In this document: positions 1 through 64,000 of the stretch, piece after piece
How the letters are laid out: each line of letters opens with the position of its first letter
Numbering within the stretch: the stretch's first letter is position 1
Assembly: GCA_947601495.1 (NCBI GenBank)
Contig: CANQGE010000005.1
Location: forward strand, 28,255 to 92,254
Direction: 5' to 3'
DNA from: an uncultured Clostridia bacterium
Lineage (GTDB): Bacteria; Bacillota; Clostridia; TANB77; CAG-508
DNA: 64,000 nt
Notes under the pieces: model-generated
Told to the model about the DNA's origin: nothing
The model's database searches: none
Seen by the model: the letters and a program-made list of their open reading frames with translations, nothing else
Program-made: the position numbers and the translations under genes

Positions 1-120
1 CATCTCCTGATGGAAGGGTGCCATAAAATGCTATTTAGCAATTCTACGAAAATTGTTTGAACAAGAAGCTTGAATGAATTTTTATATTATAGGTATTATT
101 TTAAATTATTTTTAAAATTT

Positions 121-207
121 AAAATGAGGTTTAATTTAATTTTAAATTTAAAATAAGTTTAATTAATTTTAAATTTTAAAATGAGGTTTAAAATTTAAAC
201 CTCATTT
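121..207. repeat. Three degenerate AT-rich tandem units
   Basis: Units of 28-29 bp beginning AAAATGAGGTTTA recur at 121, 150 (as AAAATAAGTTTAA) and 178. The last one merges into the terminator palindrome of the adjacent histidine kinase gene. They look like local duplications of the terminator's left arm. I see no gene in 1-200. Confidence 0.6.
179..207 (-). terminator. Palindromic terminator of the kinase gene
   Basis: Two perfect 14-bp arms (AAATGAGGTTTAAA and its complement) are separated by one base. The right arm contains the kinase stop codon. The following minus-strand sequence is A/T-mixed rather than a clean T-run, so efficiency is uncertain. Confidence 0.5.
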
Positions 208-1713
208 CGCAGATTGAATTTCAAAATAAAACTCTACCCCATCTTTTTTATTTGTTACACCATATTTGCTCTTATACTTAGTCATAATTGCTTTTACTAA
301 AGCCAAACCTATTCCAGTTCCACCTTTAGAACGATCTCTAGATTCATCAATTTTGTAAAATCTAGTCCAAATCCTATTTAGGTTTTCTTCATCAATTTTG
401 CTTCCAGTATTAAAAACAGTAACTCTTAGTTTGCCCTCTTCTTTTCCTTTTTTTATTCCTATTTTAATTTTCTTTTTTCCATCTACTTCATTTACATTTT
501 TTATAGCATTTGTAAAGTAGTTTGTTACAACTTGCTCTATGTAAAAGTCATCTGCATAAACATTCACAACTTCACTATTATTAAATTCAACATCAATATT
601 ATTTTCTGATAAAACAACTTTTGAATTTTTTATTACTTCATCAATTAATTCTACTAAATTAAACTTTTTATCATTAAATTTTCTATCTTCATACTCTAAT
701 TTCATTAGTTCTAAAAGTCGTTTTACTAATTTGTCCATCTTGTTTGCTTCATCTAAAATTACATCTGCATAGAATTTTCTGTTTTCATCATCTGTGTTTA
801 CATTTTCTACCAATCCTTCTGCATACCCTTGAATTAAAGCAATTGGTGTTTTAAGTTCATGAGAAACATCTGAAATAAATTGTCTTCTCATTTCATCTAT
901 TTTAGATTTTTCTTCTATATTTCTTTCCAGTTCCACATTGTTTAATTTTAGCTTTTGTATGGTACCTTCTAATTTATCTGATAATGTATTTATACTTTTT
1001 CCAAGTTCATTAATTTCATCTTGACTATCGTTTATTCTATATTTTCTTTTAAAGTTTAAATTGCTCATTTCATTAGCAATATCATTTAGCTCTTCTATTG
1101 GTTTTGTAAATTTTTGAGCAATAAAAGTAATCGCAGTTCCTCCCATAATAATAGCTGCAAATCCCATTACTACAATAAATCTATTAGAAATGCTAGCACT
1201 ATCTTGAATTGGTGTAATTGGCATTCTTATATATAAGCTATAATTATTTTCTAGAGTAGATTTTAAAAGAACATATGTTATTCCATTTTTTCTATCATTT
1301 ACTTTTCTAATACTGCTTTTATCCTTTGAATACATTATGTCTGATTTATTAAAAATACTATAATTCACATCATATTTAATGTCTTCTATAGTTTCAAATT
1401 CTGATAAATAATTTTTATTAGTTGCATAAACTAGTTCTTCATTATTTAGTAAAAGTATTTCAAAACTATTATTTACAGCTATTTTTTCTAATTCTAATTC
1501 ATATTTTTCTTTTTTCTCTTCATCTAATATATTTGATAAATTTTCATTTATATAACTATAAGTATCTAATAATACATTATTTTTTGAATAGTAATATAAA
1601 GCTTCTAATACAGCATTATTAATTACTACAAAAAAAGCTATAATCATAAAAATTACAATACACAATGTAAAAAAAAGTTTAGCACGTACTGATTTTAATA
1701 TTTTTTTTTGCAT
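202..1713 (-). CDS. Sensor histidine kinase (HAMP, HisKA, HATPase_c)
   Basis: This membrane sensor kinase would phosphorylate the response regulator encoded immediately upstream. A membrane helix lies near residues 10-35, an extracytoplasmic sensor region follows to about 175, then a second helix (180-200) and a HAMP linker. The phospho-accepting His sits in SDVSHELKTP near residue 285, followed by an HATPase_c domain with N box and GGTGIGLALV G box. A GTG at 1722 abuts the regulator's stop codon. The ATG at 1713 is preceded by AGGTGA at good spacing, so I chose that start (503 aa). The two genes form a tightly coupled operon. The signal sensed is unknown. Confidence 0.9.
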   Translation of the reverse strand: MQKKILKSVRAKLFFTLCIVIFMIIAFFVVINNAVLEALYYYSKNNVLLDTYSYINENLSNILDEEKKEKYELELEKIAVNNSFEILLLNNEELVYATNKNYLSEFETIEDIKYDVNYSIFNKSDIMYSKDKSSIRKVNDRKNGITYVLLKSTLENNYSLYIRMPITPIQDSASISNRFIVVMGFAAIIMGGTAITFIAQKFTKPIEELNDIANEMSNLNFKRKYRINDSQDEINELGKSINTLSDKLEGTIQKLKLNNVELERNIEEKSKIDEMRRQFISDVSHELKTPIALIQGYAEGLVENVNTDDENRKFYADVILDEANKMDKLVKRLLELMKLEYEDRKFNDKKFNLVELIDEVIKNSKVVLSENNIDVEFNNSEVVNVYADDFYIEQVVTNYFTNAIKNVNEVDGKKKIKIGIKKGKEEGKLRVTVFNTGSKIDEENLNRIWTRFYKIDESRDRSKGGTGIGLALVKAIMTKYKSKYGVTNKKDGVEFYFEIQSAK

Positions 1714-1722
1714 AAATTTCAC

Positions 1723-2403
1723 CTATTTTATTTCAAATTTATATCCTATTCCCCTTATTGTTTGAATGTGTTTTCCTTTTTTACCTAATTTATGTCTAAT
1801 TTTTTTAATGTGACTATCTATAGTTCTTGAATCTCCATAATAATCATAATTCCAAACAGTATTTAAAATTTTGTCTCTTGATAAAGCTATGTTTTCATTA
1901 TCTAATAAATATTTTAAAAGTTCATATTCTCTAAAACTTAGCTCAACTTGTTTTCCATCAACAGTAACAGTTCTTCCTTCATTATCTATAACTATTCCAT
2001 CATAGCTTTTTAGTTCTTTTTCTTCTGGTCTTGATCTTTTAAGTATTGCTTCTACTCTTGCTACCAAAATTTTAGGACTAAATGGTTTTGTTATATATTC
2101 ATCAACTCCAAGTTCAAATCCAAATAGCTCATCATTTTCTTCTGCTCTTGCTGTAAGCATAATAATTGGAATTTTTTTATTTTCTTGACGAATTTGTCTT
2201 AAAACAGACCAACCATCAAGCTTTGGCATCATAACATCTAGCAAAATTAAACTAATTTTTTCCTTATTTTGATTATAAATTGAAATTGCCTTTTCTCCAT
2301 CTTCTGCCTCTATTATGTTATAGTTTTTTTGTATTAAAAAATCCTTAATTAATTTTCTCATTCTAGATTCATCATCTACTACTAATATTGTTATATCTGC
2401 CAT
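1723..2403 (-). CDS. OmpR/PhoB-family response regulator
   Basis: This is a DNA-binding response regulator paired with the downstream kinase. The N-terminal receiver domain has the acidic pair DDE at 10-12, the phospho-acceptor Asp56 in LLDVMMP, the LTA switch segment, and Lys in ITKPFSP near 106. The C-terminal half is a winged helix of the Trans_reg_C type (SFREYELLKYLL, then RTIDSHIKKIRHKLG and the IRGIGYKF end). An AGGAGG sits just upstream of the ATG. The stop codon is directly followed by the kinase start region. Target genes cannot be read from the sequence. Confidence 0.93.
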   Translation of the reverse strand: MADITILVVDDESRMRKLIKDFLIQKNYNIIEAEDGEKAISIYNQNKEKISLILLDVMMPKLDGWSVLRQIRQENKKIPIIMLTARAEENDELFGFELGVDEYITKPFSPKILVARVEAILKRSRPEEKELKSYDGIVIDNEGRTVTVDGKQVELSFREYELLKYLLDNENIALSRDKILNTVWNYDYYGDSRTIDSHIKKIRHKLGKKGKHIQTIRGIGYKFEIK

Positions 2404-2478
2404 AGTAAGTTTCCTCCTATTTTTAGAACTTTATTTACAATTTACTTATATACTATAATTATGTTTTCTGTGTGAAAT

Positions 2479-4248
2479 TTAATTTTTTATTAAATTTTTT
2501 AATTCATTTAAATTTTTTCTAAAATATTCAAATGCTATTTCATAAGTGTTTGGATCTTCTAAGTCTACTTCTACTGATTTTAACAAGCTTAAAGAATCCT
2601 TAGAACCACCTTCACTTAGCATATTAATATATTTTTGAACATAATCTTTCTCACCGGATAAAATTTTACTTGCTATAACTATTGCTGAAGTTATACCTGT
2701 TGAATATTTATAAACATAAAAGCAACTATAGAAATGAGGAATTCTTGCCCATTCATATTTTATTTCATCATTTATTATTGCAGAATCTCCAAAATATTTT
2801 TTTACTAATTCAAAATAAATTTGATTTAAATTTTCTGATGTTAAATTTTGCCCTTCTTCAATTTTAAAATGAACATCTTTTTCAAATTCTGCAAACATTG
2901 CTTGCCTTATTAACGTAGCTCTTATAGTATCTAATTGCTCATTTATTAATGCCATTTTCTTTTTATTATCTGTTTCTTTATTTATTAAATAATTTGCTAA
3001 AAGAATTTCATTAACTGTTGAAGCAACTTCGGCAACCATTATAGTATAATTTGCATTTATTACATTTTGCTTTTTGCTTGCATAATAGCTATGCATAGAA
3101 TGACCTAGTTCATGTGCTATTGTTGAAACATCTCTAGAAGAATTTACGTAATTTAATAAAACAAAAGGATGAACTGAATGAATTCCCATGCTGTATGCTC
3201 CGCCCATTTTATTTTCTTTTGTGTATACATCTAGCCAATTATTTTCAAAAGCATGTTTAAGCATGTTTACATATTCTTCTCCCATTGGAGCTAACGCATC
3301 TAGTACAATTTGCTTTGCTTCTTCATATTCTATTTTCTTGTTTTCCACATCTAAAGTATTTACATATACATCATACATATTTACTTTGTCTTTTCCTAAT
3401 AAGTCTGCTTTTAGTTTTATATATTCATGATTTAAATATAAGTTTTTGTTTACTTCTTCTAGCAACGTTTCATATACTTTTACATTTGAATCATCATTAT
3501 TTGTAGCAGAATCTAGAGAAGATTCATAATTTCTTAATTTACTTGAAATTACTCTTTGCTTTACTCTTGATAAATAAAGCTCTGTTATTGTGTTTATGTG
3601 CTTTTTATATAAAGAATACATTGATTCAAAAGCTTGCTTTCTAATGCTTTCATTTTTATTCATAAGATATTCTGAAAATAAAGCTGAGTTCATTTTCAAT
3701 TCATTTTCGTTTTCATCTTTAATGCTTGGAAAGTCAAATTCTGTATTTGTAAAAATATCATAAGCATTTTCTGATGTAGAAAAAATCTCAGAATATTTAG
3801 CAAGCACTCCTTCTACTTCTTCACTTAGAATATGCTTTTTTCCCTTCATAATGTCTCTTATTACTTTTTCATATTCCTTCATTCTGCTATCTTTTAAAAA
3901 TTCTTCTAACTTTTCATCATCTATTTTGCTAATTTCTGGTGAAATAAAGCTTTCTGCTTCTGAAAATTCTGTAGTTAATGCTTCTGCCATTTTATATAGT
4001 TTTATGCTTTCTTGATTACTCATGTCTTTATGATATTTAAGCATAGCATATCCATAAATTTTTTCATGAATTTCTAAAGCCTTTTCTAAATTTTTATAGC
4101 AAGTATACATTTCATCTACACTTGATGATAATTTTCCTTTACTTTGCTTTATTTTTTCAATTAGTTCATATAAATTTTTAATAGCAATATTAAACTCTTC
4201 TTCATTTTTAAATATTTCCTCTAAATTCCACTCTAACTTTTTATCCAT
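2479..4248 (-). CDS. pepF: Oligoendopeptidase F (M3B metallopeptidase)
   Basis: This cytosolic zinc peptidase would degrade short peptides. The zinc motif HELGH near residue 380, within STIAHELGHSMHS, has both His ligands and the catalytic Glu. The downstream region (NEILLANYLI) fits the third-ligand helix of M3 peptidases. The 589-aa length is typical of PepF (about 600 aa). An AAAGGA ribosome site precedes the ATG. It is followed by the kinase-like gene on the upstream side with only a 16-base gap, so the two are probably co-transcribed. Confidence 0.92.
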   Translation of the reverse strand: MDKKLEWNLEEIFKNEEEFNIAIKNLYELIEKIKQSKGKLSSSVDEMYTCYKNLEKALEIHEKIYGYAMLKYHKDMSNQESIKLYKMAEALTTEFSEAESFISPEISKIDDEKLEEFLKDSRMKEYEKVIRDIMKGKKHILSEEVEGVLAKYSEIFSTSENAYDIFTNTEFDFPSIKDENENELKMNSALFSEYLMNKNESIRKQAFESMYSLYKKHINTITELYLSRVKQRVISSKLRNYESSLDSATNNDDSNVKVYETLLEEVNKNLYLNHEYIKLKADLLGKDKVNMYDVYVNTLDVENKKIEYEEAKQIVLDALAPMGEEYVNMLKHAFENNWLDVYTKENKMGGAYSMGIHSVHPFVLLNYVNSSRDVSTIAHELGHSMHSYYASKKQNVINANYTIMVAEVASTVNEILLANYLINKETDNKKKMALINEQLDTIRATLIRQAMFAEFEKDVHFKIEEGQNLTSENLNQIYFELVKKYFGDSAIINDEIKYEWARIPHFYSCFYVYKYSTGITSAIVIASKILSGEKDYVQKYINMLSEGGSKDSLSLLKSVEVDLEDPNTYEIAFEYFRKNLNELKNLIKN

Positions 4249-4264
4249 AGTTTATCCTTTCTTT

Positions 4265-5608
4265 TTAACGTTCTTCTCCTTCTTGTTTATTACTTTTGTC
4301 ATATTTATATTGTTCTATAATTACATCTAATATGCCTTCTCTATATTCTGGATCTCCTTTTAAATATAGCATGTCTAAATCAGAAATTACAATATCTCCT
4401 TTTTTTAACGCTACATGCTCTTCTGATTGAACCATTGTGTCTTCTAAAAATCCAAATACATTAAAGTCCTTACTTCTTATAAATTCTGGTATTTTATTGT
4501 CTTGAGTTAACACAAGCAAATTATCTTTTCTTGCATCACCCCATATAATTCCAGCAGATTCTAGCTCTTTATATATTTCTATCAACTTTTCATCCGTTAT
4601 TTCTGCAGAATCTACTATTCCATAGTTAAATACTTCTAAGCAACTTCCATCATTATATTTTTTTCTAAAATACGGCATCATAATTCTTGGATGATATGGT
4701 ATGTTGTATTTTCTTCTTCCTGCTCCTAATTTTACAACTTGATCTCCTGTACATATTACAAAGCTTGAAGATCCACATGATAAAAATTGATATTTGTTTC
4801 CATTTGATACTGCTTGAAGAATCAATTTTTTCTCTTCTCTATCATCTGAACAAACTAAATGCGCAAATTCTTTATCTTTGTCGTAAATAGCATCTTTTTT
4901 CTTAATAATTTTTGATTGTTCAGATCTAGGCATTTCAAGAATGCTTTGCAATCTATGTGGAGGCTCTTCATCTAAAACGATGTCATCATATAATTGTGCA
5001 AAATAACTATATTCTTCATATTCATCTTTGAATTCTGGAATGTCTTTTAATGCTTTTATTATTGTAAAAAAATCTTTTGTGAAAAAAAGTTCGTCATTTA
5101 TGTTTGGAAAGCATTTTTCTTTTATTTCGCTAAAATGTTGTTTTAATTTTTTTCTTCCTAGTTCTGTTTTTAACAATGGAACAACAATATAATCCATATT
5201 TTTTCTGCTTTCTTCTAATAATGTTTCAAACTCTTCTGCTATAACTTTTTCTCCGCCTTCAATGTTTGAGAGTTCTTTTGCTATTTTTGAAACATCATCA
5301 TAATGTCCATAGTCTATAAGGAAACGTAAACTTTCTAATATATCTTTTCTTGCTTCTGGACTTTGGGCTAAATATGGTAACGTACCTGCAGAATCAATTG
5401 TGTTATTATAGATAATATCCCAATTTTCTTTAGCTACTTCTAATCCTTCTGGATATTTCATAAAGACCTCTAGTAGTGCTTTTAATTCTTCTGGAGTTGC
5501 TAGCAAAGAAATAGCTTTTATTTGCTTAGATATTTCTTTTCTAACATCTGCATTTTCAATATGTAAAATCATTCCTTTAACTGTTTCATGAATATCAATT
5601 TTTCTCAT
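4265..5608 (-). CDS. Kinase-fold-like protein of unknown role
   Basis: I do not recognise the family. The N-terminal half is helical and repeat-like. The C-terminal third looks like an atypical protein/small-molecule kinase: a Gly/Ser-rich strand (LSCGSSSFVI), a VVKLG lysine strand, a catalytic-loop-like WGDARKDNLLV, and ISDLDML where DFG would be. That order matches the eukaryotic-like kinase/phosphotransferase fold, but the match is by eye. An upstream in-frame ATG at 5653 overlaps the predicted transcription start (-10 TAGAAT at 5658-5663, -35 TTGCCG at 5682-5687). I therefore prefer the ATG at 5608 (447 aa). It lies upstream of pepF in the same direction. Confidence 0.65.
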   Translation of the reverse strand: MRKIDIHETVKGMILHIENADVRKEISKQIKAISLLATPEELKALLEVFMKYPEGLEVAKENWDIIYNNTIDSAGTLPYLAQSPEARKDILESLRFLIDYGHYDDVSKIAKELSNIEGGEKVIAEEFETLLEESRKNMDYIVVPLLKTELGRKKLKQHFSEIKEKCFPNINDELFFTKDFFTIIKALKDIPEFKDEYEEYSYFAQLYDDIVLDEEPPHRLQSILEMPRSEQSKIIKKKDAIYDKDKEFAHLVCSDDREEKKLILQAVSNGNKYQFLSCGSSSFVICTGDQVVKLGAGRRKYNIPYHPRIMMPYFRKKYNDGSCLEVFNYGIVDSAEITDEKLIEIYKELESAGIIWGDARKDNLLVLTQDNKIPEFIRSKDFNVFGFLEDTMVQSEEHVALKKGDIVISDLDMLYLKGDPEYREGILDVIIEQYKYDKSNKQEGEER

Positions 5609-5695
5609 TATAATTCTTACAAAACATTTTCCCTTCTTTAGACTATTTTCCATTAATATTCTATCATAGTTTCTTATCTTTCGGCAATAAATTTA

Positions 5696-5723
5696 TTTAC
5701 TTTTTCAATTTCTGTGATATAAT
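5696..5723 (+). promoter_or_regulatory. SigA-type promoter for the DUF4364 gene
   Basis: A TTTACT -35 box, 16-base spacer and perfect TATAAT (5718-5723) precede an AAGGAGG ribosome site at 5739-5745. The divergent minus-strand promoter for the kinase-like gene lies at 5658-5687, so the two starts share a compact intergenic region. Confidence 0.7.
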
Positions 5724-5753
5724 AACAGTACTTATTGCAAGGAGGAACTTAAA

Positions 5754-6290
5754 GTGAAATTAAATTCTGATGATCAATCTTTAGCAGAAAGTAAAATTTT
5801 GCTTTTATATATATTAAACAAAGTTGGAAAGCCTATAGCTCATAATCAATTATTAGAATTAGTAACTTCTATATCAGATATGAATTATTTTTATTTTGAA
5901 CAGTTTTTACTAGATTTATTAGAAGACAATTACATTTTAAAATATAATCAAGAAGACTTAGAAATTTATGAAGTAACTGATGAAGGTAAAAAAGCAATAA
6001 ATCTTACTATAGGAATTATTCCAGGAATTTTAAAATTGCAAGTAGATAGTAAATTCAAAGAAAATTTAGAAAATATTAAAGATAAGTTTTCTATTTCAGC
6101 AGAATATACTCCTATTTCTGAAAAGGAATTCTGGGTTAGATGTAAAGTTATAGAAAACAATAAAGCTGTTTTTGATTTGCAAGCTAATGCAGGTTCAAAA
6201 GAACAAGCAAAAAAAATAGTAGAAAATTGGAATAATAATGCAACTGAAATTTACCCTAAAATGCTAGAAAATTTAATTGGAAAAGAATAA
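5754..6290 (+). CDS. DUF4364 family protein (winged-helix type)
   Basis: The 178-aa protein begins at GTG nine bases after a strong AAGGAGG. The first about 85 residues (SKILLLYILNKVGKPIAHNQ... then a TDEGKKAI strand) fit a winged-helix DNA-binding domain. The remainder is the mixed region seen in DUF4364 proteins of clostridia. Its role is unknown; a transcriptional regulator is the usual inference. It is a single-gene unit with its own promoter and a strong terminator. Confidence 0.75.
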   Translation: MKLNSDDQSLAESKILLLYILNKVGKPIAHNQLLELVTSISDMNYFYFEQFLLDLLEDNYILKYNQEDLEIYEVTDEGKKAINLTIGIIPGILKLQVDSKFKENLENIKDKFSISAEYTPISEKEFWVRCKVIENNKAVFDLQANAGSKEQAKKIVENWNNNATEIYPKMLENLIGKE

Positions 6291-6330
6291 AAAATAGAAA
6301 TTTGAATAACAAAATTCAAACCTAAAATAA

Positions 6331-6400
6331 AAATCTTTTGTAAAAGACCATCTCTTATGATAATATCCTATCAAAAAAGTCTTTTTACAAAAGATTTTTT
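6331..6400. terminator. Bidirectional terminator
   Basis: The long inverted repeat AAATCTTTTGTAAAAGAC pairs with a downstream GTCTTTTTACAAAAGATTT. T-rich runs follow on both strands. It serves the plus-strand DUF4364 gene and the converging minus-strand polysaccharide operon. Confidence 0.8.
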
Positions 6401-6428
6401 ATATATTCAGTTAATAATTAAGTATTTA

Positions 6429-7433
6429 CTAATTGCTCTTTTTAAATTTAGATGTAATTCGTACTATTGCAGGTCTAACAGTGTATATTAACCCCAAAAT
6501 ATGTTTTGATATAACAAATGGTATTTTTTGAACTATGCTTACAATTTTGTCCTGTTTTGAATTAAATTTATATGGTTTAAACTCTCTATCTTTCCAAGGA
6601 CTCATGTTATAGTATTCTAAAAAGTCATTTAAAAAAGGATGATTAGAATTACTAAACCAAGGTCTTACTATGTCTAAATTTGTAGTATAATGTATAATAT
6701 AAGGTTTTTTTATAGCTTCTTCTATTTCTGTTTCAGAATAAAAATTACTTGGTTTTCTTAATACTATAATATCTTTATATTTTCTAGAAATTTCAATAGT
6801 CATAACATTAAATTTTGGACTTAATATGCCTATTTTTTTATGAAAAATTCCATTCAAAACATCTTGATCTGCATAGCTAATTTTATTTTTATATTTTTTA
6901 ACGAATTCTTGAATTTCCTTATTTATATCAATATTTCTCAATTTTTCTAAATCTATTAGTAATATTCCTGCATTTATATAATTATCATTATCAGCTAATC
7001 CTATATTTTTTTTATAGCCTTTTGAAACACATTCTTTAACGCCTAAAAATATATTATTTTCAAATTCTTCCTTATCCAAGTCAATTAAAGATTCTTTAAT
7101 AATTGTATCGCAATCAATATACATTATTTTTGATATTTCTTTAGGCAAAAGTAATGCAGAATATAATCTACTAAAAGCACTTATTGGCCATCTACTTGAT
7201 TTAATAAAATCATTTTTTAAATTAAAATTTTCAATATTAGCATCAATAATATATATTTTTCTTTTAAAATCTTTTGCAATACTATATAGTTTTTCTTTAT
7301 TTTTTTCATCAATATTTTCACCTAAAAGGTAAACTTCCAATTCTTTGACATTAGTATTATTTTTAAAGAGTGAAATCATTGATATTCCCATTATCCACAC
7401 ATAGTTATTGTCACATGTATATAATATTTTCAT
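6429..7433 (-). CDS. Glycosyltransferase family 8 protein
   Basis: This predicted retaining glycosyltransferase would add a hexose to a surface glycan. The first residues MKILYTCDNNYVWIMGISM form the nucleotide-binding start typical of GT8. The DxD metal motif appears as MYIDCDTII near residue 108. A second conserved region (YADQDVLNGIFH) fits the family. The basic C-terminal tail could contact the membrane. Its ATG overlaps the preceding gene's stop as TAATG, so translation is probably coupled. The acceptor and sugar donor are unknown. Confidence 0.85.
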   Translation of the reverse strand: MKILYTCDNNYVWIMGISMISLFKNNTNVKELEVYLLGENIDEKNKEKLYSIAKDFKRKIYIIDANIENFNLKNDFIKSSRWPISAFSRLYSALLLPKEISKIMYIDCDTIIKESLIDLDKEEFENNIFLGVKECVSKGYKKNIGLADNDNYINAGILLIDLEKLRNIDINKEIQEFVKKYKNKISYADQDVLNGIFHKKIGILSPKFNVMTIEISRKYKDIIVLRKPSNFYSETEIEEAIKKPYIIHYTTNLDIVRPWFSNSNHPFLNDFLEYYNMSPWKDREFKPYKFNSKQDKIVSIVQKIPFVISKHILGLIYTVRPAIVRITSKFKKSN

Positions 7434-7972
7434 TATTCCAATTCCTTAATCAAATTTATTGTTTTATAACTTTTATTCTTTTCAGATATTATTGGAGTTT
7501 GTCCTTCTAAATTCCAGTCTATATTTAAAGTAGGATCATTCCATAAAATTCCTATCTCATCTTCAGGATGCCAATAATTAGAAACCTTAAATAATACTTT
7601 AGCAAAATCTGATTTTACATAAAATCCATGGGCACATCCTTCTGGAATATATAGTAGTTGTCTATTTTCTTTGGATAATTTAAATCCCTGCCATTTTAAA
7701 TAAGTTTTACTATTTTTTCTCATATCGACAATAACATCATATATTTCCCCATATATAACACTAATTAATTTTCCTTGCGGATATTTTTTTTGTATATCTA
7801 ATCCTCTTAAAACATTTTTTTTTGATTTGCTTTCGTTTTCTTGAATAAAATTTAAATTTAACCCATTTTCAAAAAAAATTTTCTTATCATATGTAATAAC
7901 GTAATCATTACATTCTATAAATTTAACTAAAAAGGCTCCTTCAATTTGAGTCTCTTTTTTTTCTAATTTCAA
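7433..7972 (-). CDS. RmlC-like sugar epimerase, catalytic His missing
   Basis: The 179-aa protein is a cupin of the dTDP-4-dehydrorhamnose 3,5-epimerase family: KKNVLRG near 51, a G-K-LI-V--G strand, PEGCAHGF, and Y-HPEDE--I-WNDP. In RmlC the segment is RGLHxQ, with the His as general base. Here it reads RGLDIQ (Asp59, codon GAT). The protein may have another specificity, a different mechanism, or be inactive. It lies between the priming transferase and the GT8 gene; no rmlA, rmlB or rmlD is present in the window. Confidence 0.8.
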   Translation of the reverse strand: MKLEKKETQIEGAFLVKFIECNDYVITYDKKIFFENGLNLNFIQENESKSKKNVLRGLDIQKKYPQGKLISVIYGEIYDVIVDMRKNSKTYLKWQGFKLSKENRQLLYIPEGCAHGFYVKSDFAKVLFKVSNYWHPEDEIGILWNDPTLNIDWNLEGQTPIISEKNKSYKTINLIKELE

Positions 7973-7976
7973 ATTT

Positions 7977-8744
7977 TTATACTGCTCCTTCTTTTCTTAT
8001 TACGTTATTAATAGTTTTTAATACAATTGATAAATCTCTGACATTTGAATGATTTTTATGATAATTTATATCCATATTTAACCTATCTTCAAAAGTTACT
8101 TCGGATCTTCCGCCAATTTGCCATAAGCCAGTTATTCCAGGCTTGTACTTTGTTATTATCTTATAGTATTCTCCCATATCTTCTTTTTCTCTAGGTAAAT
8201 ATGGTCTTGGTCCTACTAAACTCATTTTGCCTGTTAATAAATGTAAAAATTGTGGAAACTCGTCTAAACTTGTTTTTCTTAAAATTTTTCCAATTTTAGT
8301 TATTCTTGGATCATTTTTTATTTTTCTATATATGTAAAATTCTTTTCTAACATCTTGATTTTCTTTTAAAAATTTTTCTAGCTTTTCATCTGCATCAACG
8401 CACATTGTTCTGAATTTAATCATTTTAAACAATTTTCCATCTTTTCCTATTCTTTCTTGAAAGAAAAAAATTGGACCATCATCTTCTTTATAAATCTTGT
8501 TTATTACATAAATAATCATAGTTAATGGTATTAATATAATAGTTCCAACTAATCCTGCTAAAATATCAATACATCTTTTTATTGTTTTAGAAATTAAGTT
8601 TTTTATTTTTCTATTTTCTTCTAAACAAGTTAATGCAATTATTTCTTCCTGAACTAGCGTTTCTTCACTTTCAAAATTAATACTATTTTCTAATTGAATT
8701 TCTTCTATAACATTTGTAGGTATTTTGGCTACCTTTGTGTTCAT
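7977..8744 (-). CDS. Priming sugar transferase (polyprenyl-phosphate type)
   Basis: This is a bacterial sugar transferase of the WcaJ/RfbP/PglC fold. It would transfer sugar-1-phosphate to undecaprenyl phosphate, starting a surface polysaccharide. One membrane segment (RCIDILAGLVGTIILIP) is followed by the signature KFRTM, KIGKILRKTSLDEFPQ and LVGPRPYLPRE, then KPGITGLWQI. An ATG at 8786 is possible, but GGAGG is correctly spaced before the ATG at 8744, giving 255 aa. It is the first gene of a three-gene operon with the RmlC-like and GT8 genes. Confidence 0.9.
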   Translation of the reverse strand: MNTKVAKIPTNVIEEIQLENSINFESEETLVQEEIIALTCLEENRKIKNLISKTIKRCIDILAGLVGTIILIPLTMIIYVINKIYKEDDGPIFFFQERIGKDGKLFKMIKFRTMCVDADEKLEKFLKENQDVRKEFYIYRKIKNDPRITKIGKILRKTSLDEFPQFLHLLTGKMSLVGPRPYLPREKEDMGEYYKIITKYKPGITGLWQIGGRSEVTFEDRLNMDINYHKNHSNVRDLSIVLKTINNVIRKEGAV

Positions 8745-8808
8745 TTTTACATCCTCCACTAAAAATTTAAAATAATGTTTTAGCATAAAGTTAAATTCTT
8801 TACGGATT

Positions 8809-8837
8809 ACTATATTCCATTATAATATACAATTCAA
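8809..8837 (-). promoter_or_regulatory. Promoter of the polysaccharide operon
   Basis: On the minus strand a TTGAAT box (8832-8837) and TATAGT (8809-8814) are 17 bases apart. Transcription would begin about 55 bases before the sugar transferase ATG. The rest of 8838-9024 is AT-rich with no feature I can support. Confidence 0.55.
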
Positions 8838-9024
8838 AAAAAAGCAACCATTTTATATTTTTTTAAGCATTTTATAACCACAAATAGCCATATTTTAGAA
8901 TAGTTTAGAAAGTTTTAGTAATTTATTTTAAAAATTTTATTTTAATTTTTTCAAAATAATCCTCCTTTAGCTTTTTCCGTAGAAATAAGTATAAATATTA
9001 CAATTATGTTAAATTTTTCATTTT

Positions 9025-10359
9025 TTAATTTTTAGGAAGTTTTACTGTAAAAATAGTTCCTTTCGGTGTATTATGGCTAGCTTTTATTGTTCCACCATGT
9101 GCTGTAACTATTACATTTGCTATTGAAAGTCCAAGTCCAGTTCCACCACTTTCTCTGCTTCTAGCTCTATCTTCTCTATAAAATCTTTCAAATATACGTT
9201 TTAAACCTTCTTCGCTAACTCCTATTCCAGTATCTTTAACTTCAATTATGCATTTGTTGTCTTTATTATAAGTTTTTATTTCTATTTTATCTTTTTCTTC
9301 TGTATATTTAATTGCATTATCTAATAAAATAATCATTAATTGATAAATTTTATTAGCATCAACATTAATATCCATTTTGTAGTTTAAATCTAATGTAATC
9401 TCTTTTTCCTGCATTTCTGCAATTTCTTTGTATGGAGTTATAATTTCCTTTATATATTCATCTATATTAATATTTTCTTTTTGTAAATTAGTTTTACTAG
9501 AATCTGCTCTTGAAAGAATAAGTAAGTCTTGAACAAGCTTTGATAGTCGTTTTGTTTCATTTAAAGTAAGTGCAATTTCCTCTGTTTTATCTATTATTTT
9601 TTTATTTGGTTCTTGAAGTAGTAACTCTTGTTTTGCTTGAATAATTGTAAGTGGTGTTCTAAGTTCATGTGATACATTTTGAACAAATTCCATCTGTTTT
9701 ATTAAATTGTCACTAAGTGGCTTTAGGGTTTTTTTAGATAAAAAGTAACTTGCAAAAATTGAAATAACACATCCCACAGCAACTGCAGTTGCTATAATTT
9801 GGAAATATTGACTTACTAAATATTTTTCACTACTAACATTAATCAATAATTGAACATATTTATTTGTAGAATCTGGATCTTCATTTAATACAAAACTAAT
9901 TCCTCTATAATGATATTTTTCATTTATAGTCATTTCATATATTTTGTCTAAATTCTTGGAATCGAATTTTACTTCATTACTATATTCTGAAAGTCTTCCT
10001 AAGTCTGTATTTGTTATTTTTTCATCTGAATCTCTCAAAATAACTATAATATTAGGATTTAGCCTTTGTTTAATTCGTGATGAATTTATATTGCTATTAT
10101 CATTTGGAAAAATAGAAGCAATATCTTTTGGTATTATCATTCTATTAAATATGTCGTTAAGTGAAAATTCTTCTATTTCTTCTAGCTCTAAAATTCTTAT
10201 TTTACTTTCATATAATTCTTTATCAACACTACTATAAACATTGTTTTTAACCATAAAGAAAATAAACATTCCAAAAATAACAAGTATAAATATAAAAACA
10301 AAAATATTATAAATTGTATGTTTAATAAGTTTTAATTTTAATTCTTCTTTTTCTTCCAT
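9025..10359 (-). CDS. Sensor histidine kinase
   Basis: This 444-aa membrane kinase has a transmembrane helix near 17-36, an extracytoplasmic domain to about 183, and a second helix (185-207). The phospho-accepting His231 is in QNVSHELRTPLTII. The HATPase_c domain follows with LLDNAIKYT, VKDTGIGVSEE and GGTGLGLSIAN. No obvious HAMP domain fits the short linker between helix and HisKA. It starts four bases after the stop of its cognate regulator, an operon arrangement. The stimulus is unknown. Confidence 0.9.
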   Translation of the reverse strand: MEEKEELKLKLIKHTIYNIFVFIFILVIFGMFIFFMVKNNVYSSVDKELYESKIRILELEEIEEFSLNDIFNRMIIPKDIASIFPNDNSNINSSRIKQRLNPNIIVILRDSDEKITNTDLGRLSEYSNEVKFDSKNLDKIYEMTINEKYHYRGISFVLNEDPDSTNKYVQLLINVSSEKYLVSQYFQIIATAVAVGCVISIFASYFLSKKTLKPLSDNLIKQMEFVQNVSHELRTPLTIIQAKQELLLQEPNKKIIDKTEEIALTLNETKRLSKLVQDLLILSRADSSKTNLQKENINIDEYIKEIITPYKEIAEMQEKEITLDLNYKMDINVDANKIYQLMIILLDNAIKYTEEKDKIEIKTYNKDNKCIIEVKDTGIGVSEEGLKRIFERFYREDRARSRESGGTGLGLSIANVIVTAHGGTIKASHNTPKGTIFTVKLPKN

Positions 10360-10363
10360 TTTT

Positions 10364-11032
10364 TTACTCGGACCAAATATATCCTACTCCTCTAATAGTT
10401 TTAAAATATTTATCATATCCAACTTTTTTTAGTTCTTTTCTTAAACCACTTGCATATACTTCAATTACATTTGCAGTTGTTTCACTATTAAAACCCCAAA
10501 TTTTATCAAAAATTTGCTCTTTGGTAATAATAGTGTTTTTTGAATTTATCAAATATTCAAGCATATCAAACTGCTTTCCTTGAAGAAGTATTTCCTTTTT
10601 ATTTACCGACATTTTTCTATTATTTAAATCTAAAATTAAATCTTTAAATTGTATTTTATTTTCCGAATAATTTCCTTGAGCTCTTCTAATTAGAGCTTCT
10701 AGCCTTACCAACAACTCTTCTCTATTAAATGGTTTTACTAAATAATCATCTGCACCGCTTCTAAATCCTTTAACTTTATCTGATATTGTATCTTTAGCAG
10801 TTAAAATAAGCACAGGTGTGTAAATTTTATTGTTTCTTAAAACATTTAAAAACTCATAACCATCCATAACCGGCATCATTATATCTAAAATTATTGCATC
10901 ATATATTTCTTGTTTTGCATAAAGAATTCCCTCTTCTCCATCAAAAGCATGATCCACATCATATTTTTCTCTTATGCATTGCTCAACGGTTTTGGCTAAT
11001 ATTTTATCATCTTCAACAATTAAAACTTTCAT
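10364..11032 (-). CDS. OmpR/PhoB-family response regulator
   Basis: The receiver domain carries the acidic pair ED-D at 7-9, phospho-acceptor Asp50 (ILDIMMP), LTAKD and YLVKPF. It is followed by a winged-helix DNA-binding domain (LLQGKQFDMLEYLI, then VIEVYASGLRKEL and IRGVGYIW). The 222-aa length is standard. It is cotranscribed with the downstream kinase. It differs clearly in sequence from the regulator at 1723-2403, so this is an independent system rather than a recent duplicate. Confidence 0.92.
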   Translation of the reverse strand: MKVLIVEDDKILAKTVEQCIREKYDVDHAFDGEEGILYAKQEIYDAIILDIMMPVMDGYEFLNVLRNNKIYTPVLILTAKDTISDKVKGFRSGADDYLVKPFNREELLVRLEALIRRAQGNYSENKIQFKDLILDLNNRKMSVNKKEILLQGKQFDMLEYLINSKNTIITKEQIFDKIWGFNSETTANVIEVYASGLRKELKKVGYDKYFKTIRGVGYIWSE

Positions 11033-11152
11033 ATTATCTCCTTTATAGGATTATTTTATATTTAAAAACTTAAATTAAGATTAAACTTTTATTCATTATA
11101 TCAAAAATTATAAAAAAGTCACTAAATTTAATTTTAGTGACTCTCTACAATT

Positions 11153-12499
11153 TTATATTTTAAATATTATTGTTGCTATATTGAAAAATGCAAATACAGA
11201 TAGTGTATCTACTATTGTTGTAATTAATGGGGCAGCCATTATTGCTGGGTCTAATTTTAATTTCTTTGCTAAAATTGGTAGTATACATCCTAAAAGTTTT
11301 GCCATAATTACTGTGCAAATTAAAGTAAGTCCTATTGCAATAGCTATTTTTAAATTTTGATATTGAATCATTATTCTAATTCCATTTGCAAATGCAAGAA
11401 CAATACCTACTAAAATTGCAACTCTAAATTCTTTCCACATAACTTTTAAAATATCTTTTGGAGAAATTTCGTCCATTGCCAAACCTCTTATTATAAGAGT
11501 TGAGCTTTGTGATCCACAGTTTCCTCCAGTATCCATTATCATTGGAATGAATGCTACTAGTAGTGGCAGAGTAGAAATTGCTGCCTCGTAATTTTCTATA
11601 ACAGCTCCTGTTAGCATTGCGGAAAGCATTAAAACTAAAAGCCATATTATTCTGTTTTTTGCATGTTTGAATACACTAGTTTTAAAATATGTATCTTCTG
11701 CCGGTGTAATAGCAGCCATTTTTTCGAAGTCTTCTAAAGTTTCTTCTTGAATTACATCAATAGCATCATCTATTGTTATTATTCCAACTAATCTATCTTC
11801 CTTATCTACTACTGGAAGTGCTACACAATCGTACTTGTCAAACATTTTGGTAACTTCTTCTTGGTCTTCTAAAGTTCCAACTTTAACAACATTAGAATCC
11901 ATTATATCTTTTATTAACTGGTCTCTTTCTGCTATTAAAAGGTCTTTAATATCTACAACACCTAATAATTTTCTATCTATTGTTAAAACATAGCAATTAT
12001 ATACAGTTTCTTTCTTTAAAGCCTTTCTCTTTATGTAATCAAAAGCAACTTCAACTGTCATGTTTTCTTTTAAGTCTATAAATTCTGTTGTCATAAGGGT
12101 TCCAGCTGTGTCGTCTGGATATTTTAAAAGTTCATTTATAATTTTTCTGTTCTCTGGTTTTGTATTTGTTAAAATACGCTTTACAACATTTGAAGGCATT
12201 TCTTCAATTAAATCAACTGCATCATCCATATATATTTCATTCATAACATTTTTTATTTCAGTATCTGTTAAGCAGTTAATTAATTTTTCTTGGCTTTCTG
12301 CATCTAATGCTACAAAAACTTCTGCTGCCTTTGTTTTTGATAGCAATCTATAAATCATTATAACTTTGTCTTCGTCAACATTTTCTAGAATACTCGGGAA
12401 ATCGGCACTATTTATATTCTCTAAAAATTCACGTAAATCTTTTATTTTTCTATTAGAAATTAAATTTGTTAGTTCTTCAATAGTTTTTTCCAAATCCAT
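11153..12499 (-). CDS. mgtE: Magnesium transporter MgtE
   Basis: This is a Mg2+ channel/transporter of the inner membrane. It has the MgtE N domain (about 1-130, LIEEMPSNVVKRIL), two CBS domains (about 135-255) that sense intracellular Mg2+, a connecting helix, and five membrane helices with the conserved MDTGGNCGSQSSTL motif that lines the pore. The 448-aa length is normal. The 96-base gap to guaA is too short for an M-box riboswitch, and I see none. Confidence 0.95.
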   Translation of the reverse strand: MDLEKTIEELTNLISNRKIKDLREFLENINSADFPSILENVDEDKVIMIYRLLSKTKAAEVFVALDAESQEKLINCLTDTEIKNVMNEIYMDDAVDLIEEMPSNVVKRILTNTKPENRKIINELLKYPDDTAGTLMTTEFIDLKENMTVEVAFDYIKRKALKKETVYNCYVLTIDRKLLGVVDIKDLLIAERDQLIKDIMDSNVVKVGTLEDQEEVTKMFDKYDCVALPVVDKEDRLVGIITIDDAIDVIQEETLEDFEKMAAITPAEDTYFKTSVFKHAKNRIIWLLVLMLSAMLTGAVIENYEAAISTLPLLVAFIPMIMDTGGNCGSQSSTLIIRGLAMDEISPKDILKVMWKEFRVAILVGIVLAFANGIRIMIQYQNLKIAIAIGLTLICTVIMAKLLGCILPILAKKLKLDPAIMAAPLITTIVDTLSVFAFFNIATIIFKI

Positions 12500-12595
12500 T
12501 ATAATCCCCTCCTATTCTACTTTATGTAAATTCTCCCAAACATCATCATTATAACTCTTTGATTTAAAAAAGTCAATGAATATGCGGAATTTCCT

Positions 12596-14449
12596 TTATT
12601 GCCATTCGCAAGTTGCTGGAGGCTTACTTGTTACGTCATATATTATGTATTCTATTTTATCACCATATTTTTCTGTAATTTCATTTACAGTTTTTTCTAG
12701 CATTTCTTTTGAAACTTCTTTTCCAATTTCTCCAGGTCTTCCTGTCATGAAGTCGTTTGTAACAAAAGTTCTTATTGCAACTGAATATTTCTTACTAACA
12801 CCTATTGGAATTAATACTGCAAAAGTTTGATTTACTTTAGCTTTTTCTAAATTTGTTGTAACTATTTTATCTAACTCACGAAGTAAATCTACACATTCAT
12901 CACATATTCTCATATCAAAACATTTTGGGGATTCTGTAAATTCTGTTTTGTTTAATATGTATCCAACTCTATTTATAGTGTTTATTGTATCTGTAATTTC
13001 TTTTGCTTTAGTTGTAACTTCTTTCCAATTGAAATTTAATCCGTTTCCTGCCATTAGGCATAAATTTCTATAACTTCTAGCATCTCCTTGAACACCAACT
13101 GATTTAATTGGAAGAATGTATCCTTTTTCAGAAGTTCCTTTTAAAAGTAATTCTAATTTTTCAACTTCTTCTTTTGTAATTATTACTTCTTCTTTTTTAT
13201 CATGGCAAAGCAATCTAATAGCAAGTCCTGGTCCTGGGAATGGTTGTCTTGATGCTATAGATTCTTCTAAACCTAGCTTTCTAGCAACTTTTCTAACCTC
13301 ATCTTTATGCCAATCACTATTTGTTTCTACTATTAAGCCTTTCTTTCTTGCTTCTCTTACTATTTCAACATCATTGTGATGTGTTTTTATTTTATGTGCA
13401 AATCCGCTTATATCTGGATTTCCGCTTTCAATTAAATCTGGCCTTAAAGTACCTTGTGCTATAAATGTGTTTTTAGGGTCTAGTCCTAATCTTTCTATTA
13501 CATTATTTGCTATTCTAATGAATATTTCACCAATAATTTGTCTCTTTGTTTCTGGGTCAACAGTGTCTACTAATGGTCCAATCTTTTTTCCATTTACTTC
13601 AACAACTGTATTGAAGAAGTAGTCCTTTGCATTTTCTCTAATTAAATTTTTAAGTCCAAGTTGTTTTAAGTTTTCACAAATAACATCACTTTCATTTTTT
13701 CTCATAAAACCTGAATCTATATGTATTGCGTAAATATTATCTGGATTTAGTGCTTTTACAAGCAATGCTGCAGTAACTGCAGAATCAACTCCACCACTTA
13801 CTAAAACAACTATTTTATTATCTTTAACTTTTTCTTGTATCATTTTTATGGAAGTTTGAATTCTATCTTCTAATGCATAAAATTCTTTATATCCAGCAAC
13901 TTTTCTTATGAAGTTTTCTAACATTTTCATTCCTTCTTCAGTTAAATCAACTTCTGGATGGAATTGAACTCCATACATTCTTCTTTCCACATTACCAATA
14001 CCAGCTATTGCCTCACCAGATTTTGCAATTACTTCAAAGCCATTTGGGCAAACTTTTACTGTATCTCCATGACTCATAAGGACTTGTTGAGTTTCAGCTA
14101 ATCCTTCAAAAATTGGAACTTTAGTATTTATTGTTATTTCATTTTGTCCATATTCTTTTTTCACATTGCTATCTACTATTCCACCAAAATAATCAGACAT
14201 AAGTTGCATTCCATAACAAATTCCTAAAACTGGTATTCCAAGCTCAAAGATGTTTTTGTCAAATTTTAATCTTTGTCCGTCTGCAACATTATTTGGTCCA
14301 CCTGATAAAATAACAGACCCATAGTCTTTTAAGTCTTCACTTTTTACATTAATAGGAAATATATCGGATTTTACTCCTAATTCTCTAACTCTCCTATCAA
14401 TAACTTTAGTATACTGGCCACCACAATCCAATATTGCTAATTTTTCCAT
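12596..14449 (-). CDS. guaA: GMP synthase, long form
   Basis: It converts XMP, ATP and glutamine to GMP. The class I glutamine amidotransferase domain (about 1-190) has Cys78 in GICYGMQ and the VQFHPEVD His-Glu pair. The ATP pyrophosphatase domain has the P-loop VSGGVDSAV near 225, and the protein ends in the substrate-binding YDVTSKPPATCEW. At 617 aa it is about 100 residues longer than the usual bacterial enzyme. The extra sequence lies in the dimerisation region after LAIRLLCHD, as in the long GMPS form of animals and some bacteria. An AAAGGAAG site precedes the ATG. Confidence 0.95.
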   Translation of the reverse strand: MEKLAILDCGGQYTKVIDRRVRELGVKSDIFPINVKSEDLKDYGSVILSGGPNNVADGQRLKFDKNIFELGIPVLGICYGMQLMSDYFGGIVDSNVKKEYGQNEITINTKVPIFEGLAETQQVLMSHGDTVKVCPNGFEVIAKSGEAIAGIGNVERRMYGVQFHPEVDLTEEGMKMLENFIRKVAGYKEFYALEDRIQTSIKMIQEKVKDNKIVVLVSGGVDSAVTAALLVKALNPDNIYAIHIDSGFMRKNESDVICENLKQLGLKNLIRENAKDYFFNTVVEVNGKKIGPLVDTVDPETKRQIIGEIFIRIANNVIERLGLDPKNTFIAQGTLRPDLIESGNPDISGFAHKIKTHHNDVEIVREARKKGLIVETNSDWHKDEVRKVARKLGLEESIASRQPFPGPGLAIRLLCHDKKEEVIITKEEVEKLELLLKGTSEKGYILPIKSVGVQGDARSYRNLCLMAGNGLNFNWKEVTTKAKEITDTINTINRVGYILNKTEFTESPKCFDMRICDECVDLLRELDKIVTTNLEKAKVNQTFAVLIPIGVSKKYSVAIRTFVTNDFMTGRPGEIGKEVSKEMLEKTVNEITEKYGDKIEYIIYDVTSKPPATCEWQ

Positions 14450-14611
14450 AAATTTCTTCCTTTCTTTAATTATATTTTAATTACAAAAAATGCTTAATTT
14501 TTTATTTTGATTTTAAAAGTTGATTGATATTTTTATTATACACTTTTCAAACTAACTTATTTGAAGCCTAACTAATGTAACAAGTATATAATAAAATAAA
14601 GCTAAAATCAA
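14450..14611 (-). promoter_or_regulatory. guaA promoter and about 125-nt leader
   Basis: On the minus strand TTGATT (14606-14611) and TATACT (14583-14588) are 17 bases apart. The resulting leader of about 125 nt is AT-rich and can fold weakly. I looked for purine-riboswitch core sequences and did not find them. 14612-14718 is AT-rich with a 16-base direct repeat (TTAAAATTTTGTTTTA) and nothing else. Confidence 0.5.
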
Positions 14612-14718
14612 TATTTTTAAAATTTTGTTTTAGCTTAAAATTGAAATTTTATTTTATCTTAAAATTTTGTTTTAACAAAGTTTAAACATTAAGCAAATTC
14701 TAAATATTTAAAAAGAAA

Positions 14719-14744
14719 GCCGGCAGGTTTTTACACCTGCCAGC
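14719..14744 (-). terminator. Terminator of the GC-rich gene
   Basis: On the minus strand a 10-bp stem (GCTGGCAGGT with ACCTGCCGGC, one G-U pair) closes a 6-base loop. It is followed by TTTCTTTTT. This is a textbook intrinsic terminator just after the stop of the GC-rich ORF. Confidence 0.85.
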
Positions 14745-14764
14745 TCCTTGAGACAAACTCGTTG

Positions 14765-15229
14765 TTAAATCGCCTTGTACAGTTTATTGAAAACCATACC
14801 ACTGACGACCCACTTGTCTGTCTCGTCCGGCACTCCGTTGCTATTTGCGTACACGATGAAGTCGCCTGCGGCATGCGGCACTCCCTTGCGGTTCGCCGTG
14901 AGCACATCACCGTTCTTGGTCTTGACTTGCACCTCACCTTCGACCATTTCCGCGAAGACGGTTTTCTCATCAGGGTGAATGATCGCCCTAACTTTGAAAA
15001 TGTCGTCGGGAAGATTTTCTTCGGTGATGAGTGTTCCATCAAGGAAGCAGAACTCGGTGATGAGCTCTTCCATGGTGATAGGCCACTCCTCTTCAACCGT
15101 GCCAACGATCCTAATGCACTTCTCCGCGGTGGAGAACTCAGTAGTATCGTAGACAAAGTTGTACAGATGGGTCCCATCCGGAACCTTCTCTGCTAGCATC
15201 CTGTAGCTTCTTCTGCGATATTGTCTCAT
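14765..15229 (-). CDS. GC-rich hypothetical protein (154 aa)
   Basis: I do not recognise the family. The protein starts with a basic stretch (MRQYRRRSYRML). A mixed alpha/beta region follows, then a C-terminal segment (GEVQVKTKNGDVLTAN, PHAAGDFIVY, WVVSGMVFNKLY) suggesting a small beta-rich fold. Its base composition is near 50% GC and its codons end largely in G/C, unlike every neighbour. It has its own consensus promoter, an AAAGGA ribosome site and a terminator, so it is a self-contained monocistronic cassette, probably acquired horizontally. Overlapping ORFs on both strands here are composition artefacts. Confidence 0.75.
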   Translation of the reverse strand: MRQYRRRSYRMLAEKVPDGTHLYNFVYDTTEFSTAEKCIRIVGTVEEEWPITMEELITEFCFLDGTLITEENLPDDIFKVRAIIHPDEKTVFAEMVEGEVQVKTKNGDVLTANRKGVPHAAGDFIVYANSNGVPDETDKWVVSGMVFNKLYKAI

Positions 15230-15311
15230 AGTGCCGTCCTTTCCGCCCTTTCGGACTTGACAATCTCAGCGATTGCCCATTTTCGCTTATTCGCTACCAG
15301 TTGCCTCTAGC

Positions 15312-15340
15312 ATTATAGCACCTTTTTCCTATAAAATCAA
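15312..15340 (-). promoter_or_regulatory. Consensus promoter of the GC-rich gene
   Basis: TTGATT (15335-15340), a 17-base spacer and perfect TATAAT (15312-15317) on the minus strand. The leader of about 75 nt contains a GTCCGAAAGGGC mini-hairpin before the ribosome site. This host-like SigA promoter implies the cassette is expressed. Confidence 0.8.
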
Positions 15341-15405
15341 CGTTTTTTGATGTTTTATTTAAATTTATTATTAATAGCTTATAATGCCTTTTTTTAATGA
15401 AGTTC

Positions 15406-15435
15406 TTGATTTTTTATTTATTATTAATATATAAT
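15406..15435 (+). promoter_or_regulatory. Promoter of the phase-variable acyltransferase
   Basis: TTGATT (15406-15411), an 18-base spacer and TATAAT (15430-15435). AGGAGG at 15454-15459 lies seven bases before the ATG. The repeat tract is well inside the coding region, so it should affect translation frame rather than promoter spacing. Confidence 0.7.
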
Positions 15436-15466
15436 CTATTCGCAAAACAAAAAAGGAGGAGTTGAA

Positions 15467-16645
15467 ATGGATGAAATAGTTTCTTCTGATAAGAAGGATA
15501 CATACAATACAATACAATACAATACAATACAATACAATACAATACAATACAATACAATACAGAACAAGACAAAACAAAATGAAATACGAGAATCAAATTT
15601 TGAATTATTAAGAATTTTTTGTATGATATTAATAGTGATGTTTCATTATGCATCATATAGCGGTTTTAATTTTTCAAATGATATCACTCTCAATAAATTA
15701 ATAATTTTATTTCTCTCACTTGGTGGAAAGATAGGAGTCAATGTATTTGTTTTAATTACAGGATATTTTATGGGAGATAAGGAATTTAAAATAAAAAAAG
15801 TTATTAACCTTGTATTACAAGTTTTTACATATACATTTATATTTTTGATAATTAATATTTGCTTTAGTAAAGTGAGTTTAACACAAGTAATTAAATCCTT
15901 ATTACCAGTAACATATTCTCATTATTGGTTTATAACTACATATATTGTTTTATATTTATTATCGCCATATATAAATATATTTATAAAAAATGCAAGTAGA
16001 AAAGAATTAAGAAATTTAATTATAATACTAGTAACAATAGAAAGTATAATAAAAACCTTTTTAGCTTCAGAGATTGATGGTTCAGAATTAATATGGTTTA
16101 TAACATTATATTTAATAGGTACATATATAAAGAAATACTATAAAAAACAAACATATTCCATAAAAATAGATTTTTTAGGATTCTTTTCAACTTATATTAT
16201 AATTATGATATCTGCAATTGTATTAGATAAATTGTGTGCAAAAATAACTTTATTCGAAGGAAGACAGTTGTTTTTTGCACAAATGACTTCAACTATTGCA
16301 TTAGCAAATTCTATATTTATGTTTTTGCTATTTAAAAATATAAATATAGGAAAAAATAAAATTATTAATACAATAGCAAGTACAGTATTGGGAATATATA
16401 TAATACATGAGAATAATTTTATGAGAGATATTATTTGGAAAAATATTTTTAAAGGAGGAGAATATCAAAACTCTCCGTGGTTAATAATAAATGCAATAAT
16501 AGCAATTATGTCTGTATTTATAATTTCATCCTTAATAGAATGGACAAGACAAAAAACATTGGTTCCAATTCAGAATAAATTTGTAGATAATGTTATAGAA
16601 AAAGTAAATAAATTTAAAAGTAGAAAATCAAGTGGAAACACTTAG
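15467..16645 (+). CDS. Acyltransferase 3 membrane protein with repeat switch
   Basis: This 392-aa polytopic protein belongs to the acyltransferase-3 family, which O-acetylates or otherwise acylates surface polysaccharides. RESNFELLRIFCMILIVMFH is the family start, with the conserved His in the first helix, and about ten hydrophobic helices follow. The start has an ideal ribosome site. Residues about 13-32 are encoded by twelve ATACA repeats and read as repeated YNTIQ. Changing the copy number by one shifts the frame, and both other frames stop at once (TGA 15580-15582, TAA 15609-15611). The sequenced copy is in the ON frame. A strong terminator follows. Confidence 0.88.
   Translation: MDEIVSSDKKDTYNTIQYNTIQYNTIQYNTIQNKTKQNEIRESNFELLRIFCMILIVMFHYASYSGFNFSNDITLNKLIILFLSLGGKIGVNVFVLITGYFMGDKEFKIKKVINLVLQVFTYTFIFLIINICFSKVSLTQVIKSLLPVTYSHYWFITTYIVLYLLSPYINIFIKNASRKELRNLIIILVTIESIIKTFLASEIDGSELIWFITLYLIGTYIKKYYKKQTYSIKIDFLGFFSTYIIIMISAIVLDKLCAKITLFEGRQLFFAQMTSTIALANSIFMFLLFKNINIGKNKIINTIASTVLGIYIIHENNFMRDIIWKNIFKGGEYQNSPWLIINAIIAIMSVFIISSLIEWTRQKTLVPIQNKFVDNVIEKVNKFKSRKSSGNT
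15502..15561 (+). repeat. (ATACA)12 pentanucleotide tract
   Basis: Sixty bases made of twelve exact ATACA copies lie inside the 5' coding part of the acyltransferase gene. The unit length is not divisible by three, so slipped-strand changes switch the reading frame. Flanking bases (CATAC before, AGAAC after) break the pattern. Confidence 0.97.
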
Positions 16646-16665
16646 CCACTCTACTTCATCTAAAA

Positions 16666-16695
16666 AACGACACTAAAAAGTGTCGTTTCTTTTTT
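16666..16695 (+). terminator. Terminator of the acyltransferase gene
   Basis: AACGACACT pairs with AGTGTCGTT across a short AAAA loop and is followed by TCTTTTTT. Confidence 0.88.
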
Positions 16696-16697
16696 GG

Positions 16698-16936
16698 CGA
16701 TTCCACTTCTCTACGATAGAAAAAAGAGATATACGCTAGTATATCTCTTCGCTTGGTGGCTTCAAGTGGAATCGCCAAAGGCCGCGCAAGAAAAACAGTC
16801 CACTGGACTGTTTTTAGCTCAGTTTCAGCGTTGTTACTACAACGCTAAAACTGGCTCCTTGCTTTTCGATTCCACTTCTCTACGATAGAAAAAAGAGATA
16901 TACGCTAGTATATCTCTTCGCTTGGTGGCTTCAAGT
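16698..16936. repeat. Duplicated tRNA-Phe 3' tail plus terminator (att remnants)
   Basis: A 70-bp unit occurs identically at 16698-16767 and 16867-16936. On the minus strand it reads as the tRNA-Phe 3' end (ACTTGAAGCCACCA), a spacer, and the hairpin AGAGATATAC/GTATATCTCT followed by T6. That is the chromosomal tRNA tail with its terminator. The 99 bases between hold two further hairpins (CAGTTTTAGCGTTGT arms; AACAGTCC arms). The right copy ends in the prophage attL core. No protein-coding gene is credible in 16646-17021. Confidence 0.8.
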
Positions 16937-17021
16937 AATTCAATTTATACTCTTTTAGCTACCATTAAAGCGTTTCATCTCTTAACTACTATAATTTAAT
17001 GTAATTTTAATGTAATTTTAA

Positions 17022-17150
17022 TTATCTTTTTATTATTTTCTTTGCCTTTTTTACTGTTTTATTTATTATATAATAATATTTTTTTCTTTTCAAGCATAAA
17101 ATTTTTATTTCTTCAGTAGTAAATATTATATTTAATTTATTTTTCTTCAT
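17022..17150 (-). CDS. Small lysine-rich protein near attL
   Basis: A 42-aa ORF (MKKNKLNIIFTTEEIKI... ending KAKKIIKR) has a strong GGGAGG ribosome site eight bases before the ATG. It is very basic. Its stop overlaps the TTAATGTAATTT arm-site cluster beside the attachment core. I cannot assign a family. A nucleic-acid-binding accessory such as an excision factor is possible but unproven. Confidence 0.5.
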   Translation of the reverse strand: MKKNKLNIIFTTEEIKILCLKRKKYYYIINKTVKKAKKIIKR

Positions 17151-17248
17151 AATATAATACCTCCCTGAAATATTTTTTTATTTATATAATACCATATTTT
17201 TTGCAAAAAAATAACTACCTTAGAATTAACTTAGTTATAGTAACATTA

Positions 17249-18004
17249 TTAATAATTTTTAATTAAAATTTCCTTAAATTGTTTTTTCTCATCTAATGCT
17301 GCAGTTAAGTTACTAAATCTTTGTACCTCTTCTATATTATAATCTTTATACAAATTTCTAATATAGTTGCAATCATTGTAACTTAAAAGGAATTTTCCTT
17401 TAACATTTTTTAAAGTATTAAATAATCTTTCATGATCTTCTTCTTTAAAATCTACACTTTTATAATATTTTTCTGTTCCAAAATATGGTGGATCTAAAAA
17501 GAAAAATACATTTTCTCTATCTTGAGTTTTTATTAATTTTTCAAAATCTTCATTTTCAATTATAACAGTATTTAATCTTTTCTGAATTTCATCTAACATT
17601 ATAGTCATATTTTCTACATTTCTTTTTACACATCCATAAGTAGATAACTTGGCTCCATAACTTGTTTTTATTAGCATAAAAAATCTTACTGCCCTTTGAA
17701 TATCAGTTAATCCTCTCATATTATATTGTTCTAAAAAATCTTTGAAAAGCTCTCTAGAATTTAAGAAGTATTGTAATTCTTTTTTTACTTCTCCAGCATG
17801 ATATTTTACGCATTTAAATAAATTTACTAATTCGCTATTATAATCATTATATATTTCTGTTTTTCCTGGTCGTTCTTTATAAAATAATACCCACGCTGCA
17901 CCACCAAACACCTCTACATATTTTTCGTAACTTTCTGGAAATTGTTCACAAATTTTCTCTCTTAATAATTTTTTTCCACCAATCCAACTTAAAAAGCTAT
18001 TCAT
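17249..18004 (-). CDS. DNA adenine methylase (D12 class, Dam-like)
   Basis: This N6-adenine DNA methyltransferase starts with the SAM-binding FLSWIGGKKLL motif. It has YVEVFGGAAWVLFYK and the catalytic DPPY motif in FFLDPPYFGTEKYY near residue 165. The TTG-initiated extension to 18037 is unlikely because a TATAAT-like box overlaps it; AGGAAGGA precedes the ATG at 18004 (251 aa). It sits alone between attL and the lysis module, a typical place for a phage moron. It could protect phage DNA from restriction. The target sequence is not deducible. Confidence 0.88.
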   Translation of the reverse strand: MNSFLSWIGGKKLLREKICEQFPESYEKYVEVFGGAAWVLFYKERPGKTEIYNDYNSELVNLFKCVKYHAGEVKKELQYFLNSRELFKDFLEQYNMRGLTDIQRAVRFFMLIKTSYGAKLSTYGCVKRNVENMTIMLDEIQKRLNTVIIENEDFEKLIKTQDRENVFFFLDPPYFGTEKYYKSVDFKEEDHERLFNTLKNVKGKFLLSYNDCNYIRNLYKDYNIEEVQRFSNLTAALDEKKQFKEILIKNY

Positions 18005-18162
18005 TTTTTCTAATTCCTTCCTATTTGCATTATACAAATAAAATACTATAAATAAAAGATATGTTGAGTTATGTCATTTTAAGCACAGTTACTCTACTAC
18101 ACTTATTTTTAACTACCGTTTTTGATAAAGTAATTTTATAAATTAAAAACGGAGTAAGAAAC

Positions 18163-18363
18163 ATGGTATATTTAAAAGTTGATAAATTATTACAAAAAGA
18201 ACAAAAATCAAAATATTGGTTAGTAAAGAATATGGAAGGAAATTACAGAACAGTCAATAACATGATTGAAAAAGAAACAATTTCTATTCGATTCGACACT
18301 ATTGATAAATTATGTAAAATATTTAATTGTACTCCTGGAGATTTATTTGAAAGAGATTTATAA
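18163..18363 (+). CDS. XRE-family HTH regulator (66 aa)
   Basis: This is a minimal Cro/CI-type helix-turn-helix protein (KYWLVKNMEGNYRTVNNMIEKE, then FDTIDKLCKIFNCTPGDLF). It stands upstream of the MutS-I-like gene with a 24-base gap, so they are one operon running opposite to the phage late genes. An inverted repeat CCGTTTTT/AAAAACGG at about 18116-18150 just before the ATG is a candidate operator for autoregulation. Confidence 0.82.
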   Translation: MVYLKVDKLLQKEQKSKYWLVKNMEGNYRTVNNMIEKETISIRFDTIDKLCKIFNCTPGDLFERDL

Positions 18364-18387
18364 TTAATTAGAAAGGAGTATATACAA

Positions 18388-18789
18388 ATGAGTAAAATTA
18401 TCGAAAAATATAACAGTTTAAAAGAAGAAGATTCACAAAAAATATATTTATTTAAAAACGGAATTTTTTACATCTTTTTAAATGAAGATGCAAAAATAAT
18501 TCATGAAAAACTAGGTTTAAAAATTATTGATTTTGGACTATCTTCAATAAAATGTGGTTTTCCCTCTAATAATTTAGAAAAGTATCTTGATTTATTAGAA
18601 AAACATTCCTTAAATTATCAAATTATTGATGATAATAAAAAAATAGACAATAAAAACGATTACTTAAATAATATCATTTGTAAAGAAATATTAAAAGAAA
18701 TTAAGGAAATAAATATGAATGAAACTACCTTTAAACAAGCATTTGAAAAATTACTTGATTATCAAAACAGAATAAAAAATATTCAATAG
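18388..18789 (+). CDS. Stand-alone MutS domain I-like protein
   Basis: The first about 82 of 133 residues follow the order of MutS domain I, the mismatch-recognition domain. A helix precedes IYLFKNGIFYIF (MutS LFYRMGDFYELF), then LNEDAKIIHEKLGL, a G-P turn, and a helix NNLEKYLDLLEKHSLNYQII (MutS AVENYLAKLVNQGESVAI). The wedge Phe is kept (Phe27) but the Glu of the FxE motif is Ile29. The C-terminal 50 residues are helical and unassigned. It lies 2 kb from the DGR reverse transcriptase; MutS-like accessory proteins have been reported near some DGRs. The homology is by eye. Confidence 0.65.
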   Translation: MSKIIEKYNSLKEEDSQKIYLFKNGIFYIFLNEDAKIIHEKLGLKIIDFGLSSIKCGFPSNNLEKYLDLLEKHSLNYQIIDDNKKIDNKNDYLNNIICKEILKEIKEINMNETTFKQAFEKLLDYQNRIKNIQ

Positions 18790-18809
18790 AGGGATTTCTC
18801 CCTCTATCA

Positions 18810-20189
18810 TTATTTATAATACTTATTATTAATATATCCTTCTCTGCCAGTTTGATTTACTTTTATTCTATCTATATTAGAATTAATATTTTCTAATATA
18901 GTAATAGTAGTGTTAGCAATATATGTATATTTTGTTCCCGTCAAATTACTATTAGAATATATATTACATTTAGTATTTAATTTTTTCCTTTGCCCAACTG
19001 TATTTGGTATTAATATAGTTGAATTATCAATATGTAAAGTCATATTACTTTCTTGACACCAAAATTGCTCACTAAATATTTGAACTACATAATTTTTTCC
19101 GCCAGCATAAGCAATTGTTCCCAAGCCATATACTCTACTATCATTTGTTAATATAGATTTATGTATCCAGAATTGTGAATTTTGAGTACCTCGTAAATCA
19201 TCAACCAACGCATAATTACCTGAATAACATGCTATTCCTACTGGAATATCCACTAAAACTCTTTGACCTGCAGAATACTTTGAGTGATTTGTGTTCTGAT
19301 AGCAAAAGAATTGTTTATAATTTGCATATTTTTTAAAATTATCTATACTACAATAAATAGTATTTCCTGACACTTCTACTTTTCCTCTTCTAGTAGAAGT
19401 ATCAAATTTTCCATTATATAAATATGGATCATAAATTTTTAAAGTATTTTCTTCAATTCCGATAAGAACGATATAATGTCCTCCCGTTGTGAATAATCCA
19501 TTTCCAACTGAGCAAATAACATAGTTATTATTTTTTAATAAATCAAGTGCTTTTTGTATATCTGATGTTTCTGTATAACCAATATTAAATTCATCTGCAA
19601 TAGCTCTATAAGCACTCCAATATGTGCCATTGTTTGCACTTCTATATCCATACTTAACAAATAAACTTGACATTGTATCTGGTGTTATTGTTCCTTTGAT
19701 AGAACTTACAACCATTGCTGCAGATGTCGGTCCACAACCACTAGAACCTATTGTTTGACTTCCATCTCCCACAGATGAATATATAATATTTTTCCATCTA
19801 GTATCAATTTGTGAATAATATGTTAGTCCTTGATAATTTCCTAATTCTACATTCCAAGATCTTGCTCTATCTCCTTCATAGGCTATTTCTCCTTGAAGTT
19901 CAAAAGATTCATCTTCAAGTTCTTCCTCTTCAAGCAATTCTTCATCTTCTATTGTAATATTAATATCTTCTATTGTATTTTCCGTCGATGAATTTTCTTG
20001 ATTTTCTGTTATATCTTGAACAATAACATTTTCGTCTATTTTTTCTATTTCATTTTCTACTATATTTTGAACTTCTTTAACTGTATTGTTAATTTCATTA
20101 TCTGGGAAATAAATTCCGCATAATGTTCCAACTACAGCCAAAACACAAGCTAAAATTATCAATAAAGTTCTTTTAGTTTCTTTTTTCAT
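18810..20189 (-). CDS. Membrane-anchored C39-like peptidase, probable endolysin
   Basis: The 459-aa protein has an N-terminal hydrophobic helix (8-27), an acidic linker (about 35-100), and a papain-like C39_2 domain. That domain has Cys152 in SSGCGPTSAAMVV and His238 in TTGGHYIVLIG, with a following DPY motif as the likely third catalytic residue. The C-terminal 150 residues look like SH3-type cell-wall binding repeats (YSNSNLTGTKYTYIAN...). It directly follows a holin-like gene, so it is the lysis enzyme. The uncleaved-looking anchor suggests signal-anchor-release export. Confidence 0.78.
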   Translation of the reverse strand: MKKETKRTLLIILACVLAVVGTLCGIYFPDNEINNTVKEVQNIVENEIEKIDENVIVQDITENQENSSTENTIEDINITIEDEELLEEEELEDESFELQGEIAYEGDRARSWNVELGNYQGLTYYSQIDTRWKNIIYSSVGDGSQTIGSSGCGPTSAAMVVSSIKGTITPDTMSSLFVKYGYRSANNGTYWSAYRAIADEFNIGYTETSDIQKALDLLKNNNYVICSVGNGLFTTGGHYIVLIGIEENTLKIYDPYLYNGKFDTSTRRGKVEVSGNTIYCSIDNFKKYANYKQFFCYQNTNHSKYSAGQRVLVDIPVGIACYSGNYALVDDLRGTQNSQFWIHKSILTNDSRVYGLGTIAYAGGKNYVVQIFSEQFWCQESNMTLHIDNSTILIPNTVGQRKKLNTKCNIYSNSNLTGTKYTYIANTTITILENINSNIDRIKVNQTGREGYINNKYYK

Positions 20190-20190
20190 A

Positions 20191-20532
20191 CTATTTTTTC
20201 TCCTTTCGATTTAATTCTTTGTATTCTGACTTAATATACTCAATTTCGCTGTCTACATAATGATTTTTAACATGTAATTTATCTACTAAAGTTTCGTATC
20301 TTCCAAAAATATCTAATATTGCTTGAAATTCTTCTCTTGTTTTTAATACACCATTATGCAAGTCTCCAGCAAAATCTACAATTAAATATCTATACTGTCT
20401 TCTATTGTCGTGATAAAGTCCTATTAGTTTCTTATCTAGGCATTTATTTAAAAATCCCGCTAAAATACTTAATAATGTAGACATTGATATTAGTAGTCCT
20501 ACTAAGACCTGAATATTACTTAAATCTTTCAT
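20191..20532 (-). CDS. Holin-like membrane protein
   Basis: From the ATG at 20532 (AAAGGA eight bases before) the protein is 113 aa. One hydrophobic segment near residues 6-26 (VLVGLLISMSTLLSILAGFL) is followed by a charged helical tail. Size, topology and position immediately before the lysin gene fit a holin or holin-accessory role. An earlier in-frame ATG at 20586 lies inside the upstream terminator hairpin and is rejected. Confidence 0.65.
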   Translation of the reverse strand: MKDLSNIQVLVGLLISMSTLLSILAGFLNKCLDKKLIGLYHDNRRQYRYLIVDFAGDLHNGVLKTREEFQAILDIFGRYETLVDKLHVKNHYVDSEIEYIKSEYKELNRKEKK

Positions 20533-20561
20533 CTTTAAATCCTTTCTTTTGAATAAAATAA

Positions 20562-20607
20562 AAGGTTTAAAATTGATTTTTAACAATTTTAAACCTTAGT
20601 TTTTTTA
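20562..20607. terminator. Hairpin between tail/DGR genes and the lysis cassette
   Basis: AAGGTTTAAAATTG pairs perfectly with CAATTTTAAACCTT around an eight-base loop, with T-rich runs on both sides. On the minus strand it would attenuate read-through from the DGR/tail operon into the holin-lysin pair. Confidence 0.7.
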
Positions 20608-20618
20608 TTAATTTTCCC

Positions 20619-20747
20619 TTATTCTTCTACTATTTTATGATATTCTTCTTCAGTTATCCATCCTTTATCAATCGCATTAAAAACCATTGCTTTTGTCCAG
20701 AATCCATCATCATAGTATTTTTTTACCAAATTATATCTCTTGCTCAT
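20619..20747 (-). CDS. XkdX family protein (42 aa)
   Basis: The short ORF begins MSKRYNLVKKYYDDGFWTKA and continues with a V-NAI--GWIT--EY-KI pattern. This matches the XkdX family found after tail-fibre genes in phages and PBSX-like elements. It overlaps the preceding ORF by 17 bases, and GAGGAAA is its ribosome site. Its function is unknown; the family is tail-associated by position. Confidence 0.8.
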   Translation of the reverse strand: MSKRYNLVKKYYDDGFWTKAMVFNAIDKGWITEEEYHKIVEE

Positions 20748-20922
20748 TTTCCTCTATTACCTCACTTTCTTCAATTGGCAAATCTACGCCTGTCATCATT
20801 GCCAAATAATCGGTAGTTGCTTTTCCTCTTGCTATATCTGCTCGCAAATGTTCAAATTCTATTTCTCCTGAAATATCTAAAACTTTATTAACCTTTACAG
20901 ACTTTCCACTTTCTTTTTTCAT
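20731..20922 (-). CDS. Hypothetical phage protein (63 aa)
   Basis: A small acidic protein lies between the reverse transcriptase and XkdX genes, starting six bases after the RT stop. I see no recognisable domain. The phrase IEFEHLRADIARGKATTDYLAMMTGVDLP resembles short tail-tip-associated proteins that precede XkdX in Firmicute phages. Translation is probably coupled to both neighbours. Confidence 0.6.
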   Translation of the reverse strand: MKKESGKSVKVNKVLDISGEIEFEHLRADIARGKATTDYLAMMTGVDLPIEESEVIEENEQEI

Positions 20923-20928
20923 TATATA

Positions 20929-21981
20929 TCACCCCCATAATTCTTTATAAAATTTATCCATTCTCTGCATCAGTTTAAAGCTATTTCCTTTGCTGGCATG
21001 TGCTTTCCAACTTTTATAACACTCATCGACTTTCGACTTCTTCATGTAACCTTTTTTCACTAAATGTGACATTCTAACGAGTTTTCTTTTTTCTCTTTTT
21101 ACTGAATCAGTACATACCAACATAACTATTTTTCCTGTATCAGTTAATCTATGAGTAAATCCTAGAAATTTAATTTCCTTACTTAATTTTAATATTTTTG
21201 TTTTCTTTGGATGTAATTTAAACCCCAATTTATTAAGCTTTTTATCAATTTCTTTTAAACAATATTCTAAGTATTCTAAATTTTCACAAATTATTATAAA
21301 ATCATCCATGTACCTTAAATAGAATTTTATTCTTAAAACTTCTTTTATAAAGTGATCTATTTTGTCTAGTGCTGTTATACCTGCAATTTGAATCATCTGA
21401 CTACCAGGATTATATCCAACATCACCTTCATACTGTTCTGTTAAAACATTATTAGCCATATCAAAAGCCTCTTTAGGTAATTTTTTCCTAAATTGCTCTC
21501 TTATTAATTCATGACTCATATTAGGATAGTAACCTAATATATCCATTTGCAAAACAAATCCTTCATTATTTCCATGCTTTCTATAATATTTCTGCATAAA
21601 AGTATGAAGTCTTTTTCTTGCAAAATCCGTTCCTTTTCCCTTTTGGCAAGCACAATTATCATAAATTAAAGATTTAGTCATTATAGGATAAATTATCTTA
21701 TCATTTAAACTTCTTTGAAAAACTCTATCTCTAAAAGCTATACTTACAGCTTCTCTTTTTTTAGGAGAAGTAAGAGTAAATTTTTTAGGTGGTCTAGGTT
21801 TATATGTTCCTTCTTTTAATTGTTTTTCAAGTTTTAAGCTTTCTTCAATTCCATTTAAATAAAAATGACTTACTGATGTCTTCCAAAGGACATTACTTTT
21901 ACACTTATGCATCGAATCGTATAAAGCATCAAATCCAATTATACTTTCGATTAAATCTTCATTTGTACATTCAATATTCAT
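20929..21981 (-). CDS. DGR reverse transcriptase
   Basis: This is an RNA-directed DNA polymerase of the retroelement type, 350 aa. It has the first catalytic Asp at 147 (LQMDILGYYPNM), a GSQ segment at 193-195 (VGYNPGSQMIQIAG) where DGR enzymes carry their motif 4 SQ, and the active-site YMDD at 224-227. A KTKILKLSKEIKFLGF thumb region follows. No maturase or endonuclease domain is present, as expected for a DGR enzyme. It would copy TR RNA with adenine-directed errors, in complex with Avd. TTGGAG upstream is the ribosome site. Confidence 0.95.
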   Translation of the reverse strand: MNIECTNEDLIESIIGFDALYDSMHKCKSNVLWKTSVSHFYLNGIEESLKLEKQLKEGTYKPRPPKKFTLTSPKKREAVSIAFRDRVFQRSLNDKIIYPIMTKSLIYDNCACQKGKGTDFARKRLHTFMQKYYRKHGNNEGFVLQMDILGYYPNMSHELIREQFRKKLPKEAFDMANNVLTEQYEGDVGYNPGSQMIQIAGITALDKIDHFIKEVLRIKFYLRYMDDFIIICENLEYLEYCLKEIDKKLNKLGFKLHPKKTKILKLSKEIKFLGFTHRLTDTGKIVMLVCTDSVKREKRKLVRMSHLVKKGYMKKSKVDECYKSWKAHASKGNSFKLMQRMDKFYKELWG

Positions 21982-22144
21982 ATTAAAAATTTTTCTCCAA
22001 TGTATATAGCTACTTACTTTATTTAAAAGTACATTGCATCATTAAAGTATTGTTTACCGATTGGCTACGGAAGGATTTCAGCTCCTTGTGTCCTTGTATT
22101 CTAGTGCAACTGCTCTATAAGCAATCCATACGACTATCATTTAT

Positions 22145-22264
22145 ACACAATCAGGGGCAAAACGATTTGCGTTCGTACCGTTGTTGTTGTTGATGTTACC
22201 ACTCGCATTGATGTACCATGTATTATTGCTATTGTTGCGATTAGCTGAACGCAAACGCACTACT
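22145..22264 (-). repeat. DGR template repeat (TR)
   Basis: A 120-base non-coding segment between avd and the RT gene aligns without gaps to the VR. On the coding strand it has 39 adenines, many arranged as AAC/AAT codons in the target's reading frame (NNNN runs), which gives maximal amino-acid choice on mutagenesis. Fourteen adenines differ from VR; none of the 81 other bases does. The remainder of 21982-22281 carries no gene and is presumably the structured RNA around TR. Confidence 0.96.
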
Positions 22265-22281
22265 AATTTATAGCTTACATC

Positions 22282-22698
22282 CTAATTTTTAAATTTTTCA
22301 TATCTTTCGTTATCACTTTTTCCCCATTTTGAAATCATATTTCGTACTTCAAGTATCATTTCTCCCCAATATTTAATTCTTTTACTTTTTAAATGAAAAA
22401 CAGAACCAGCTATTTGAATTGTTGCTAACATATTATTGCATTCCTGGTGTGCTTCTTTTTGAATTCTGTGTCTTAATTTATATGTTTCATTATCTGCAAC
22501 TCTTATACTATTGGCAGTCCAACATTTTATATAAATGTCTTTAGCTGATTTTATTATATCATTTGTTATAGCATTCTGATATTTAGGTTCAAAAATTTTT
22601 TCATTACTACAAATTTGAATTGTATAATGTGCTAATTTTTTTGCCTTTACAAATATTTCTAAATGAGATTGACTTCTTTTTCCTTCAGGTACTGACAT
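22282..22698 (-). CDS. avd: DGR accessory variability determinant (Avd)
   Basis: The 138-aa basic, helical protein fits the Avd/four-helix-bundle family (related in fold to 23S rRNA intervening-sequence proteins): LEIFVKAKKLAHYTIQI, a long middle helix, then LKSKRIKYWGEMILEVRNMISKW. Avd forms a pentamer that binds the reverse transcriptase and nucleic acid and is required for retrohoming in the Bordetella phage system. It starts between the VR hairpin and TR, the standard gene order. Confidence 0.88.
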   Translation of the reverse strand: MSVPEGKRSQSHLEIFVKAKKLAHYTIQICSNEKIFEPKYQNAITNDIIKSAKDIYIKCWTANSIRVADNETYKLRHRIQKEAHQECNNMLATIQIAGSVFHLKSKRIKYWGEMILEVRNMISKWGKSDNERYEKFKN

Positions 22699-22717
22699 TT
22701 TTTCTCCTTTTCTTTTT

Positions 22718-22745
22718 ATTGGGCGAATGCGTGGCTTCGCCCAAT
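22718..22745. promoter_or_regulatory. DGR stem-loop downstream of VR
   Basis: A perfect 10-bp inverted repeat (ATTGGGCGAA and TTCGCCCAAT) closes an 8-base loop. It lies six bases after the target stop codon and 16 bases beyond the end of VR. DGR targets in phages commonly carry such a hairpin or cruciform, which promotes target recognition. On the plus strand it is followed only by TTTT, so a terminator role is secondary. Confidence 0.8.
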
Positions 22746-22751
22746 TTTAGA

Positions 22752-24170
22752 TTAGCAGATGACACAAGCAGGGGCAAAACGACATGCGTACGTACCGTAG
22801 CCGTTGTAGATGCCACCACTCGCATTGATGCACCATGTACTATAGCTATTGTTGCGAGTAGCTGAACGCAAACGCACTACTTGTGCGGATGAATGATTTT
22901 CTACAGCATAGGTAATCATATTAGCATTAGTGCTGCCTTGAGGATTTGGACTTGTTAATCCACTCTTTTGTCTCCAATAATCCCAATATTCGCCTTCTCC
23001 AGATATTTGAGGTACACAATACACTTCTTCTAAAGATGGTAAGAAAAATTTATCGAAAGTATAATCCCAAACTCCAGCTCCACTATCTCTATGATTGTTG
23101 ATAGCAGTTGAAATTTTTACAGCTTTAATTACTGCTAAAAGTTCTGCATCTACACCTTTTAAGAAACCATCTTTACTTGATAATTGATCTGGTTTTCTTG
23201 CAAAAACATCATCGCTTGGATTTGTATACCAATTACCTTTTTCTGCATCACTATTTAAGAATTGCCTTAACGCAGAATTTTTCCATCTATTATGTCCATA
23301 AGAAGCAGAATATAAATTATTGATTGTTGTATTGTACTTTGTTCCTGAGCTTAAAGTTCCTAAAGATGTTCCACTAGGCGTTTCATCTGTATATTCTTCT
23401 AAAGGTATTATTTCAAGTGGTGTTTGACTATCGTTACTTATATATGTTCTTACTCTCCAATTTGATGGATTTGTATCAGGCATTCCACTTGTTTCAGTAG
23501 TTTCCTTACCTATTTGAAGTTGTCCACCAGCTGGTACTTCTTGCGTAGTAGTAAATTTATATTTATAACCACCATGACAATTATTACCCCAATTTCCACC
23601 GATTTCAAAATAATAATCTCCTGCTGGCAATGCTTCTTTACAAACATAAAATGCTTGATTTTGAGTAAATTGAACTCCAAACGGAGATGCATAATGCCAT
23701 TGTAAAATCATTCCAGGAACTTCTCTTTCAACTCCATCTTCTTCTATAGTAACCTTTCTAAAAGCTACTACATCTAGCGGCACTTCATATTCTTTATTTG
23801 CTTGAGTATCTTTCCAAGTAGTAATTAGTTGATCTCCAATATTAAAATACTTTTCTGCCATTCCTGCTTTTACTATATCACTAATGTTTTTCCAAGTTAA
23901 GTTGCTAGAGTTACCTTCTAATAATGATACTCGTATATCTAATTCTTCTGCCTTTTTTTCTAATTTTAGCACTCTAGATGTACTTTTTGAATTATCTATG
24001 AATAATTTATAATAATCTGTATTTGTTGGAAGAGTTCCAGCAGGTGCATCTTTTTTTGCAATATATGTATTATAATCCTCTTCATATACAACTACAGATA
24101 ATTTAGAATATGCAATATTTGATTTCCAAGCTCCTTCATATACTGGAGCTATTCTTATTTGTGTGCTCAT
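22752..24170 (-). CDS. DGR target: variable receptor-binding tail protein
   Basis: The 472-aa protein has an N-terminal tail-attachment-like segment (MSTQIRIAPVYEGAWKS... AYSKLSVVVY), a coiled stretch near 80-100, and a C-terminal domain of the DUF6273/formylglycine-enzyme-like C-type lectin kind (NRWKNSALRQFLNS, FDKFFLPSLEEVY, VVRLRSATR). The final 41 residues (430-470) are the VR. Eleven residues differ from the TR-encoded version: 438, 443, 444, 447, 453, 455, 457, 458, 461, 463 and 468, nine of them Asn in TR. It is preceded by baseplate genes, so it is the probable host-binding tip. Confidence 0.92.
   Translation of the reverse strand: MSTQIRIAPVYEGAWKSNIAYSKLSVVVYEEDYNTYIAKKDAPAGTLPTNTDYYKLFIDNSKSTSRVLKLEKKAEELDIRVSLLEGNSSNLTWKNISDIVKAGMAEKYFNIGDQLITTWKDTQANKEYEVPLDVVAFRKVTIEEDGVEREVPGMILQWHYASPFGVQFTQNQAFYVCKEALPAGDYYFEIGGNWGNNCHGGYKYKFTTTQEVPAGGQLQIGKETTETSGMPDTNPSNWRVRTYISNDSQTPLEIIPLEEYTDETPSGTSLGTLSSGTKYNTTINNLYSASYGHNRWKNSALRQFLNSDAEKGNWYTNPSDDVFARKPDQLSSKDGFLKGVDAELLAVIKAVKISTAINNHRDSGAGVWDYTFDKFFLPSLEEVYCVPQISGEGEYWDYWRQKSGLTSPNPQGSTNANMITYAVENHSSAQVVRLRSATRNNSYSTWCINASGGIYNGYGTYACRFAPACVIC
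22762..22881 (-). repeat. DGR variable repeat (VR)
   Basis: A 120-base ungapped homologue of TR (offset 617) ends the target gene. Mismatches to TR are at 22768, 22783, 22784, 22790, 22799, 22801, 22802, 22808, 22813, 22814, 22831, 22840, 22844 and 22858. All are coding-strand A in TR: seven A to G, five A to T, two A to C. The unvaried 14 bases at 22769-22782 are the likely initiation-of-homology region. Confidence 0.97.
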
Positions 24171-24180
24171 TTTTTCCTCC

Positions 24181-24507
24181 TTAAAAATCTATTATTAAAT
24201 TGAACTCATCATCAATAGATACATTAATGTTTTTTGAATTTTCAACAACCAATTCAAAATTATCATTAACATATACATTTAATAGTTCTGTACTACCATT
24301 CTTTACTTGAATTTCTTTTGTAGTACCATCTTGATATATAATTTTATAATAATCTATGAGACCTTCTGTTTTTATACTTTCAATATCTTTTACTCTTTTT
24401 AACTTATCAATTCCTTCAGTTAATTCTTTTGTATAACTATCTAATTCAACTGCATCTTCACTTTCATAATATGGTAATCCACTTTCCGTTTTTTTCATAC
24501 TAACCAC
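24181..24507 (-). CDS. Hypothetical tail-region protein (108 aa)
   Basis: An acidic protein without a family I recognise sits between tail-fibre genes. It has a helical centre (ELTEGIDKLKRVKDI) and two short beta-like repeats at the end (TELLNVYVNDNFELVVEN; INVSIDDEFNLIIDF). Its start overlaps the upstream gene by eight bases and the DGR target starts ten bases after its stop, so it belongs to the same operon. It may be a fibre adaptor or chaperone. Confidence 0.6.
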   Translation of the reverse strand: MVSMKKTESGLPYYESEDAVELDSYTKELTEGIDKLKRVKDIESIKTEGLIDYYKIIYQDGTTKEIQVKNGSTELLNVYVNDNFELVVENSKNINVSIDDEFNLIIDF

Positions 24508-24691
24508 CTCTCAATTCTTTTACTGTAAATTTTTTTAATTGATTTACAGTATAAGGCTTTAATTCCTCTACTGTTAAATATCTTGTGCATTTTATTTTTA
24601 TTTTAAATTTATCTTTTTTAAAAACTTGAGTTGGTTCGAAAATAATATCTGTTATTTTATTTTTTATAGCCATTAAGCAACCCTCTTCCAA
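24500..24691 (-). CDS. Hypothetical tail-region protein (63 aa)
   Basis: A small basic protein overlaps the tail-fibre gene upstream by 19 bases and the next gene by eight. The C-terminal half contains three similar phrases (YLTVEEL, PYTVNQLKKF, FTVKELRGG), a short internal repeat common in small proteins of Firmicute tail-fibre operons. Its function is unknown. Confidence 0.6.
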   Translation of the reverse strand: MEEGCLMAIKNKITDIIFEPTQVFKKDKFKIKIKCTRYLTVEELKPYTVNQLKKFTVKELRGG

Positions 24692-25632
24692 TAAACTCCT
24701 ACATGAGATGGCTGATAAGTATTTACCCTATGTGTATGTTCATTAAGAGTGTGCACATGTCCTTTACCGCCTCCTATTGAACCAGTACTTTTTGAAGATG
24801 AAGTATTAGAGGCAACACCAGAACCATTAAATGTTCTATCAAAATTATATGCCATCGAACCCGTATCGTCAGCATAAGGATGAGAATGAGAAGGAATTTG
24901 ATCTATAGTTAAGGTTGTTGAACCTGTATTTCCAGTAGCCTTTTCTGATGTTATAAACTTGCTACCAACAGAACTCCCAATTGTTTTAAAGTCGCCATCA
25001 TCTTGTCCAACTAAAGTTTCTCCTATTGCGATTTTTTGCCATGTGCCACCTAATTCTTTATTTGGATCCGCATCACTATCAAAAAATATTACTATTCCTA
25101 CAGGATATGGGGCAAGTTTACATTTTTTTATAATTTCGCTCTCATTTACAATGGCATCTAACTTATCTTGAATAGTTTTATATATAGATTCATAATCTAT
25201 GTATTCTACTAAACTTGTAAAATCACTTACTTTTCCATTAGTAATTTTAAATTGAGCAAAAGGAAATTGATAAATTACCCCACCATCTGTTAAATCTTCT
25301 TGTGTTAATGTAGGATATGCAGTTGATGATTTTATTATTTTTACAGAGACTTGATTTAATTCTGTATCAGTATTTTCTTTTGACAAATCAATTTCACATA
25401 TTAATTTACAGTAAGCTGTGTCTGTATCAACATTTTTTGTTTCAGTTCCGATTATCTGTATAGGTCTTCCTTTTACCCAAAAATAACCTTCACCTACAGA
25501 GACTGTTGAACTTGTATTAGAAACTTGGCAACCTTTAATTACCCCACTTTTTTTATTTAAAACAAAATCCATAAACAACGCAAAAGCATCATTCGAAAAA
25601 ATTTGATTTTGAAATACATGACCTCGTATCAT
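24673..25632 (-). CDS. Tail fibre / baseplate protein
   Basis: This 319-aa protein resembles tail-collar and fibre proteins. It has an N-terminal baseplate-attachment region (GHVFQNQIFSNDAFALFMDFVLN), a central PVGIVIFFDSDADPNKELGGTWQKI segment like that of collar-fibre proteins, and a C-terminal Gly/Ser/His-rich end (IPSHSHPY, GGGKGHVHTLNEHTH) typical of metal-binding fibre tips. The gene starts one base after the preceding stop. No VR-like sequence is present, so it is not a second DGR target. Confidence 0.75.
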   Translation of the reverse strand: MIRGHVFQNQIFSNDAFALFMDFVLNKKSGVIKGCQVSNTSSTVSVGEGYFWVKGRPIQIIGTETKNVDTDTAYCKLICEIDLSKENTDTELNQVSVKIIKSSTAYPTLTQEDLTDGGVIYQFPFAQFKITNGKVSDFTSLVEYIDYESIYKTIQDKLDAIVNESEIIKKCKLAPYPVGIVIFFDSDADPNKELGGTWQKIAIGETLVGQDDGDFKTIGSSVGSKFITSEKATGNTGSTTLTIDQIPSHSHPYADDTGSMAYNFDRTFNGSGVASNTSSSKSTGSIGGGKGHVHTLNEHTHRVNTYQPSHVGVYWKRVA

Positions 25633-25633
25633 T

Positions 25634-26893
25634 TTATTGCTCCTTTCTAAGTTTTTTTACAATTGTATCTATAAAATCAATTCTCATATTTCCACAAGTA
25701 ATCTTTAAGAATTTATCTCCAGTATCTTCTATAGCTGAAACATAAGTATCATAAATTATATTATTATTTGTTTTTATAGAAATAGGAGTACCAATTTTAA
25801 TATTTTCAATATCAAATAAATCAGTATCTCTTCTTAAATTAAAACTAATATTATGATTATAGATGTTTCCTTTAAATATATCTAAAGCTGTTTGTCTAGC
25901 ATCTTCTGAGTTTGCTGTATAAGTAGTTTCAATTAATCCTATTGCCCTATCAGGATCATTAATATCATCTGTCACAGTTCTATTACTTTTTAAATAAAAT
26001 GCTTGTACATCTGTATCCGTTTTTACTACCACTTTTGCAGTAATAGAAGTTTCAAAAACTTCTTTGTAATTACTTACATCTGAAACTGTCGTATCTATTA
26101 ATTTAATATCTGTATCTGTAGATTTATATATATTTATAATTAGGATTTGTCCTTCTAATATGTAATCCATAATAATATTGTAGTTTTGAGTACAATTAGT
26201 TATAAAAGTATGAAAATTAAAAATTCCAAATTCATCTGTATCAACACTTTTTTGAAGTTTTGTGTGAGTCTTTACATTAACTTTTAAATATTTATAATTT
26301 AAAAGTTTATCATCTGAATTTGTGAATTCATTATAAATAGTTTGTTCTATAAAATCTTCTATACCTTTTTGACTGATTATTTCTTCATTGTTTAATATTA
26401 TTTTTCTATCAAATATATTACTTATATATTTTAATGTAATTTTATATACTCTATTATATATTTCATTTGTTTTAGAATTCGTTATATTGCTAATTATTCC
26501 TAAATATGAAGTATTTCTTCTTTTTATAAATATTTTATCTCCATTAACAGCATTCGGTATATCAATAACATTAATATAAGAATTTGCATTTGTTTCTTCA
26601 TCAAGTTTAAAATTATAGTTATCATTAAATTCTTTTACATCTTTAATTTCCAATGTATCTTTATCTAAAATATAAGCGATATTGTAATAATTAATATTAG
26701 TTTTTACTTGTTTTTCAAGAACTTGTAGTTTCTTACTATTTTCATAAGAATGATCTAACAAATCAATAAAATTTGCATTTACTTCATATACTCCACCAAT
26801 TTCAGGTGCTTCAACTTCAATTTCATAATATCCAGACTGAGAATTATATTTTAACTCATAAACTTTATTATTTAAAATAATAGTAGTCTTCAT
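25634..26893 (-). CDS. Tail-tip (Tal/Gp37-like) protein
   Basis: The 419-aa protein follows the distal-tail gene and has the layout of siphovirus Gp37-like or tail-associated proteins: a short N-terminal beta domain, a helical link, then a large beta-rich body (VNGDKIFIKRRNTSYLGIIS, and KIGTPISIKTNNNIIYDTYVSAIEDTGDK near the end). No peptidase motif is evident. It would connect the baseplate hub to the fibres. The assignment rests on order and general pattern. Confidence 0.65.
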   Translation of the reverse strand: MKTTIILNNKVYELKYNSQSGYYEIEVEAPEIGGVYEVNANFIDLLDHSYENSKKLQVLEKQVKTNINYYNIAYILDKDTLEIKDVKEFNDNYNFKLDEETNANSYINVIDIPNAVNGDKIFIKRRNTSYLGIISNITNSKTNEIYNRVYKITLKYISNIFDRKIILNNEEIISQKGIEDFIEQTIYNEFTNSDDKLLNYKYLKVNVKTHTKLQKSVDTDEFGIFNFHTFITNCTQNYNIIMDYILEGQILIINIYKSTDTDIKLIDTTVSDVSNYKEVFETSITAKVVVKTDTDVQAFYLKSNRTVTDDINDPDRAIGLIETTYTANSEDARQTALDIFKGNIYNHNISFNLRRDTDLFDIENIKIGTPISIKTNNNIIYDTYVSAIEDTGDKFLKITCGNMRIDFIDTIVKKLRKEQ

Positions 26894-26903
26894 TTAAAAC
26901 CTC

Positions 26904-27773
26904 CTATACGGTTTTATAAAATTCTATAATTGAAATTCTTGCATTTTGAATATCATTATCCGCATGAATTTGAAGTTTAGAAGTTCCTATAGGTAATTTA
27001 AAAAGATTGACATTTCCAACATCAACATAAGGATTTTTAAATAAATTTTCATAAGTTCCATCTGTATTTTGCTTTTTAATATATAAATTTCCGTCTTTAC
27101 TTGAAAATAAGAATTTCTCGTATTCTTGAATTTCTATTTCAATTTTTAATTCATTTATAATTTGATCATCTTGATAAACAGTAATTGTTGGATTTTTAAT
27201 GTAACCATCCATAGAAACTTGAATAGCTGATTCTGTATGACCTTTATTTTCATAAATAATATTTTTATTATCATAATCAATAAACATACTATCCCATTTA
27301 AAATCCCATCTTACTTCTCCATCAGTAGAAATAAGAGAAATAATAACATCTTCTTTTTTATACCATAAAGATTTAGTTTTTAATTTTATAGGACATGCTA
27401 ATATATTAAAATCATCTTCTTCTGATTTACCTATCTTAATAAAATCTATATCTCTATAATATTCTATTCTATTCTTTAGTTTAGGAACATAAATAAGTTT
27501 TAATTCTTTTGCATTATATACAAAATTAGAAAATTTTTGATATTCATCATAAGTTTCCTCATCAAACTCTAATGTTCCTGTAATTGTATTTTGAACCATT
27601 TTTTTACTCGTTGGAATAAAAGTATCGCCTATTTGTTCATAATTTATTGTTTCCTCATAACCTAATCCATCTATATCATATAAAAATAAATGGCCATTTA
27701 TTTCTTGGAAATCAATTCTAGAACCATTTTCATTTTCAAGATAAAAATTTCTTATATCTTCATATCTATACAA
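26904..27773 (-). CDS. Distal tail (Dit-like) protein
   Basis: A 289-aa phage tail-family protein starts eight bases inside the tape-measure gene end. The beginning (MYRYEDIRNFYLENENGSRID... GYEETINYEQIGDTFIPTSK) and the following ITGTLEFD-ETYDEYQKF are typical of the N-terminal ring-forming domain of Dit-like proteins. The remaining half fits a galectin-like or accessory domain. It forms the hub at the end of the tail tube. Confidence 0.75.
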   Translation of the reverse strand: MYRYEDIRNFYLENENGSRIDFQEINGHLFLYDIDGLGYEETINYEQIGDTFIPTSKKMVQNTITGTLEFDEETYDEYQKFSNFVYNAKELKLIYVPKLKNRIEYYRDIDFIKIGKSEEDDFNILACPIKLKTKSLWYKKEDVIISLISTDGEVRWDFKWDSMFIDYDNKNIIYENKGHTESAIQVSMDGYIKNPTITVYQDDQIINELKIEIEIQEYEKFLFSSKDGNLYIKKQNTDGTYENLFKNPYVDVGNVNLFKLPIGTSKLQIHADNDIQNARISIIEFYKTV

Positions 27774-30700
27774 CTTCAGCCCCCCAATCTTCTCTTATCT
27801 TTTTTGCTGCTCTGTCAATTTCTTCATTAGTCATTTCTTGAGGATAAAAATTGACAACTATGCTTTTTGGTGAAATATTATTAATAATTCCATCATTTAA
27901 ATCAGAATTATTATTCAATAAATCATTAATATTTCCGTTAAGACCTAGTGGTATATTTTCTAAAGAATTTGAAAAAGAATCTAATATTGTTAACCCTAAA
28001 TCTGCAACTTCATTTTCTGCTGCAGATCGCATTTTTGATATTCCTACATTAAATCCTTCAACAAAAAAGCCAGCTATTTCTGCAGTTTCTTTAGATGGAC
28101 TATGAATGCCTAGTACACTCATAAAATTTGATAATAAGCTAGAAGCAAAACTCCTAACAGCACTAAAAGCTCCTGCTTGATTACCTTCAATACCTCTTTG
28201 TACACCATTATCATATTCTTTACCAGCATCAGTACCATCTGACATTTCTAAAAATTTTCTATGTGCTTTGTTTCCCATATCACCAGAAGCTGTTTCTACA
28301 GTTTTATCTGTATCTATAGCATCTCTGATATTAGCTACTGTTATATTAGTATCTGGTGTCATTTCTGAAATATTAGTTAAAAATAATCTTTCAGCTCTAT
28401 CTCCTAAATTTCCTGTTGCCGTTTCCACAGTTTTATTTATTGCTATTGTATTAGTTACTTTTTGTATTTCTGCTGCAGTAGAAGGATCCATTTGATTTAT
28501 AGCTGTACAATATGTGTTATATGAATTGTCTGCAAGAAGTTGCCACATTTCAATTTGTAAAGGACTCAATTCTCCAATTGTAGTGGTCATATTTACTAAA
28601 CTTTCTGCCAGTGCATTTAATTGATTCTCTTCTGATAAAATCTGATTTTGATATATAGTTGCATTTGCTTCATCGCCTTGCCTAATTAAAGTATCATATT
28701 TATTTTGATTTGTTTCGATTTCCATTAATGTAATTTCTATTTGCTTTTGTAATTGTTCTTCTCTAGAAGCTGTTTCAGAACTATATGCTACAATATTTCT
28801 ATTTACTAATTCTTCTAAACTTTCAGTTGTATTTGATTGCATCAATTGTAAATTATATTCATAATTAGCAATATCATCTGCATAACCATTTATTAAATCA
28901 TTTTGTTCTTTAATAGATGCTGATAAAATATCCATCTGCATCTTTGCTTGTACACTTTCTCTTCCACTTGAAGACCAAAATTTAGCATTTGCATCCTTTA
29001 ATTGCTCTTGTAATTCTATTAAATCTTCATACGCTTTAGAACGATTTTGAATTGCTTGAGTATAAGCCTCTTCTTGCTGTTGCATAATAACTTCAGCTTT
29101 TTTCTTTAATATAGTATTATCAATTTCTTGTTGCAAATCTTTATACCCGTTAATAATGTCGCCTGTCATTGATATTTCAATTCCTAAAGCATTTGATAAT
29201 TCTGTAACAATAAACTTAGCTCTTTTTTCATAACCATCTTTTACTTTTCCATTTTCATCTGTTATTTGTTTTAATTCACTATATAAATTCTCTGTATTAG
29301 CAATTTCTGTTAAATTTGCAGATATTTGTTCGTTTTGTTTATCTATTAGAGCTTGTCTTTGATTAACATCATCTTCAATTGCTTTTCTATTATTATTTAG
29401 AGCTATTGTTTCTTTTTCTTCGGCAATACAGAAAGCTGTAACAACTGCTGTTAAACCAACAATACCAGCAACTGCTAAAGTTGTTGGATTAATTAATGAT
29501 GTAATTCCTGTACTTAAAGCCTGAATTTCTGTCGCTCCTGTTGCACTTGCGGAAGATATACTTCCAATTGCACTTGAAAATTTTCCAATTGTACTTATTC
29601 CACCACCAATTGTAGAAACTATACTACCAATTCCAGAAGTTACAGGACCTATTACAATTGCAAGAGCTCCCATTCTAATAATATTACTTTTAGAAACATC
29701 ATCTAATTCATTAAATCGCTTTACAGCACTTTTTAGATTATCTATCAATGGTTCTGCGTTTTCAACTAAAGAATTAATAGCTGGTAATAATTCATCACCC
29801 AAACCTATTGCCATTGTCTGAAAACTATTCTTTAATTTTTTAATTTGGGATTCTGTTGTACCATATCTCTTATTGGCTTCATTTGTTAAAGCTATGTTTT
29901 CTTCAAAAGCACTTGTACCAGTTTCAATAGCTTTATTAAATAAATCTCCAGCATTAGCTGCCCTCAATAAAGAATCTCTTAATCTAACTTCTGTCAATCC
30001 CATTTCTGTTAACATAGAGATTGCACTTTCTCCTTTATTTTCAGCATTTCCTAATCCTTGTATAAAAGCACTTAAAGCACCTGCAGCATCTTTTCCCCAT
30101 GCCTCTTGAAATTCTTTTGCACTCATTCCTGATATTTCTGCAAAATCTTCCAAATTAGTTCCAGCAGTTATTAAATTTTTAACTTCTGTACTTGTCATTC
30201 CTATGCTTTGAGATAATTCTTTAAATCCTTTAGAATCATTAGCAGACATTAACTCAAGACTTCTCAATGACATACCTGTTTTTTGCAATACCTCATTTAG
30301 CTTGGTTCCGCCAAGTTCAACTGCATTTTGCATTTTTACCATTGCTTTTGAAATTGCAGATCCACCCATTTCTGCTTCAATTCCTACAGAACTTAAAGCT
30401 GTTGCTAATCCTAAAATTTGACCTTCTGAAAATCCAACTTGTTCTCCAGCTCCAGCAAGTCTCATTGCCATTTCAACAATATCAGCTTCAGTTGTTGCAA
30501 AATTATTTCCCAAATCAACTATTGCTGAACCTAGTTTGTCGAAATCTTTCTGTGACATTTGAGTTATATTAGCAAACCTTGCTAATTGAGTAGATGCCTC
30601 TTCTGCTGTCAAATTTGTAGAATTTCCTAAATCAATCATTGCTTTTGAAAAATCTAAAATATTGTCTGTTTGTATTCCTAACTGTCCAGCAGCCTCTGCA

Positions 30701-31350
30701 ACTGCTGCAATTTCTGTTGCTGAAGAAGGCACTTCTTCAGATAAATCTAATATACCCTGTCTTAAATTATCTAATTGTTCTGCAGTACCATCAACTGTTT
30801 TTAATACTCCAGTAAATGCAGATTCAAAATCAACTGCAGATTTTGTAACTGCTACAACACCTGCAGTTGCTACTGCACTAAATTTAGATAATGAATTTCC
30901 AACAGAAGTAATTTTATCTCCAATGCCTTCTACTTTTTCTCCAAAGGATTGTAGACTTTTGCCTACAATATTAAAAGTGTTAGACTGAATCGATAATTTA
31001 GAAGTAGTAGTGTTTATTTCATTTGCCAAATTTTGCTGTATAGTTTGTTGATCTAGCAATTTTTTATTAAGATTTTGTGCTTCTGTACTATTTTCCCCAT
31101 ATATTTTAACTGCTTCTTCATATTTCTTTCTAGTGTTTTCTACTACCTTTGTTTGTTCTTCATACTTTGAATTTAATAATTCTAATCTACTCTTTAATGT
31201 TTCTACATTAGTTGAATTTCCATTTAACTGTGCCTGGTTTAATTTTAATTCTGAATTCAATGTTTTAATTAAACCAGTAGATTCTTTTATATTTTTATCA
31301 AATTCATCTGTATTAGCAGAGAATATAATATTCTGTTTTTTAGATCCCAT
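27766..31350 (-). CDS. Tape measure protein (TP901 type)
   Basis: The largest gene of the prophage (1194 aa) sets tail length and is threaded through the tail tube. It has an N-terminal coiled coil (about 20-135), a TP901 core (DFESAFTGVLKTVDGTAEQL, AAAGQLGIQTDNILDF), hydrophobic segments near 560-660, and further coiled coils (750-920). The C-terminal QEMTNEEIDRAAKKIREDWG is usual for the family. It begins just after the frameshifted chaperone stop, with AAGGAGG as ribosome site. Confidence 0.92.
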   Translation of the reverse strand: MGSKKQNIIFSANTDEFDKNIKESTGLIKTLNSELKLNQAQLNGNSTNVETLKSRLELLNSKYEEQTKVVENTRKKYEEAVKIYGENSTEAQNLNKKLLDQQTIQQNLANEINTTTSKLSIQSNTFNIVGKSLQSFGEKVEGIGDKITSVGNSLSKFSAVATAGVVAVTKSAVDFESAFTGVLKTVDGTAEQLDNLRQGILDLSEEVPSSATEIAAVAEAAGQLGIQTDNILDFSKAMIDLGNSTNLTAEEASTQLARFANITQMSQKDFDKLGSAIVDLGNNFATTEADIVEMAMRLAGAGEQVGFSEGQILGLATALSSVGIEAEMGGSAISKAMVKMQNAVELGGTKLNEVLQKTGMSLRSLELMSANDSKGFKELSQSIGMTSTEVKNLITAGTNLEDFAEISGMSAKEFQEAWGKDAAGALSAFIQGLGNAENKGESAISMLTEMGLTEVRLRDSLLRAANAGDLFNKAIETGTSAFEENIALTNEANKRYGTTESQIKKLKNSFQTMAIGLGDELLPAINSLVENAEPLIDNLKSAVKRFNELDDVSKSNIIRMGALAIVIGPVTSGIGSIVSTIGGGISTIGKFSSAIGSISSASATGATEIQALSTGITSLINPTTLAVAGIVGLTAVVTAFCIAEEKETIALNNNRKAIEDDVNQRQALIDKQNEQISANLTEIANTENLYSELKQITDENGKVKDGYEKRAKFIVTELSNALGIEISMTGDIINGYKDLQQEIDNTILKKKAEVIMQQQEEAYTQAIQNRSKAYEDLIELQEQLKDANAKFWSSSGRESVQAKMQMDILSASIKEQNDLINGYADDIANYEYNLQLMQSNTTESLEELVNRNIVAYSSETASREEQLQKQIEITLMEIETNQNKYDTLIRQGDEANATIYQNQILSEENQLNALAESLVNMTTTIGELSPLQIEMWQLLADNSYNTYCTAINQMDPSTAAEIQKVTNTIAINKTVETATGNLGDRAERLFLTNISEMTPDTNITVANIRDAIDTDKTVETASGDMGNKAHRKFLEMSDGTDAGKEYDNGVQRGIEGNQAGAFSAVRSFASSLLSNFMSVLGIHSPSKETAEIAGFFVEGFNVGISKMRSAAENEVADLGLTILDSFSNSLENIPLGLNGNINDLLNNNSDLNDGIINNISPKSIVVNFYPQEMTNEEIDRAAKKIREDWGAEVV

Positions 31351-31353
31351 TGC

Positions 31354-31877
31354 TTATTCCTCCTTTGGATTATTCATGTAATTTTGATAAGCAACTATAT
31401 CAGCATAAATATTCTCCAGAAAGGAAATATCACTATTCCAAAAAGTATCAGGATCAATTTTATTTATATATACAAAAAAGACATACATATCAGCAATCGT
31501 TCTGATATATATGTCTGGTTTTTTGTATCTCTTTCCTTTTTGGTTTTTCTTTTTATTGCTAGTAACTTTCTTAAATCCTTTCTGGAATTCTAGTTTTTTC
31601 TTTTAGTTAATAAATCAACTCCTATACTTGAAATTTGTGCTAACGGAATATCTGAAATTAAATCTAAAAATTCTTCATATTCTATAACAATTTCATTTTT
31701 TACACTTACATACGCAGCATATATAACTTGATAATAATCAGATGCTCTTGGTTCTACATCATGTCCATTTCTTAAAATTCCTAAGATATCAATTTCTTTA
31801 TACTTATTTTCGGTTATATAAATTCCTTTAGGAGTTAATTTTAAATCTATTTCTTCATCTTTGATTTTGATTTTCAT
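31354..31877 (-). CDS. Tail assembly chaperone G-GT, -1 frameshift product
   Basis: The upstream ORF (31590-31877) ends AAA AGA AAA AAC TAG. This contains the canonical slippery heptamer A AAA AAC (31593-31599) in the correct phase, directly before the stop. A -1 shift opens a 79-codon basic extension (KLEFQKGFKKVTSN... ending NNPKEE) that stops at 31354-31356, just before the tape-measure ATG. Phage G/GT chaperones use exactly this layout to make two proteins in a fixed ratio. Confidence 0.88.
31590..31877 (-). CDS. Tail assembly chaperone, short form (gpG-like)
   Basis: The zero-frame product is 95 aa, helical, and lies between the major tail protein and tape-measure genes. This is the position of gpG-like chaperones that coat the tape measure during tail assembly. 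It begins MKIKIKDEEIDLKLTPKGIY. The stop follows the slippery sequence described for the longer form. Confidence 0.82.
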   Translation of the reverse strand: MKIKIKDEEIDLKLTPKGIYITENKYKEIDILGILRNGHDVEPRASDYYQVIYAAYVSVKNEIVIEYEEFLDLISDIPLAQISSIGVDLLTKRKN

Positions 31878-31894
31878 TTTATATATTCCTTTCT

Positions 31895-32449
31895 TTATTC
31901 AGCTTTAACTAAATCTGGTGTAAAGTTTGTAAGCCAAGCCAATTTTGTTTCTTCATCTAATTCATCTTCATAAGCCTCATAATAGAATTTTCTATTTTCA
32001 TCAGCTAATGCAGAAAATTCCATCTCATTCATTTCAATTTCTGTTTGATCATTATCAATATTAATTGTTAATCCTTTAATATCTTCCATATATGGAATTG
32101 CTATATATTTTCTATTTCCATCCATATCAACAACAATTGCTGTAAAACATAACGGATTACTTTTTATATCAGTTCCATAAGCATAAACTCCTGTTTTCAA
32201 ACCTTCAGTAGATAAACCAAATACTTTTCTTTTTGTAGAAACTGTTGCGTGTCCTGTAATTGTGATATTCATTTTAGATACTTTCTTTTTAGATTTGATA
32301 ACTCTTCCTTCTGCTCTTTTTTCAACTTCTTCTACTTCTGGTTCCCCACTCATTGTTCCTAGTGGTCCAAAAGGAATAGCTGTATCTTCTGCACTTTTAA
32401 TTGTTCCTTCTAAGACTTGATAATCTTCAAAATCTTCTCTAATATTCAT
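31895..32449 (-). CDS. Major tail protein
   Basis: This 184-aa protein is the likely tail-tube subunit: an N-terminal acidic arm, then a beta-rich core (MNITITGHATVSTKRKVFGL, TGVYAYGTDIKSNPLCFTAIV, TINIDNDQTEIEMNEMEFSAL). That pattern is common to phi13-type major tail proteins. It is followed by the chaperone genes as expected. A strong GGAGG precedes the ATG. Confidence 0.82.
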   Translation of the reverse strand: MNIREDFEDYQVLEGTIKSAEDTAIPFGPLGTMSGEPEVEEVEKRAEGRVIKSKKKVSKMNITITGHATVSTKRKVFGLSTEGLKTGVYAYGTDIKSNPLCFTAIVVDMDGNRKYIAIPYMEDIKGLTINIDNDQTEIEMNEMEFSALADENRKFYYEAYEDELDEETKLAWLTNFTPDLVKAE

Positions 32450-32467
32450 TTTTCATTCCTCCTTTTA

Positions 32468-32911
32468 TTAAATAGTAATTAGATTTATTTCTTTTATTAC
32501 ATGGTTTACTAAACCATTAGTTATTTCATCTTCCTTTGCATCTAAAGATTTTTGAAAAAATTGCTGAGCACCTTTTCTTTTATTATGAATTCCTCTACCT
32601 TCATCTGGAAATATTAAATATCCATAATCTCTTGATTTTGGTTTAGTTCTAGTTTCAACTTTTACCATTAAATTAATTCCTTTATATATCTCCAATGAAT
32701 CAGTATCTCTTGCATGACTTTTGGGAACATTCTTTCCGTAATGTTTATCTGCAGAACGAGGCATTCTTCTTTTTACTTCTTTTTCAAGAATATCACCTGC
32801 CTCGTCCCACAAATATTCATTTATTGCATACTCTGATCTGCTTGGAATTTTCTCAAATTTTTCTTGAAAATTTTTTAAAGCATTATAATTGCAATTTAAT
32901 ATCGTTCCCAT
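32468..32911 (-). CDS. HK97 gp10-like tail-joining protein
   Basis: The basic 147-aa protein with ILEKEVKRRMPRS, KSHARDTDSLEIY and a YGYLIFPDEGRG segment matches the general pattern of HK97-gp10/tail-component proteins at the head-tail joint. The ATG overlaps the stop of the preceding gene by one base. The assignment is by gene order plus weak motif resemblance. Confidence 0.65.
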   Translation of the reverse strand: MGTILNCNYNALKNFQEKFEKIPSRSEYAINEYLWDEAGDILEKEVKRRMPRSADKHYGKNVPKSHARDTDSLEIYKGINLMVKVETRTKPKSRDYGYLIFPDEGRGIHNKRKGAQQFFQKSLDAKEDEITNGLVNHVIKEINLITI

Positions 32912-33288
32912 TAACCAACCTCTGGTTTTTCAAAAATATATGTATTCATTGTAATCCATTCACTTGTTTCTTGAATTTGAATTTCATCTAGTTCCTCTCT
33001 TACAAATGAAATACCTATTTCTTCAAGGGTATTTATTATTTCAAAGTCATCAATTTTTTGCTCTTTTTCAAAAACATATACAATTTCAATTTGTCTTACA
33101 AAGTGTTTCGGACTTGTTTTTCTAAGCATACCTTTTCTTACAATAAAATAATTGTAATTATTAATTTCATTGGCATATATTCTATCGCTCGCAATTGGAA
33201 GTTTATATTTTTCAGCAAGTTTCTTAGTAACTTCAAAGATTTTTTCATTGCTAATCACTTTCAATAACCTCTCTTTCATTCTTTGCAA
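32911..33288 (-). CDS. Tail terminator-like protein
   Basis: A 125-aa protein sits between the head-closure and gp10-like genes. Helical at the N-terminus and beta at the C-terminus (FVRQIEIVYVFEKEQ, WITMNTYIFEKP), it fits the tail-terminator or neck position. It overlaps the gene before it by 38 bases; the nearby internal ATG (MKERLL) would shorten the overlap. Confidence 0.55.
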   Translation of the reverse strand: MQRMKERLLKVISNEKIFEVTKKLAEKYKLPIASDRIYANEINNYNYFIVRKGMLRKTSPKHFVRQIEIVYVFEKEQKIDDFEIINTLEEIGISFVREELDEIQIQETSEWITMNTYIFEKPEVG

Positions 33289-33628
33289 TCTGCAAATATA
33301 GATATAATTTCTTTTGATCAGAACTATCTCTTTTAATTACATCGTAGATAGTATCATCATTATTTATTTTAATTTTTATATTATTTTCGAGATGTCTATA
33401 AGGAACTTTTATTTTTTTATTAATAGTATAGCCTAAAGAATAAGCAGTTATATTATCATTATCTCTGATATTAACCTCTTCAAAAGCCAATTTGCCTTTT
33501 TCAACAAATTTTTCTCCTATTTTTACTCCATTTGAATTTCTTTCAGTTTTTATCAATCCATAATAAATAAAACCATCATTGAAGTTATCAGCTTTTTTAT
33601 ATTGATTATTATATTTCAATATTTTCAC
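33251..33628 (-). CDS. Head-closure / head-tail adaptor-like protein
   Basis: This 125-aa protein is beta-rich (DGFIYYGLIKTERNSNGVKIG, FVEKGKLAFEEVNIRD). Its length and position between the connector and tail-terminator genes match SPP1 gp16-type stoppers. It overlaps both neighbours, implying coupled translation. No strong motif was seen. Confidence 0.55.
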   Translation of the reverse strand: MKILKYNNQYKKADNFNDGFIYYGLIKTERNSNGVKIGEKFVEKGKLAFEEVNIRDNDNITAYSLGYTINKKIKVPYRHLENNIKIKINNDDTIYDVIKRDSSDQKKLYLYLQIAKNEREVIESD

Positions 33629-33938
33629 TCTCCTTTAAATCATTACACGCATAGTTTAGTTGTAATCTTCTGATTTTTTTTAAGAAATTATCTTCAAAAA
33701 ATTCTATATCTTTATTTCTTTGATATCTGCAATGATTTAACAAAAGTTCTCTTGCCAATATATCTTTTTCAAAATCAATTTCTTCAGTTCCTACAAGATT
33801 TGATAAGTCTTGCTTTGCATATTTTATATATTCATTTATTGACTTTTTCGTATCTTCATCATCCCATGTAATATCTAAAAATCTTTTAACTTCCTCTTCT
33901 AATTCCAAAGTTTCCTTTTTTTCTTCACCTTGTTCCAT
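33609..33938 (-). CDS. Head-tail connector (gp6-like)
   Basis: The acidic, all-helical 109-aa protein (RFLDITWDDEDTKKSINEYIKYAKQDLSNL) follows the capsid gene. The phrase 'ITWDDEDT...I..YI..A' is characteristic of HK97 gp6/phage connector family proteins that bind the portal from below. Its first codons are acidic and may be disordered. Confidence 0.7.
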   Translation of the reverse strand: MEQGEEKKETLELEEEVKRFLDITWDDEDTKKSINEYIKYAKQDLSNLVGTEEIDFEKDILARELLLNHCRYQRNKDIEFFEDNFLKKIRRLQLNYACNDLKESENIEI

Positions 33939-33979
33939 ATAAGCGCCTCCAAAATTTTAGTTGCGTGTTAATGTATATC

Positions 33980-35137
33980 TTAATCTACAACTGGCTCTAA
34001 TGTTGCAGATTCCATTTCAGAAATATCAAGATAAATGAAAGAATCATTATCTTTAGGAAAACCATTTCCATAAAGTTTTCCTAAGTAAACTCTTTCATCT
34101 TCTACAAAATGATATTCATCAGATTTTTCAATTTTTTGTGAAGAACCTAATCCCATATAATATCTATTAGCAAGACCAATAATAGCTTTTCCAGATTTTA
34201 AAGCTGTTGATTGAACTATTTTTGTTGGAAATGGTAATACATTATTATTATAGACTCCCATAGCACTTAGTATTGTTATTGCTGGGAATATTTTTGTAAA
34301 ATAATCTTGAGGATTAACAACTAATAATGCTTCTTTTATTTTTCTTTTTCCATTATTTGTTAATAAAGCCAATAAAGCTCCATAATTTTCTGGTTTCAAA
34401 TTTTTTAACTTTATAGGTGTTTTTTCTGGATATACACCTTCTTGTACAGAGCCTTTAAGATCTCTTGTCATTCCAATAGGGCTATCTTTGCCTTCTCCAG
34501 CTACTATTGCATTTTCAAGACCTATTGATAATGCTTCAACTAAAAATCTTCTAACAAATGTTTCTAACCATGCAGGACCTAAATCTAAGTATGCTTTGGC
34601 AACTGGCAAATAAGCAGTTAATTTATATAGATTAACTGATTCTTTTTTAAATCCTGATTCTAATTTTTTCTTGGCTTCATCTGTCAATTTGCCCCACCAT
34701 GCTGGTTCAACATCACCAGTTCTTATAATTGTTTCAATTATTCCTGTAACATTATGAAAATCAATTACTGATAGTAATTCGTGTTCCTCTTCTAATTCTT
34801 CAAATACCCTATCTATTGTAGTAATAGGCATTACAAGTTCTGTATTAGTTAAAGATGTCTCATCTTTAAATGCCTGTGCTAAATCTTTAAAATACTTTGT
34901 CTCTTCAGATGTTAATTTTTCAGCACCTCTTGAAGTCATAACAGCAACATCATCTTGCATAATTCTTTGAGCTCTTACTACAGATTCTGCTGCATCATTT
35001 GCCACAAAAGTCATCAAGTCTATCATCCCATCAACTTGTGCATTTACATCTCCTTTTTCTTGTGCATCTTTAATTGTGTTCACAATCTCATCTTTTGTTT
35101 TTCCTTTTAAATCTTTGTTTTCATCTTTTAAACTCAT
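33980..35137 (-). CDS. Major capsid protein (HK97 fold)
   Basis: This 385-aa protein has a helical N-terminal scaffold-like region (about 1-100) followed by the HK97 core. Key segments include ELLSVIDFHNVTGIIETIIRTG, VNLYKLTAYLPVAKAYLDLGPAWLETFVRRFL, IVAGEGKDSPIGM and NPQDYFTKIFPA, all typical of phage major capsid family proteins. The upstream protease would remove the N-terminal domain. A GGAGGG ribosome site precedes the ATG. Confidence 0.9.
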   Translation of the reverse strand: MSLKDENKDLKGKTKDEIVNTIKDAQEKGDVNAQVDGMIDLMTFVANDAAESVVRAQRIMQDDVAVMTSRGAEKLTSEETKYFKDLAQAFKDETSLTNTELVMPITTIDRVFEELEEEHELLSVIDFHNVTGIIETIIRTGDVEPAWWGKLTDEAKKKLESGFKKESVNLYKLTAYLPVAKAYLDLGPAWLETFVRRFLVEALSIGLENAIVAGEGKDSPIGMTRDLKGSVQEGVYPEKTPIKLKNLKPENYGALLALLTNNGKRKIKEALLVVNPQDYFTKIFPAITILSAMGVYNNNVLPFPTKIVQSTALKSGKAIIGLANRYYMGLGSSQKIEKSDEYHFVEDERVYLGKLYGNGFPKDNDSFIYLDISEMESATLEPVVD

Positions 35138-35149
35138 TTTTTTACCCTC

Positions 35150-35959
35150 CTAAAATTTTTCTAAAAATTTATTTAAAAAAGAACTCATTAATGAGTTCTC
35201 AGTTAAATCTTGTTTTTTTTCTTCATTTTCTTGCTTTGCATCTTCTATTCCTTCAATAACTTTTGAAGCAATTGCATTTATTTCTTTTTCAGATAATTCT
35301 TTAATTTCCAATGAAGCTTGTCCTTTTTCAATTTGTTTTAATTTTTTTACTAAGTCATAATAGCCTTTACTTGATGCAGATAGAGATTCTTCTTCTTCAT
35401 TATATTCAATGATTTCTGAACAAAATCCCATTTCTAAGCATTCATCTGCAGTAAGATAAGTTTCTGCATCTAATAATTCTTTTAATCTATCTTCTGTTAT
35501 TTTGACTTTAGATAGATAAGCATTTCTCAAAGCTTGCATTATTTTATCCATATCATCAGCAACTTTTCTTAGTTCTTGAGAATTTCCTGAAGTCCATGTA
35601 TAACAATTATGAATCATTAGTATTGAAGTATTACTCATATATATATTATCTCCTGCCATTGCAATAACACTTGCAATAGAAGCTGCTATTCCATCTATAT
35701 ATACATTTTTTTCAGCATTATAATTTTTAATTAAGTTATAAATTGCTATTCCTTCAAATACATCTCCTCCACATGAATTGATATGAATATTTAATGTATC
35801 AACATTGCCTATTCCCTCTAATTCTTTTTGGAATGAACTTGAACTTACATCTTCATCGAACCATCTCCATGAAGTAATGTCTCCAAAAATAAATAAATCT
35901 GCAATTTTCTTATCAGCTGATAGTATAAAGTTATAAAATTTCTTTTTTAAACTTTTCAT
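35150..35959 (-). CDS. ClpP-like prohead protease
   Basis: A serine protease of the ClpP/crotonase fold, 269 aa. The nucleophile Ser lies in IDGIAASIASVIAMAG near residue 95. The His is in SILMIHNCYTWTSG near 120, with a later Asp in the ETYLTADECLEMGFC segment. The C-terminal about 80 residues are charged and probably scaffold-like. It would mature the capsid and is located between portal and capsid genes. Confidence 0.88.
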   Translation of the reverse strand: MKSLKKKFYNFILSADKKIADLFIFGDITSWRWFDEDVSSSSFQKELEGIGNVDTLNIHINSCGGDVFEGIAIYNLIKNYNAEKNVYIDGIAASIASVIAMAGDNIYMSNTSILMIHNCYTWTSGNSQELRKVADDMDKIMQALRNAYLSKVKITEDRLKELLDAETYLTADECLEMGFCSEIIEYNEEEESLSASSKGYYDLVKKLKQIEKGQASLEIKELSEKEINAIASKVIEGIEDAKQENEEKKQDLTENSLMSSFLNKFLEKF

Positions 35960-37107
35960 TTTTTATCCTCCTTTCCATTACTTGTCATTTCTTGAACATT
36001 CATATAATTTTTGGTAATAAAATGTTCATTAGCCCATTTTTCATCTAGTTGTTCTTCATCCAGTCTAGTCATTATTTCGTTGTAAGAAAATCCCATTCTG
36101 AATAAAACATCAAGAGCATTTGCATTTTCAAAAATGTTAATATATTGAACATTTTTAGTATCTACTCTTACTCTATTTCCTGCTATATATTCTTTCTCAC
36201 CATAAAACTTCCTATTGATTTCATTTTCAAGCATTCTTGCATAAGGTTTAATATTGAAAGTTAGCAAACTTTTTATTATTTCTTTATTTTGAGAAATATC
36301 GCCTTTTAGTACTCCTATTGGCATATTAAAAGCAACTGCTACAACATTAAACACTTCATCTATTAATTGTGTTATTTCTGAACTTGCGATGAGTTTTTTT
36401 GTTCCATCACTGTTCGATTCAATAAAATCAAAACCTTCCTCTAGTGGAAGAACAGCATTATCTGATGAAAAATATGACTTAAATTTACTACGAATTACTT
36501 TTTGTAATTCTTCTTGATCTTTATACTTTTGAGACCAATTTGAAGATATTTTATATTTTCCTCTGATACCTTTAGATTTTTTATATGAATCCATAGCAGA
36601 ACTAATTAATGTTCCATACGAATTATATAAACCATCTATTAATTTTTTTATTTTTTTATTATTTAACTTTAAATATAAAACATCATTCATGTAATATGTT
36701 TTTTCAGTTAATGTTAAATCTTTAAGAGTTACATTTTTAAAATATGTTTCATACAAACTTCTTTCGCATGGATCATAAGAATCCGCAACATATAAATATC
36801 CATTTTCACTAAATACCAAAACTTCATTATCATAAACTAATTTTTGAAATAAATCAAAATAAAATTGTGTTGCATTTTGATTTTGATTCGGTTCTACATT
36901 AAATAAATAATACATGTGTCCACAAATAAATTTATTATTCATATATGTTTTGATTTCGCATGAACTCATTAATTTTGCAATAATATTTATAGCACTATTG
37001 ATAGCTAATTCTTTGAGATATATTTCACTAATAAATTTTTCGTCTATGACATCTACTTCAGTTATATCTTTAGAAAATATTTTACCTAAAAAATCTCTAA
37101 AAGCCAT
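35956..37107 (-). CDS. Phage portal protein (HK97 type)
   Basis: The 383-aa portal forms the dodecameric ring for DNA packaging. Visible family segments are INIIAKLMSSCEIKTY near 40, NQNATQFYFDLFQKLVYDNEV, FNMPIGVLKGD, and a C-terminal ENEINRKFYGEKEY region. It overlaps the protease gene by four bases (ATGA type) and follows the terminase large subunit, which is the standard order. Confidence 0.87.
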   Translation of the reverse strand: MAFRDFLGKIFSKDITEVDVIDEKFISEIYLKELAINSAINIIAKLMSSCEIKTYMNNKFICGHMYYLFNVEPNQNQNATQFYFDLFQKLVYDNEVLVFSENGYLYVADSYDPCERSLYETYFKNVTLKDLTLTEKTYYMNDVLYLKLNNKKIKKLIDGLYNSYGTLISSAMDSYKKSKGIRGKYKISSNWSQKYKDQEELQKVIRSKFKSYFSSDNAVLPLEEGFDFIESNSDGTKKLIASSEITQLIDEVFNVVAVAFNMPIGVLKGDISQNKEIIKSLLTFNIKPYARMLENEINRKFYGEKEYIAGNRVRVDTKNVQYINIFENANALDVLFRMGFSYNEIMTRLDEEQLDEKWANEHFITKNYMNVQEMTSNGKEDKK

Positions 37108-37121
37108 TTATACCCTCCTTT

Positions 37122-38879
37122 CTATATGCTAAATGATTCAAGTATTTCTCCTTTGTTTATATTTTCAAGTAAATCTATCTGACTCATTGCTGCTACAAAA
37201 GCCATAAATGGATCATTCTTTCTTAGTTTAGGATTAATCTTTTCAAATCTCTTATTGCCATCTTTTTGCAACTTCGTTGCTGTATTATTGATAGCCCAAC
37301 GCATAATTGCACTATTACCTATGTTTATCAAACCCTCACTAAATAAAATATCTATTTTAGGTGCAACAATAGCAGCTATTGAAGCAGGATAGCGAATAGT
37401 TCTAACAATTCCATCTTTATGTTCTTTATCCTCTATGCTTAGACCAGCTAATTCAAAAGTATTTCTTAGTAATCCCGCCCTAAAATTATCTATAACAACT
37501 TTTAAAACATTAAAATATTGCATTTTATCAACTACCCAATTAACTATATCTTCGGCAGATATAGTATTTGTGTGAACAATTTCAAAATCTTTATATCCTT
37601 CTTGACCTTTCAATAAAAAAGGAAATTTTATATTTTTATAATCTTTACCGTTGGCACAAATCCAAGTATGGCATTGCCAAATAACCTCACCAGTTTCATT
37701 GATTGTTAAAATTCCTGCTGAAGCAAAGTCGTTTAAATCAGCAAAATCTATGCCAATAATTACATTACTTCCAACAGGAATTTCATTATTTTTAGATTTT
37801 TTATTTTTTACATCTGTATATGATGCATTTTCAATTTTCTCCCAGTCAACAACTACGCTTTCTGAATCTTGTTCTGGGAGATTCATTCTCTTTGCATAAA
37901 ACTCTGATCTATAAGATGGAGTTTTCAACATTTTTAGATAATCTTTAATTATTTGATTCCTTAATGTACTTCTAAACATTAAGCTAGGATTAGCTTGAAT
38001 CCAATATGTATAATCAATATCTTTTTTATCGGCTGTTTGCATATATTTTTGCATAGGGATATCAACTAATTCTCTTTTATTAATTTTATAAATTATTGGT
38101 ACTAATCTTGTAAAATTAAATTCCCCTCTTAAAATGTTATTAGATAAATCTATTTTTTCATCTAACGGACCTTCTCTTATAGTTCCATTAGTAGTAATTG
38201 TTACTATTCTTGAATTATCTACTTTTCCTAATGCAGAAGTAAATACATTTAACTGCTCTTCGTTCAAATAGGCGTGTAATTCATTAAATATAATCATACC
38301 TATTTTTTTACCATCTTTTGTTTTTGCTCCTGAGGTATTGAATCTTAATCTTGATTTTGTTTTTCTGTTTATAATTACTTCTTTGGTCCAATAAAAATGT
38401 TTTTTCATAACTTTTTTATTATCTTCAAGCATATTATAAACTACATCAAAAGTATCTTTAGATTGTTCTTCTGATGTTGATACAATATCAATATTATAAT
38501 TTTTTATTCCATATCCTGGTGTTAAAAAATAACAAGCAAGAGGCATTATCATTCCATCTTTACCATTACCTCTACACATCATTAAAAAGATTTCTTGGAA
38601 GAAACATTCTGTTAAATCTTCTTTTTCATAAAAAAAGAAGAATGCATAAACAAATTTCTGATATGGAAATAATTTATAAAACCATTTTTCACAAAAGCTT
38701 ATTGCTTGATAATATTGGTCAAAATTAAAAACAACATCATCTCTCGACAATGTTGGCTTTACAATATTTTCAATTAATAATTTTATCTCATCATCAGTTT
38801 CAAGTGGATTCTTTTCTACATAATCTATATATTCTTGTACTTCTTTAATATAAATCATTGTCTGCTTCATCACCACCAA
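37122..38879 (-). CDS. terL: Terminase large subunit
   Basis: This is the 585-aa packaging motor. The ATPase region contains MMCRGNGKDGM near 105 (a Walker A variant with Gly-Lys-Asp) and the Walker B-like GMIIFNELHAY. The nuclease domain has the acidic strand VIIGIDFADLND near 385 and later Asp residues (VVIDNFRAG). It overlaps the small subunit gene by 35 bases. An internal ATG nine bases in (MKQTMIY) is an alternative start. Confidence 0.92.
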   Translation of the reverse strand: MVVMKQTMIYIKEVQEYIDYVEKNPLETDDEIKLLIENIVKPTLSRDDVVFNFDQYYQAISFCEKWFYKLFPYQKFVYAFFFFYEKEDLTECFFQEIFLMMCRGNGKDGMIMPLACYFLTPGYGIKNYNIDIVSTSEEQSKDTFDVVYNMLEDNKKVMKKHFYWTKEVIINRKTKSRLRFNTSGAKTKDGKKIGMIIFNELHAYLNEEQLNVFTSALGKVDNSRIVTITTNGTIREGPLDEKIDLSNNILRGEFNFTRLVPIIYKINKRELVDIPMQKYMQTADKKDIDYTYWIQANPSLMFRSTLRNQIIKDYLKMLKTPSYRSEFYAKRMNLPEQDSESVVVDWEKIENASYTDVKNKKSKNNEIPVGSNVIIGIDFADLNDFASAGILTINETGEVIWQCHTWICANGKDYKNIKFPFLLKGQEGYKDFEIVHTNTISAEDIVNWVVDKMQYFNVLKVVIDNFRAGLLRNTFELAGLSIEDKEHKDGIVRTIRYPASIAAIVAPKIDILFSEGLINIGNSAIMRWAINNTATKLQKDGNKRFEKINPKLRKNDPFMAFVAAMSQIDLLENINKGEILESFSI

Positions 38880-39357
38880 CAGCAGGTGTCTTTAATTCTA
38901 AGCTGTTCAAAATTGCCAATCCTTGCTGTTCAGTTTTTAAAAGTCTTTCACAGCTATCATTCGGCTTATCAACATCAATTCCGTTTCCATTAGTTGCTAC
39001 ATATCTAAATCCATTTACTTGAATATCTCTTTTATAAGCCTCTTGTAATCTCACAAAAAATAGATAATTTTCAATTTCATGATCGAAATGTCCTCCATAT
39101 TTATCTTGATCACTAAGTTGCTCTTCCAAATCCTCTTTTATTTTTTGGATTTTTTCATCAACTCTCGATAAATACTCTTTTTCTGATTCTATCTTCTTAA
39201 AGATTTTTATTTCTTTAATTCCTTTTTTTATGTCAAGTTTACTTTTTCCTTTTTTAGATTTTATGTTACCATTTTCTTCTATTTTCGCATTTCCTATAAG
39301 CATTGCCATTTCTTTAATTCTTGAATTATCTTTTTTTGTTTTTTTTTCATTTTCCAT
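38845..39357 (-). CDS. terS: Terminase small subunit (P27 type)
   Basis: The 170-aa DNA-recognition subunit starts with a basic, Lys-rich segment. It continues into a helical region (YLSRVDEKIQKIKEDLEEQLSDQDKYGG) and ends with LLKTEQQGLAILNSLELKTP, where the family's C-terminal oligomerisation region lies. Position upstream of and overlapping terL supports the call. The motif match itself is modest. Confidence 0.72.
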   Translation of the reverse strand: MENEKKTKKDNSRIKEMAMLIGNAKIEENGNIKSKKGKSKLDIKKGIKEIKIFKKIESEKEYLSRVDEKIQKIKEDLEEQLSDQDKYGGHFDHEIENYLFFVRLQEAYKRDIQVNGFRYVATNGNGIDVDKPNDSCERLLKTEQQGLAILNSLELKTPAVGGDEADNDLY

Positions 39358-39479
39358 AGATTATATCGGACCCCTTTCACGCGAGAGTAAAAAAATCTGT
39401 CTAGTTGAGCACCCTTCCCGTTCGTTTATATTTTATTTTTAGCCAATTTTTAAAGTGGGGGGCTATATAGAAAAATTTT
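39358..39479. other. Candidate cos region
   Basis: This 122-base gap between the small terminase gene and the next ORF is the most GC-rich non-coding stretch of the late region (CCCCTTTCACGCGAGAG, GAGCACCCTTCCCG, GTGGGGGGC). HNH-encoding cos phages place the packaging site here. No sequence repeats prove it. Confidence 0.4.
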
Positions 39480-39893
39480 TTATTCAAAAAAAATTTTTTC
39501 ATAAATTTTTATCACATCATCAACAGTTCCTTTATCAAATTTAATTATTTGATTACTGCAAGCTATATCGATAGTATTATATATTGCTTGATTCTTTATT
39601 AAGTCAGCTTTTAATTGCTTTACATTTTTATTTGTTTTTATAGCTTTATAGACACAATAGATAAAGCTCGTTACATAATTATTAATTTTTCTTTTTATCT
39701 CTTTTATTTTATATAAAGATAATTCTTTATAATTATTATTAATTAGATCTATTAATTCGCTATATGTATAATCTTTTTCATCAATTCTTAAAATAATATT
39801 ATCAATTAGATTATCATCTTCTATTTCATTTGAATCTATTATTATTTCCTTTTCCAAAGAAGATATATCATCTATTTCTTTTTTTCTATTCAA
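39480..39893 (-). CDS. Hypothetical phage protein (137 aa)
   Basis: A charged, Ile- and Asn-rich protein lies between the HNH and terminase genes. Predicted mainly helical from its sequence, with no conserved motif that I recognise. Its ATG lies six bases beyond the stop of the HNH gene. It may assist packaging by virtue of location only. Confidence 0.55.
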   Translation of the reverse strand: MNRKKEIDDISSLEKEIIIDSNEIEDDNLIDNIILRIDEKDYTYSELIDLINNNYKELSLYKIKEIKRKINNYVTSFIYCVYKAIKTNKNVKQLKADLIKNQAIYNTIDIACSNQIIKFDKGTVDDVIKIYEKIFFE

Positions 39894-39899
39894 AAGTCT

Positions 39900-40238
39900 C
39901 TACCACCTTTCTTCATTATTAAATCTATTTATTCTTTTTGTTTTAATATTTTTCTTATCTAAAATATTATGATGCATTATGCAAACTGTTTCTAGATTAG
40001 ATTCAACATAAGCTAGTTCTGGATATTTTTCCAGTTCTTTTTTATGATGAATATCTAGTTTTTTATTATGTTTCTTAATTGTTACTTTTCCCTCTTTTTT
40101 ACATTCTTGACATTCGTTATCATCTCTATTAAGTATTCTTGGTGTAATAATAAATCTCCAATAATAACTATCATAAAATTTCTTTTTATTTCCTGTAGCA
40201 ATTAGGTTTCGGATTTCTTCACTTGTAAATATTTTCAT
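39900..40238 (-). CDS. HNH endonuclease (packaging-associated)
   Basis: The 112-aa protein carries a zinc-ribbon pair (CQEC near 38) and the HNH core: LDIHHKKELEKYPELAY, then LETVCIMHHNILD. In many cos-type siphophages a small HNH protein next to the terminase is needed for cos cleavage and packaging. Its start overlaps the repeat-protein stop by one base. Confidence 0.85.
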   Translation of the reverse strand: MKIFTSEEIRNLIATGNKKKFYDSYYWRFIITPRILNRDDNECQECKKEGKVTIKKHNKKLDIHHKKELEKYPELAYVESNLETVCIMHHNILDKKNIKTKRINRFNNEERW

Positions 40239-40837
40239 TATTTATTTTTCCCTTTTTGATTCATTTTTTTCTGATTGCTTTCAGATTTTTTATCTGCAAT
40301 TAAAGTTTCTTTTTGAACATCTGTAGATTCTGTTTTCTCTTCTTGAACATCTTCAGATTCTGTTTTCTCTTCTTGAGCATCTTCAGATTTTGTTTCCTCT
40401 TCTTGAACATCTTCAGATTCTGTTTTCTCTTCTTGAACATCTTCAGATTCTGTTTTCTCTTCTTGAACATCTTCAGATTCTGTTTTCTCTTCTTGAGCAT
40501 CTTCAGATTTTGTTTCCTCTTCTTGAACATCTGTAGATTCTGTTTCCTCTTCTTGAACATCTTCAGATTTTGTTTCCTCTTCTTGAACATCTGTAGATTC
40601 TGTTTCCTCTTCTTGAACATCTTCAGATTCTGTTTCTGTTTCAATAATACTTGCTAATACAGTTTTTCCAAAAATTGTATTTGTTAATTTATGACCTAAT
40701 TTTTCATCTACTGTTACTTGGTCTCCTTTTTTTACATGACCATCATAAATAGTTATTGTTTCATTATTTCTAATAACTTCTAATTTTTTGTTTTTATAAG
40801 GTTCTATAAAAAAACCTATATTTGCTAAAACTTTCAT
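40238..40837 (-). CDS. Phage protein with acidic decapeptide repeats
   Basis: The start at 40837 follows GAAAGGAG (199 aa); an upstream in-frame extension to 40906 runs through a terminator hairpin and is rejected. The first about 65 residues (KVLANIGFFIEP... VKKGDQVTVDEKLGHKL) resemble a small beta-barrel of unknown family. They are followed by eleven ten-residue repeats of the type ESEDVQEEET and a basic tail. The repeats are very acidic and likely extended. The 30-base DNA units could change number by recombination without altering frame. Confidence 0.7.
   Translation of the reverse strand: MKVLANIGFFIEPYKNKKLEVIRNNETITIYDGHVKKGDQVTVDEKLGHKLTNTIFGKTVLASIIETETESEDVQEEETESTDVQEEETKSEDVQEEETESTDVQEEETKSEDAQEEKTESEDVQEEKTESEDVQEEKTESEDVQEEETKSEDAQEEKTESEDVQEEKTESTDVQKETLIADKKSESNQKKMNQKGKNK
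40300..40630 (-). repeat. Eleven 30-bp coding tandem repeats
   Basis: Imperfect 30-base units (plus-strand core TCTTCTTGAACATCTTCAGA) repeat in frame within the preceding gene. Variation is mainly between Ser-Glu-Asp and Ser-Thr-Asp versions and Lys/Glu alternation, suggesting unequal crossing-over. Confidence 0.9.
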
Positions 40838-41039
40838 ATTCTCTCCTTTCGAATAAAAAAGAGATTGAAGTATAAATTCAATCTCTTTTAACCTCTCTAC
40901 AAACAAAGAATCCGAAACACCTACTGTGAAATCTTGGGCTTACCCATACACTAAATATGAGCGAAATCACAATTTCTAAATACTACTTTATTTGATAATA
41001 CAATTTTATCATTTAATTTTCGCACACAATCGCACAAAA
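40838..41039 (-). promoter_or_regulatory. Late-gene leader with internal terminator hairpin
   Basis: No ORF fits here. On the minus strand the stretch runs from an AT-rich promoter-like area (GATAAAATTG... near 41005) to a strong hairpin (AAAAGAGATTGAA/TTCAATCTCTTTT, 40857-40889) followed by TTTATT. The hairpin is only 20 bases before the first packaging gene. It follows the RinA/ArpU-like gene, so it is the best place for the late promoter. Confidence 0.5.
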
Positions 41040-41474
41040 TTATTTTTTATCAAAATATCTATTAAAATAATTCCTAACACTCGATTCTCCTGCATATCCT
41101 ATTTTTATTGCAATTCTATTCCATGACATTTTATTTATATATTTTTTCTCTATTATATCTGCCATTAGTCTGTCTTCTAAATTATCCAACTTGTATTTCA
41201 ATTCTTTATATAATTTATTTTTTCTATTATTGTATATTTTTTTTCTTTTTTCTAATTTATTTATTCTTTTTTTATTTATTCCTTCAACTTTTATTGCTGT
41301 TTTATTATATGGTATTCTATTTATACTTCCAGAAACTGTATCCATTGTATTATGTGAATATTCAAAATCAATTTGTTTTGATATTTTTTTTATCTCAAAA
41401 TCATAATTTTTCATATTTTTTTGATATTCCTCTAAATATTTTTTATTTATCATCTGTTGTACCTCTTCTTTCAA
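41040..41474 (-). CDS. RinA/ArpU-like late transcription regulator
   Basis: The 144-aa protein has a long basic helical N-terminal part and ends with a sigma-region-4-like helix-turn-helix (DRLMADIIEKKYINKMSWNR followed by IAIKIGYAGESSVRNYFNRYF). This arrangement is typical of the ArpU/RinA/LmaC phage activators that turn on packaging and structural genes. Its position just upstream of the late leader supports the call. Confidence 0.75.
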   Translation of the reverse strand: MKEEVQQMINKKYLEEYQKNMKNYDFEIKKISKQIDFEYSHNTMDTVSGSINRIPYNKTAIKVEGINKKRINKLEKRKKIYNNRKNKLYKELKYKLDNLEDRLMADIIEKKYINKMSWNRIAIKIGYAGESSVRNYFNRYFDKK

Positions 41475-41791
41475 ATATTTTTTATTTCTAATATTTCTTC
41501 AATTCGCAATATGTAATATTGCTTTTTAAGGACTGCTCCCCATTTTTCTTTGCCTTGTCCTATTTTTAATTCACATTTACATTTTATTGATGGAGAATTA
41601 TAAGAATAGCCATTTCTAAAAACAATAATAATTTTCGAAAATATCAATTCTCCAGATTTAAAATCAGTGACTCTAGGCAGAAAATTTTTAAATCTATTTG
41701 TATAATATGGTTTTATTTCTCGATATTCCTCTTTCTTTTCTCCGCTTCTTATCATGTCAAACCATTTTTTCTTTATTGGTAATACTAACAT
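41471..41791 (-). CDS. ASCH-domain protein
   Basis: This 106-aa protein begins MLVLPIKKKWFDMIRSGEKK followed by EEYREIKPYY, the signature of small ASCH domains (PUA-related RNA/nucleotide-binding fold). Such genes are frequent in the early regions of Firmicute phages; the exact role is unknown. It overlaps the regulator gene downstream by four bases. Confidence 0.8.
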   Translation of the reverse strand: MLVLPIKKKWFDMIRSGEKKEEYREIKPYYTNRFKNFLPRVTDFKSGELIFSKIIIVFRNGYSYNSPSIKCKCELKIGQGKEKWGAVLKKQYYILRIEEILEIKNI

Positions 41792-41794
41792 TTT

Positions 41795-42349
41795 TTATTC
41801 CTCCAAATTTAATTTATACATTTCAGCTAAAATATATATTAAACTTTCTATACTTTCATTATGATTAAATATAAGTTTTCCAATTAACTCACTATTGTCA
41901 GCTAATTCTATTAAATTTTCTTTATTTCTTGATATTTCTTTTATCTTTAGTTTAGGTTCGTACTTATTTCTATCTACTTTGTATAGATTAATTACTTTTT
42001 TGTTGTTTTCAACAGATCCTATTATTCCTATATCAGCATTATTTATATCTTTTGAAAATTCTATTATTACTGCTTTACTTAAATTATTTTGTATAGTTTT
42101 AGATATTTTGTTTAACCATAAATCTTCTGAATATAATTCATCTGTATTTACTAATTTGCATAAATTAGTATTTTCTTTTTCTGCTATTTTTAAGGCTTCT
42201 TTCCTATCTACAAATCTTAAATCATCTGTTATGAACCCTTGCTCTGCATCTTTAAATTCTTCTTTATGTAACATTAAAATTTCGCTGTGTGCATTTCTTC
42301 CTAAATATATTTTTTCCTTTTTAGTTTTAATTGCTGGTGCTATTATCAT
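41795..42349 (-). CDS. Hypothetical phage protein (184 aa)
   Basis: The opening (MIIAPAIKTKKEKIYLGRNAHSEILML) and a later QGFITDDLRFVDRKEALKIA segment are shared with small early phage proteins of unknown function, as far as I can recognise. No catalytic motif is visible. It is followed three bases later by the ASCH gene in the same operon. Confidence 0.6.
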   Translation of the reverse strand: MIIAPAIKTKKEKIYLGRNAHSEILMLHKEEFKDAEQGFITDDLRFVDRKEALKIAEKENTNLCKLVNTDELYSEDLWLNKISKTIQNNLSKAVIIEFSKDINNADIGIIGSVENNKKVINLYKVDRNKYEPKLKIKEISRNKENLIELADNSELIGKLIFNHNESIESLIYILAEMYKLNLEE

Positions 42350-42385
42350 TTAATTTTTCCTCTACTTTCTCTTCAAAATATTGTT

Positions 42386-42498
42386 TTATACTATGTAGTC
42401 ATATTCTAAATTAAATGCTTCACATATAGGCTTTATTTCTTTTAAAACCTCTATTCTTTTTTTTCTAATTCTTTCATCATTTCTTCTTTACTTAACAT
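42386..42498 (-). pseudogene. Frameshifted, truncated copy of the 44301-44597 ORF
   Basis: The minus strand starts with codons for MLSKEEMMKELEKK and, after a one-base deletion in a poly-A run, resumes with KEIKPICEAFNLEYDYIV before a stop. This closely matches the N-terminal 36 residues of the intact ORF at 44301-44597. It is a decayed tandem duplicate that overlaps the end of the neighbouring gene. Confidence 0.7.
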
Positions 42499-42802
42499 CT
42501 AACCACCCCAATTTTATACATTCATTTGTTATTGCATTATGCAAATCCATATCTATATTAATTATAATTTGACTTTGCCAATATCCCTGTGAGGCACAAT
42601 ATTTTAACCATTTTGTTTCAAATTTTTGTGCATACCAACTATCATTATGTGGTATAAACATTTCAAAACAAACACAATATCTTTGTAATTTCTTATCAAA
42701 ATGTATAGAATATCTAATAGTTTCTCCATCTAGTTTATAAAGTAATATATTTTCATTGTCTAAATACTTATAAAATCCTAATTCTTCTAATGTTTTATTC
42801 AT
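42488..42802 (-). CDS. Hypothetical phage protein (104 aa)
   Basis: It begins MNKTLEELGFYKYLDNENIL and ends in ITNECIKLGWLDVK. The 'E-LGF-...Y' opening and 'ELGW' type ending are shared with the next ORF, so the two are distant paralogs of a small early-phage family of unknown function. It overlaps its upstream neighbour by eight bases. Confidence 0.6.
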   Translation of the reverse strand: MNKTLEELGFYKYLDNENILLYKLDGETIRYSIHFDKKLQRYCVCFEMFIPHNDSWYAQKFETKWLKYCASQGYWQSQIIINIDMDLHNAITNECIKLGWLDVK

Positions 42803-43046
42803 TCCAACCTAGCTCCTCTATCTTTTTATTTATTGCTTGTAATTCTTTTTTATCTAAAATTAAAATATTCTTAAACGACATATATTCGTCTATAACAATA
42901 AAATTAATAGTTTTATTAAATTTTTTACTTCCTAACTGATTTTCTTTTTCATAAGTAGTAAATATAATATTTCCATCTGTTGCCTTTATATCATTTTTGG
43001 TATATCCTATCTCTTCAAACATCTCATCAGCTGTTTTTTCTTTCAT
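42795..43046 (-). CDS. Hypothetical phage protein (83 aa)
   Basis: A small mixed alpha/beta protein (ADEMFEEIGYTKNDIKATDG, IIFTTYEKENQLGSKKFNK, AINKKIEELGW) resembles the product of the next gene in overall layout. Both ends overlap adjacent ORFs. Function unknown. Confidence 0.6.
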   Translation of the reverse strand: MKEKTADEMFEEIGYTKNDIKATDGNIIFTTYEKENQLGSKKFNKTINFIVIDEYMSFKNILILDKKELQAINKKIEELGWNE

Positions 43047-43387
43047 TTATTTTCACCCACTTTCTCTTTAAAATGCTGTTTTACTTTTTCAATGTTATTA
43101 CTATAATAATCTTTATCTCTTTCACATATTAGTATTATTTCTTGACTATTATAGTCTTTTTCGTAAATCCATTTTGCCATTTTATCTATCATTTTAGTTT
43201 GTTCTAGATATCTATATAATAAGCTTAGTGTTATTTCATGTTCTTGTTTTACCTCTCCTCTTTCATAATGAATTGCTTTTTTACAATGTTTTTCTAGTCT
43301 TTGAAGATTTTCTTTTGTTAATATTTCAAATGGATTCTGCATATAACTTGCTTTATACACTTTTTCTATTTCTTCTCTATCTTCCAC
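43043..43387 (-). CDS. Hypothetical phage protein (114 aa)
   Basis: A charged helical protein (EIEKVYKASYMQNPFEILTK, LQRLEKHCKKAIHYERGEV) with no recognised domain. The start overlaps the preceding ORF by 22 bases. Part of a run of small early genes. Confidence 0.55.
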   Translation of the reverse strand: MEDREEIEKVYKASYMQNPFEILTKENLQRLEKHCKKAIHYERGEVKQEHEITLSLLYRYLEQTKMIDKMAKWIYEKDYNSQEIILICERDKDYYSNNIEKVKQHFKEKVGENK

Positions 43388-43557
43388 GCTTCTATGCTCC
43401 TTTCTCTTTGAAAATAATCATTGAATTTATAGTCATCAAGCATACATAAAATCAGTTCTTTACAAGTTGCCTCTGCTTCACTATTTATTTCTAACGAACA
43501 TAACCAATTATAAGCATCTAGCTCATATTCATCTACTGTATTTTCTTCATTTAACAT
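43366..43557 (-). CDS. Hypothetical phage protein (63 aa)
   Basis: An acidic small protein. Its VDEYELD phrase also opens the zinc-finger ORF at 44021-44290, suggesting a shared leader or duplication between the two genes. Function unknown. Confidence 0.5.
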   Translation of the reverse strand: MLNEENTVDEYELDAYNWLCSLEINSEAEATCKELILCMLDDYKFNDYFQRERSIEAWKIEKK

Positions 43558-43608
43558 CTAAAACACCTCTATTCTTTCATAAATACTAACCAATGTGTCT
43601 TATCTCTC

Positions 43609-44028
43609 CTATTTCCGAAATAATGGTTCATAATCTATAATATCTAATATTTTTTTTAATTTTATTTGTTGCTCATTCCATTTAAAAATTAGTATTCCAT
43701 TTGGTTTCAATACTCTCATACATTCCTTAAATCCTTTTTTTATATCGTTTGGCCAATTATCTGTCAATTTCCCATATTTCTTGGCCATATATGATTTTTC
43801 TCCAACTTTTAATAAATGAGGTGGGTCAAATACTACTAGATAAAAACTATTGTCTTGAAATGGTATGTCTCTAAAATCACCTACTATATCTGGTTTTATT
43901 TCTAACTTACGTCCATCGCATAAAGTATCTTCTAATTCTCGATTATCCATAAAAATTGTTTTCGAATTTTTTTTATCAAACCAAAACATTCTACTTCCAC
44001 AACAAGCATCTAATATTACTTTATCCAT
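43609..44028 (-). CDS. Class I SAM-dependent methyltransferase-like protein
   Basis: The 139-aa protein contains a motif I-like LDACCGSRMFWF at its start, an acidic KTIFMDNRE strand, DIVGDFRDIPF, and VVFDPPHLL as motif IV. It then continues through ECMRVLKPNGILIFKW. Substrate is unknown; phage homologues may modify nucleic acid. The DPPH motif resembles amino-methyltransferases. It overlaps the zinc-finger gene upstream by eight bases. Confidence 0.8.
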   Translation of the reverse strand: MDKVILDACCGSRMFWFDKKNSKTIFMDNRELEDTLCDGRKLEIKPDIVGDFRDIPFQDNSFYLVVFDPPHLLKVGEKSYMAKKYGKLTDNWPNDIKKGFKECMRVLKPNGILIFKWNEQQIKLKKILDIIDYEPLFRK

Positions 44029-44290
44029 TCCACCCTAGTTCCTTTTTTAATTCTTCATAATGTTTTTTGCAATAATCTCTTTTATTTAATTTATTTGTGC
44101 ATTTTTCACATAAATAGGCATCGCATGTACTTTGCTGTATTTTTCCTTTTCCATATAAATCTATTGTTTTACCTGTTATGTAATCACATTGATATTTTGC
44201 TTTTCTTTTACCACATTCAGAACAAATTCCTTTTTCTAATCTTTCAACCATACTAAAAATTGGTATATCTAATTCATATTCATCTACCAT
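44021..44290 (-). CDS. Small zinc-finger protein (89 aa)
   Basis: Two metal-binding clusters are visible: CSECGKRKAKYQC near 19 and CDAYLCEKCTNKLNKRDYC near 55. Such Cys-rich phage proteins are usually of unknown function. It is followed by the methyltransferase-like gene with overlapping translation. Confidence 0.65.
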   Translation of the reverse strand: MVDEYELDIPIFSMVERLEKGICSECGKRKAKYQCDYITGKTIDLYGKGKIQQSTCDAYLCEKCTNKLNKRDYCKKHYEELKKELGWNG

Positions 44291-44300
44291 TTTTATTCTC

Positions 44301-44597
44301 CTAATTTAACCAGTATTTTTTAATAACATTTAAAGTTTGAGTTCTAAATGGACCTATATAATTATCTTTACAATATATTTTAACGAATATATAACCAATT
44401 ACTTCATCTATTATTGCAGAAATACTATTGCAAGAACAACCTATTTTTTGTCCATTTAATACTAATGTTTCTTTTTGTCCTTCTATACTTACTATGTAGT
44501 CATATTCTAAATTAAAAGCTTCACATATTGGTTTTATTTCTTTTAGAACTTCTATTCTTTTTTTCTCTAATTCTTTAATCATTTCTTCTTTTGACAA
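44301..44597 (-). CDS. Hypothetical phage protein (98 aa)
   Basis: A helical N-terminus (MSKEEMIKELEKKRIEVLKE) leads to a beta-type C-terminus (YDYIVSIEGQKETLVLNGQK, VKIYCKDNYIGPF). A frameshifted N-terminal copy lies 1.8 kb further left at 42386-42498. Function unknown. Confidence 0.6.
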   Translation of the reverse strand: MSKEEMIKELEKKRIEVLKEIKPICEAFNLEYDYIVSIEGQKETLVLNGQKIGCSCNSISAIIDEVIGYIFVKIYCKDNYIGPFRTQTLNVIKKYWLN

Positions 44598-44608
44598 CTA
44601 AAACACCT

Positions 44609-45061
44609 CTATTCTTTTTCATCTAATAATTTATGTATTTTCGATTGTAGATCTTTTATTCCTCTGTTTTTTATTGTTATTGCTTTTTTCATTTCATTTA
44701 TTTGTTTTTGATTTAAATCTATTTGATATTGCTGTTTTTGAATTATTATATCTCCATCTTTTGCTATTTCCTGTAGTTCTAAAAATTTTGATTCTAAATA
44801 TTCTCTATTCCATTTTTTTACTTCTTCTTTATTAACCGTTTTTATTTTTGGATTCATTATTTTCTCCTTCTTTTTAAAAATATTTAACAAAGTTAGCATT
44901 AAAAAAATACTTTGTTTAATTATTGCTGCACTTAATTTACACATTCTATAATGTAGATAATAAGCTTGAAATAATGTTGTATTTCTGCACTCTTGTCTAT
45001 ATGGAAGGCAATTTCTCCTACACCACTTTTTAAATGTTTTATCTTTTATATCTGTCTGCAT
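44609..45061 (-). CDS. Hypothetical protein, possible two-start ORF
   Basis: The 150-aa ORF has two plausible starts, each with a good ribosome site: ATG at 45061 (AGGAGA upstream) and ATG at 44857 (AAGGAG upstream). The first 68 residues contain a Cys-containing basic region and a hydrophobic stretch. The second part (82 aa) is a coiled coil (QKQQYQIDLNQKQINEMKKA). It may be a natural fusion of two small genes. Confidence 0.55.
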   Translation of the reverse strand: MQTDIKDKTFKKWCRRNCLPYRQECRNTTLFQAYYLHYRMCKLSAAIIKQSIFLMLTLLNIFKKKEKIMNPKIKTVNKEEVKKWNREYLESKFLELQEIAKDGDIIIQKQQYQIDLNQKQINEMKKAITIKNRGIKDLQSKIHKLLDEKE

Positions 45062-45683
45062 TAATTATCTCCTTTTTCTTTTTGTTTTTACTGTTAATAA
45101 CTTTTGCTATTAATGCTCCTGTTTTTGTTAATTCTGCATTTTTCTTAAACAATTTATTTCTATTCATAATTAATTCTTCAGCTGAAGAAACTAAAACTAA
45201 ATTATCTAAATCCAAGTTTCTATTATTTCCATCAGCAAATATTACTTTGTGACCTTCAGGTATTTTTCCATGTGCTTGCTCATAAATATATCTACTTTTG
45301 GGCATCCAGTTATTTTGCAAATGTCCATCTTGAACCTTTATCAATATTCCATCTCTTTCATTATATCTTTCACTACCTATTTCTCTACGATTAAATGGTA
45401 TATTTCCTTTTTTAAACATTGTTGCTTTGCATTTTTTATATTGTTCAGGAGTCATTGTCTTTCCTTTATTAGCTGGAATATTTCCTTTTTCAAATTGTCC
45501 TCCTGTTATTCCACTTTGCAAATTTAATTTGCTTTTTCTATTTGCAATACAATTTTCATTTAAATTTAGATTAAACTTTTTATTGAATCTATTAGTCAAT
45601 TCTTTTAGTGTAATTCCTTTTACATTATCTATTAAAAACTGTTCTTCTTCAGATGACCACCTATGACTTTTCACTATTTTCAC
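45039..45683 (-). CDS. HNH endonuclease (NUMOD-type)
   Basis: The 214-aa protein has an N-terminal HTH-like region (WSSEEEQFLIDNVKGITLKE), a middle linker, and an HNH domain (YIYEQAHGKIPEGHKVIFAD, then NNRNLDLDNLVLVS). This is the layout of free-standing homing-type endonucleases common in phages. It overlaps the next gene by 23 bases. It may be selfish and not essential. Confidence 0.83.
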   Translation of the reverse strand: MKIVKSHRWSSEEEQFLIDNVKGITLKELTNRFNKKFNLNLNENCIANRKSKLNLQSGITGGQFEKGNIPANKGKTMTPEQYKKCKATMFKKGNIPFNRREIGSERYNERDGILIKVQDGHLQNNWMPKSRYIYEQAHGKIPEGHKVIFADGNNRNLDLDNLVLVSSAEELIMNRNKLFKKNAELTKTGALIAKVINSKNKKKKEIINADRYKR

Positions 45684-45918
45684 TTCCTAATCCTAACATT
45701 AAATTTTTCTTATCGTAATCTATTCCGTATTCATCATAATGCTTTTGTGCTTTTAACATTAATTCTCCATTATTTATAATTGTTTGTGCTACATCAGTTA
45801 TAGCATTTGCTCTTGCAATTTCTTTTTCTAATTCCTCTTCTTTAAGTTCTTCATCATTTAGTCTCTCTAGTTCTTCAAATAAGTGATTATTCAAATCTAA
45901 TAATTTATTCTTTGGCAT
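45661..45918 (-). CDS. Hypothetical phage protein (85 aa)
   Basis: I chose the ATG at 45918, preceded by AAAGGGGG. The sequence is helical (LNDEELKEEELEKEIARANA, ITDVAQTIINNGELMLKAQK) with an 'ANAITDVAQTIINN...L.LKA.K..DEYG' pattern that I recognise from many small early genes of Firmicute phages. Function unknown. Confidence 0.65.
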   Translation of the reverse strand: MPKNKLLDLNNHLFEELERLNDEELKEEELEKEIARANAITDVAQTIINNGELMLKAQKHYDEYGIDYDKKNLMLGLGSENSEKS

Positions 45919-45938
45919 ATCTTTTCCCCCTTTTTGCT

Positions 45939-46781
45939 TTATATATGACAATCTACTATTATTAAATACTTATTTTGATTTTCTGTCTTATTCAATGTTT
46001 CAGTAAATTTTTTAATAAATAATAATTCACTGTCTTTTGTACTATCATTACAAGCAAACCATCCCATTTTTCCTTTCTCATGCCATCCTTCTTCATCTAA
46101 TAATGCCCAACATGAAAATGTGCTTGCTATTTTTGCATAATTTTCTTTTGTTTCATATCTTTCTATGTAATATTCTTTTTTATACATTTCCCATTTTATA
46201 TTTTCTTTTTCCTCTTCAGTTTGTGGCTCTTGTCCTTCAATATAAGTTTCCCAAAATCTTATTGCTTTGTTATAAGATTTTTGATATTCGTTTTTCTTCT
46301 CAAAATCTAAATCTTTTATTCTTGCACCATCACACCATTTATATCCTTCTGGTGCTTTCTTTTTATTACTTTCTTTATTCTGCCATGATGGAGAGCCATT
46401 AACAACATCTTCATTATCAATTTTTGTAAGTAAAATATTATGCCATCTTCCTCCAATTTCATACCAATCCCATCTTGAATTTGGATTATATGTGGTTAAT
46501 TCGTTACCATTTTCATCATATTTTTCATCATCGTAAGTTACTGTTTTATATAATTCTTCATCTGTATTTGCATTTATATATTTTAAATCATACTTATCAA
46601 GTTCTTTTCCTTCTTCTTTTCTTTTTAAAGCATTGTGTTTTCTTTCTTTTGCAGTATTTATCAATTGTTCTTTTGTTTTATATATATATGGTTCAACTTC
46701 TATGCTCTCATCATAGGGAGCTAACATCCTTTCTAAATCTTCTATTTTATCTGTTATAACAGCTACTGTATAATGACTCAT
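45939..46781 (-). CDS. Conserved phage protein, SHYTVAV/WDWYEIGGRW type
   Basis: A 280-aa protein opens MSHYTVAVITD and has the central phrase NSRWDWYEIGGRWHNIL and later WALLDEEGWHEKGKMGWFAC. Proteins with these features are frequent in phages of Firmicutes and other bacteria; their function is, to my knowledge, not established. A GAAAGGAAA site precedes the ATG. Confidence 0.75.
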   Translation of the reverse strand: MSHYTVAVITDKIEDLERMLAPYDESIEVEPYIYKTKEQLINTAKERKHNALKRKEEGKELDKYDLKYINANTDEELYKTVTYDDEKYDENGNELTTYNPNSRWDWYEIGGRWHNILLTKIDNEDVVNGSPSWQNKESNKKKAPEGYKWCDGARIKDLDFEKKNEYQKSYNKAIRFWETYIEGQEPQTEEEKENIKWEMYKKEYYIERYETKENYAKIASTFSCWALLDEEGWHEKGKMGWFACNDSTKDSELLFIKKFTETLNKTENQNKYLIIVDCHI

Positions 46782-46799
46782 TTTTTTATTTCCTTTCTT

Positions 46800-46988
46800 T
46801 TATTTCTTTAATTTTTCTATATTTTCAATTATCCATAAAAGTACTACGACTATTACAAATGCAGGAAAACATAAAGCTAAAATAAATAAGTTAAAATTAT
46901 CTGTATTTTCATAGCATTTTCCGTTTGATGAGTAATTTATTAAAAATATAAAACTTAATAATGTCCATAAAATTAATAATATAATCAT
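46800..46988 (-). CDS. Small membrane protein (62 aa)
   Basis: Two hydrophobic segments (ILLILWTLLSFIFLI; FNLFILALCFPAFVIVVVLLW) flank a polar loop with one Cys. It could be a superinfection-exclusion or membrane accessory protein, but nothing proves it. Confidence 0.55.
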   Translation of the reverse strand: MIILLILWTLLSFIFLINYSSNGKCYENTDNFNLFILALCFPAFVIVVVLLWIIENIEKLKK

Positions 46989-47004
46989 TAGTTATTCCTC
47001 TCTT

Positions 47005-47175
47005 TTAATCAATTCTTGGTATGTCTTTTTCATTTAAAAACATAAAATCTAATAATGCCTCTTCATTTCCACATTTCGGACATATTTTTGTCTCGTTATC
47101 TTTTCTGCTTATTGCAGGATATGTATTATATTTTTTTCCACAACGAGGACACTTTTTCCATTTTTTCTCTTCCAA
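47005..47175 (-). CDS. Small zinc-ribbon protein, TTG start
   Basis: A 56-aa ORF (LEEKKWKKCPRCGKKYNTYP, later ICPKCGNEEALLDFM) has two CxxC pairs forming a zinc ribbon. No ATG fits, but a TTG is well spaced after GGAGGAATAAAAA, which overlaps the end of the rusA gene. Probably a nucleic-acid-associated early phage protein. Confidence 0.65.
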   Translation of the reverse strand: MEEKKWKKCPRCGKKYNTYPAISRKDNETKICPKCGNEEALLDFMFLNEKDIPRID

Positions 47176-47178
47176 TTT

Positions 47179-47592
47179 TTATTCCTCCAATTCTTCTATT
47201 TTTACATACACCTTAGGTAAATCAGCATAATACTTTTTTACTTCAAGTTCTATAACTTGTGTATCATCTTTGTAAACAAATTTATTTAATGCATCAAGTA
47301 CAATTTTTGTAATATTATCTATATCTGGTTTCTTCATAGGTCTAATTTCATTATTTAGCATTTTTTCCCTTTTCTTATTACTCATACTTTTAGGAATATT
47401 AAAATAAGCTATTATAGTAATCTTTACACTAGATAAAGTCATTTCAAAGTCTGGATAATTATATAGAAACCATTGTCTTATTAAATACTCGTATGTTTTT
47501 GTTTTAGTTGGTGTATAAGCTTTTCCTGTTCTAGTATTCATTCGTGGTCTAGCTTTTCCAACTATTTCTCCTGGTATTTCAAATTCGAACAT
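47179..47592 (-). CDS. rusA: RusA-type Holliday junction resolvase
   Basis: This 137-aa structure-specific endonuclease would resolve recombination/replication intermediates of phage DNA. It has GEIVGKARPRMNTRTGKAYT at the start and the acidic catalytic set KKPDIDNITKIVLDALN plus VYKDDTQVIELEV, as in RusA. Its ATG overlaps the end of the small zinc gene. Confidence 0.92.
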   Translation of the reverse strand: MFEFEIPGEIVGKARPRMNTRTGKAYTPTKTKTYEYLIRQWFLYNYPDFEMTLSSVKITIIAYFNIPKSMSNKKREKMLNNEIRPMKKPDIDNITKIVLDALNKFVYKDDTQVIELEVKKYYADLPKVYVKIEELEE

Positions 47593-47735
47593 TCTTTTAT
47601 TATATCCTCCATTCTTACTTGTCCTTCATTTAATTTTTCTATTAACTTTTTTTCACAAATTGCTCCTGCACCTCTTCTAATACTTTTTAAACTTTTTAAT
47701 TTTCTTCCGCATATAGAACATTTAAACTCCATCAT
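47562..47735 (-). CDS. DUF6011-like zinc protein (57 aa)
   Basis: Starting at the ATG after GAAAGGAAAA, the protein has CSICGRKLKS and the SIRRGAGAICEKKL segment typical of small phage zinc proteins (DUF6011-type). It overlaps rusA by 31 bases. Function unknown. Confidence 0.65.
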   Translation of the reverse strand: MMEFKCSICGRKLKSLKSIRRGAGAICEKKLIEKLNEGQVRMEDIIKECSNLKYQEK

Positions 47736-48036
47736 TTTTCCTTTCGTTATAATATTCATTAAAATCTTTCATTGCCTGCTTTAAACATTTACTATGTAAA
47801 GCCAATTCAAAACTTCTTCCACTTGGATTTTTCAGATTAATAATTGCTCCATTTTTTTCATATTCTTTTCCATATTCTTTTAAAAAAACTTTTCCTAAAC
47901 ATACATCGCAAATGCAAAAATCATATAAATACTTTTGTTTTCTATTTGTTGTATTAGTTCCTTCTTCAATAATTTCATAATATGGAAATATCTTTACTTT
48001 TCCTCTAATTTCAAATTTTGACCAATCTTTTGGCAA
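47722..48036 (-). CDS. Hypothetical phage protein with CxxC (104 aa)
   Basis: The middle has DFCICDVCLGKVFLKEYG and the end has a conserved-looking LALHSKCLKQA, which together could bind zinc. The ATG overlaps the end of the replication gene by 26 bases. Function unknown. Confidence 0.55.
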   Translation of the reverse strand: MPKDWSKFEIRGKVKIFPYYEIIEEGTNTTNRKQKYLYDFCICDVCLGKVFLKEYGKEYEKNGAIINLKNPSGRSFELALHSKCLKQAMKDFNEYYNERKNDGV

Positions 48037-48841
48037 CTAAATCACCTCCAATTTCAGAAATTCTTTGTATTTCTTTTTTTAAAGTTTTTATGAAATAATC
48101 TAGAAAATTTTTAGTATCATTTTTATTTTTATAATTACAAGTTTTATAAAATTTATCTAACAGTAAATCTTTAGTTAAATACTTAATATAAACTTTATGA
48201 CTGCTAAAAAGAATTTCTTTCACAGCCCAGTATAACAATATATATTCTGTTCTCTTTTCTTCGGTTATTAGGTTATCAAAAGATATATCACCATATATAT
48301 TTAAGTTTTTTAGTTGTGTAATAACAATATTTTTTTCGTATTCAGTTGAATTTTCAAAATTTTCACATTTTCCTATTAAATAATAATAATATAATGTTAT
48401 GTTATGTAGTGTAGTGTTATCTATACTACACTTACCTACACTACACTGAGTATCCAAATCGTATACATTTTGTATACAAAAATCTTTTGATTTACTCTCA
48501 TCAAATGTATAGGCTCCATTCTTCTTAATATATAATTGCTCTTTTTCGCTTTTGTAAACAGTTTCTCTATATCTATCTTTTTGAATATAGTTATTCATTT
48601 TCCAATGTTTAATAACAATTATTCCTGATTCAAAATATAATAAAAATCTTTTCTCTATCAATAATTTAAGATCATTATCAGAAGCTCCGAGCATTCTTTG
48701 TATTTTTTTGGGACTATTCACAAACCCATCATCATCGGCATTCATTCCAAGATGAAAATATAGTGCTTGAGTTGATAAAGGCATTTCTGTAAAAGCATCA
48801 GATTCAACAATATCTTGTGAAAACATTCTTCTATTTGCCAT
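48011..48841 (-). CDS. DnaD-like phage replisome organiser
   Basis: The ATG at 48841 follows AAAGGGGATAAG (276 aa). The N-terminal about 110 residues (ANRRMFSQDIVESDAFTEMP, LSTQALYFHLGMNADDDGFV, KIQRMLGASDNDLKLL) are the winged-helix replication-initiation domain found in Firmicute phages. The C-terminus is helical (YLTKDLLLDKFYKTC... FLDYFIKTLKKEI) as in DnaD-type helicase loaders. It should open the phage origin and recruit the host helicase. Confidence 0.82.
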   Translation of the reverse strand: MANRRMFSQDIVESDAFTEMPLSTQALYFHLGMNADDDGFVNSPKKIQRMLGASDNDLKLLIEKRFLLYFESGIIVIKHWKMNNYIQKDRYRETVYKSEKEQLYIKKNGAYTFDESKSKDFCIQNVYDLDTQCSVGKCSIDNTTLHNITLYYYYLIGKCENFENSTEYEKNIVITQLKNLNIYGDISFDNLITEEKRTEYILLYWAVKEILFSSHKVYIKYLTKDLLLDKFYKTCNYKNKNDTKNFLDYFIKTLKKEIQRISEIGGDLVAKRLVKI

Positions 48842-48903
48842 CTTATCCCCTTTCTTTTTTCTGCTGTTTTTTGCTGTTTTTCGTTGTTCTATGAAAAACA
48901 ATA

Positions 48904-49236
48904 TTAAAGTCTTAATCTTACAGCAATATACTCTGCTATTAAAAAAAGAAGCCTTCCATTACTTATTTTTTCTTTACCTAATACTTTTTTTATTCTAGTA
49001 TTTTCATGAACATATCTAATCGCAGATTCCACTTTACTTGCAGTTGTCTTATGTTTTTTTGCAACTTCTTTATACAAATCTTTTAAAAAAATTTTTTGTC
49101 CACAGTAATTACTATCCATTACCAATGGAACTGCTGTAGTAATACATTTATAGCCAAGCCATGATTTAGGAATCTGAGCTTTATCAAGTAAATTCATAAC
49201 TTCTCTTTTTTCAAGTTCATCTAAATTTTCAATCAT
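48904..49236 (-). CDS. Spo0A C-terminal-domain-like protein
   Basis: The 110-aa protein resembles the sigma-contacting DNA-binding domain of Spo0A: IPKSWLGYKCITTAVPLVM corresponds to IPAHIKGY-YLR-AI-MV, and LYKEVAKKHKTTASKVESAIRYVHE corresponds to LYP-IAKK--TT-SRVERAIRHAIE. No receiver domain is present. It could bind Spo0A boxes and link the phage to host development or act as its own early regulator. The call is by pattern. Confidence 0.7.
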   Translation of the reverse strand: MIENLDELEKREVMNLLDKAQIPKSWLGYKCITTAVPLVMDSNYCGQKIFLKDLYKEVAKKHKTTASKVESAIRYVHENTRIKKVLGKEKISNGRLLFLIAEYIAVRLRL

Positions 49237-49302
49237 TTTTCTTCCTTTCTATTGAACTCTATTTTCATTTGTGTTAAAATAAAAATAGAGTTAAACATTT
49301 GT

Positions 49303-49698
49303 TTAATCTTTTACAGATGAATTATCTAAACTTTGGTTGGTTGGAGATGATTCATCTTTTATTATTCTTATTTTAATAATTTGTCCTGGATAAATTGTAC
49401 CTTTTATTTTATTATCATTAGTAATATCGTATGTAACTTGTCTGATATCAGCATTTTTATAATATTCATTATTCTCTATTTCAATTTTTGCTATATTCCA
49501 TAGTCTATCTCCTTCAGATATAACTATTTCTTTATATGTATAATTATCAGTCGGTCTTTTATCTCTTATTAACCATTCTGTACCTTTGTAAGTTATACAA
49601 AACATAATGATAAATATAATTAAATAATCGAATATTTTATTTATTCTTTTATGCACTTGTCTGTACCTCCATTTCTTTGGATATTTTTTTAAGTTCAA
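49303..49698 (-). CDS. Membrane-anchored LysM-like protein
   Basis: A 131-aa protein has one membrane helix near residues 24-41 (IFDYLIIFIIMFCITYKG) and an external LysM-like part (VISEGDRLWNIAKIEI... IYPGQIIKIRII). This is the layout of YneA-type cell-division suppressors. In a prophage early region it might arrest septation or modify the wall. It overlaps the HTH gene upstream by 50 bases. Confidence 0.7.
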   Translation of the reverse strand: MNLKKYPKKWRYRQVHKRINKIFDYLIIFIIMFCITYKGTEWLIRDKRPTDNYTYKEIVISEGDRLWNIAKIEIENNEYYKNADIRQVTYDITNDNKIKGTIYPGQIIKIRIIKDESSPTNQSLDNSSVKD

Positions 49699-49939
49699 GC
49701 AAAATTAAATATTCTATTCCTTTTTGGTTATCTGGTATTTTCACTCCTTGTAAAAATAATCTTGCAGCTTCTTTATCAGCTTTTAGTCCTGCTTTCGGAA
49801 TTTTAGGAAATCCTTTAGAATTAAAAATGTCACTGGTTTTTCCTTCTCCTATTCCTAAAATTTCTGATAATTCCTTAACCCCAATTGTGTCTGGGGCATC
49901 ATCCCATTTTAATGTTGATTTCTTTTTAGATTTTGGCAT
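49649..49939 (-). CDS. HTH DNA-binding protein (96 aa)
   Basis: Start chosen at the ATG after GAAAGGAG. The region TIGVKELSEILGIGEGKTSDIFNSKGFP is a MerR/excisionase-like helix-turn-helix, followed by a helical tail. It lies right after the Cro-like gene in the early operon, so it may be the excisionase or an early regulator. Confidence 0.7.
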   Translation of the reverse strand: MPKSKKKSTLKWDDAPDTIGVKELSEILGIGEGKTSDIFNSKGFPKIPKAGLKADKEAARLFLQGVKIPDNQKGIEYLILLELKKISKEMEVQTSA

Positions 49940-49984
49940 TTTTTCTCCTTTCTTCTTATTTGTGTTAGATCGCATTTTCGATTT

Positions 49985-50242
49985 TTAATTGTGTTTTTCA
50001 CAACTCTGTTCTGAAAAAAAATATACTTTTATTTCAGTTTCTGGAATATCCAGAATTTCACAAGATGTTGAAATTTCGGATTGTTTAAAATAAACTTTTG
50101 AAGATAATTTTTGGTTCAAAGAATTGCAAGAAATTCCAAGTTCTTCCGCAAATTTAGTTAATGTTCCTAATTTTTCAACTATTCTGCCTCTAAGTTTGTT
50201 ATAATTATAAATTCGTTTTTTTTCTTCTTTTGCTTCTTCCAT
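49985..50242 (-). CDS. Cro-like XRE regulator (85 aa)
   Basis: The protein has a helix-turn-helix (GTLTKFAEELGISCNSLNQKLSSK) after a Lys-rich start and is divergent from the S24 repressor. It is the first gene of the early operon, expressed from a TTGACT-17-TACAAT promoter (50294-50322). It would be the lytic-side switch protein. An operator copy lies across its own stop codon. Confidence 0.8.
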   Translation of the reverse strand: MEEAKEEKKRIYNYNKLRGRIVEKLGTLTKFAEELGISCNSLNQKLSSKVYFKQSEISTSCEILDIPETEIKVYFFSEQSCEKHN

Positions 50243-50399
50243 TTTTTTCTCCTTTCCACAATATTTATTGTGTTTTTCACAACCTATGGCTAGATTGTAT
50301 ATTTATTTTTTAACAAAGTCAATACTTTTTTATAAAAAAATTGTTTTTTTCACAACTTTTTTTATAAAAATTTTAATTTTACTTGATTTTTTCACAATT
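49989..50399. promoter_or_regulatory. Lysis-lysogeny switch with repeated operators
   Basis: The palindrome TTGTGTTTTTCACAA occurs exactly at 49989-50003 and 50268-50282. Related sites are TTGTTTTTTTCACAAC at 50341-50356 and TTTTTTCACAATT at 50387-50399. The leftward promoter is TTGACT (50317-50322)/17/TACAAT (50294-50299). The rightward promoter is TTGATT (50383-50388)/17/TATAAT (50406-50411). Sites overlap or abut both promoters, as in CI/Cro control regions. Confidence 0.8.
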
Positions 50400-50440
50400 T
50401 TTATTTATAATAAATTTATCTTACAAAAGGAGAAAATAAT

Positions 50441-51169
50441 ATGCAAATTTCTAATTTCGCAAAAAGGTTCGCAGAAGCTATTGAAATAAAAAATAAGAAG
50501 CCTGCTCAAATTGTAAAGCAAAGTGAAATTTTATTTAATGATGGAAAAATAACAAAACCATTAACTCTTGCACAGATAAGTCATTATATAAAAGGGGATT
50601 ATAAAGCTAGACAAGATAAAGTTGACGATATAGCTAAAATTTTAGATGTAAGTCCAATTTGGCTAATGGGATATGATGTTCCAATAAATGAAAATTCATT
50701 AGAATATAAATTAAAACAATTAGAAGATTATATGAAAGAAAATGATATCGAAACTTTAAAATTGTTACCAATATATGGAACTATTAAAGCAGGAGAACCA
50801 AACTGGGCTGAGCAAAATATTTTAGGATATATTCCGTTTGATTCATCTATTGATGGCTTTTCAAACAAAGAAGATTATTTTTACTTAAAAGTAGATGGGG
50901 AATCAATGAATCAAATTATTAAAAGTGGTGATTATGCTTTGATTCAAAAAACAACTGTTGCTACTGATGGTGATATAGTTGTCGCACTTGTTAATGGATT
51001 TGATGCTACATTAAAAAGATTTAGGTATGTAGATGAAGGAAAAAGATTTATTTCATTAGATCCAGTAAGTAATGACACCTCAATAGAGCCTATTAGTGTA
51101 GATTTAAAAACAACAAACTTTCAGATATTAGGAAAATTTGTTGGTTATTTTGGTAAATATAAAAAATAA
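50441..51169 (+). CDS. S24-type prophage repressor (CI-like)
   Basis: The 242-aa protein has an N-terminal XRE HTH (PAQIVKQSEILFNDGKITKP, LAQISHYIKGDYKARQDK) and a C-terminal S24 autocleavage domain. The catalytic Ser is in KVDGESMNQIIKSGDYALI near 151-168 and the Lys in VNGFDATLKRF. Cleavage is expected on SOS induction, allowing the lytic operon to fire. It is transcribed from its own promoter with an operator in the spacer. Confidence 0.92.
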   Translation: MQISNFAKRFAEAIEIKNKKPAQIVKQSEILFNDGKITKPLTLAQISHYIKGDYKARQDKVDDIAKILDVSPIWLMGYDVPINENSLEYKLKQLEDYMKENDIETLKLLPIYGTIKAGEPNWAEQNILGYIPFDSSIDGFSNKEDYFYLKVDGESMNQIIKSGDYALIQKTTVATDGDIVVALVNGFDATLKRFRYVDEGKRFISLDPVSNDTSIEPISVDLKTTNFQILGKFVGYFGKYKK

Positions 51170-51184
51170 TTTAAGGAGGATAAT

Positions 51185-51484
51185 ATGGAAGATTACTTTG
51201 AAGACAATACTATTGAAAAATTAAATAAAATTCGTAATAATGAAACTGGAACACCAATAAAAATACTTTCCATTGTCTATTTTATATTTGCTATATTTAT
51301 GATTTTTTTTGGACTTATTTTAGGATTTTCAAGTGAAGATACTGCATCTACAATAGCATTTATCTTTCTAGGAATAATATTTGCCTCAACATTAGTCTTG
51401 ATTGCTGTAGGATTAAAAATGTTTTATGAAATTCATTTTGTTATTACACATTTGCAAGATGTTTTTCAAAAAGAAAAAAAATAA
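51185..51484 (+). CDS. Two-helix membrane protein in the lysogeny module
   Basis: A 99-aa protein has two hydrophobic helices (ILSIVYFIFAIFMIFFGLIL; TIAFIFLGIIFASTLVLIAV) and an acidic N-terminus. It follows the repressor by 15 bases, so it is expressed in the lysogen. Superinfection exclusion or abortive-infection function is a fair guess given this position, not a proven one. Confidence 0.6.
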   Translation: MEDYFEDNTIEKLNKIRNNETGTPIKILSIVYFIFAIFMIFFGLILGFSSEDTASTIAFIFLGIIFASTLVLIAVGLKMFYEIHFVITHLQDVFQKEKK

Positions 51485-51637
51485 TAATAAAAAGGAAAAG
51501 AGGAATATGTGGTTTGTTTTGCGATCTAACACATTTCCCTCTTCTACAAAAAACTCGAAAGGAGTTTTTGCATATTTATTATATAATAAATGCAAGCTCT
51601 TTTCAAGTGTTTTTGTACAATTGAAAGGAGTTTTTTA

Positions 51638-53062
51638 ATGAATAAAAAAGGAACAAGAAATACTAACGGGGAAGGTTGTATTTATACTACAATTGCTAAA
51701 CAAAAGAGAAAAAAGTTTTTATCTGAAGAATGTTCTATTTGTAAAAAATGCACTGATAGATCTTTTTGCAATAATAGAATTGGATATGATAAATGTAAAA
51801 AATGTGAAGAATGTAAAACAGAATGTTTAACCTATTGTGATAGATTTTATATTTATAATAGAAATCAAGCTCAAATTACGATTGATGGTAAACAGACTAC
51901 TGTTGCCAATGAGAAAAAAAGAAAAGATGCTGTTTCAAAGAAAAAAGAAATAGAAGCAAAAGTTCAAACTAAAACTTATATTAAAAAATACGGTATTACT
52001 TTATCCCAAAAAATTAGAAATCTGCTACAAAAAAAATTAGATTCAAATATCATTAATGAAAATACATACTTAAGAGATTTATCCAATCTAGCTCACATTG
52101 AAAGTGACATTCTAGGAAACACGCAGATGCAAAAGATAACATCTAATGATATTCAAAAATTTTTAAATACAAAAGTTTATCTTAGCCAAAGTTTTATGTC
52201 ACAAATATTTGATTTAATAAAACTAGCGTTTTCAGAAGCTGTTATTGATAAAGAAATATCTTTTGCTGATAATCCAATTTTAAAAGTGACATTACCAATC
52301 TCTAACCAAGAGGTGCAAGAAGTATTGCCATTTGAAATTCATGAGCAGATTACATTAATGGAATATATTACAAAACATGACTTAGTATTTTCAAGAAAAA
52401 ATACTTATGATAGTAGAACTATAAAAAATATTATTATTATCGGATTATTCACAGGAATGAGAATTGGAGAATTAGGTGCTTTAAATATAGAAGAACATAT
52501 CAATTTAGATAATAAATACTTTAAAATTGAAAGAACTTTAACAAAAAACAAAAAAGGTAAAATAATAATAGGAACAACTACAAAAACTGGAAAAAATAAT
52601 AAAAAAAATAGTAGACCTAATTTTAGAAAAATCTCATTTAACATATTTGATGAAAAAATTGTTGAAAAAATATTAGCAGAACAAATTGAAATTGCTAGAA
52701 ATACACCTAATAATAAAGAACATCTTTTGTTTTGTAAAAAAGATGGCAGTTATATTAATCATTCTCAAATTACAAATATCTTTAAAAGAATTTGTCGTGA
52801 AGCAGGAATTAAAACAGAATTACCTAAAGGATGTCATATACACATGACTAGGCATACATTTACTACTAGATGTATAGAAAGTGGAATGGATTTAATGACT
52901 ATCGCAAAGCTTTTAGGACACACGACAACGCTTCAAATTCAAAAGACCTATGGTCATATATTAGATAGGTATGAAAATCAAAAATTAGATGGATTACGCA
53001 ATTATTATGAGGAAAATAAATTGCTATCCTCATCAATGAAAAAGTTATTATTGTCTGCATAA
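51638..53062 (+). CDS. int: Prophage tyrosine integrase with Cys-rich N-terminal region
   Basis: ATG at 51638 follows GAAAGGAG (474 aa). The catalytic domain has Arg in GLFTGMRIGELG, the HxxR in HMTRHTFTTR, His in GHTT and the Tyr in TYGHILDRY. Ahead of it is a core-binding SAM-like domain. Unusually, residues about 25-65 hold nine cysteines (CSICKKCTDRSFC, then CKKCEECKTECLTYC), which probably bind zinc. It is the terminal gene beside attR and would catalyse integration at tRNA-Phe. Confidence 0.92.
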   Translation: MNKKGTRNTNGEGCIYTTIAKQKRKKFLSEECSICKKCTDRSFCNNRIGYDKCKKCEECKTECLTYCDRFYIYNRNQAQITIDGKQTTVANEKKRKDAVSKKKEIEAKVQTKTYIKKYGITLSQKIRNLLQKKLDSNIINENTYLRDLSNLAHIESDILGNTQMQKITSNDIQKFLNTKVYLSQSFMSQIFDLIKLAFSEAVIDKEISFADNPILKVTLPISNQEVQEVLPFEIHEQITLMEYITKHDLVFSRKNTYDSRTIKNIIIIGLFTGMRIGELGALNIEEHINLDNKYFKIERTLTKNKKGKIIIGTTTKTGKNNKKNSRPNFRKISFNIFDEKIVEKILAEQIEIARNTPNNKEHLLFCKKDGSYINHSQITNIFKRICREAGIKTELPKGCHIHMTRHTFTTRCIESGMDLMTIAKLLGHTTTLQIQKTYGHILDRYENQKLDGLRNYYEENKLLSSSMKKLLLSA

Positions 53063-53092
53063 AAAAGTTAGGATATTATCCTAACTTTTTTA
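53062..53092 (+). terminator. Terminator of the prophage integrase
   Basis: AAAAAGTTAGGATA pairs with TATCCTAACTTTTT, followed by TT. A second hairpin (ACCCTCT/AGAGGGC, 53188-53215) follows in the att arm region. Confidence 0.85.
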
Positions 53093-53685
53093 ATGTAATT
53101 TAAGTTTTATTTTAATGTAATTTTAATGTATTTTTTTAACTTTTTTTAGAGTTTTTTAAAAAATTTTAGAAACAATATAAAAATAAAACCCTCTTTATTA
53201 TTGTTTTTAGAGGGCTTTACATTATTTTAGATTTTTTTAAAAACTTTTAAAAATCTAATTTTTTGGTGGCTTCAAGTGGAATCGAACCACTGACACGGGG
53301 ATTTTCAGTTTTAAATTTCTTCTGTTTTTTTATCTCTTTTACGTTTATAAATTCCCTTTATTTCCCTACTTGAAATATTAGTATTACTTGATTTATTGTA
53401 TATTTATTTACAGCAATAAACCTTTCAAGAATTTTTATAAATTATATAAATCTGTTAGATATTTGTTAGACATGCTTTACTAATATTTCATAATCACTCT
53501 TTTAAGCAACCGGTAATACAATATTTATTTTATGTTCTTTTAAAAAAACTTTCATTTCTTACAGTTACAACAACTCGATACATTTTTTACTTAAAAAGCT
53601 CTAAAAATAGGTAATTTAACGACTTTACCGCCTGTCTAAAAGGTTATATAATGTTATTAACAAAGGAAATTGGAGGTAGGTAAAA
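53093..53685. other. Junction of the two elements: arm sites, attR and left att of element 2
   Basis: No gene fits here. From left to right: TTAATGTAATTT-type repeats (53090-53128), a hairpin, then a tRNA-Phe 3' half (53263-53309) that ends in the core ATTTTCAGT and abruptly becomes unrelated sequence. Next are TGTTAGATA (53453-53461) and TGTTAGACA (53464-53472), likely arm sites of the second integrase. The promoter of the small recombinase follows (TTTACC 53624-53629, 17 bases, TATAAT 53647-53652). Confidence 0.75.
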
Positions 53686-54246
53686 ATGAACTTTGTACAA
53701 CCAATTAGAGATAAAAATAAATTGGAAGAAATGAAAGAAGAATTAAGAAAAAGAGGAACTAGAGATTTTTTACTTTTTTATGTAGGTATCAACACAGGTT
53801 TAAGAGTTAGCGATATTGTTAAGCTTAAATATGATGATATTAGGGACAATAGCTGTAATATGAAAACACATATTACTATTATTGAAAAAAAGACAGGTAA
53901 ACTTAAAAAGTTTCCTATCTATAATGGTCTATATACAGAGCTAGAAAAATATACAAAAAATATGAGCGAAGGACAATATATATTTAAAAGTCAACAAAAC
54001 AGTAATAGACCTATAACAACTGTTCAAGCTTATAGAATTTTAAAAAACACATCATTAAAAATAGGGCTAGAAGAAATAGGAACTCATACTATGAGAAAAA
54101 CTTTTGGTTATTGGCACTATCAACAATATCACGATATTGCTATACTTCAAACAATTTTTAATCATAGCTCTCCTAGTATAACTCTTAGATACATAGGCAT
54201 TAATCAAGATGAAATAGACAAAAGTTATGAAGGATTTAGTTTATAA
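53686..54246 (+). CDS. Small tyrosine recombinase (186 aa)
   Basis: This is a catalytic-domain-only tyrosine recombinase. The first Arg is in NTGLRVSDIVKL, Lys in KKTGKLKKF, HxxR in HTMRKTFGYWHY, a late His in FNHSSPSITL and Tyr in RYIGINQDE. No core-binding N-terminal domain is present, as in short XerD-like recombinases of Firmicute mobile elements. Its own promoter lies at 53624-53652. It may act in excision, dimer resolution or inversion. The downstream 18-bp inverted repeat is a possible site. Confidence 0.88.
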   Translation: MNFVQPIRDKNKLEEMKEELRKRGTRDFLLFYVGINTGLRVSDIVKLKYDDIRDNSCNMKTHITIIEKKTGKLKKFPIYNGLYTELEKYTKNMSEGQYIFKSQQNSNRPITTVQAYRILKNTSLKIGLEEIGTHTMRKTFGYWHYQQYHDIAILQTIFNHSSPSITLRYIGINQDEIDKSYEGFSL

Positions 54247-54331
54247 ATAAAATTTTGTATATTTAAGTAATATAAGTTATTACCCTACATAATAAAAATG
54301 GCTTAAATTTAATTCTGGTACGTTATATAGG

Positions 54332-54432
54332 GTTGATACAATATTATTACTTCTATAAATTACCATAATTGTTTTGGAGGCTATGGTAACGGCAGATAAA
54401 AAACAAAATAATTTTAATAATATTGTATCAAC
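54332..54432. repeat. Large nested palindrome after the small recombinase
   Basis: An 18-bp perfect inverted repeat (GTTGATACAATATTATTA, 54332-54349 and 54415-54432) encloses a second one (TTACCATA 54360-54367 with TATGGTAA 54382-54389). The 101-base unit has no ORF. It could be a structured RNA, a recombinase target or a replication signal. The rest of 54247-54505 carries only the bidirectional terminator. Confidence 0.75.
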
Positions 54433-54469
54433 TTAATTTTACAACCACTTGTTCCGTTTCACAAGGCTT

Positions 54470-54502
54470 AAAAAATCACTAATCAAAAGACTAGTGATTT
54501 TT
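54470..54502. terminator. Bidirectional terminator
   Basis: AAAATCACTA pairs with TAGTGATTTT around a short loop and has T-rich sequence on both sides. It ends the zinc-ribbon membrane gene (minus) and any read-through from the recombinase (plus). Confidence 0.8.
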
Positions 54503-54505
54503 ATA

Positions 54506-55957
54506 TTAAAATAAGTCATCTGTAGCAACTTCTATTGTTCCCTCACTATTAATTACTAAATATTTTATAGAGTCTGCCGGTCCCAATAATTTAAGAACTA
54601 ATTTTCCATTAATTACTTGCGTACTAGCACTTTCAATGTAGTCCATACCAGTTTCAGCATTTTGTTTAAATAAAATCTTTCCTTTATAATCAACTTTCAT
54701 TATTGTATCTTTATTATTATCTCCAATTAAAATTATGCCATCATCCATCATATTAACTCTTATTTTTTCTCCTACAAGAACTGGCTCTATAATATTTTCT
54801 CCCGTTTTTAAATCAAGTAAATATAAATCATTATCAACAACTATTGCCATTTGTTCTGCTGTATAATCCATTGGACTTGCAAATGCTTTTGTAGAATTAT
54901 AGTCAAATTCTCTGCTCCATACTTTTTTTAAATCTCTATCAAAATAATCTATATAAACGTGTTTTAAATCTTCATCATAAGTACTTACTATATAATGATT
55001 AAAATCAGCTCCTACAAATAATTTTTTTACAATATTATTTGATAGACCATTATGTATTTTGTTATATTCAATTTCTCCATAGTACTTATTCATATTAAAC
55101 ACTTTAAAATTTGCATTTGACTGATTATCAAAAGTTACTTTAAAAAAACCTCCAAAGCCATCTGTATAATCTTGTCCAGATACAGGTTCATTAACCTTAA
55201 TATCTTTACCAAAAATATATTCAGCAACATTCTTTATTGTTTCAAAGCTAAATTTATAATTATCTTGACCTATTATATGAGAATTGCAACTTATCATTTC
55301 AATAGTAGGTAATGTATAACTCTTTCCATCTATTTCAGTAGTATTTACATCATTGTATCTACCACAAATAGTTACTTCATCTTCTTTTGTTAATCTTGCA
55401 TTTTGTTGTTTTCCTTTAAGTATAAATAAAGCTTCTGGTGTTGTCTTTTCTATTTCTTCTAGGTCTATATTATTATAGGAGTATGAACTTCCTTGAGCAA
55501 TAACTACTTCAAAATCTTCATCAGTAGACTTTAATACTTTTACTACTACACCATCAGTTACAACTTTTGCACCTTTAAAAACTTGAGGATACTTTTGCGC
55601 AGATTTTCCATAATATTCAAAATAATCATTATCAAAATAATTAATTAAATCTTTTTGAACTTGTTCTAAACCTTCTGTATCTCCGCTCATATTATTAAAA
55701 CTTAATTTTTGAACTCCATTTGCTTGTACATTTGCACTTGTTTGTATGAAACCTTTTTCATTTCCTTGTCCTGTGCCACCTTTATTATTTCTAGTCATAA
55801 AAAAAGCTACTGCAATAACTGCTAATATACATATAATTGCTATAATAATTACTTTTGTGCTTTTAGTATTTTTTCCTTTTCCTCCAACTGGTGCACCACA
55901 TTTACTACAAAATTGTTCTGTTTCTTTTATTTCATTTCCACATTTACTACAAAACAT
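54506..55957 (-). CDS. Zinc-ribbon single-pass membrane protein
   Basis: The 483-aa protein opens with a zinc ribbon (MFCSKCGNEIKETEQFCSKC), a basic linker and a membrane helix near 34-54 (VIIIAIICILAVIAVAFFM). The long outside part (about 430 aa) is beta-rich, with segments such as DDGIILIGDNNKDTIMKVD and GKILFKQ that hint at a propeller-like C-terminus. Similar zinc-ribbon/TM proteins are common in clostridia and of unknown function. As the only large non-replication gene of the element it is probable cargo. AGGAGG precedes the ATG. Confidence 0.7.
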   Translation of the reverse strand: MFCSKCGNEIKETEQFCSKCGAPVGGKGKNTKSTKVIIIAIICILAVIAVAFFMTRNNKGGTGQGNEKGFIQTSANVQANGVQKLSFNNMSGDTEGLEQVQKDLINYFDNDYFEYYGKSAQKYPQVFKGAKVVTDGVVVKVLKSTDEDFEVVIAQGSSYSYNNIDLEEIEKTTPEALFILKGKQQNARLTKEDEVTICGRYNDVNTTEIDGKSYTLPTIEMISCNSHIIGQDNYKFSFETIKNVAEYIFGKDIKVNEPVSGQDYTDGFGGFFKVTFDNQSNANFKVFNMNKYYGEIEYNKIHNGLSNNIVKKLFVGADFNHYIVSTYDEDLKHVYIDYFDRDLKKVWSREFDYNSTKAFASPMDYTAEQMAIVVDNDLYLLDLKTGENIIEPVLVGEKIRVNMMDDGIILIGDNNKDTIMKVDYKGKILFKQNAETGMDYIESASTQVINGKLVLKLLGPADSIKYLVINSEGTIEVATDDLF

Positions 55958-56137
55958 AAAACCCTCCTATAAATATATTTATTTCAATTGATTACATTAT
56001 ATTATATGATTTTATTTTTTTCAACACTTTTTGTTTATTTTATCACATTTTATAGTGGTACTTTTTGTTAATTATCATCTTTTGATAACTATTATTAAGT
56101 TATACGTCATAATATAATAATATAGAGGGTAATATAT

Positions 56138-56338
56138 ATGATAGTTTTTAAATTAAGTGATTTATTAAAAAGGAAAAATTTAAGTAGATATAAACTTCAA
56201 CAATATACGGGGTTAAGTTTAAGAAGAATTAATAATTATTACTTTGGTACAGCTAAAAGCTTTAAGATTGAAGAACTAGATATACTATGTAAAGAATTAG
56301 ATTGCAAATTAACTGATATTATAGAATATAAGAAATAA
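56138..56338 (+). CDS. XRE-family regulator (66 aa)
   Basis: A compact Cro-like helix-turn-helix protein (KRKNLSRYKLQQYTGLSLRR, then KIEELDILCKELDCKLTDII). It stands alone with a GAGGG ribosome site and a clean terminator after it, divergent from the zinc-ribbon gene. It may control that gene or the element's copy state. Confidence 0.85.
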   Translation: MIVFKLSDLLKRKNLSRYKLQQYTGLSLRRINNYYFGTAKSFKIEELDILCKELDCKLTDIIEYKK

Positions 56339-56362
56339 AGATGAGATTTTTTCTCATCTTTT
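56339..56362 (+). terminator. Terminator of the XRE gene
   Basis: GATGAGA and TCTCATC pair around TTTTT and are followed by TTTTTC. Confidence 0.8.
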
Positions 56363-56758
56363 TCATTTACTTAATTTTTTCTTTTTGACTTCAAGCTCTT
56401 TCTCTAGTTCTTTTGCTACAATATAGCCATATATAAATGCTTGTTCGCATACATCAAACATCATTGTATCTTCAACAAATTGCCATAATTCAAATTTTTC
56501 TTTTCGTTCTCTTGGTAAATCATCTAAAAATTCTTCTTCTAATTCCATACTTCGCTTTAAATATAATTTGTATACATCAGTTTGTTTATAATTTCTTTCT
56601 AAAAATTCTCTTGCTAATTCTAATAATAGTTTGCATTTACTATCTCTATTCTTTATTTTTAAGTTAAATTCTTTATTAAAAATATCAACATATCCTTTAA
56701 ACTTATCTTCTGCATTGTTTAGCTTTTTATATTCATATTCAAAATCTTCTTTTTTCAT
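56363..56758 (-). CDS. Hypothetical helical protein (131 aa)
   Basis: A highly charged, all-helical protein (NNAEDKFKGYVDIFNKEFNL, KCKLLLELAREFLERNYKQT, ending KELEKELEVKKKKLSK). I do not recognise the family. The 'DVCEQAFIYGYIVAKELE' segment resembles small helical proteins of unknown function in clostridial mobile elements. GAGAGGAAA is the ribosome site. Confidence 0.6.
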   Translation of the reverse strand: MKKEDFEYEYKKLNNAEDKFKGYVDIFNKEFNLKIKNRDSKCKLLLELAREFLERNYKQTDVYKLYLKRSMELEEEFLDDLPRERKEKFELWQFVEDTMMFDVCEQAFIYGYIVAKELEKELEVKKKKLSK

Positions 56759-56884
56759 TTTTTCCTCTCTTTCTACATTTATTAATATATATATTTTTTT
56801 ATTACTGTTATTTGTACCGTAATACTGCCATATTCCTATTTTTTTGCAAAAATAGTATAATTATATTAGTTTGTTTCTTTAAAT

Positions 56885-57081
56885 ATAAAAATTAGATGTT
56901 GTTTTGATTTTTCATCAATTTTTCAACATCTAATTTTTTAAATTTATATTCACATTAATTTTTGATTTGTTTTTACAAGGAGCAGAGATTAATTTTAGGT
57001 GGCTTACAAAAATATATTTTATTAAAAATATTTTACCGTCTTTCCAAGTCCATAATTACAATTTATGCTCCTCTTTTACTA
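56885..57081 (-). ncRNA. Candidate small RNA with promoter and terminator
   Basis: On the minus strand TTTACC (57111-57116), a 17-base spacer and TATAAT (57088-57093) predict a start near 57081. The transcript runs about 195 nt to a strong intrinsic terminator (AAATTAGATGTTG/CAACATCTAATTT plus TTTTTATATTT, about 56887-56939). Its only ORF is six codons (MDLERR). Internally GAGGAGCA near the 5' end can pair with TGCTCCTT further on. It has no family I know. Confidence 0.6.
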
Positions 57082-57134
57082 AATACATTATAATATATTT
57101 TTGTAAAAAGGTAAAGTCATAAATTCATCTTTTC

Positions 57135-57377
57135 TTACTGTAGCACCTTTTTCTGACTTTCATTTGCAAGTAGGTTAAAGATTTTATCTATTCTTTTTGT
57201 ATGAACATCTAATAATTCTTCTGTTTCTTTTACAATTTCATTATTTTTTAATTTGCGAATCATCTCCAATTTATTTTTTAATAGGTCTAATTGACACATT
57301 GCAACGTTTATTTGTTCATATAAATTTGTATCTGTAACATCTACGTATTTATTACTATCTTCAATTTGCGTATTCAT
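57135..57377 (-). CDS. Hypothetical coiled-coil protein (80 aa)
   Basis: The helical sequence (LYEQINVAMCQLDLLKNKLE, IRKLKNNEIVKETEELLD) has no known domain. It begins 15 bases after the next ORF's stop with a GGAG site, forming a two-gene unit just upstream of the candidate small RNA. Confidence 0.6.
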   Translation of the reverse strand: MNTQIEDSNKYVDVTDTNLYEQINVAMCQLDLLKNKLEMIRKLKNNEIVKETEELLDVHTKRIDKIFNLLANESQKKVLQ

Positions 57378-57392
57378 TACTAAAACTCCTTT

Positions 57393-57599
57393 CTAATTTT
57401 TAACTATCAATAAAGCTTTCTCTAAATTTTTCTTACACTTTTCTATAATAATGTTAATATAGTTATAGTCATCTTTATTAATTTCAAGTAAAAACTGTAA
57501 TTCAAAACCAAGTTCTTTTAATAAATTATTTATTTCTAAAATATTCTGTTGTAAATCGCTATTTATTATAGTTTCCTTAATTTCAACTATCTTTAACAA
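57393..57599 (-). CDS. Hypothetical helical protein (68 aa)
   Basis: A small acidic helical protein (EINNLLKELGFELQFLLEIN) with no recognised family. It has GAGGTG before the ATG and lies directly beside the iteron region, so a replication-accessory role is conceivable. Confidence 0.55.
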   Translation of the reverse strand: MLKIVEIKETIINSDLQQNILEINNLLKELGFELQFLLEINKDDYNYINIIIEKCKKNLEKALLIVKN

Positions 57600-58126
57600 T
57601 TTTCACACCTCTTTCAGTATATATTCTATACTACCAATATTTTACTAAAAATGCCTCAAATATCTTATTTAAGTGGAAAAAGTGGAAATAAAATAAAGAA
57701 TTTAATTTTTTAATAAAAAAATACTATATATTTTTCAACATAGTATTTTTATAATTAATGACTATAAATTAAATCATTTATTAAAAAGTTATTTAAAGTT
57801 TTATCTATTATAAAATCTAATCTCTTAATCTCTTTTTTATTAAACGAAAAAACATAATTTAACCAATAATACTATTTTTAGTATCTTTTAAAAATTTTTA
57901 AATATCATTCCACTTTTTCCACTTAATATATCTTTCTAAAGTCATAAATCACTTGAAAATCATTTATATTCTAACTATTTTTAGTAATATATAAGTAATT
58001 ATTCAGTATTGCATGATGAGATTTTACTAGTGGAAAAAGTGGAAATCAGATAAAAATAATCAATTTTTTCTATTAAATTCACTAATAGAATTTCTTTTTT
58101 ATGATATAAAATTTTTAGTAAAAAAT
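57600..58126. other. Gene-free iteron region, candidate replication origin
   Basis: No ORF fits in these 527 bases. The 17-base motif AGTGGAAAAAGTGGAAA occurs at 57672-57688 and 58029-58045, and inverted at 57908-57924. A close copy (four instead of five central A's) lies after the primase gene at 61862-61877. Very AT-rich DNA surrounds them. A hairpin (AAATACTAT/ATAGTATTT, about 57717-57751) ends the minus-strand regulator transcript. Confidence 0.65.
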
Positions 58127-59137
58127 TTATAGTTTTATAATGATTTTTTTATTTTGAATTGCTGATGTTTTATTTTTTAATATCTCAGGTATATTATTAG
58201 CAACTTTTACAAATATATCATCAATGATATAATCTTTTGTTTTTTGTTCATTCATGATTTTTATTATTCCTATTTTAATATTATTATAAAATTCATTTTT
58301 TATGTTTTCTAATTTCTCATTCTGTTCTTTCATTTCTTCTTGCATTTCTAATACTATATTTTTATCAGATTCTATTTTTATTGAACTACATTTTTTTTCG
58401 CAGTATTTTTTATAATCTTCTATAGTTTTTGATAAATTATAATCTAAATTTTCCTTAACCTCACTTTCAATATAATTTCTTATTTCCATTAGAAAATGTG
58501 TAAAAAAATCTGTATGAGCTATAATAAAATTGACTATATCCATTTCAGTTATATCTTCTATTGATTTTGAACTACTTTCAAAAAGAACTGCTCGCTCATT
58601 TTGATATTTTCTAAGTTTATCAACTGTATCTACATTTAATTCTAAATCTTCATACTTAACATCTTCTCTAGTATTCATAAGTAAATAATCAAAAGAAACC
58701 TTGAATGATGTTGCAATTTCTATTAATTGACATAAACTTGGAAATTGTATTCCATTACACCATTTATTAACGGTACTTTTGCTAACTTTGATAAGTTTTG
58801 CAAATTCTGTTTGTTCCATTTCATTTTTACTTAATAAAGTTTTTAAGTTAGTTTTAAATACTTCTTTACATTCTTTATCAATATCTAAATTTCTTTTATT
58901 TACACCTATTTCATCAAAATTGCTTATTTTTTGACTATTTATTATTATTTCTAAATAACGACTTCTTGGAACATGTTTTCCAGCTTTCCAATAATATACA
59001 GTTCTTTCATCAATGTTTTCACCTTCTGCAAATATAGCATCTATTATTTCTTTGTTTGAAATTTTTTGCAAAAATCTTTCGAACTTCTCATTATCAACAA
59101 CCTCATAAATGAAGTTTCGTTTCTCGCAACTTTTCAT
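58127..59137 (-). CDS. XRE-type regulator with helical C-terminus (336 aa)
   Basis: A central XRE domain (MEQTEFAKLIKVSKSTVNKW CNG, then LIEIATSFKVSFDYLL near 105-150) is preceded by a second HTH-like segment (NIDERTVYYWKAGKHVPRSR near 45). The C-terminal 180 residues are helical and coiled. It stands divergent to the primase operon with a direct repeat (TACTTTAT at 59190 and 59237) between. It is the likely master repressor of the element, analogous in place to Stl of phage-inducible islands. Confidence 0.78.
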   Translation of the reverse strand: MKSCEKRNFIYEVVDNEKFERFLQKISNKEIIDAIFAEGENIDERTVYYWKAGKHVPRSRYLEIIINSQKISNFDEIGVNKRNLDIDKECKEVFKTNLKTLLSKNEMEQTEFAKLIKVSKSTVNKWCNGIQFPSLCQLIEIATSFKVSFDYLLMNTREDVKYEDLELNVDTVDKLRKYQNERAVLFESSSKSIEDITEMDIVNFIIAHTDFFTHFLMEIRNYIESEVKENLDYNLSKTIEDYKKYCEKKCSSIKIESDKNIVLEMQEEMKEQNEKLENIKNEFYNNIKIGIIKIMNEQKTKDYIIDDIFVKVANNIPEILKNKTSAIQNKKIIIKL

Positions 59138-59341
59138 GCATTCCTCCTAAAAAAATAAATTTTTATATTTCTTGGATTTCTATATAAACGTACTTTATAA
59201 TAATCATAGTTTAACAAATATGTGCAACAACATACTTTATTCAATATATAAAGCATTATATTATGGAAGAGCACTAATGTCAATGTTAAATAGGACTTTT
59301 ACAAGTCTAGAATAAAATTTATGAAAGGAGAATTTTTAAAT

Positions 59342-59539
59342 ATGAGAAAAAAATCAATATTTAAAAAATCAGAAAATGTAAGAACTCTTTTAGGAAGGTA
59401 CACAGGACCACCTATACAAATACTTAAAAATTTAAAAATTCATAAAGAAGTATTATATGTTCTAGAAGAAGATATGCATAAACATGGGAAACCATATCCG
59501 CATATTAGTAATCTAGATAGATATGATTACTTCATTTAA
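59342..59539 (+). CDS. Small basic protein (65 aa)
   Basis: ATG at 59342 follows AAAGGAG. The product (MRKKSIFKKSENVRTLLGRY TGPPIQILKN) has no domain that I recognise. It is the first gene of the rightward replication operon and therefore probably an early regulatory or DNA-binding factor. Confidence 0.55.
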   Translation: MRKKSIFKKSENVRTLLGRYTGPPIQILKNLKIHKEVLYVLEEDMHKHGKPYPHISNLDRYDYFI

Positions 59540-59543
59540 AAAA

Positions 59544-59658
59544 AAGAATACTAAAAAAACCGAATTTTTAGTATTCTTAGGAAAATGGTACTGTCCAAAT
59601 AAACATTTTCTAATTTCATTATATATTAGTAAATTAGAAAATACAAGTACCATTTTCC
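59544..59658. repeat. Tandem hairpin plus large nested palindrome before the primase gene
   Basis: First a 14-bp hairpin (AAGAATACTAAAAA 59544-59557 with its complement 59565-59578). Then a 13-bp outer repeat (GGAAAATGGTACT 59580-59592 / 59646-59658) encloses a 12-bp inner one (ATTTTCTAATTT 59605-59616 / 59631-59642). All arms are perfect. The structure occupies nearly the whole leader of the primase gene. Confidence 0.8.
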
Positions 59659-59682
59659 CAAAATTTAATTTAAAGGAGGTAG

Positions 59683-61845
<2,163 letters not shown>

Positions 61846-61861
61846 ATTAAAAATTCATAAT

Positions 61862-61877
61862 AAGTGGAAAAGTGGAA
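61862..61877 (+). repeat. Fourth iteron-like copy
   Basis: AAGTGGAAAAGTGGAA lies 16 bases after the primase stop codon. It is one A shorter between the half-sites than the three copies at 57672-58045. Confidence 0.8.
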
Positions 61878-61990
61878 TTTTTATAAACTTTTACACAAAC
61901 CAAAAAATAAAATATTTTTATCTAATAAAATATGTATTAATAAATTCAATATAATTTTTCACTTTTCTCTCTTTCTTAAGGAGTAGAAAA

Positions 61991-62182
61991 ATGGAACATA
62001 TACAATTATTAAAAGACTATGATGACATACTAACAGTTTTAGATGTAAGAAAAATATTAAAAATAGGTCGCAATAAATGTTATGATCTATTACAAAATGG
62101 GTCTATTAAATCTATAAAAATTGGTAATAGTTATCGTATTCCCAAAACAAATTTACTTAATTATCTTGAAAATCTAGAATAA
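61991..62182 (+). CDS. xis: HTH_17 excisionase-like protein (63 aa)
   Basis: A MerR-type minimal HTH (ILTVLDVRKILKIGRNKCYD LLQNGSIKSIKIGNSYRIPK) is typical of Tn916 Xis-like directionality factors. It precedes the integrase in the same orientation, separated by alternative hairpins. AAGGAG is the ribosome site. The family also includes other regulators, so the excision role is inferred. Confidence 0.82.
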   Translation: MEHIQLLKDYDDILTVLDVRKILKIGRNKCYDLLQNGSIKSIKIGNSYRIPKTNLLNYLENLE

Positions 62183-62185
62183 ACC

Positions 62186-62272
62186 ATTTACCAAAGCAAC
62201 TCATCTATTATATACTTTGGTTTATATAATGAGTTGCTTTATTTATTACTCGTGTCAGTAAATTTTGGTAAG
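62186..62272 (+). promoter_or_regulatory. Mutually exclusive hairpins between xis-like gene and integrase
   Basis: AAAGCAACTCAT (62193-62204) pairs with ATGAGTTGCTTT (62229-62240), followed by ATTTATT, a terminator-like stem. The overlapping TTACCAAAG (62188-62196) can instead pair with CTTTGGT (62215-62221) or with TTTGGTAA (62264-62271). The alternatives exclude one another, an attenuator-like arrangement. Confidence 0.6.
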
Positions 62273-62312
62273 AACAAGGGTCTGAAAATTTTAGAAAGGA
62301 GATAATTAAATA

Positions 62313-63527
62313 ATGAATATAATGGCACAAGAATATATAGAAGTTACTAGCAATTTAACAGTTCGTAGAGGTATTTATCAAGTAATATTAAATTATAATA
62401 TAGGCGGTATAAGGAAACAAAAATGGAAAACTTTAAAAATTAAAGCTATAGCAGGAAATAAAACTTTAGCAAAGAAAAAGCAAAAAGAAATCACAGAAAT
62501 GTTTGAAAAAGAGATTAATACACCTAAAGAAACTACTCAATCTAAAGGCTCTAATATATTGTTTGGAGAGTATTTAAAGGAATGGCTTAATAGAAATAAA
62601 ACAACTGTAGAATATACCACATACTCATCTTACAAGAGTAAAATTGATTTTACTTCAAATTACTTTAATAATTTAAAAATTACATTAGAAAGCTTAACTA
62701 AAGCTGACATTAAAACTTTTTATAATTATTTAGTAGAAACTAAAAAAATCAAAATTCAAACTGTAAAACGTTATCATGCAAATATACATAAAGCTCTTAA
62801 TGATGCTATAGAATTAGATTTAATAAAAACAAACCCAGCTGACAATATAAAATTAGATAAAACAGAACAATATATTGCTTCATATTATAACCAAAAGGAA
62901 TTGGAAAATTTATTTGAAATAGCAAAAGGAAACTTAATCGAATTACATATTTTACTTGCAAGTTATTACGGTTTAAGACGAGAAGAAGTTTGTGCATTAA
63001 AGTTTTCTGCTATTGACTTTTTTAATCATACTATAACTATATCTCATACTGTTACTCAGTGCAATGTAAATGGTGTTTATACTATTGTAAAAAAAGATAG
63101 GACTAAAAATAGAAGTTCATATCGCACATTGCCTCTAATACCTCAAATTGAACAATTATTACTTATTGAAAAAGAGAAACAAGAAGAAAATAAAAAATTT
63201 TTTGGAAATAGTTATAAAAATAAAGAAGGTTATATATTGGTAGATGTTGAAGGTAAATTGATATTGCCTGATAGAGTTACTAAAACTTTTCGTAATTTGC
63301 TTAAAGATAATAATTTAAAAAAGATAAGGTTTCATGACTTAAGACATAGTTGTGCAAGTTTATTACTTGCTAATGGTGTTAATATGAAAGAAATACAAGC
63401 ATGGCTAGGTCATTCTAATTGGAACACTACAGCAAATATTTATTCACATTTAGAAAGTAATACAAAACAAAATTCAGCAAATGTAATTGCAAATGCTTTT
63501 TCATCACAAAATGAAGAAAGTGCATAA
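62313..63527 (+). CDS. int: Tyrosine integrase of the second element
   Basis: The 404-aa integrase has an AP2-like N-terminal DNA-arm-binding domain (VRRGIYQVILNYNIGGIRKQ), a SAM-like core-binding domain (about 85-175), and a catalytic domain. The catalytic domain has Arg in YYGLRREEVCAL, HxxR in HDLRHSCAS, His in GHSNWNT and nucleophile Tyr in IYSHLES. This is the Tn916/phage type. It abuts the intact tRNA-Phe and the TGTCTAACA arm site, so it is the probable integrase for that site. AAAGGAG ribosome site. Confidence 0.93.
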   Translation: MNIMAQEYIEVTSNLTVRRGIYQVILNYNIGGIRKQKWKTLKIKAIAGNKTLAKKKQKEITEMFEKEINTPKETTQSKGSNILFGEYLKEWLNRNKTTVEYTTYSSYKSKIDFTSNYFNNLKITLESLTKADIKTFYNYLVETKKIKIQTVKRYHANIHKALNDAIELDLIKTNPADNIKLDKTEQYIASYYNQKELENLFEIAKGNLIELHILLASYYGLRREEVCALKFSAIDFFNHTITISHTVTQCNVNGVYTIVKKDRTKNRSSYRTLPLIPQIEQLLLIEKEKQEENKKFFGNSYKNKEGYILVDVEGKLILPDRVTKTFRNLLKDNNLKKIRFHDLRHSCASLLLANGVNMKEIQAWLGHSNWNTTANIYSHLESNTKQNSANVIANAFSSQNEESA

Positions 63528-63532
63528 AAAAA

Positions 63533-63563
63533 ATCCTATATCTAAGTGGTAGTTAGATATAGG
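63533..63563 (+). terminator. Terminator of the second integrase
   Basis: TCCTATATCTAA pairs with TTAGATATAGGA around GTGGTAG; AAAATTTTAT follows. The stem is strong, the T-run short. Confidence 0.7.
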
Positions 63564-63615
63564 AAAATTTTATAAGGCTATAACTCATTATATGTTCGAG
63601 GACTGATATACAATG

Positions 63616-63788
63616 TGTCTAACACCTGTCAAACAACTTTCAAAAGTCTGCAAAGTGTTTGTTTTGGTGGCTTCAAGTGGAATCGAACCACTGACACGGG
63701 GATTTTCAGTCCCCTGCTCTACCAACTGAGCTATGAAGCCATACTTAAAATATATTTTTATTAAATTTGTTAGACATTTTGTTAGACC
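63616..63788. repeat. TGTTAGACA arm-type sites around tRNA-Phe
   Basis: TGTCTAACA (63616-63624, inverted), TGTTAGACA (63768-63776) and TGTTAGACC (63780-63788) flank the intact tRNA gene. They match the pair at 53453-53472 beside the other att site. Spacing within pairs is 11-12 bases, near one helical turn. Confidence 0.7.
63665..63740 (-). tRNA. tRNA-Phe (GAA)
   Basis: The 76-nt cloverleaf on the minus strand runs GGCTTCATAGCTCAGTTGGT to the encoded CCA end. The acceptor GGCTTCA pairs with TGAAGCC, the anticodon loop is CTGAAAA with anticodon GAA, and the T arm is AGTGG-TTCGATT-CCACT. It is the functional copy; its 3' half is supplied by the second element and serves as att site. Confidence 0.95.
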
Positions 63789-63849
63789 TAAATCACTTTG
63801 TTTTTTGTAATCCTTGTTATTGTAAGACTACATTAAATATAAACAGTGT

Positions 63850-63888
63850 ATTTTCAGTCCCCTGCTCTACCAACTGAGCTATGAAGCC
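63850..63888 (-). pseudogene. Truncated tRNA-Phe, 5' half only
   Basis: Thirty-nine bases identical to the 5' half of tRNA-Phe through the anticodon loop (core ATTTTCAGT at 63850-63858) then run into unrelated sequence. This is a split att copy, separated from the intact gene by 109 bases containing arm-type sites. Confidence 0.9.
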
Positions 63889-63895
63889 TTATATA

Positions 63896-63926
63896 AAAAA
63901 TATCTAGTGGTTGGACTAGATATTTT
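63896..63926 (-). terminator. Hairpin after tRNA-Asp
   Basis: AAAATATCTAGT pairs with ACTAGATATTTT around GGTTGG-type loop sequence. A T-run follows on the minus strand, so tRNA-Asp transcription would stop before the tRNA-Phe pieces. Confidence 0.7.
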
Positions 63927-64000
63927 GGCGACCTGGAACGGGCTCGAACCGTCGACCTCCGCCGTGACAGGGCGGCATTCTAACCAACTGAACTACCAGG
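63926..64000 (-). tRNA. tRNA-Asp (GTC), cut by window end
   Basis: The minus strand reads CCTGGTAGTTCAGTTGGTTA, with anticodon loop CTGTCAC (GTC), T arm GACGGTTCGAGCCCGTT, acceptor CCAGGTC, discriminator G and CCA. The first two acceptor bases lie beyond the window. Confidence 0.93.

Follow-up and report, generated by a model that had tools for sequence, protein, structure and literature searches.

The known mechanism of cDNA priming in DGRs was worked out on BPP-1, and Handa et al. are said to have identified in 2018 the priming adenine as number 56 of the BPP-1 spacer. The BPP-1 DGR (AY029185) has the order target, small gene (avd), TR and RT, with VR at the 3' end of a tail protein gene; its repeats differ by adenine changes and by a few differences at their 3' end, and VR is followed by a GC-rich hairpin that is reported to be required for efficient homing (PMC3240598). 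Its IMH is described as nearly identical to IMH*, and its spacer as a folded RNA that recruits RT-Avd and contains an internal adenine that primes cDNA near the TR end (PMC12875486). One report had already predicted that the ~200 nt trailing in DGRs hold a conserved structure (PMC8867640), and another gives more than 30,000 reported DGRs (PMC8144416). The element described here is like that of BPP-1 in its gene order, the place of VR, its adenine changes, the divergence at the repeat ends and the hairpin. It is unlike it in three respects: the several end differences of BPP-1 are mostly reduced to one A/C difference in the present family; the BPP-1 spacer is without AAGGA and goes unrecognised by the covariance model R1 described below; and the two Avd proteins have no BLASTP similarity.

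Similar targets are described in the Faecalibacterium phages Roos, Pioen, Lelie and CP11, where VR likewise lies in a phage protein with DUF6273, at the C-terminal end of that domain; these are different phages, however, and two variable regions are reported for Lelie, whereas the source genome of the present element has one (PMC11792537). The Lelie spacer also carries AAGGA, 52 nt after TR. In the Tentaclins VR lies in a DUF6273-like C-type lectin domain, as is predicted here, but that domain is described as coming first and being followed by Ig domains (PMC10743442), while VR of the present target is C-terminal and a Pfam scan matched no Ig domain, so that the protein does not have the Tentaclin build of N-terminal lectin followed by Ig domains. 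Of the viral contigs scanned, the one nearest to the present element is IMG/VR contig 3300037455_000344, with an RT 73% identical, a target 58% identical and an identical end mark, although its TR and VR sequences differ from those studied here.

The window, by which we mean the whole stretch of 64,000 nucleotides that was analysed, comes from an uncultured Clostridia bacterium. We are highly confident that it carries a complete phage DGR, with TR and VR differing only at TR adenines; by mutagenic retrohoming the element likely varies the tip of a predicted tail protein, a tip predicted to be C-type-lectin-like. Complete and conventional in its build, this DGR is of a known kind, and what it adds is a conserved spacer motif and an end mark. 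The cassette runs in the order target, avd, TR, RT, all on the minus strand (Table 1); what is observed directly is this order, a divergence confined to adenines, an end mark that recurs in relatives, a spacer motif conserved among them and an inverted repeat past VR.

Table 1. Positions of the DGR and of its parts in the window.
Feature	Positions	Strand	Description
Prophage	16753..53284		36.5 kb; bounded by 22-nt copies of the tRNA-Phe 3' end at 16753-16774 and 53263-53284 (most simply)
RT	20929..21981	minus	350 aa, reading frame intact, YMDD present; PF00078 E 1.2e-16; PHROG 1423 E 6.8e-76
Spacer between TR and RT	21982..22144	minus	163 nt; part of the predicted template RNA
Conserved spacer element (R1 match)	22043..22126	minus	E 4.3e-11, the window itself being one of the 40 rows of R1
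AAGGA-N8-CC core	22073..22087	minus	contains A 22083, a candidate for the priming adenosine (putative role)
TR	22145..22264	minus	between avd and RT; recovered independently by repeat search
End mark, TR side	22151	minus	A of GAT, followed by six bases to the repeat end
Avd-family accessory protein	22282..22698	minus	138 aa; PHROG 3206 'Avd protein of DGR' E 2.1e-12
Hairpin	22718..22745		perfect 10-bp inverted repeat with an 8-nt loop, 16 nt past VR
Target gene	22752..24170	minus	472 aa; DUF6273 match at residues 287-456
VR	22762..22881	minus	last codons of the target gene; found by repeat search
End mark, VR side	22768	minus	C of GCT (Ala468)

The initial annotation had paired TR with VR over 120 bases without a gap and placed 14 differences at adenines, and both the repeat search and the coding-strand comparison return that alignment exactly to the base, at 88% identity. 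Every one of the 14 mismatches found over the 120 minus-strand positions lies at a TR adenine (A>G 7, A>T 5, A>C 2), while none of the 81 non-A positions is changed; the annotated counts of 39 adenines and of each type of change were reproduced on the coding strand. For 14 changes placed at random among 120 positions, the probability that each hits one of the 39 A is 2.3e-8. All 14 observed changes lie in the first or second position of a target-gene codon, seven in each; these two positions hold 34 of the 39 adenines, and the protein ends four residues beyond the last difference. No third copy of the repeat occurs in the source genome assembly (1.67 Mb, 32 contigs, 72.7% complete), which contains these two only.

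Among solved structures, the best match to the RT by sequence is the BPP-1 DGR RT (8ub7_A, E 1.1e-18), with weaker matches to a maturase (3.6e-10), the GsI-IIC RT (1.1e-4) and retron-type entries (~0.004). The NCBIfam models for a group II intron maturase (80.5 bits vs a cut-off of 300), retron St85 (33.9/235 bits) and Drt3a (42.8/200 bits) are all far from their cut-offs, Rfam gives no intron match at its gathering threshold, and PADLOC returns many weak general RT matches. This is the single RVT_1 gene in the source genome assembly. The Avd-family protein is recognised by PHROG 3206 and has no Pfam or NCBIfam match. Profiling the RT against DGR reverse transcriptase families had been suggested in the initial annotation; the RT matches PHROG 1423 and the BPP-1 enzyme and stays far below the group II intron and retron cut-offs, and the reading of the locus as a phage DGR, with RT and Avd adjacent on either side of TR, is borne out by the adenine-only divergence, the DGR-type RT, the Avd-family protein and the prophage setting. 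The target is predicted to be a tail-tip or receptor-binding protein with a predicted C-type-lectin-like domain.

For comparison we assembled a first set of 102 loci with a related RT or target, drawn from viral contigs and other genomes, of which 75, counting the window, yielded a TR/VR pair with A bias and 27 were dropped; a hold-out of 175 viral loci gave 142 such pairs, with 33 dropped. For spacer comparisons, near-identical spacers were removed, which reduced the first set from 75 to 49 loci and the hold-out from 142 to 82, the latter also being cleared of loci resembling the first set. TR/VR mismatches fall at TR adenines in 1025/1067 cases over the 75 loci and in 1964/2037 over the 142, but these figures are no test of adenine restriction, because both sets were kept only at a level of at least 80% A among the mismatches. 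A fairer measure comes from 22 non-overlapping pairs of loci with near-identical TRs and different VRs (same-template pairs), two of which share one TR cluster (L034-L037), and from which L131/L132 was left out as L009/L010 fetched again: 363/371 of the differences between their VRs lie at TR adenines, which make up ~27% of sites. The initial annotation had named VR variation at non-adenine TR positions among related genomes as a result that would speak against it, and by these counts from relatives the family passes that test. Two loci have two variable repeats each that match one template (L013, 3907-4010 and 4963-5066; L042, 1964-2073 and 3212-3321).

One of the 14 differences stands apart. 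Near the repeat end, TR reads GAT where VR reads GCT, and this end mark is isolated in the window, with 14 unchanged bases preceding it and six following it to the repeat end. VR has C at this site in 34 of the 36 scorable first-set loci, a count that includes near-identical loci, and T in the other two; scoring requires a terminal GA[TC] codon, which leaves 39 of 75 first-set and 34 of 82 hold-out loci unscorable. Five more loci, read by hand, also have C, and L007 and L039 among them are the same cassette. The mark is not universal: the 48 scorable hold-out loci comprise 38 with C, six that keep A, three with T and one with G, so that ten are scored as other than A>C, although one of the three scored as A>T (L190) has a printed end that reads C beside a G>A change. 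Elsewhere in TR changed adenines have become C in 179/959 cases. Twelve of the 22 same-template pairs can be scored in both members, and one of these keeps A in both while 11 have C in both, against 15/608 both-C cases at the other TR adenine sites of such pairs. Because the A/C difference recurs in relatives and stays C in same-template pairs, the end mark is, as far as these comparisons of sequence go, an IMH*/IMH-type difference, here mostly a single base; the repeat ends are otherwise near-identical, as with IMH and IMH*, and the single A/C difference is recurrent in the family. In seven loci (L022, L026, L030, L033, L287, L288 and L289) TR already reads GCT, and the repeat ends differ instead one or two bases later, where TR has C and VR has T.

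The 14th difference is therefore probably not a record of mutagenesis, and since it is a near-fixed mark of the family we count 13 changes, not 14, as such a record. The initial claim of past mutagenic retrohoming holds for those 13 and probably not for the last; by extension, TR/VR difference counts in this family overstate mutagenesis by one. The mark could alternatively be maintained by selection on the protein, Ala468 being needed at the end of the target, and not by homing that stops before it. That end, PACVI, shows little or no variation across the 50 rows of a homologue alignment (where Ala468 is numbered A467, the first codon being omitted), and if the residue is indeed needed an Asp derived from TR would often be lost. 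Against this, GAT recurs in distant TRs although TR is outside genes, and C is kept in both members of nearly all scorable pairs; yet both patterns are compatible with selection as well. We regard selection as a genuine possibility, if a less probable one; the end mark may instead be a limit to homing.

An inverted repeat just past VR, as looked for in a DGR, is present as a 10-bp stem. No arrangement as good arose in 200 shuffles (0/200), and its DNA fold has a z of -5.2; by a simple test, 30 of the 75 first-set loci have a stem after VR at p <= 0.05. We interpret it as a predicted hairpin/cruciform homing element.

The spacer between TR and RT supplies the second recurrent feature. That of the window aligns with those of its relatives at a core, ACACAAGGAGC, built on the motif AAGGA-N8-CC. 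In 33 of the 49 first-set loci (simple shuffles, mean 2.3, max 8) AAGGA lies 38-66 nt past the TR block, and under a rule fixed beforehand the same holds for 50 of the 82 in the hold-out (dinucleotide shuffles, mean 4.0, max 11), the latter divided between 35/48 with a GA[TC] end to TR and 15/34 without. When loci are anchored on AAGGA without gaps, CC follows eight bases later in 24/33 and 48/50; at no other offset included in the count, from which +12 was excluded, does it exceed 8 and 21. The whole motif at 38-66 nt is thus found in 24/49 and 48/82 non-redundant loci, where the rate elsewhere in the loci would give 0.07 and 0.16, and it is present in over half of the ~130 elements compared. 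Of 99 records with a related RT, four named phages were examined (Shimadzu, nd12, Lelie and VP58.5), and all four have AAGGA 48-54 nt after TR. Rfam has no match at the element, and a description of AAGGA-N8-CC was not found in the literature searched, from which subscription journals were mostly absent, so that this is weak evidence of novelty.

Its position and recurrence suggest that AAGGA-N8-CC is likely the cDNA-priming element. Because its distance from TR is about that in BPP-1, and because the last A of AAGGA can be aligned, by eye only, with A56 of BPP-1 (CAGCCG / GGAGCCG, AAGGAGCCG), we propose that AAGGA would hold the priming adenosine, with the A at 22083 of the window as the candidate. 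A wider claim would be that the motif and its flanking stems, 50-60 nt past TR, form the common priming site of most related phage DGRs, with the last A of AAGGA as primer, and that together with the A/C end mark it defines from sequence where copying starts and homing stops; this may quite conceivably be so, although we advance it tentatively. If the motif does mark the functional spacer in many phage DGRs, priming becomes testable across lineages and the detection of template RNAs is aided. A ribosome-binding site is matched by AAGGAG, and this resemblance would favour a Shine-Dalgarno or other expression signal over a part of the template RNA machinery; but in 17 of 19 measured loci AAGGA precedes the RT match by 72-135 nt, and in the other two by ~250 nt, its distance from TR being the tight one, and it is accompanied by CC eight bases on and by stems on both sides. 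An expression signal is accordingly an improbable explanation, and a role in priming is the one that we retain.

The stems were located by windows picked on the first set, where the best downstream stem starts 10-14 nt past AAGGA, and the best upstream stem ends 14-25 nt before it, in 20/33 loci each (shuffles 5.4 and 9.6). Applied to the hold-out, these windows capture 29/50 downstream (shuffles 8.2, sd 2.5) and 37/50 upstream stems (shuffles 14.6, sd 3.0). Single-locus stems are weak, only 6/34 downstream and 6/34 upstream beating 95% of shuffles, with neither of the window's two among them, and the window spacer folds no better than its shuffles (z -0.9). RNAalifold found five weak pairs on 18 spacers and no structure on a 40-row alignment. 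Six pairs chosen by eye are 80.0% paired vs 72.0% in shuffles (0/500 as high), with a covariation score of 0.158 vs 0.073 in shuffles and 0.162 after a slide of +2. Base pairing in the spacer thus appears only moderately supported, and the sequence motif carries the case. A helix between the TR end and the spacer (CTGATTG or CCGATTG with CAATCGG), seen in the window and its nearest relative, was dropped when 4/51 sequences beat 95% of shuffles (mean p 0.46).

A covariance model of the spacer element, R1, was built from 40 rows picked for AAGGA (10 from the first set, including the window, and 30 from the hold-out) and was then applied to 665 kb from 92 loci that had not gone into it (39 from the first set, 52 from the hold-out, and L002). 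It matches 36 of these at E <= 0.01, once per locus and always between TR and RT, and gives no match in the other 56. All but one of the matches (35/36) start -10 to 120 nt from the end of the TR block; the 36th is that of L002, where VR is at the other end of the contig and the match lies between the TR and RT of that locus, which is counted here although it is a near relative of the window, itself in R1. A match in L041 (10405-10486, E 0.046), beside another intergenic repeat, was judged by eye to be a false positive. On Shimadzu, nd12, Lelie and VP58.5 the model gives two matches below 0.001, one at 0.3 and one phage without a match, and on BPP-1 it gives ten weak matches (best E 0.074), none of them in the spacer.

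For the DGR of the window we infer binding, priming, homing and receptor binding along the following lines. An RNA comprising TR and spacer would be transcribed and then bound by RT and Avd. Synthesis of cDNA would start at the adenosine of the AAGGA-N8-CC element and run back into TR, with the RT misreading template A, and the cDNA would then replace VR up to the end mark, presumably aided by the hairpin after VR. A reading of the element as a fossil, no longer mobile, has in its favour that no second allele of the prophage was found. A search of viral contigs by TR 23-mer returned no other copy, only the relative with an RT 73% identical; a search of phage records by DNA returned none beyond two weak matches, both collections being liable to omit records very near the source genome; and the target protein occurs in one of 53 genomes of the genus, which is the source genome itself. 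The RT, Avd and target frames are nevertheless open, and drift has touched 0/81 non-A positions, so that a fossil is very improbable and we continue to favour a DGR capable of homing.

The cassette is surrounded by phage genes (terminase, portal, protease, major head, tape measure, distal tail (Dit), tail, integrase and repressor). A 22-nt sequence overlapping the 3' end of tRNA-Phe has exact copies at 16753, 53263 and 63664, where none would be expected by chance; from these three copies the prophage is most simply delimited as in Table 1, with a second integrated element in tandem. This second element, 53263-63685, likewise at tRNA-Phe, encodes an integrase (62313-63527), a primase/D5-type protein (59686-61845), a repressor-like protein (58127-59137) and a short integrase-like ORF (53686-54246), and could represent a phage satellite or a small integrative element.

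Several minor features lie at or near the left end of the prophage. A 79-nt direct repeat (95%; 16689-16767 and 16858-16936) adjoins that end, and each of its copies contains part of the attachment core. A 133-aa ORF on the plus strand (18388-18789), standing amid minus-strand prophage genes, has MutS domain I as its sole match. Finally, an acyltransferase ORF (15467-16645) has a run of ATACA repeats (15492-15581) close to its start and could be phase-variable by slippage in the run.
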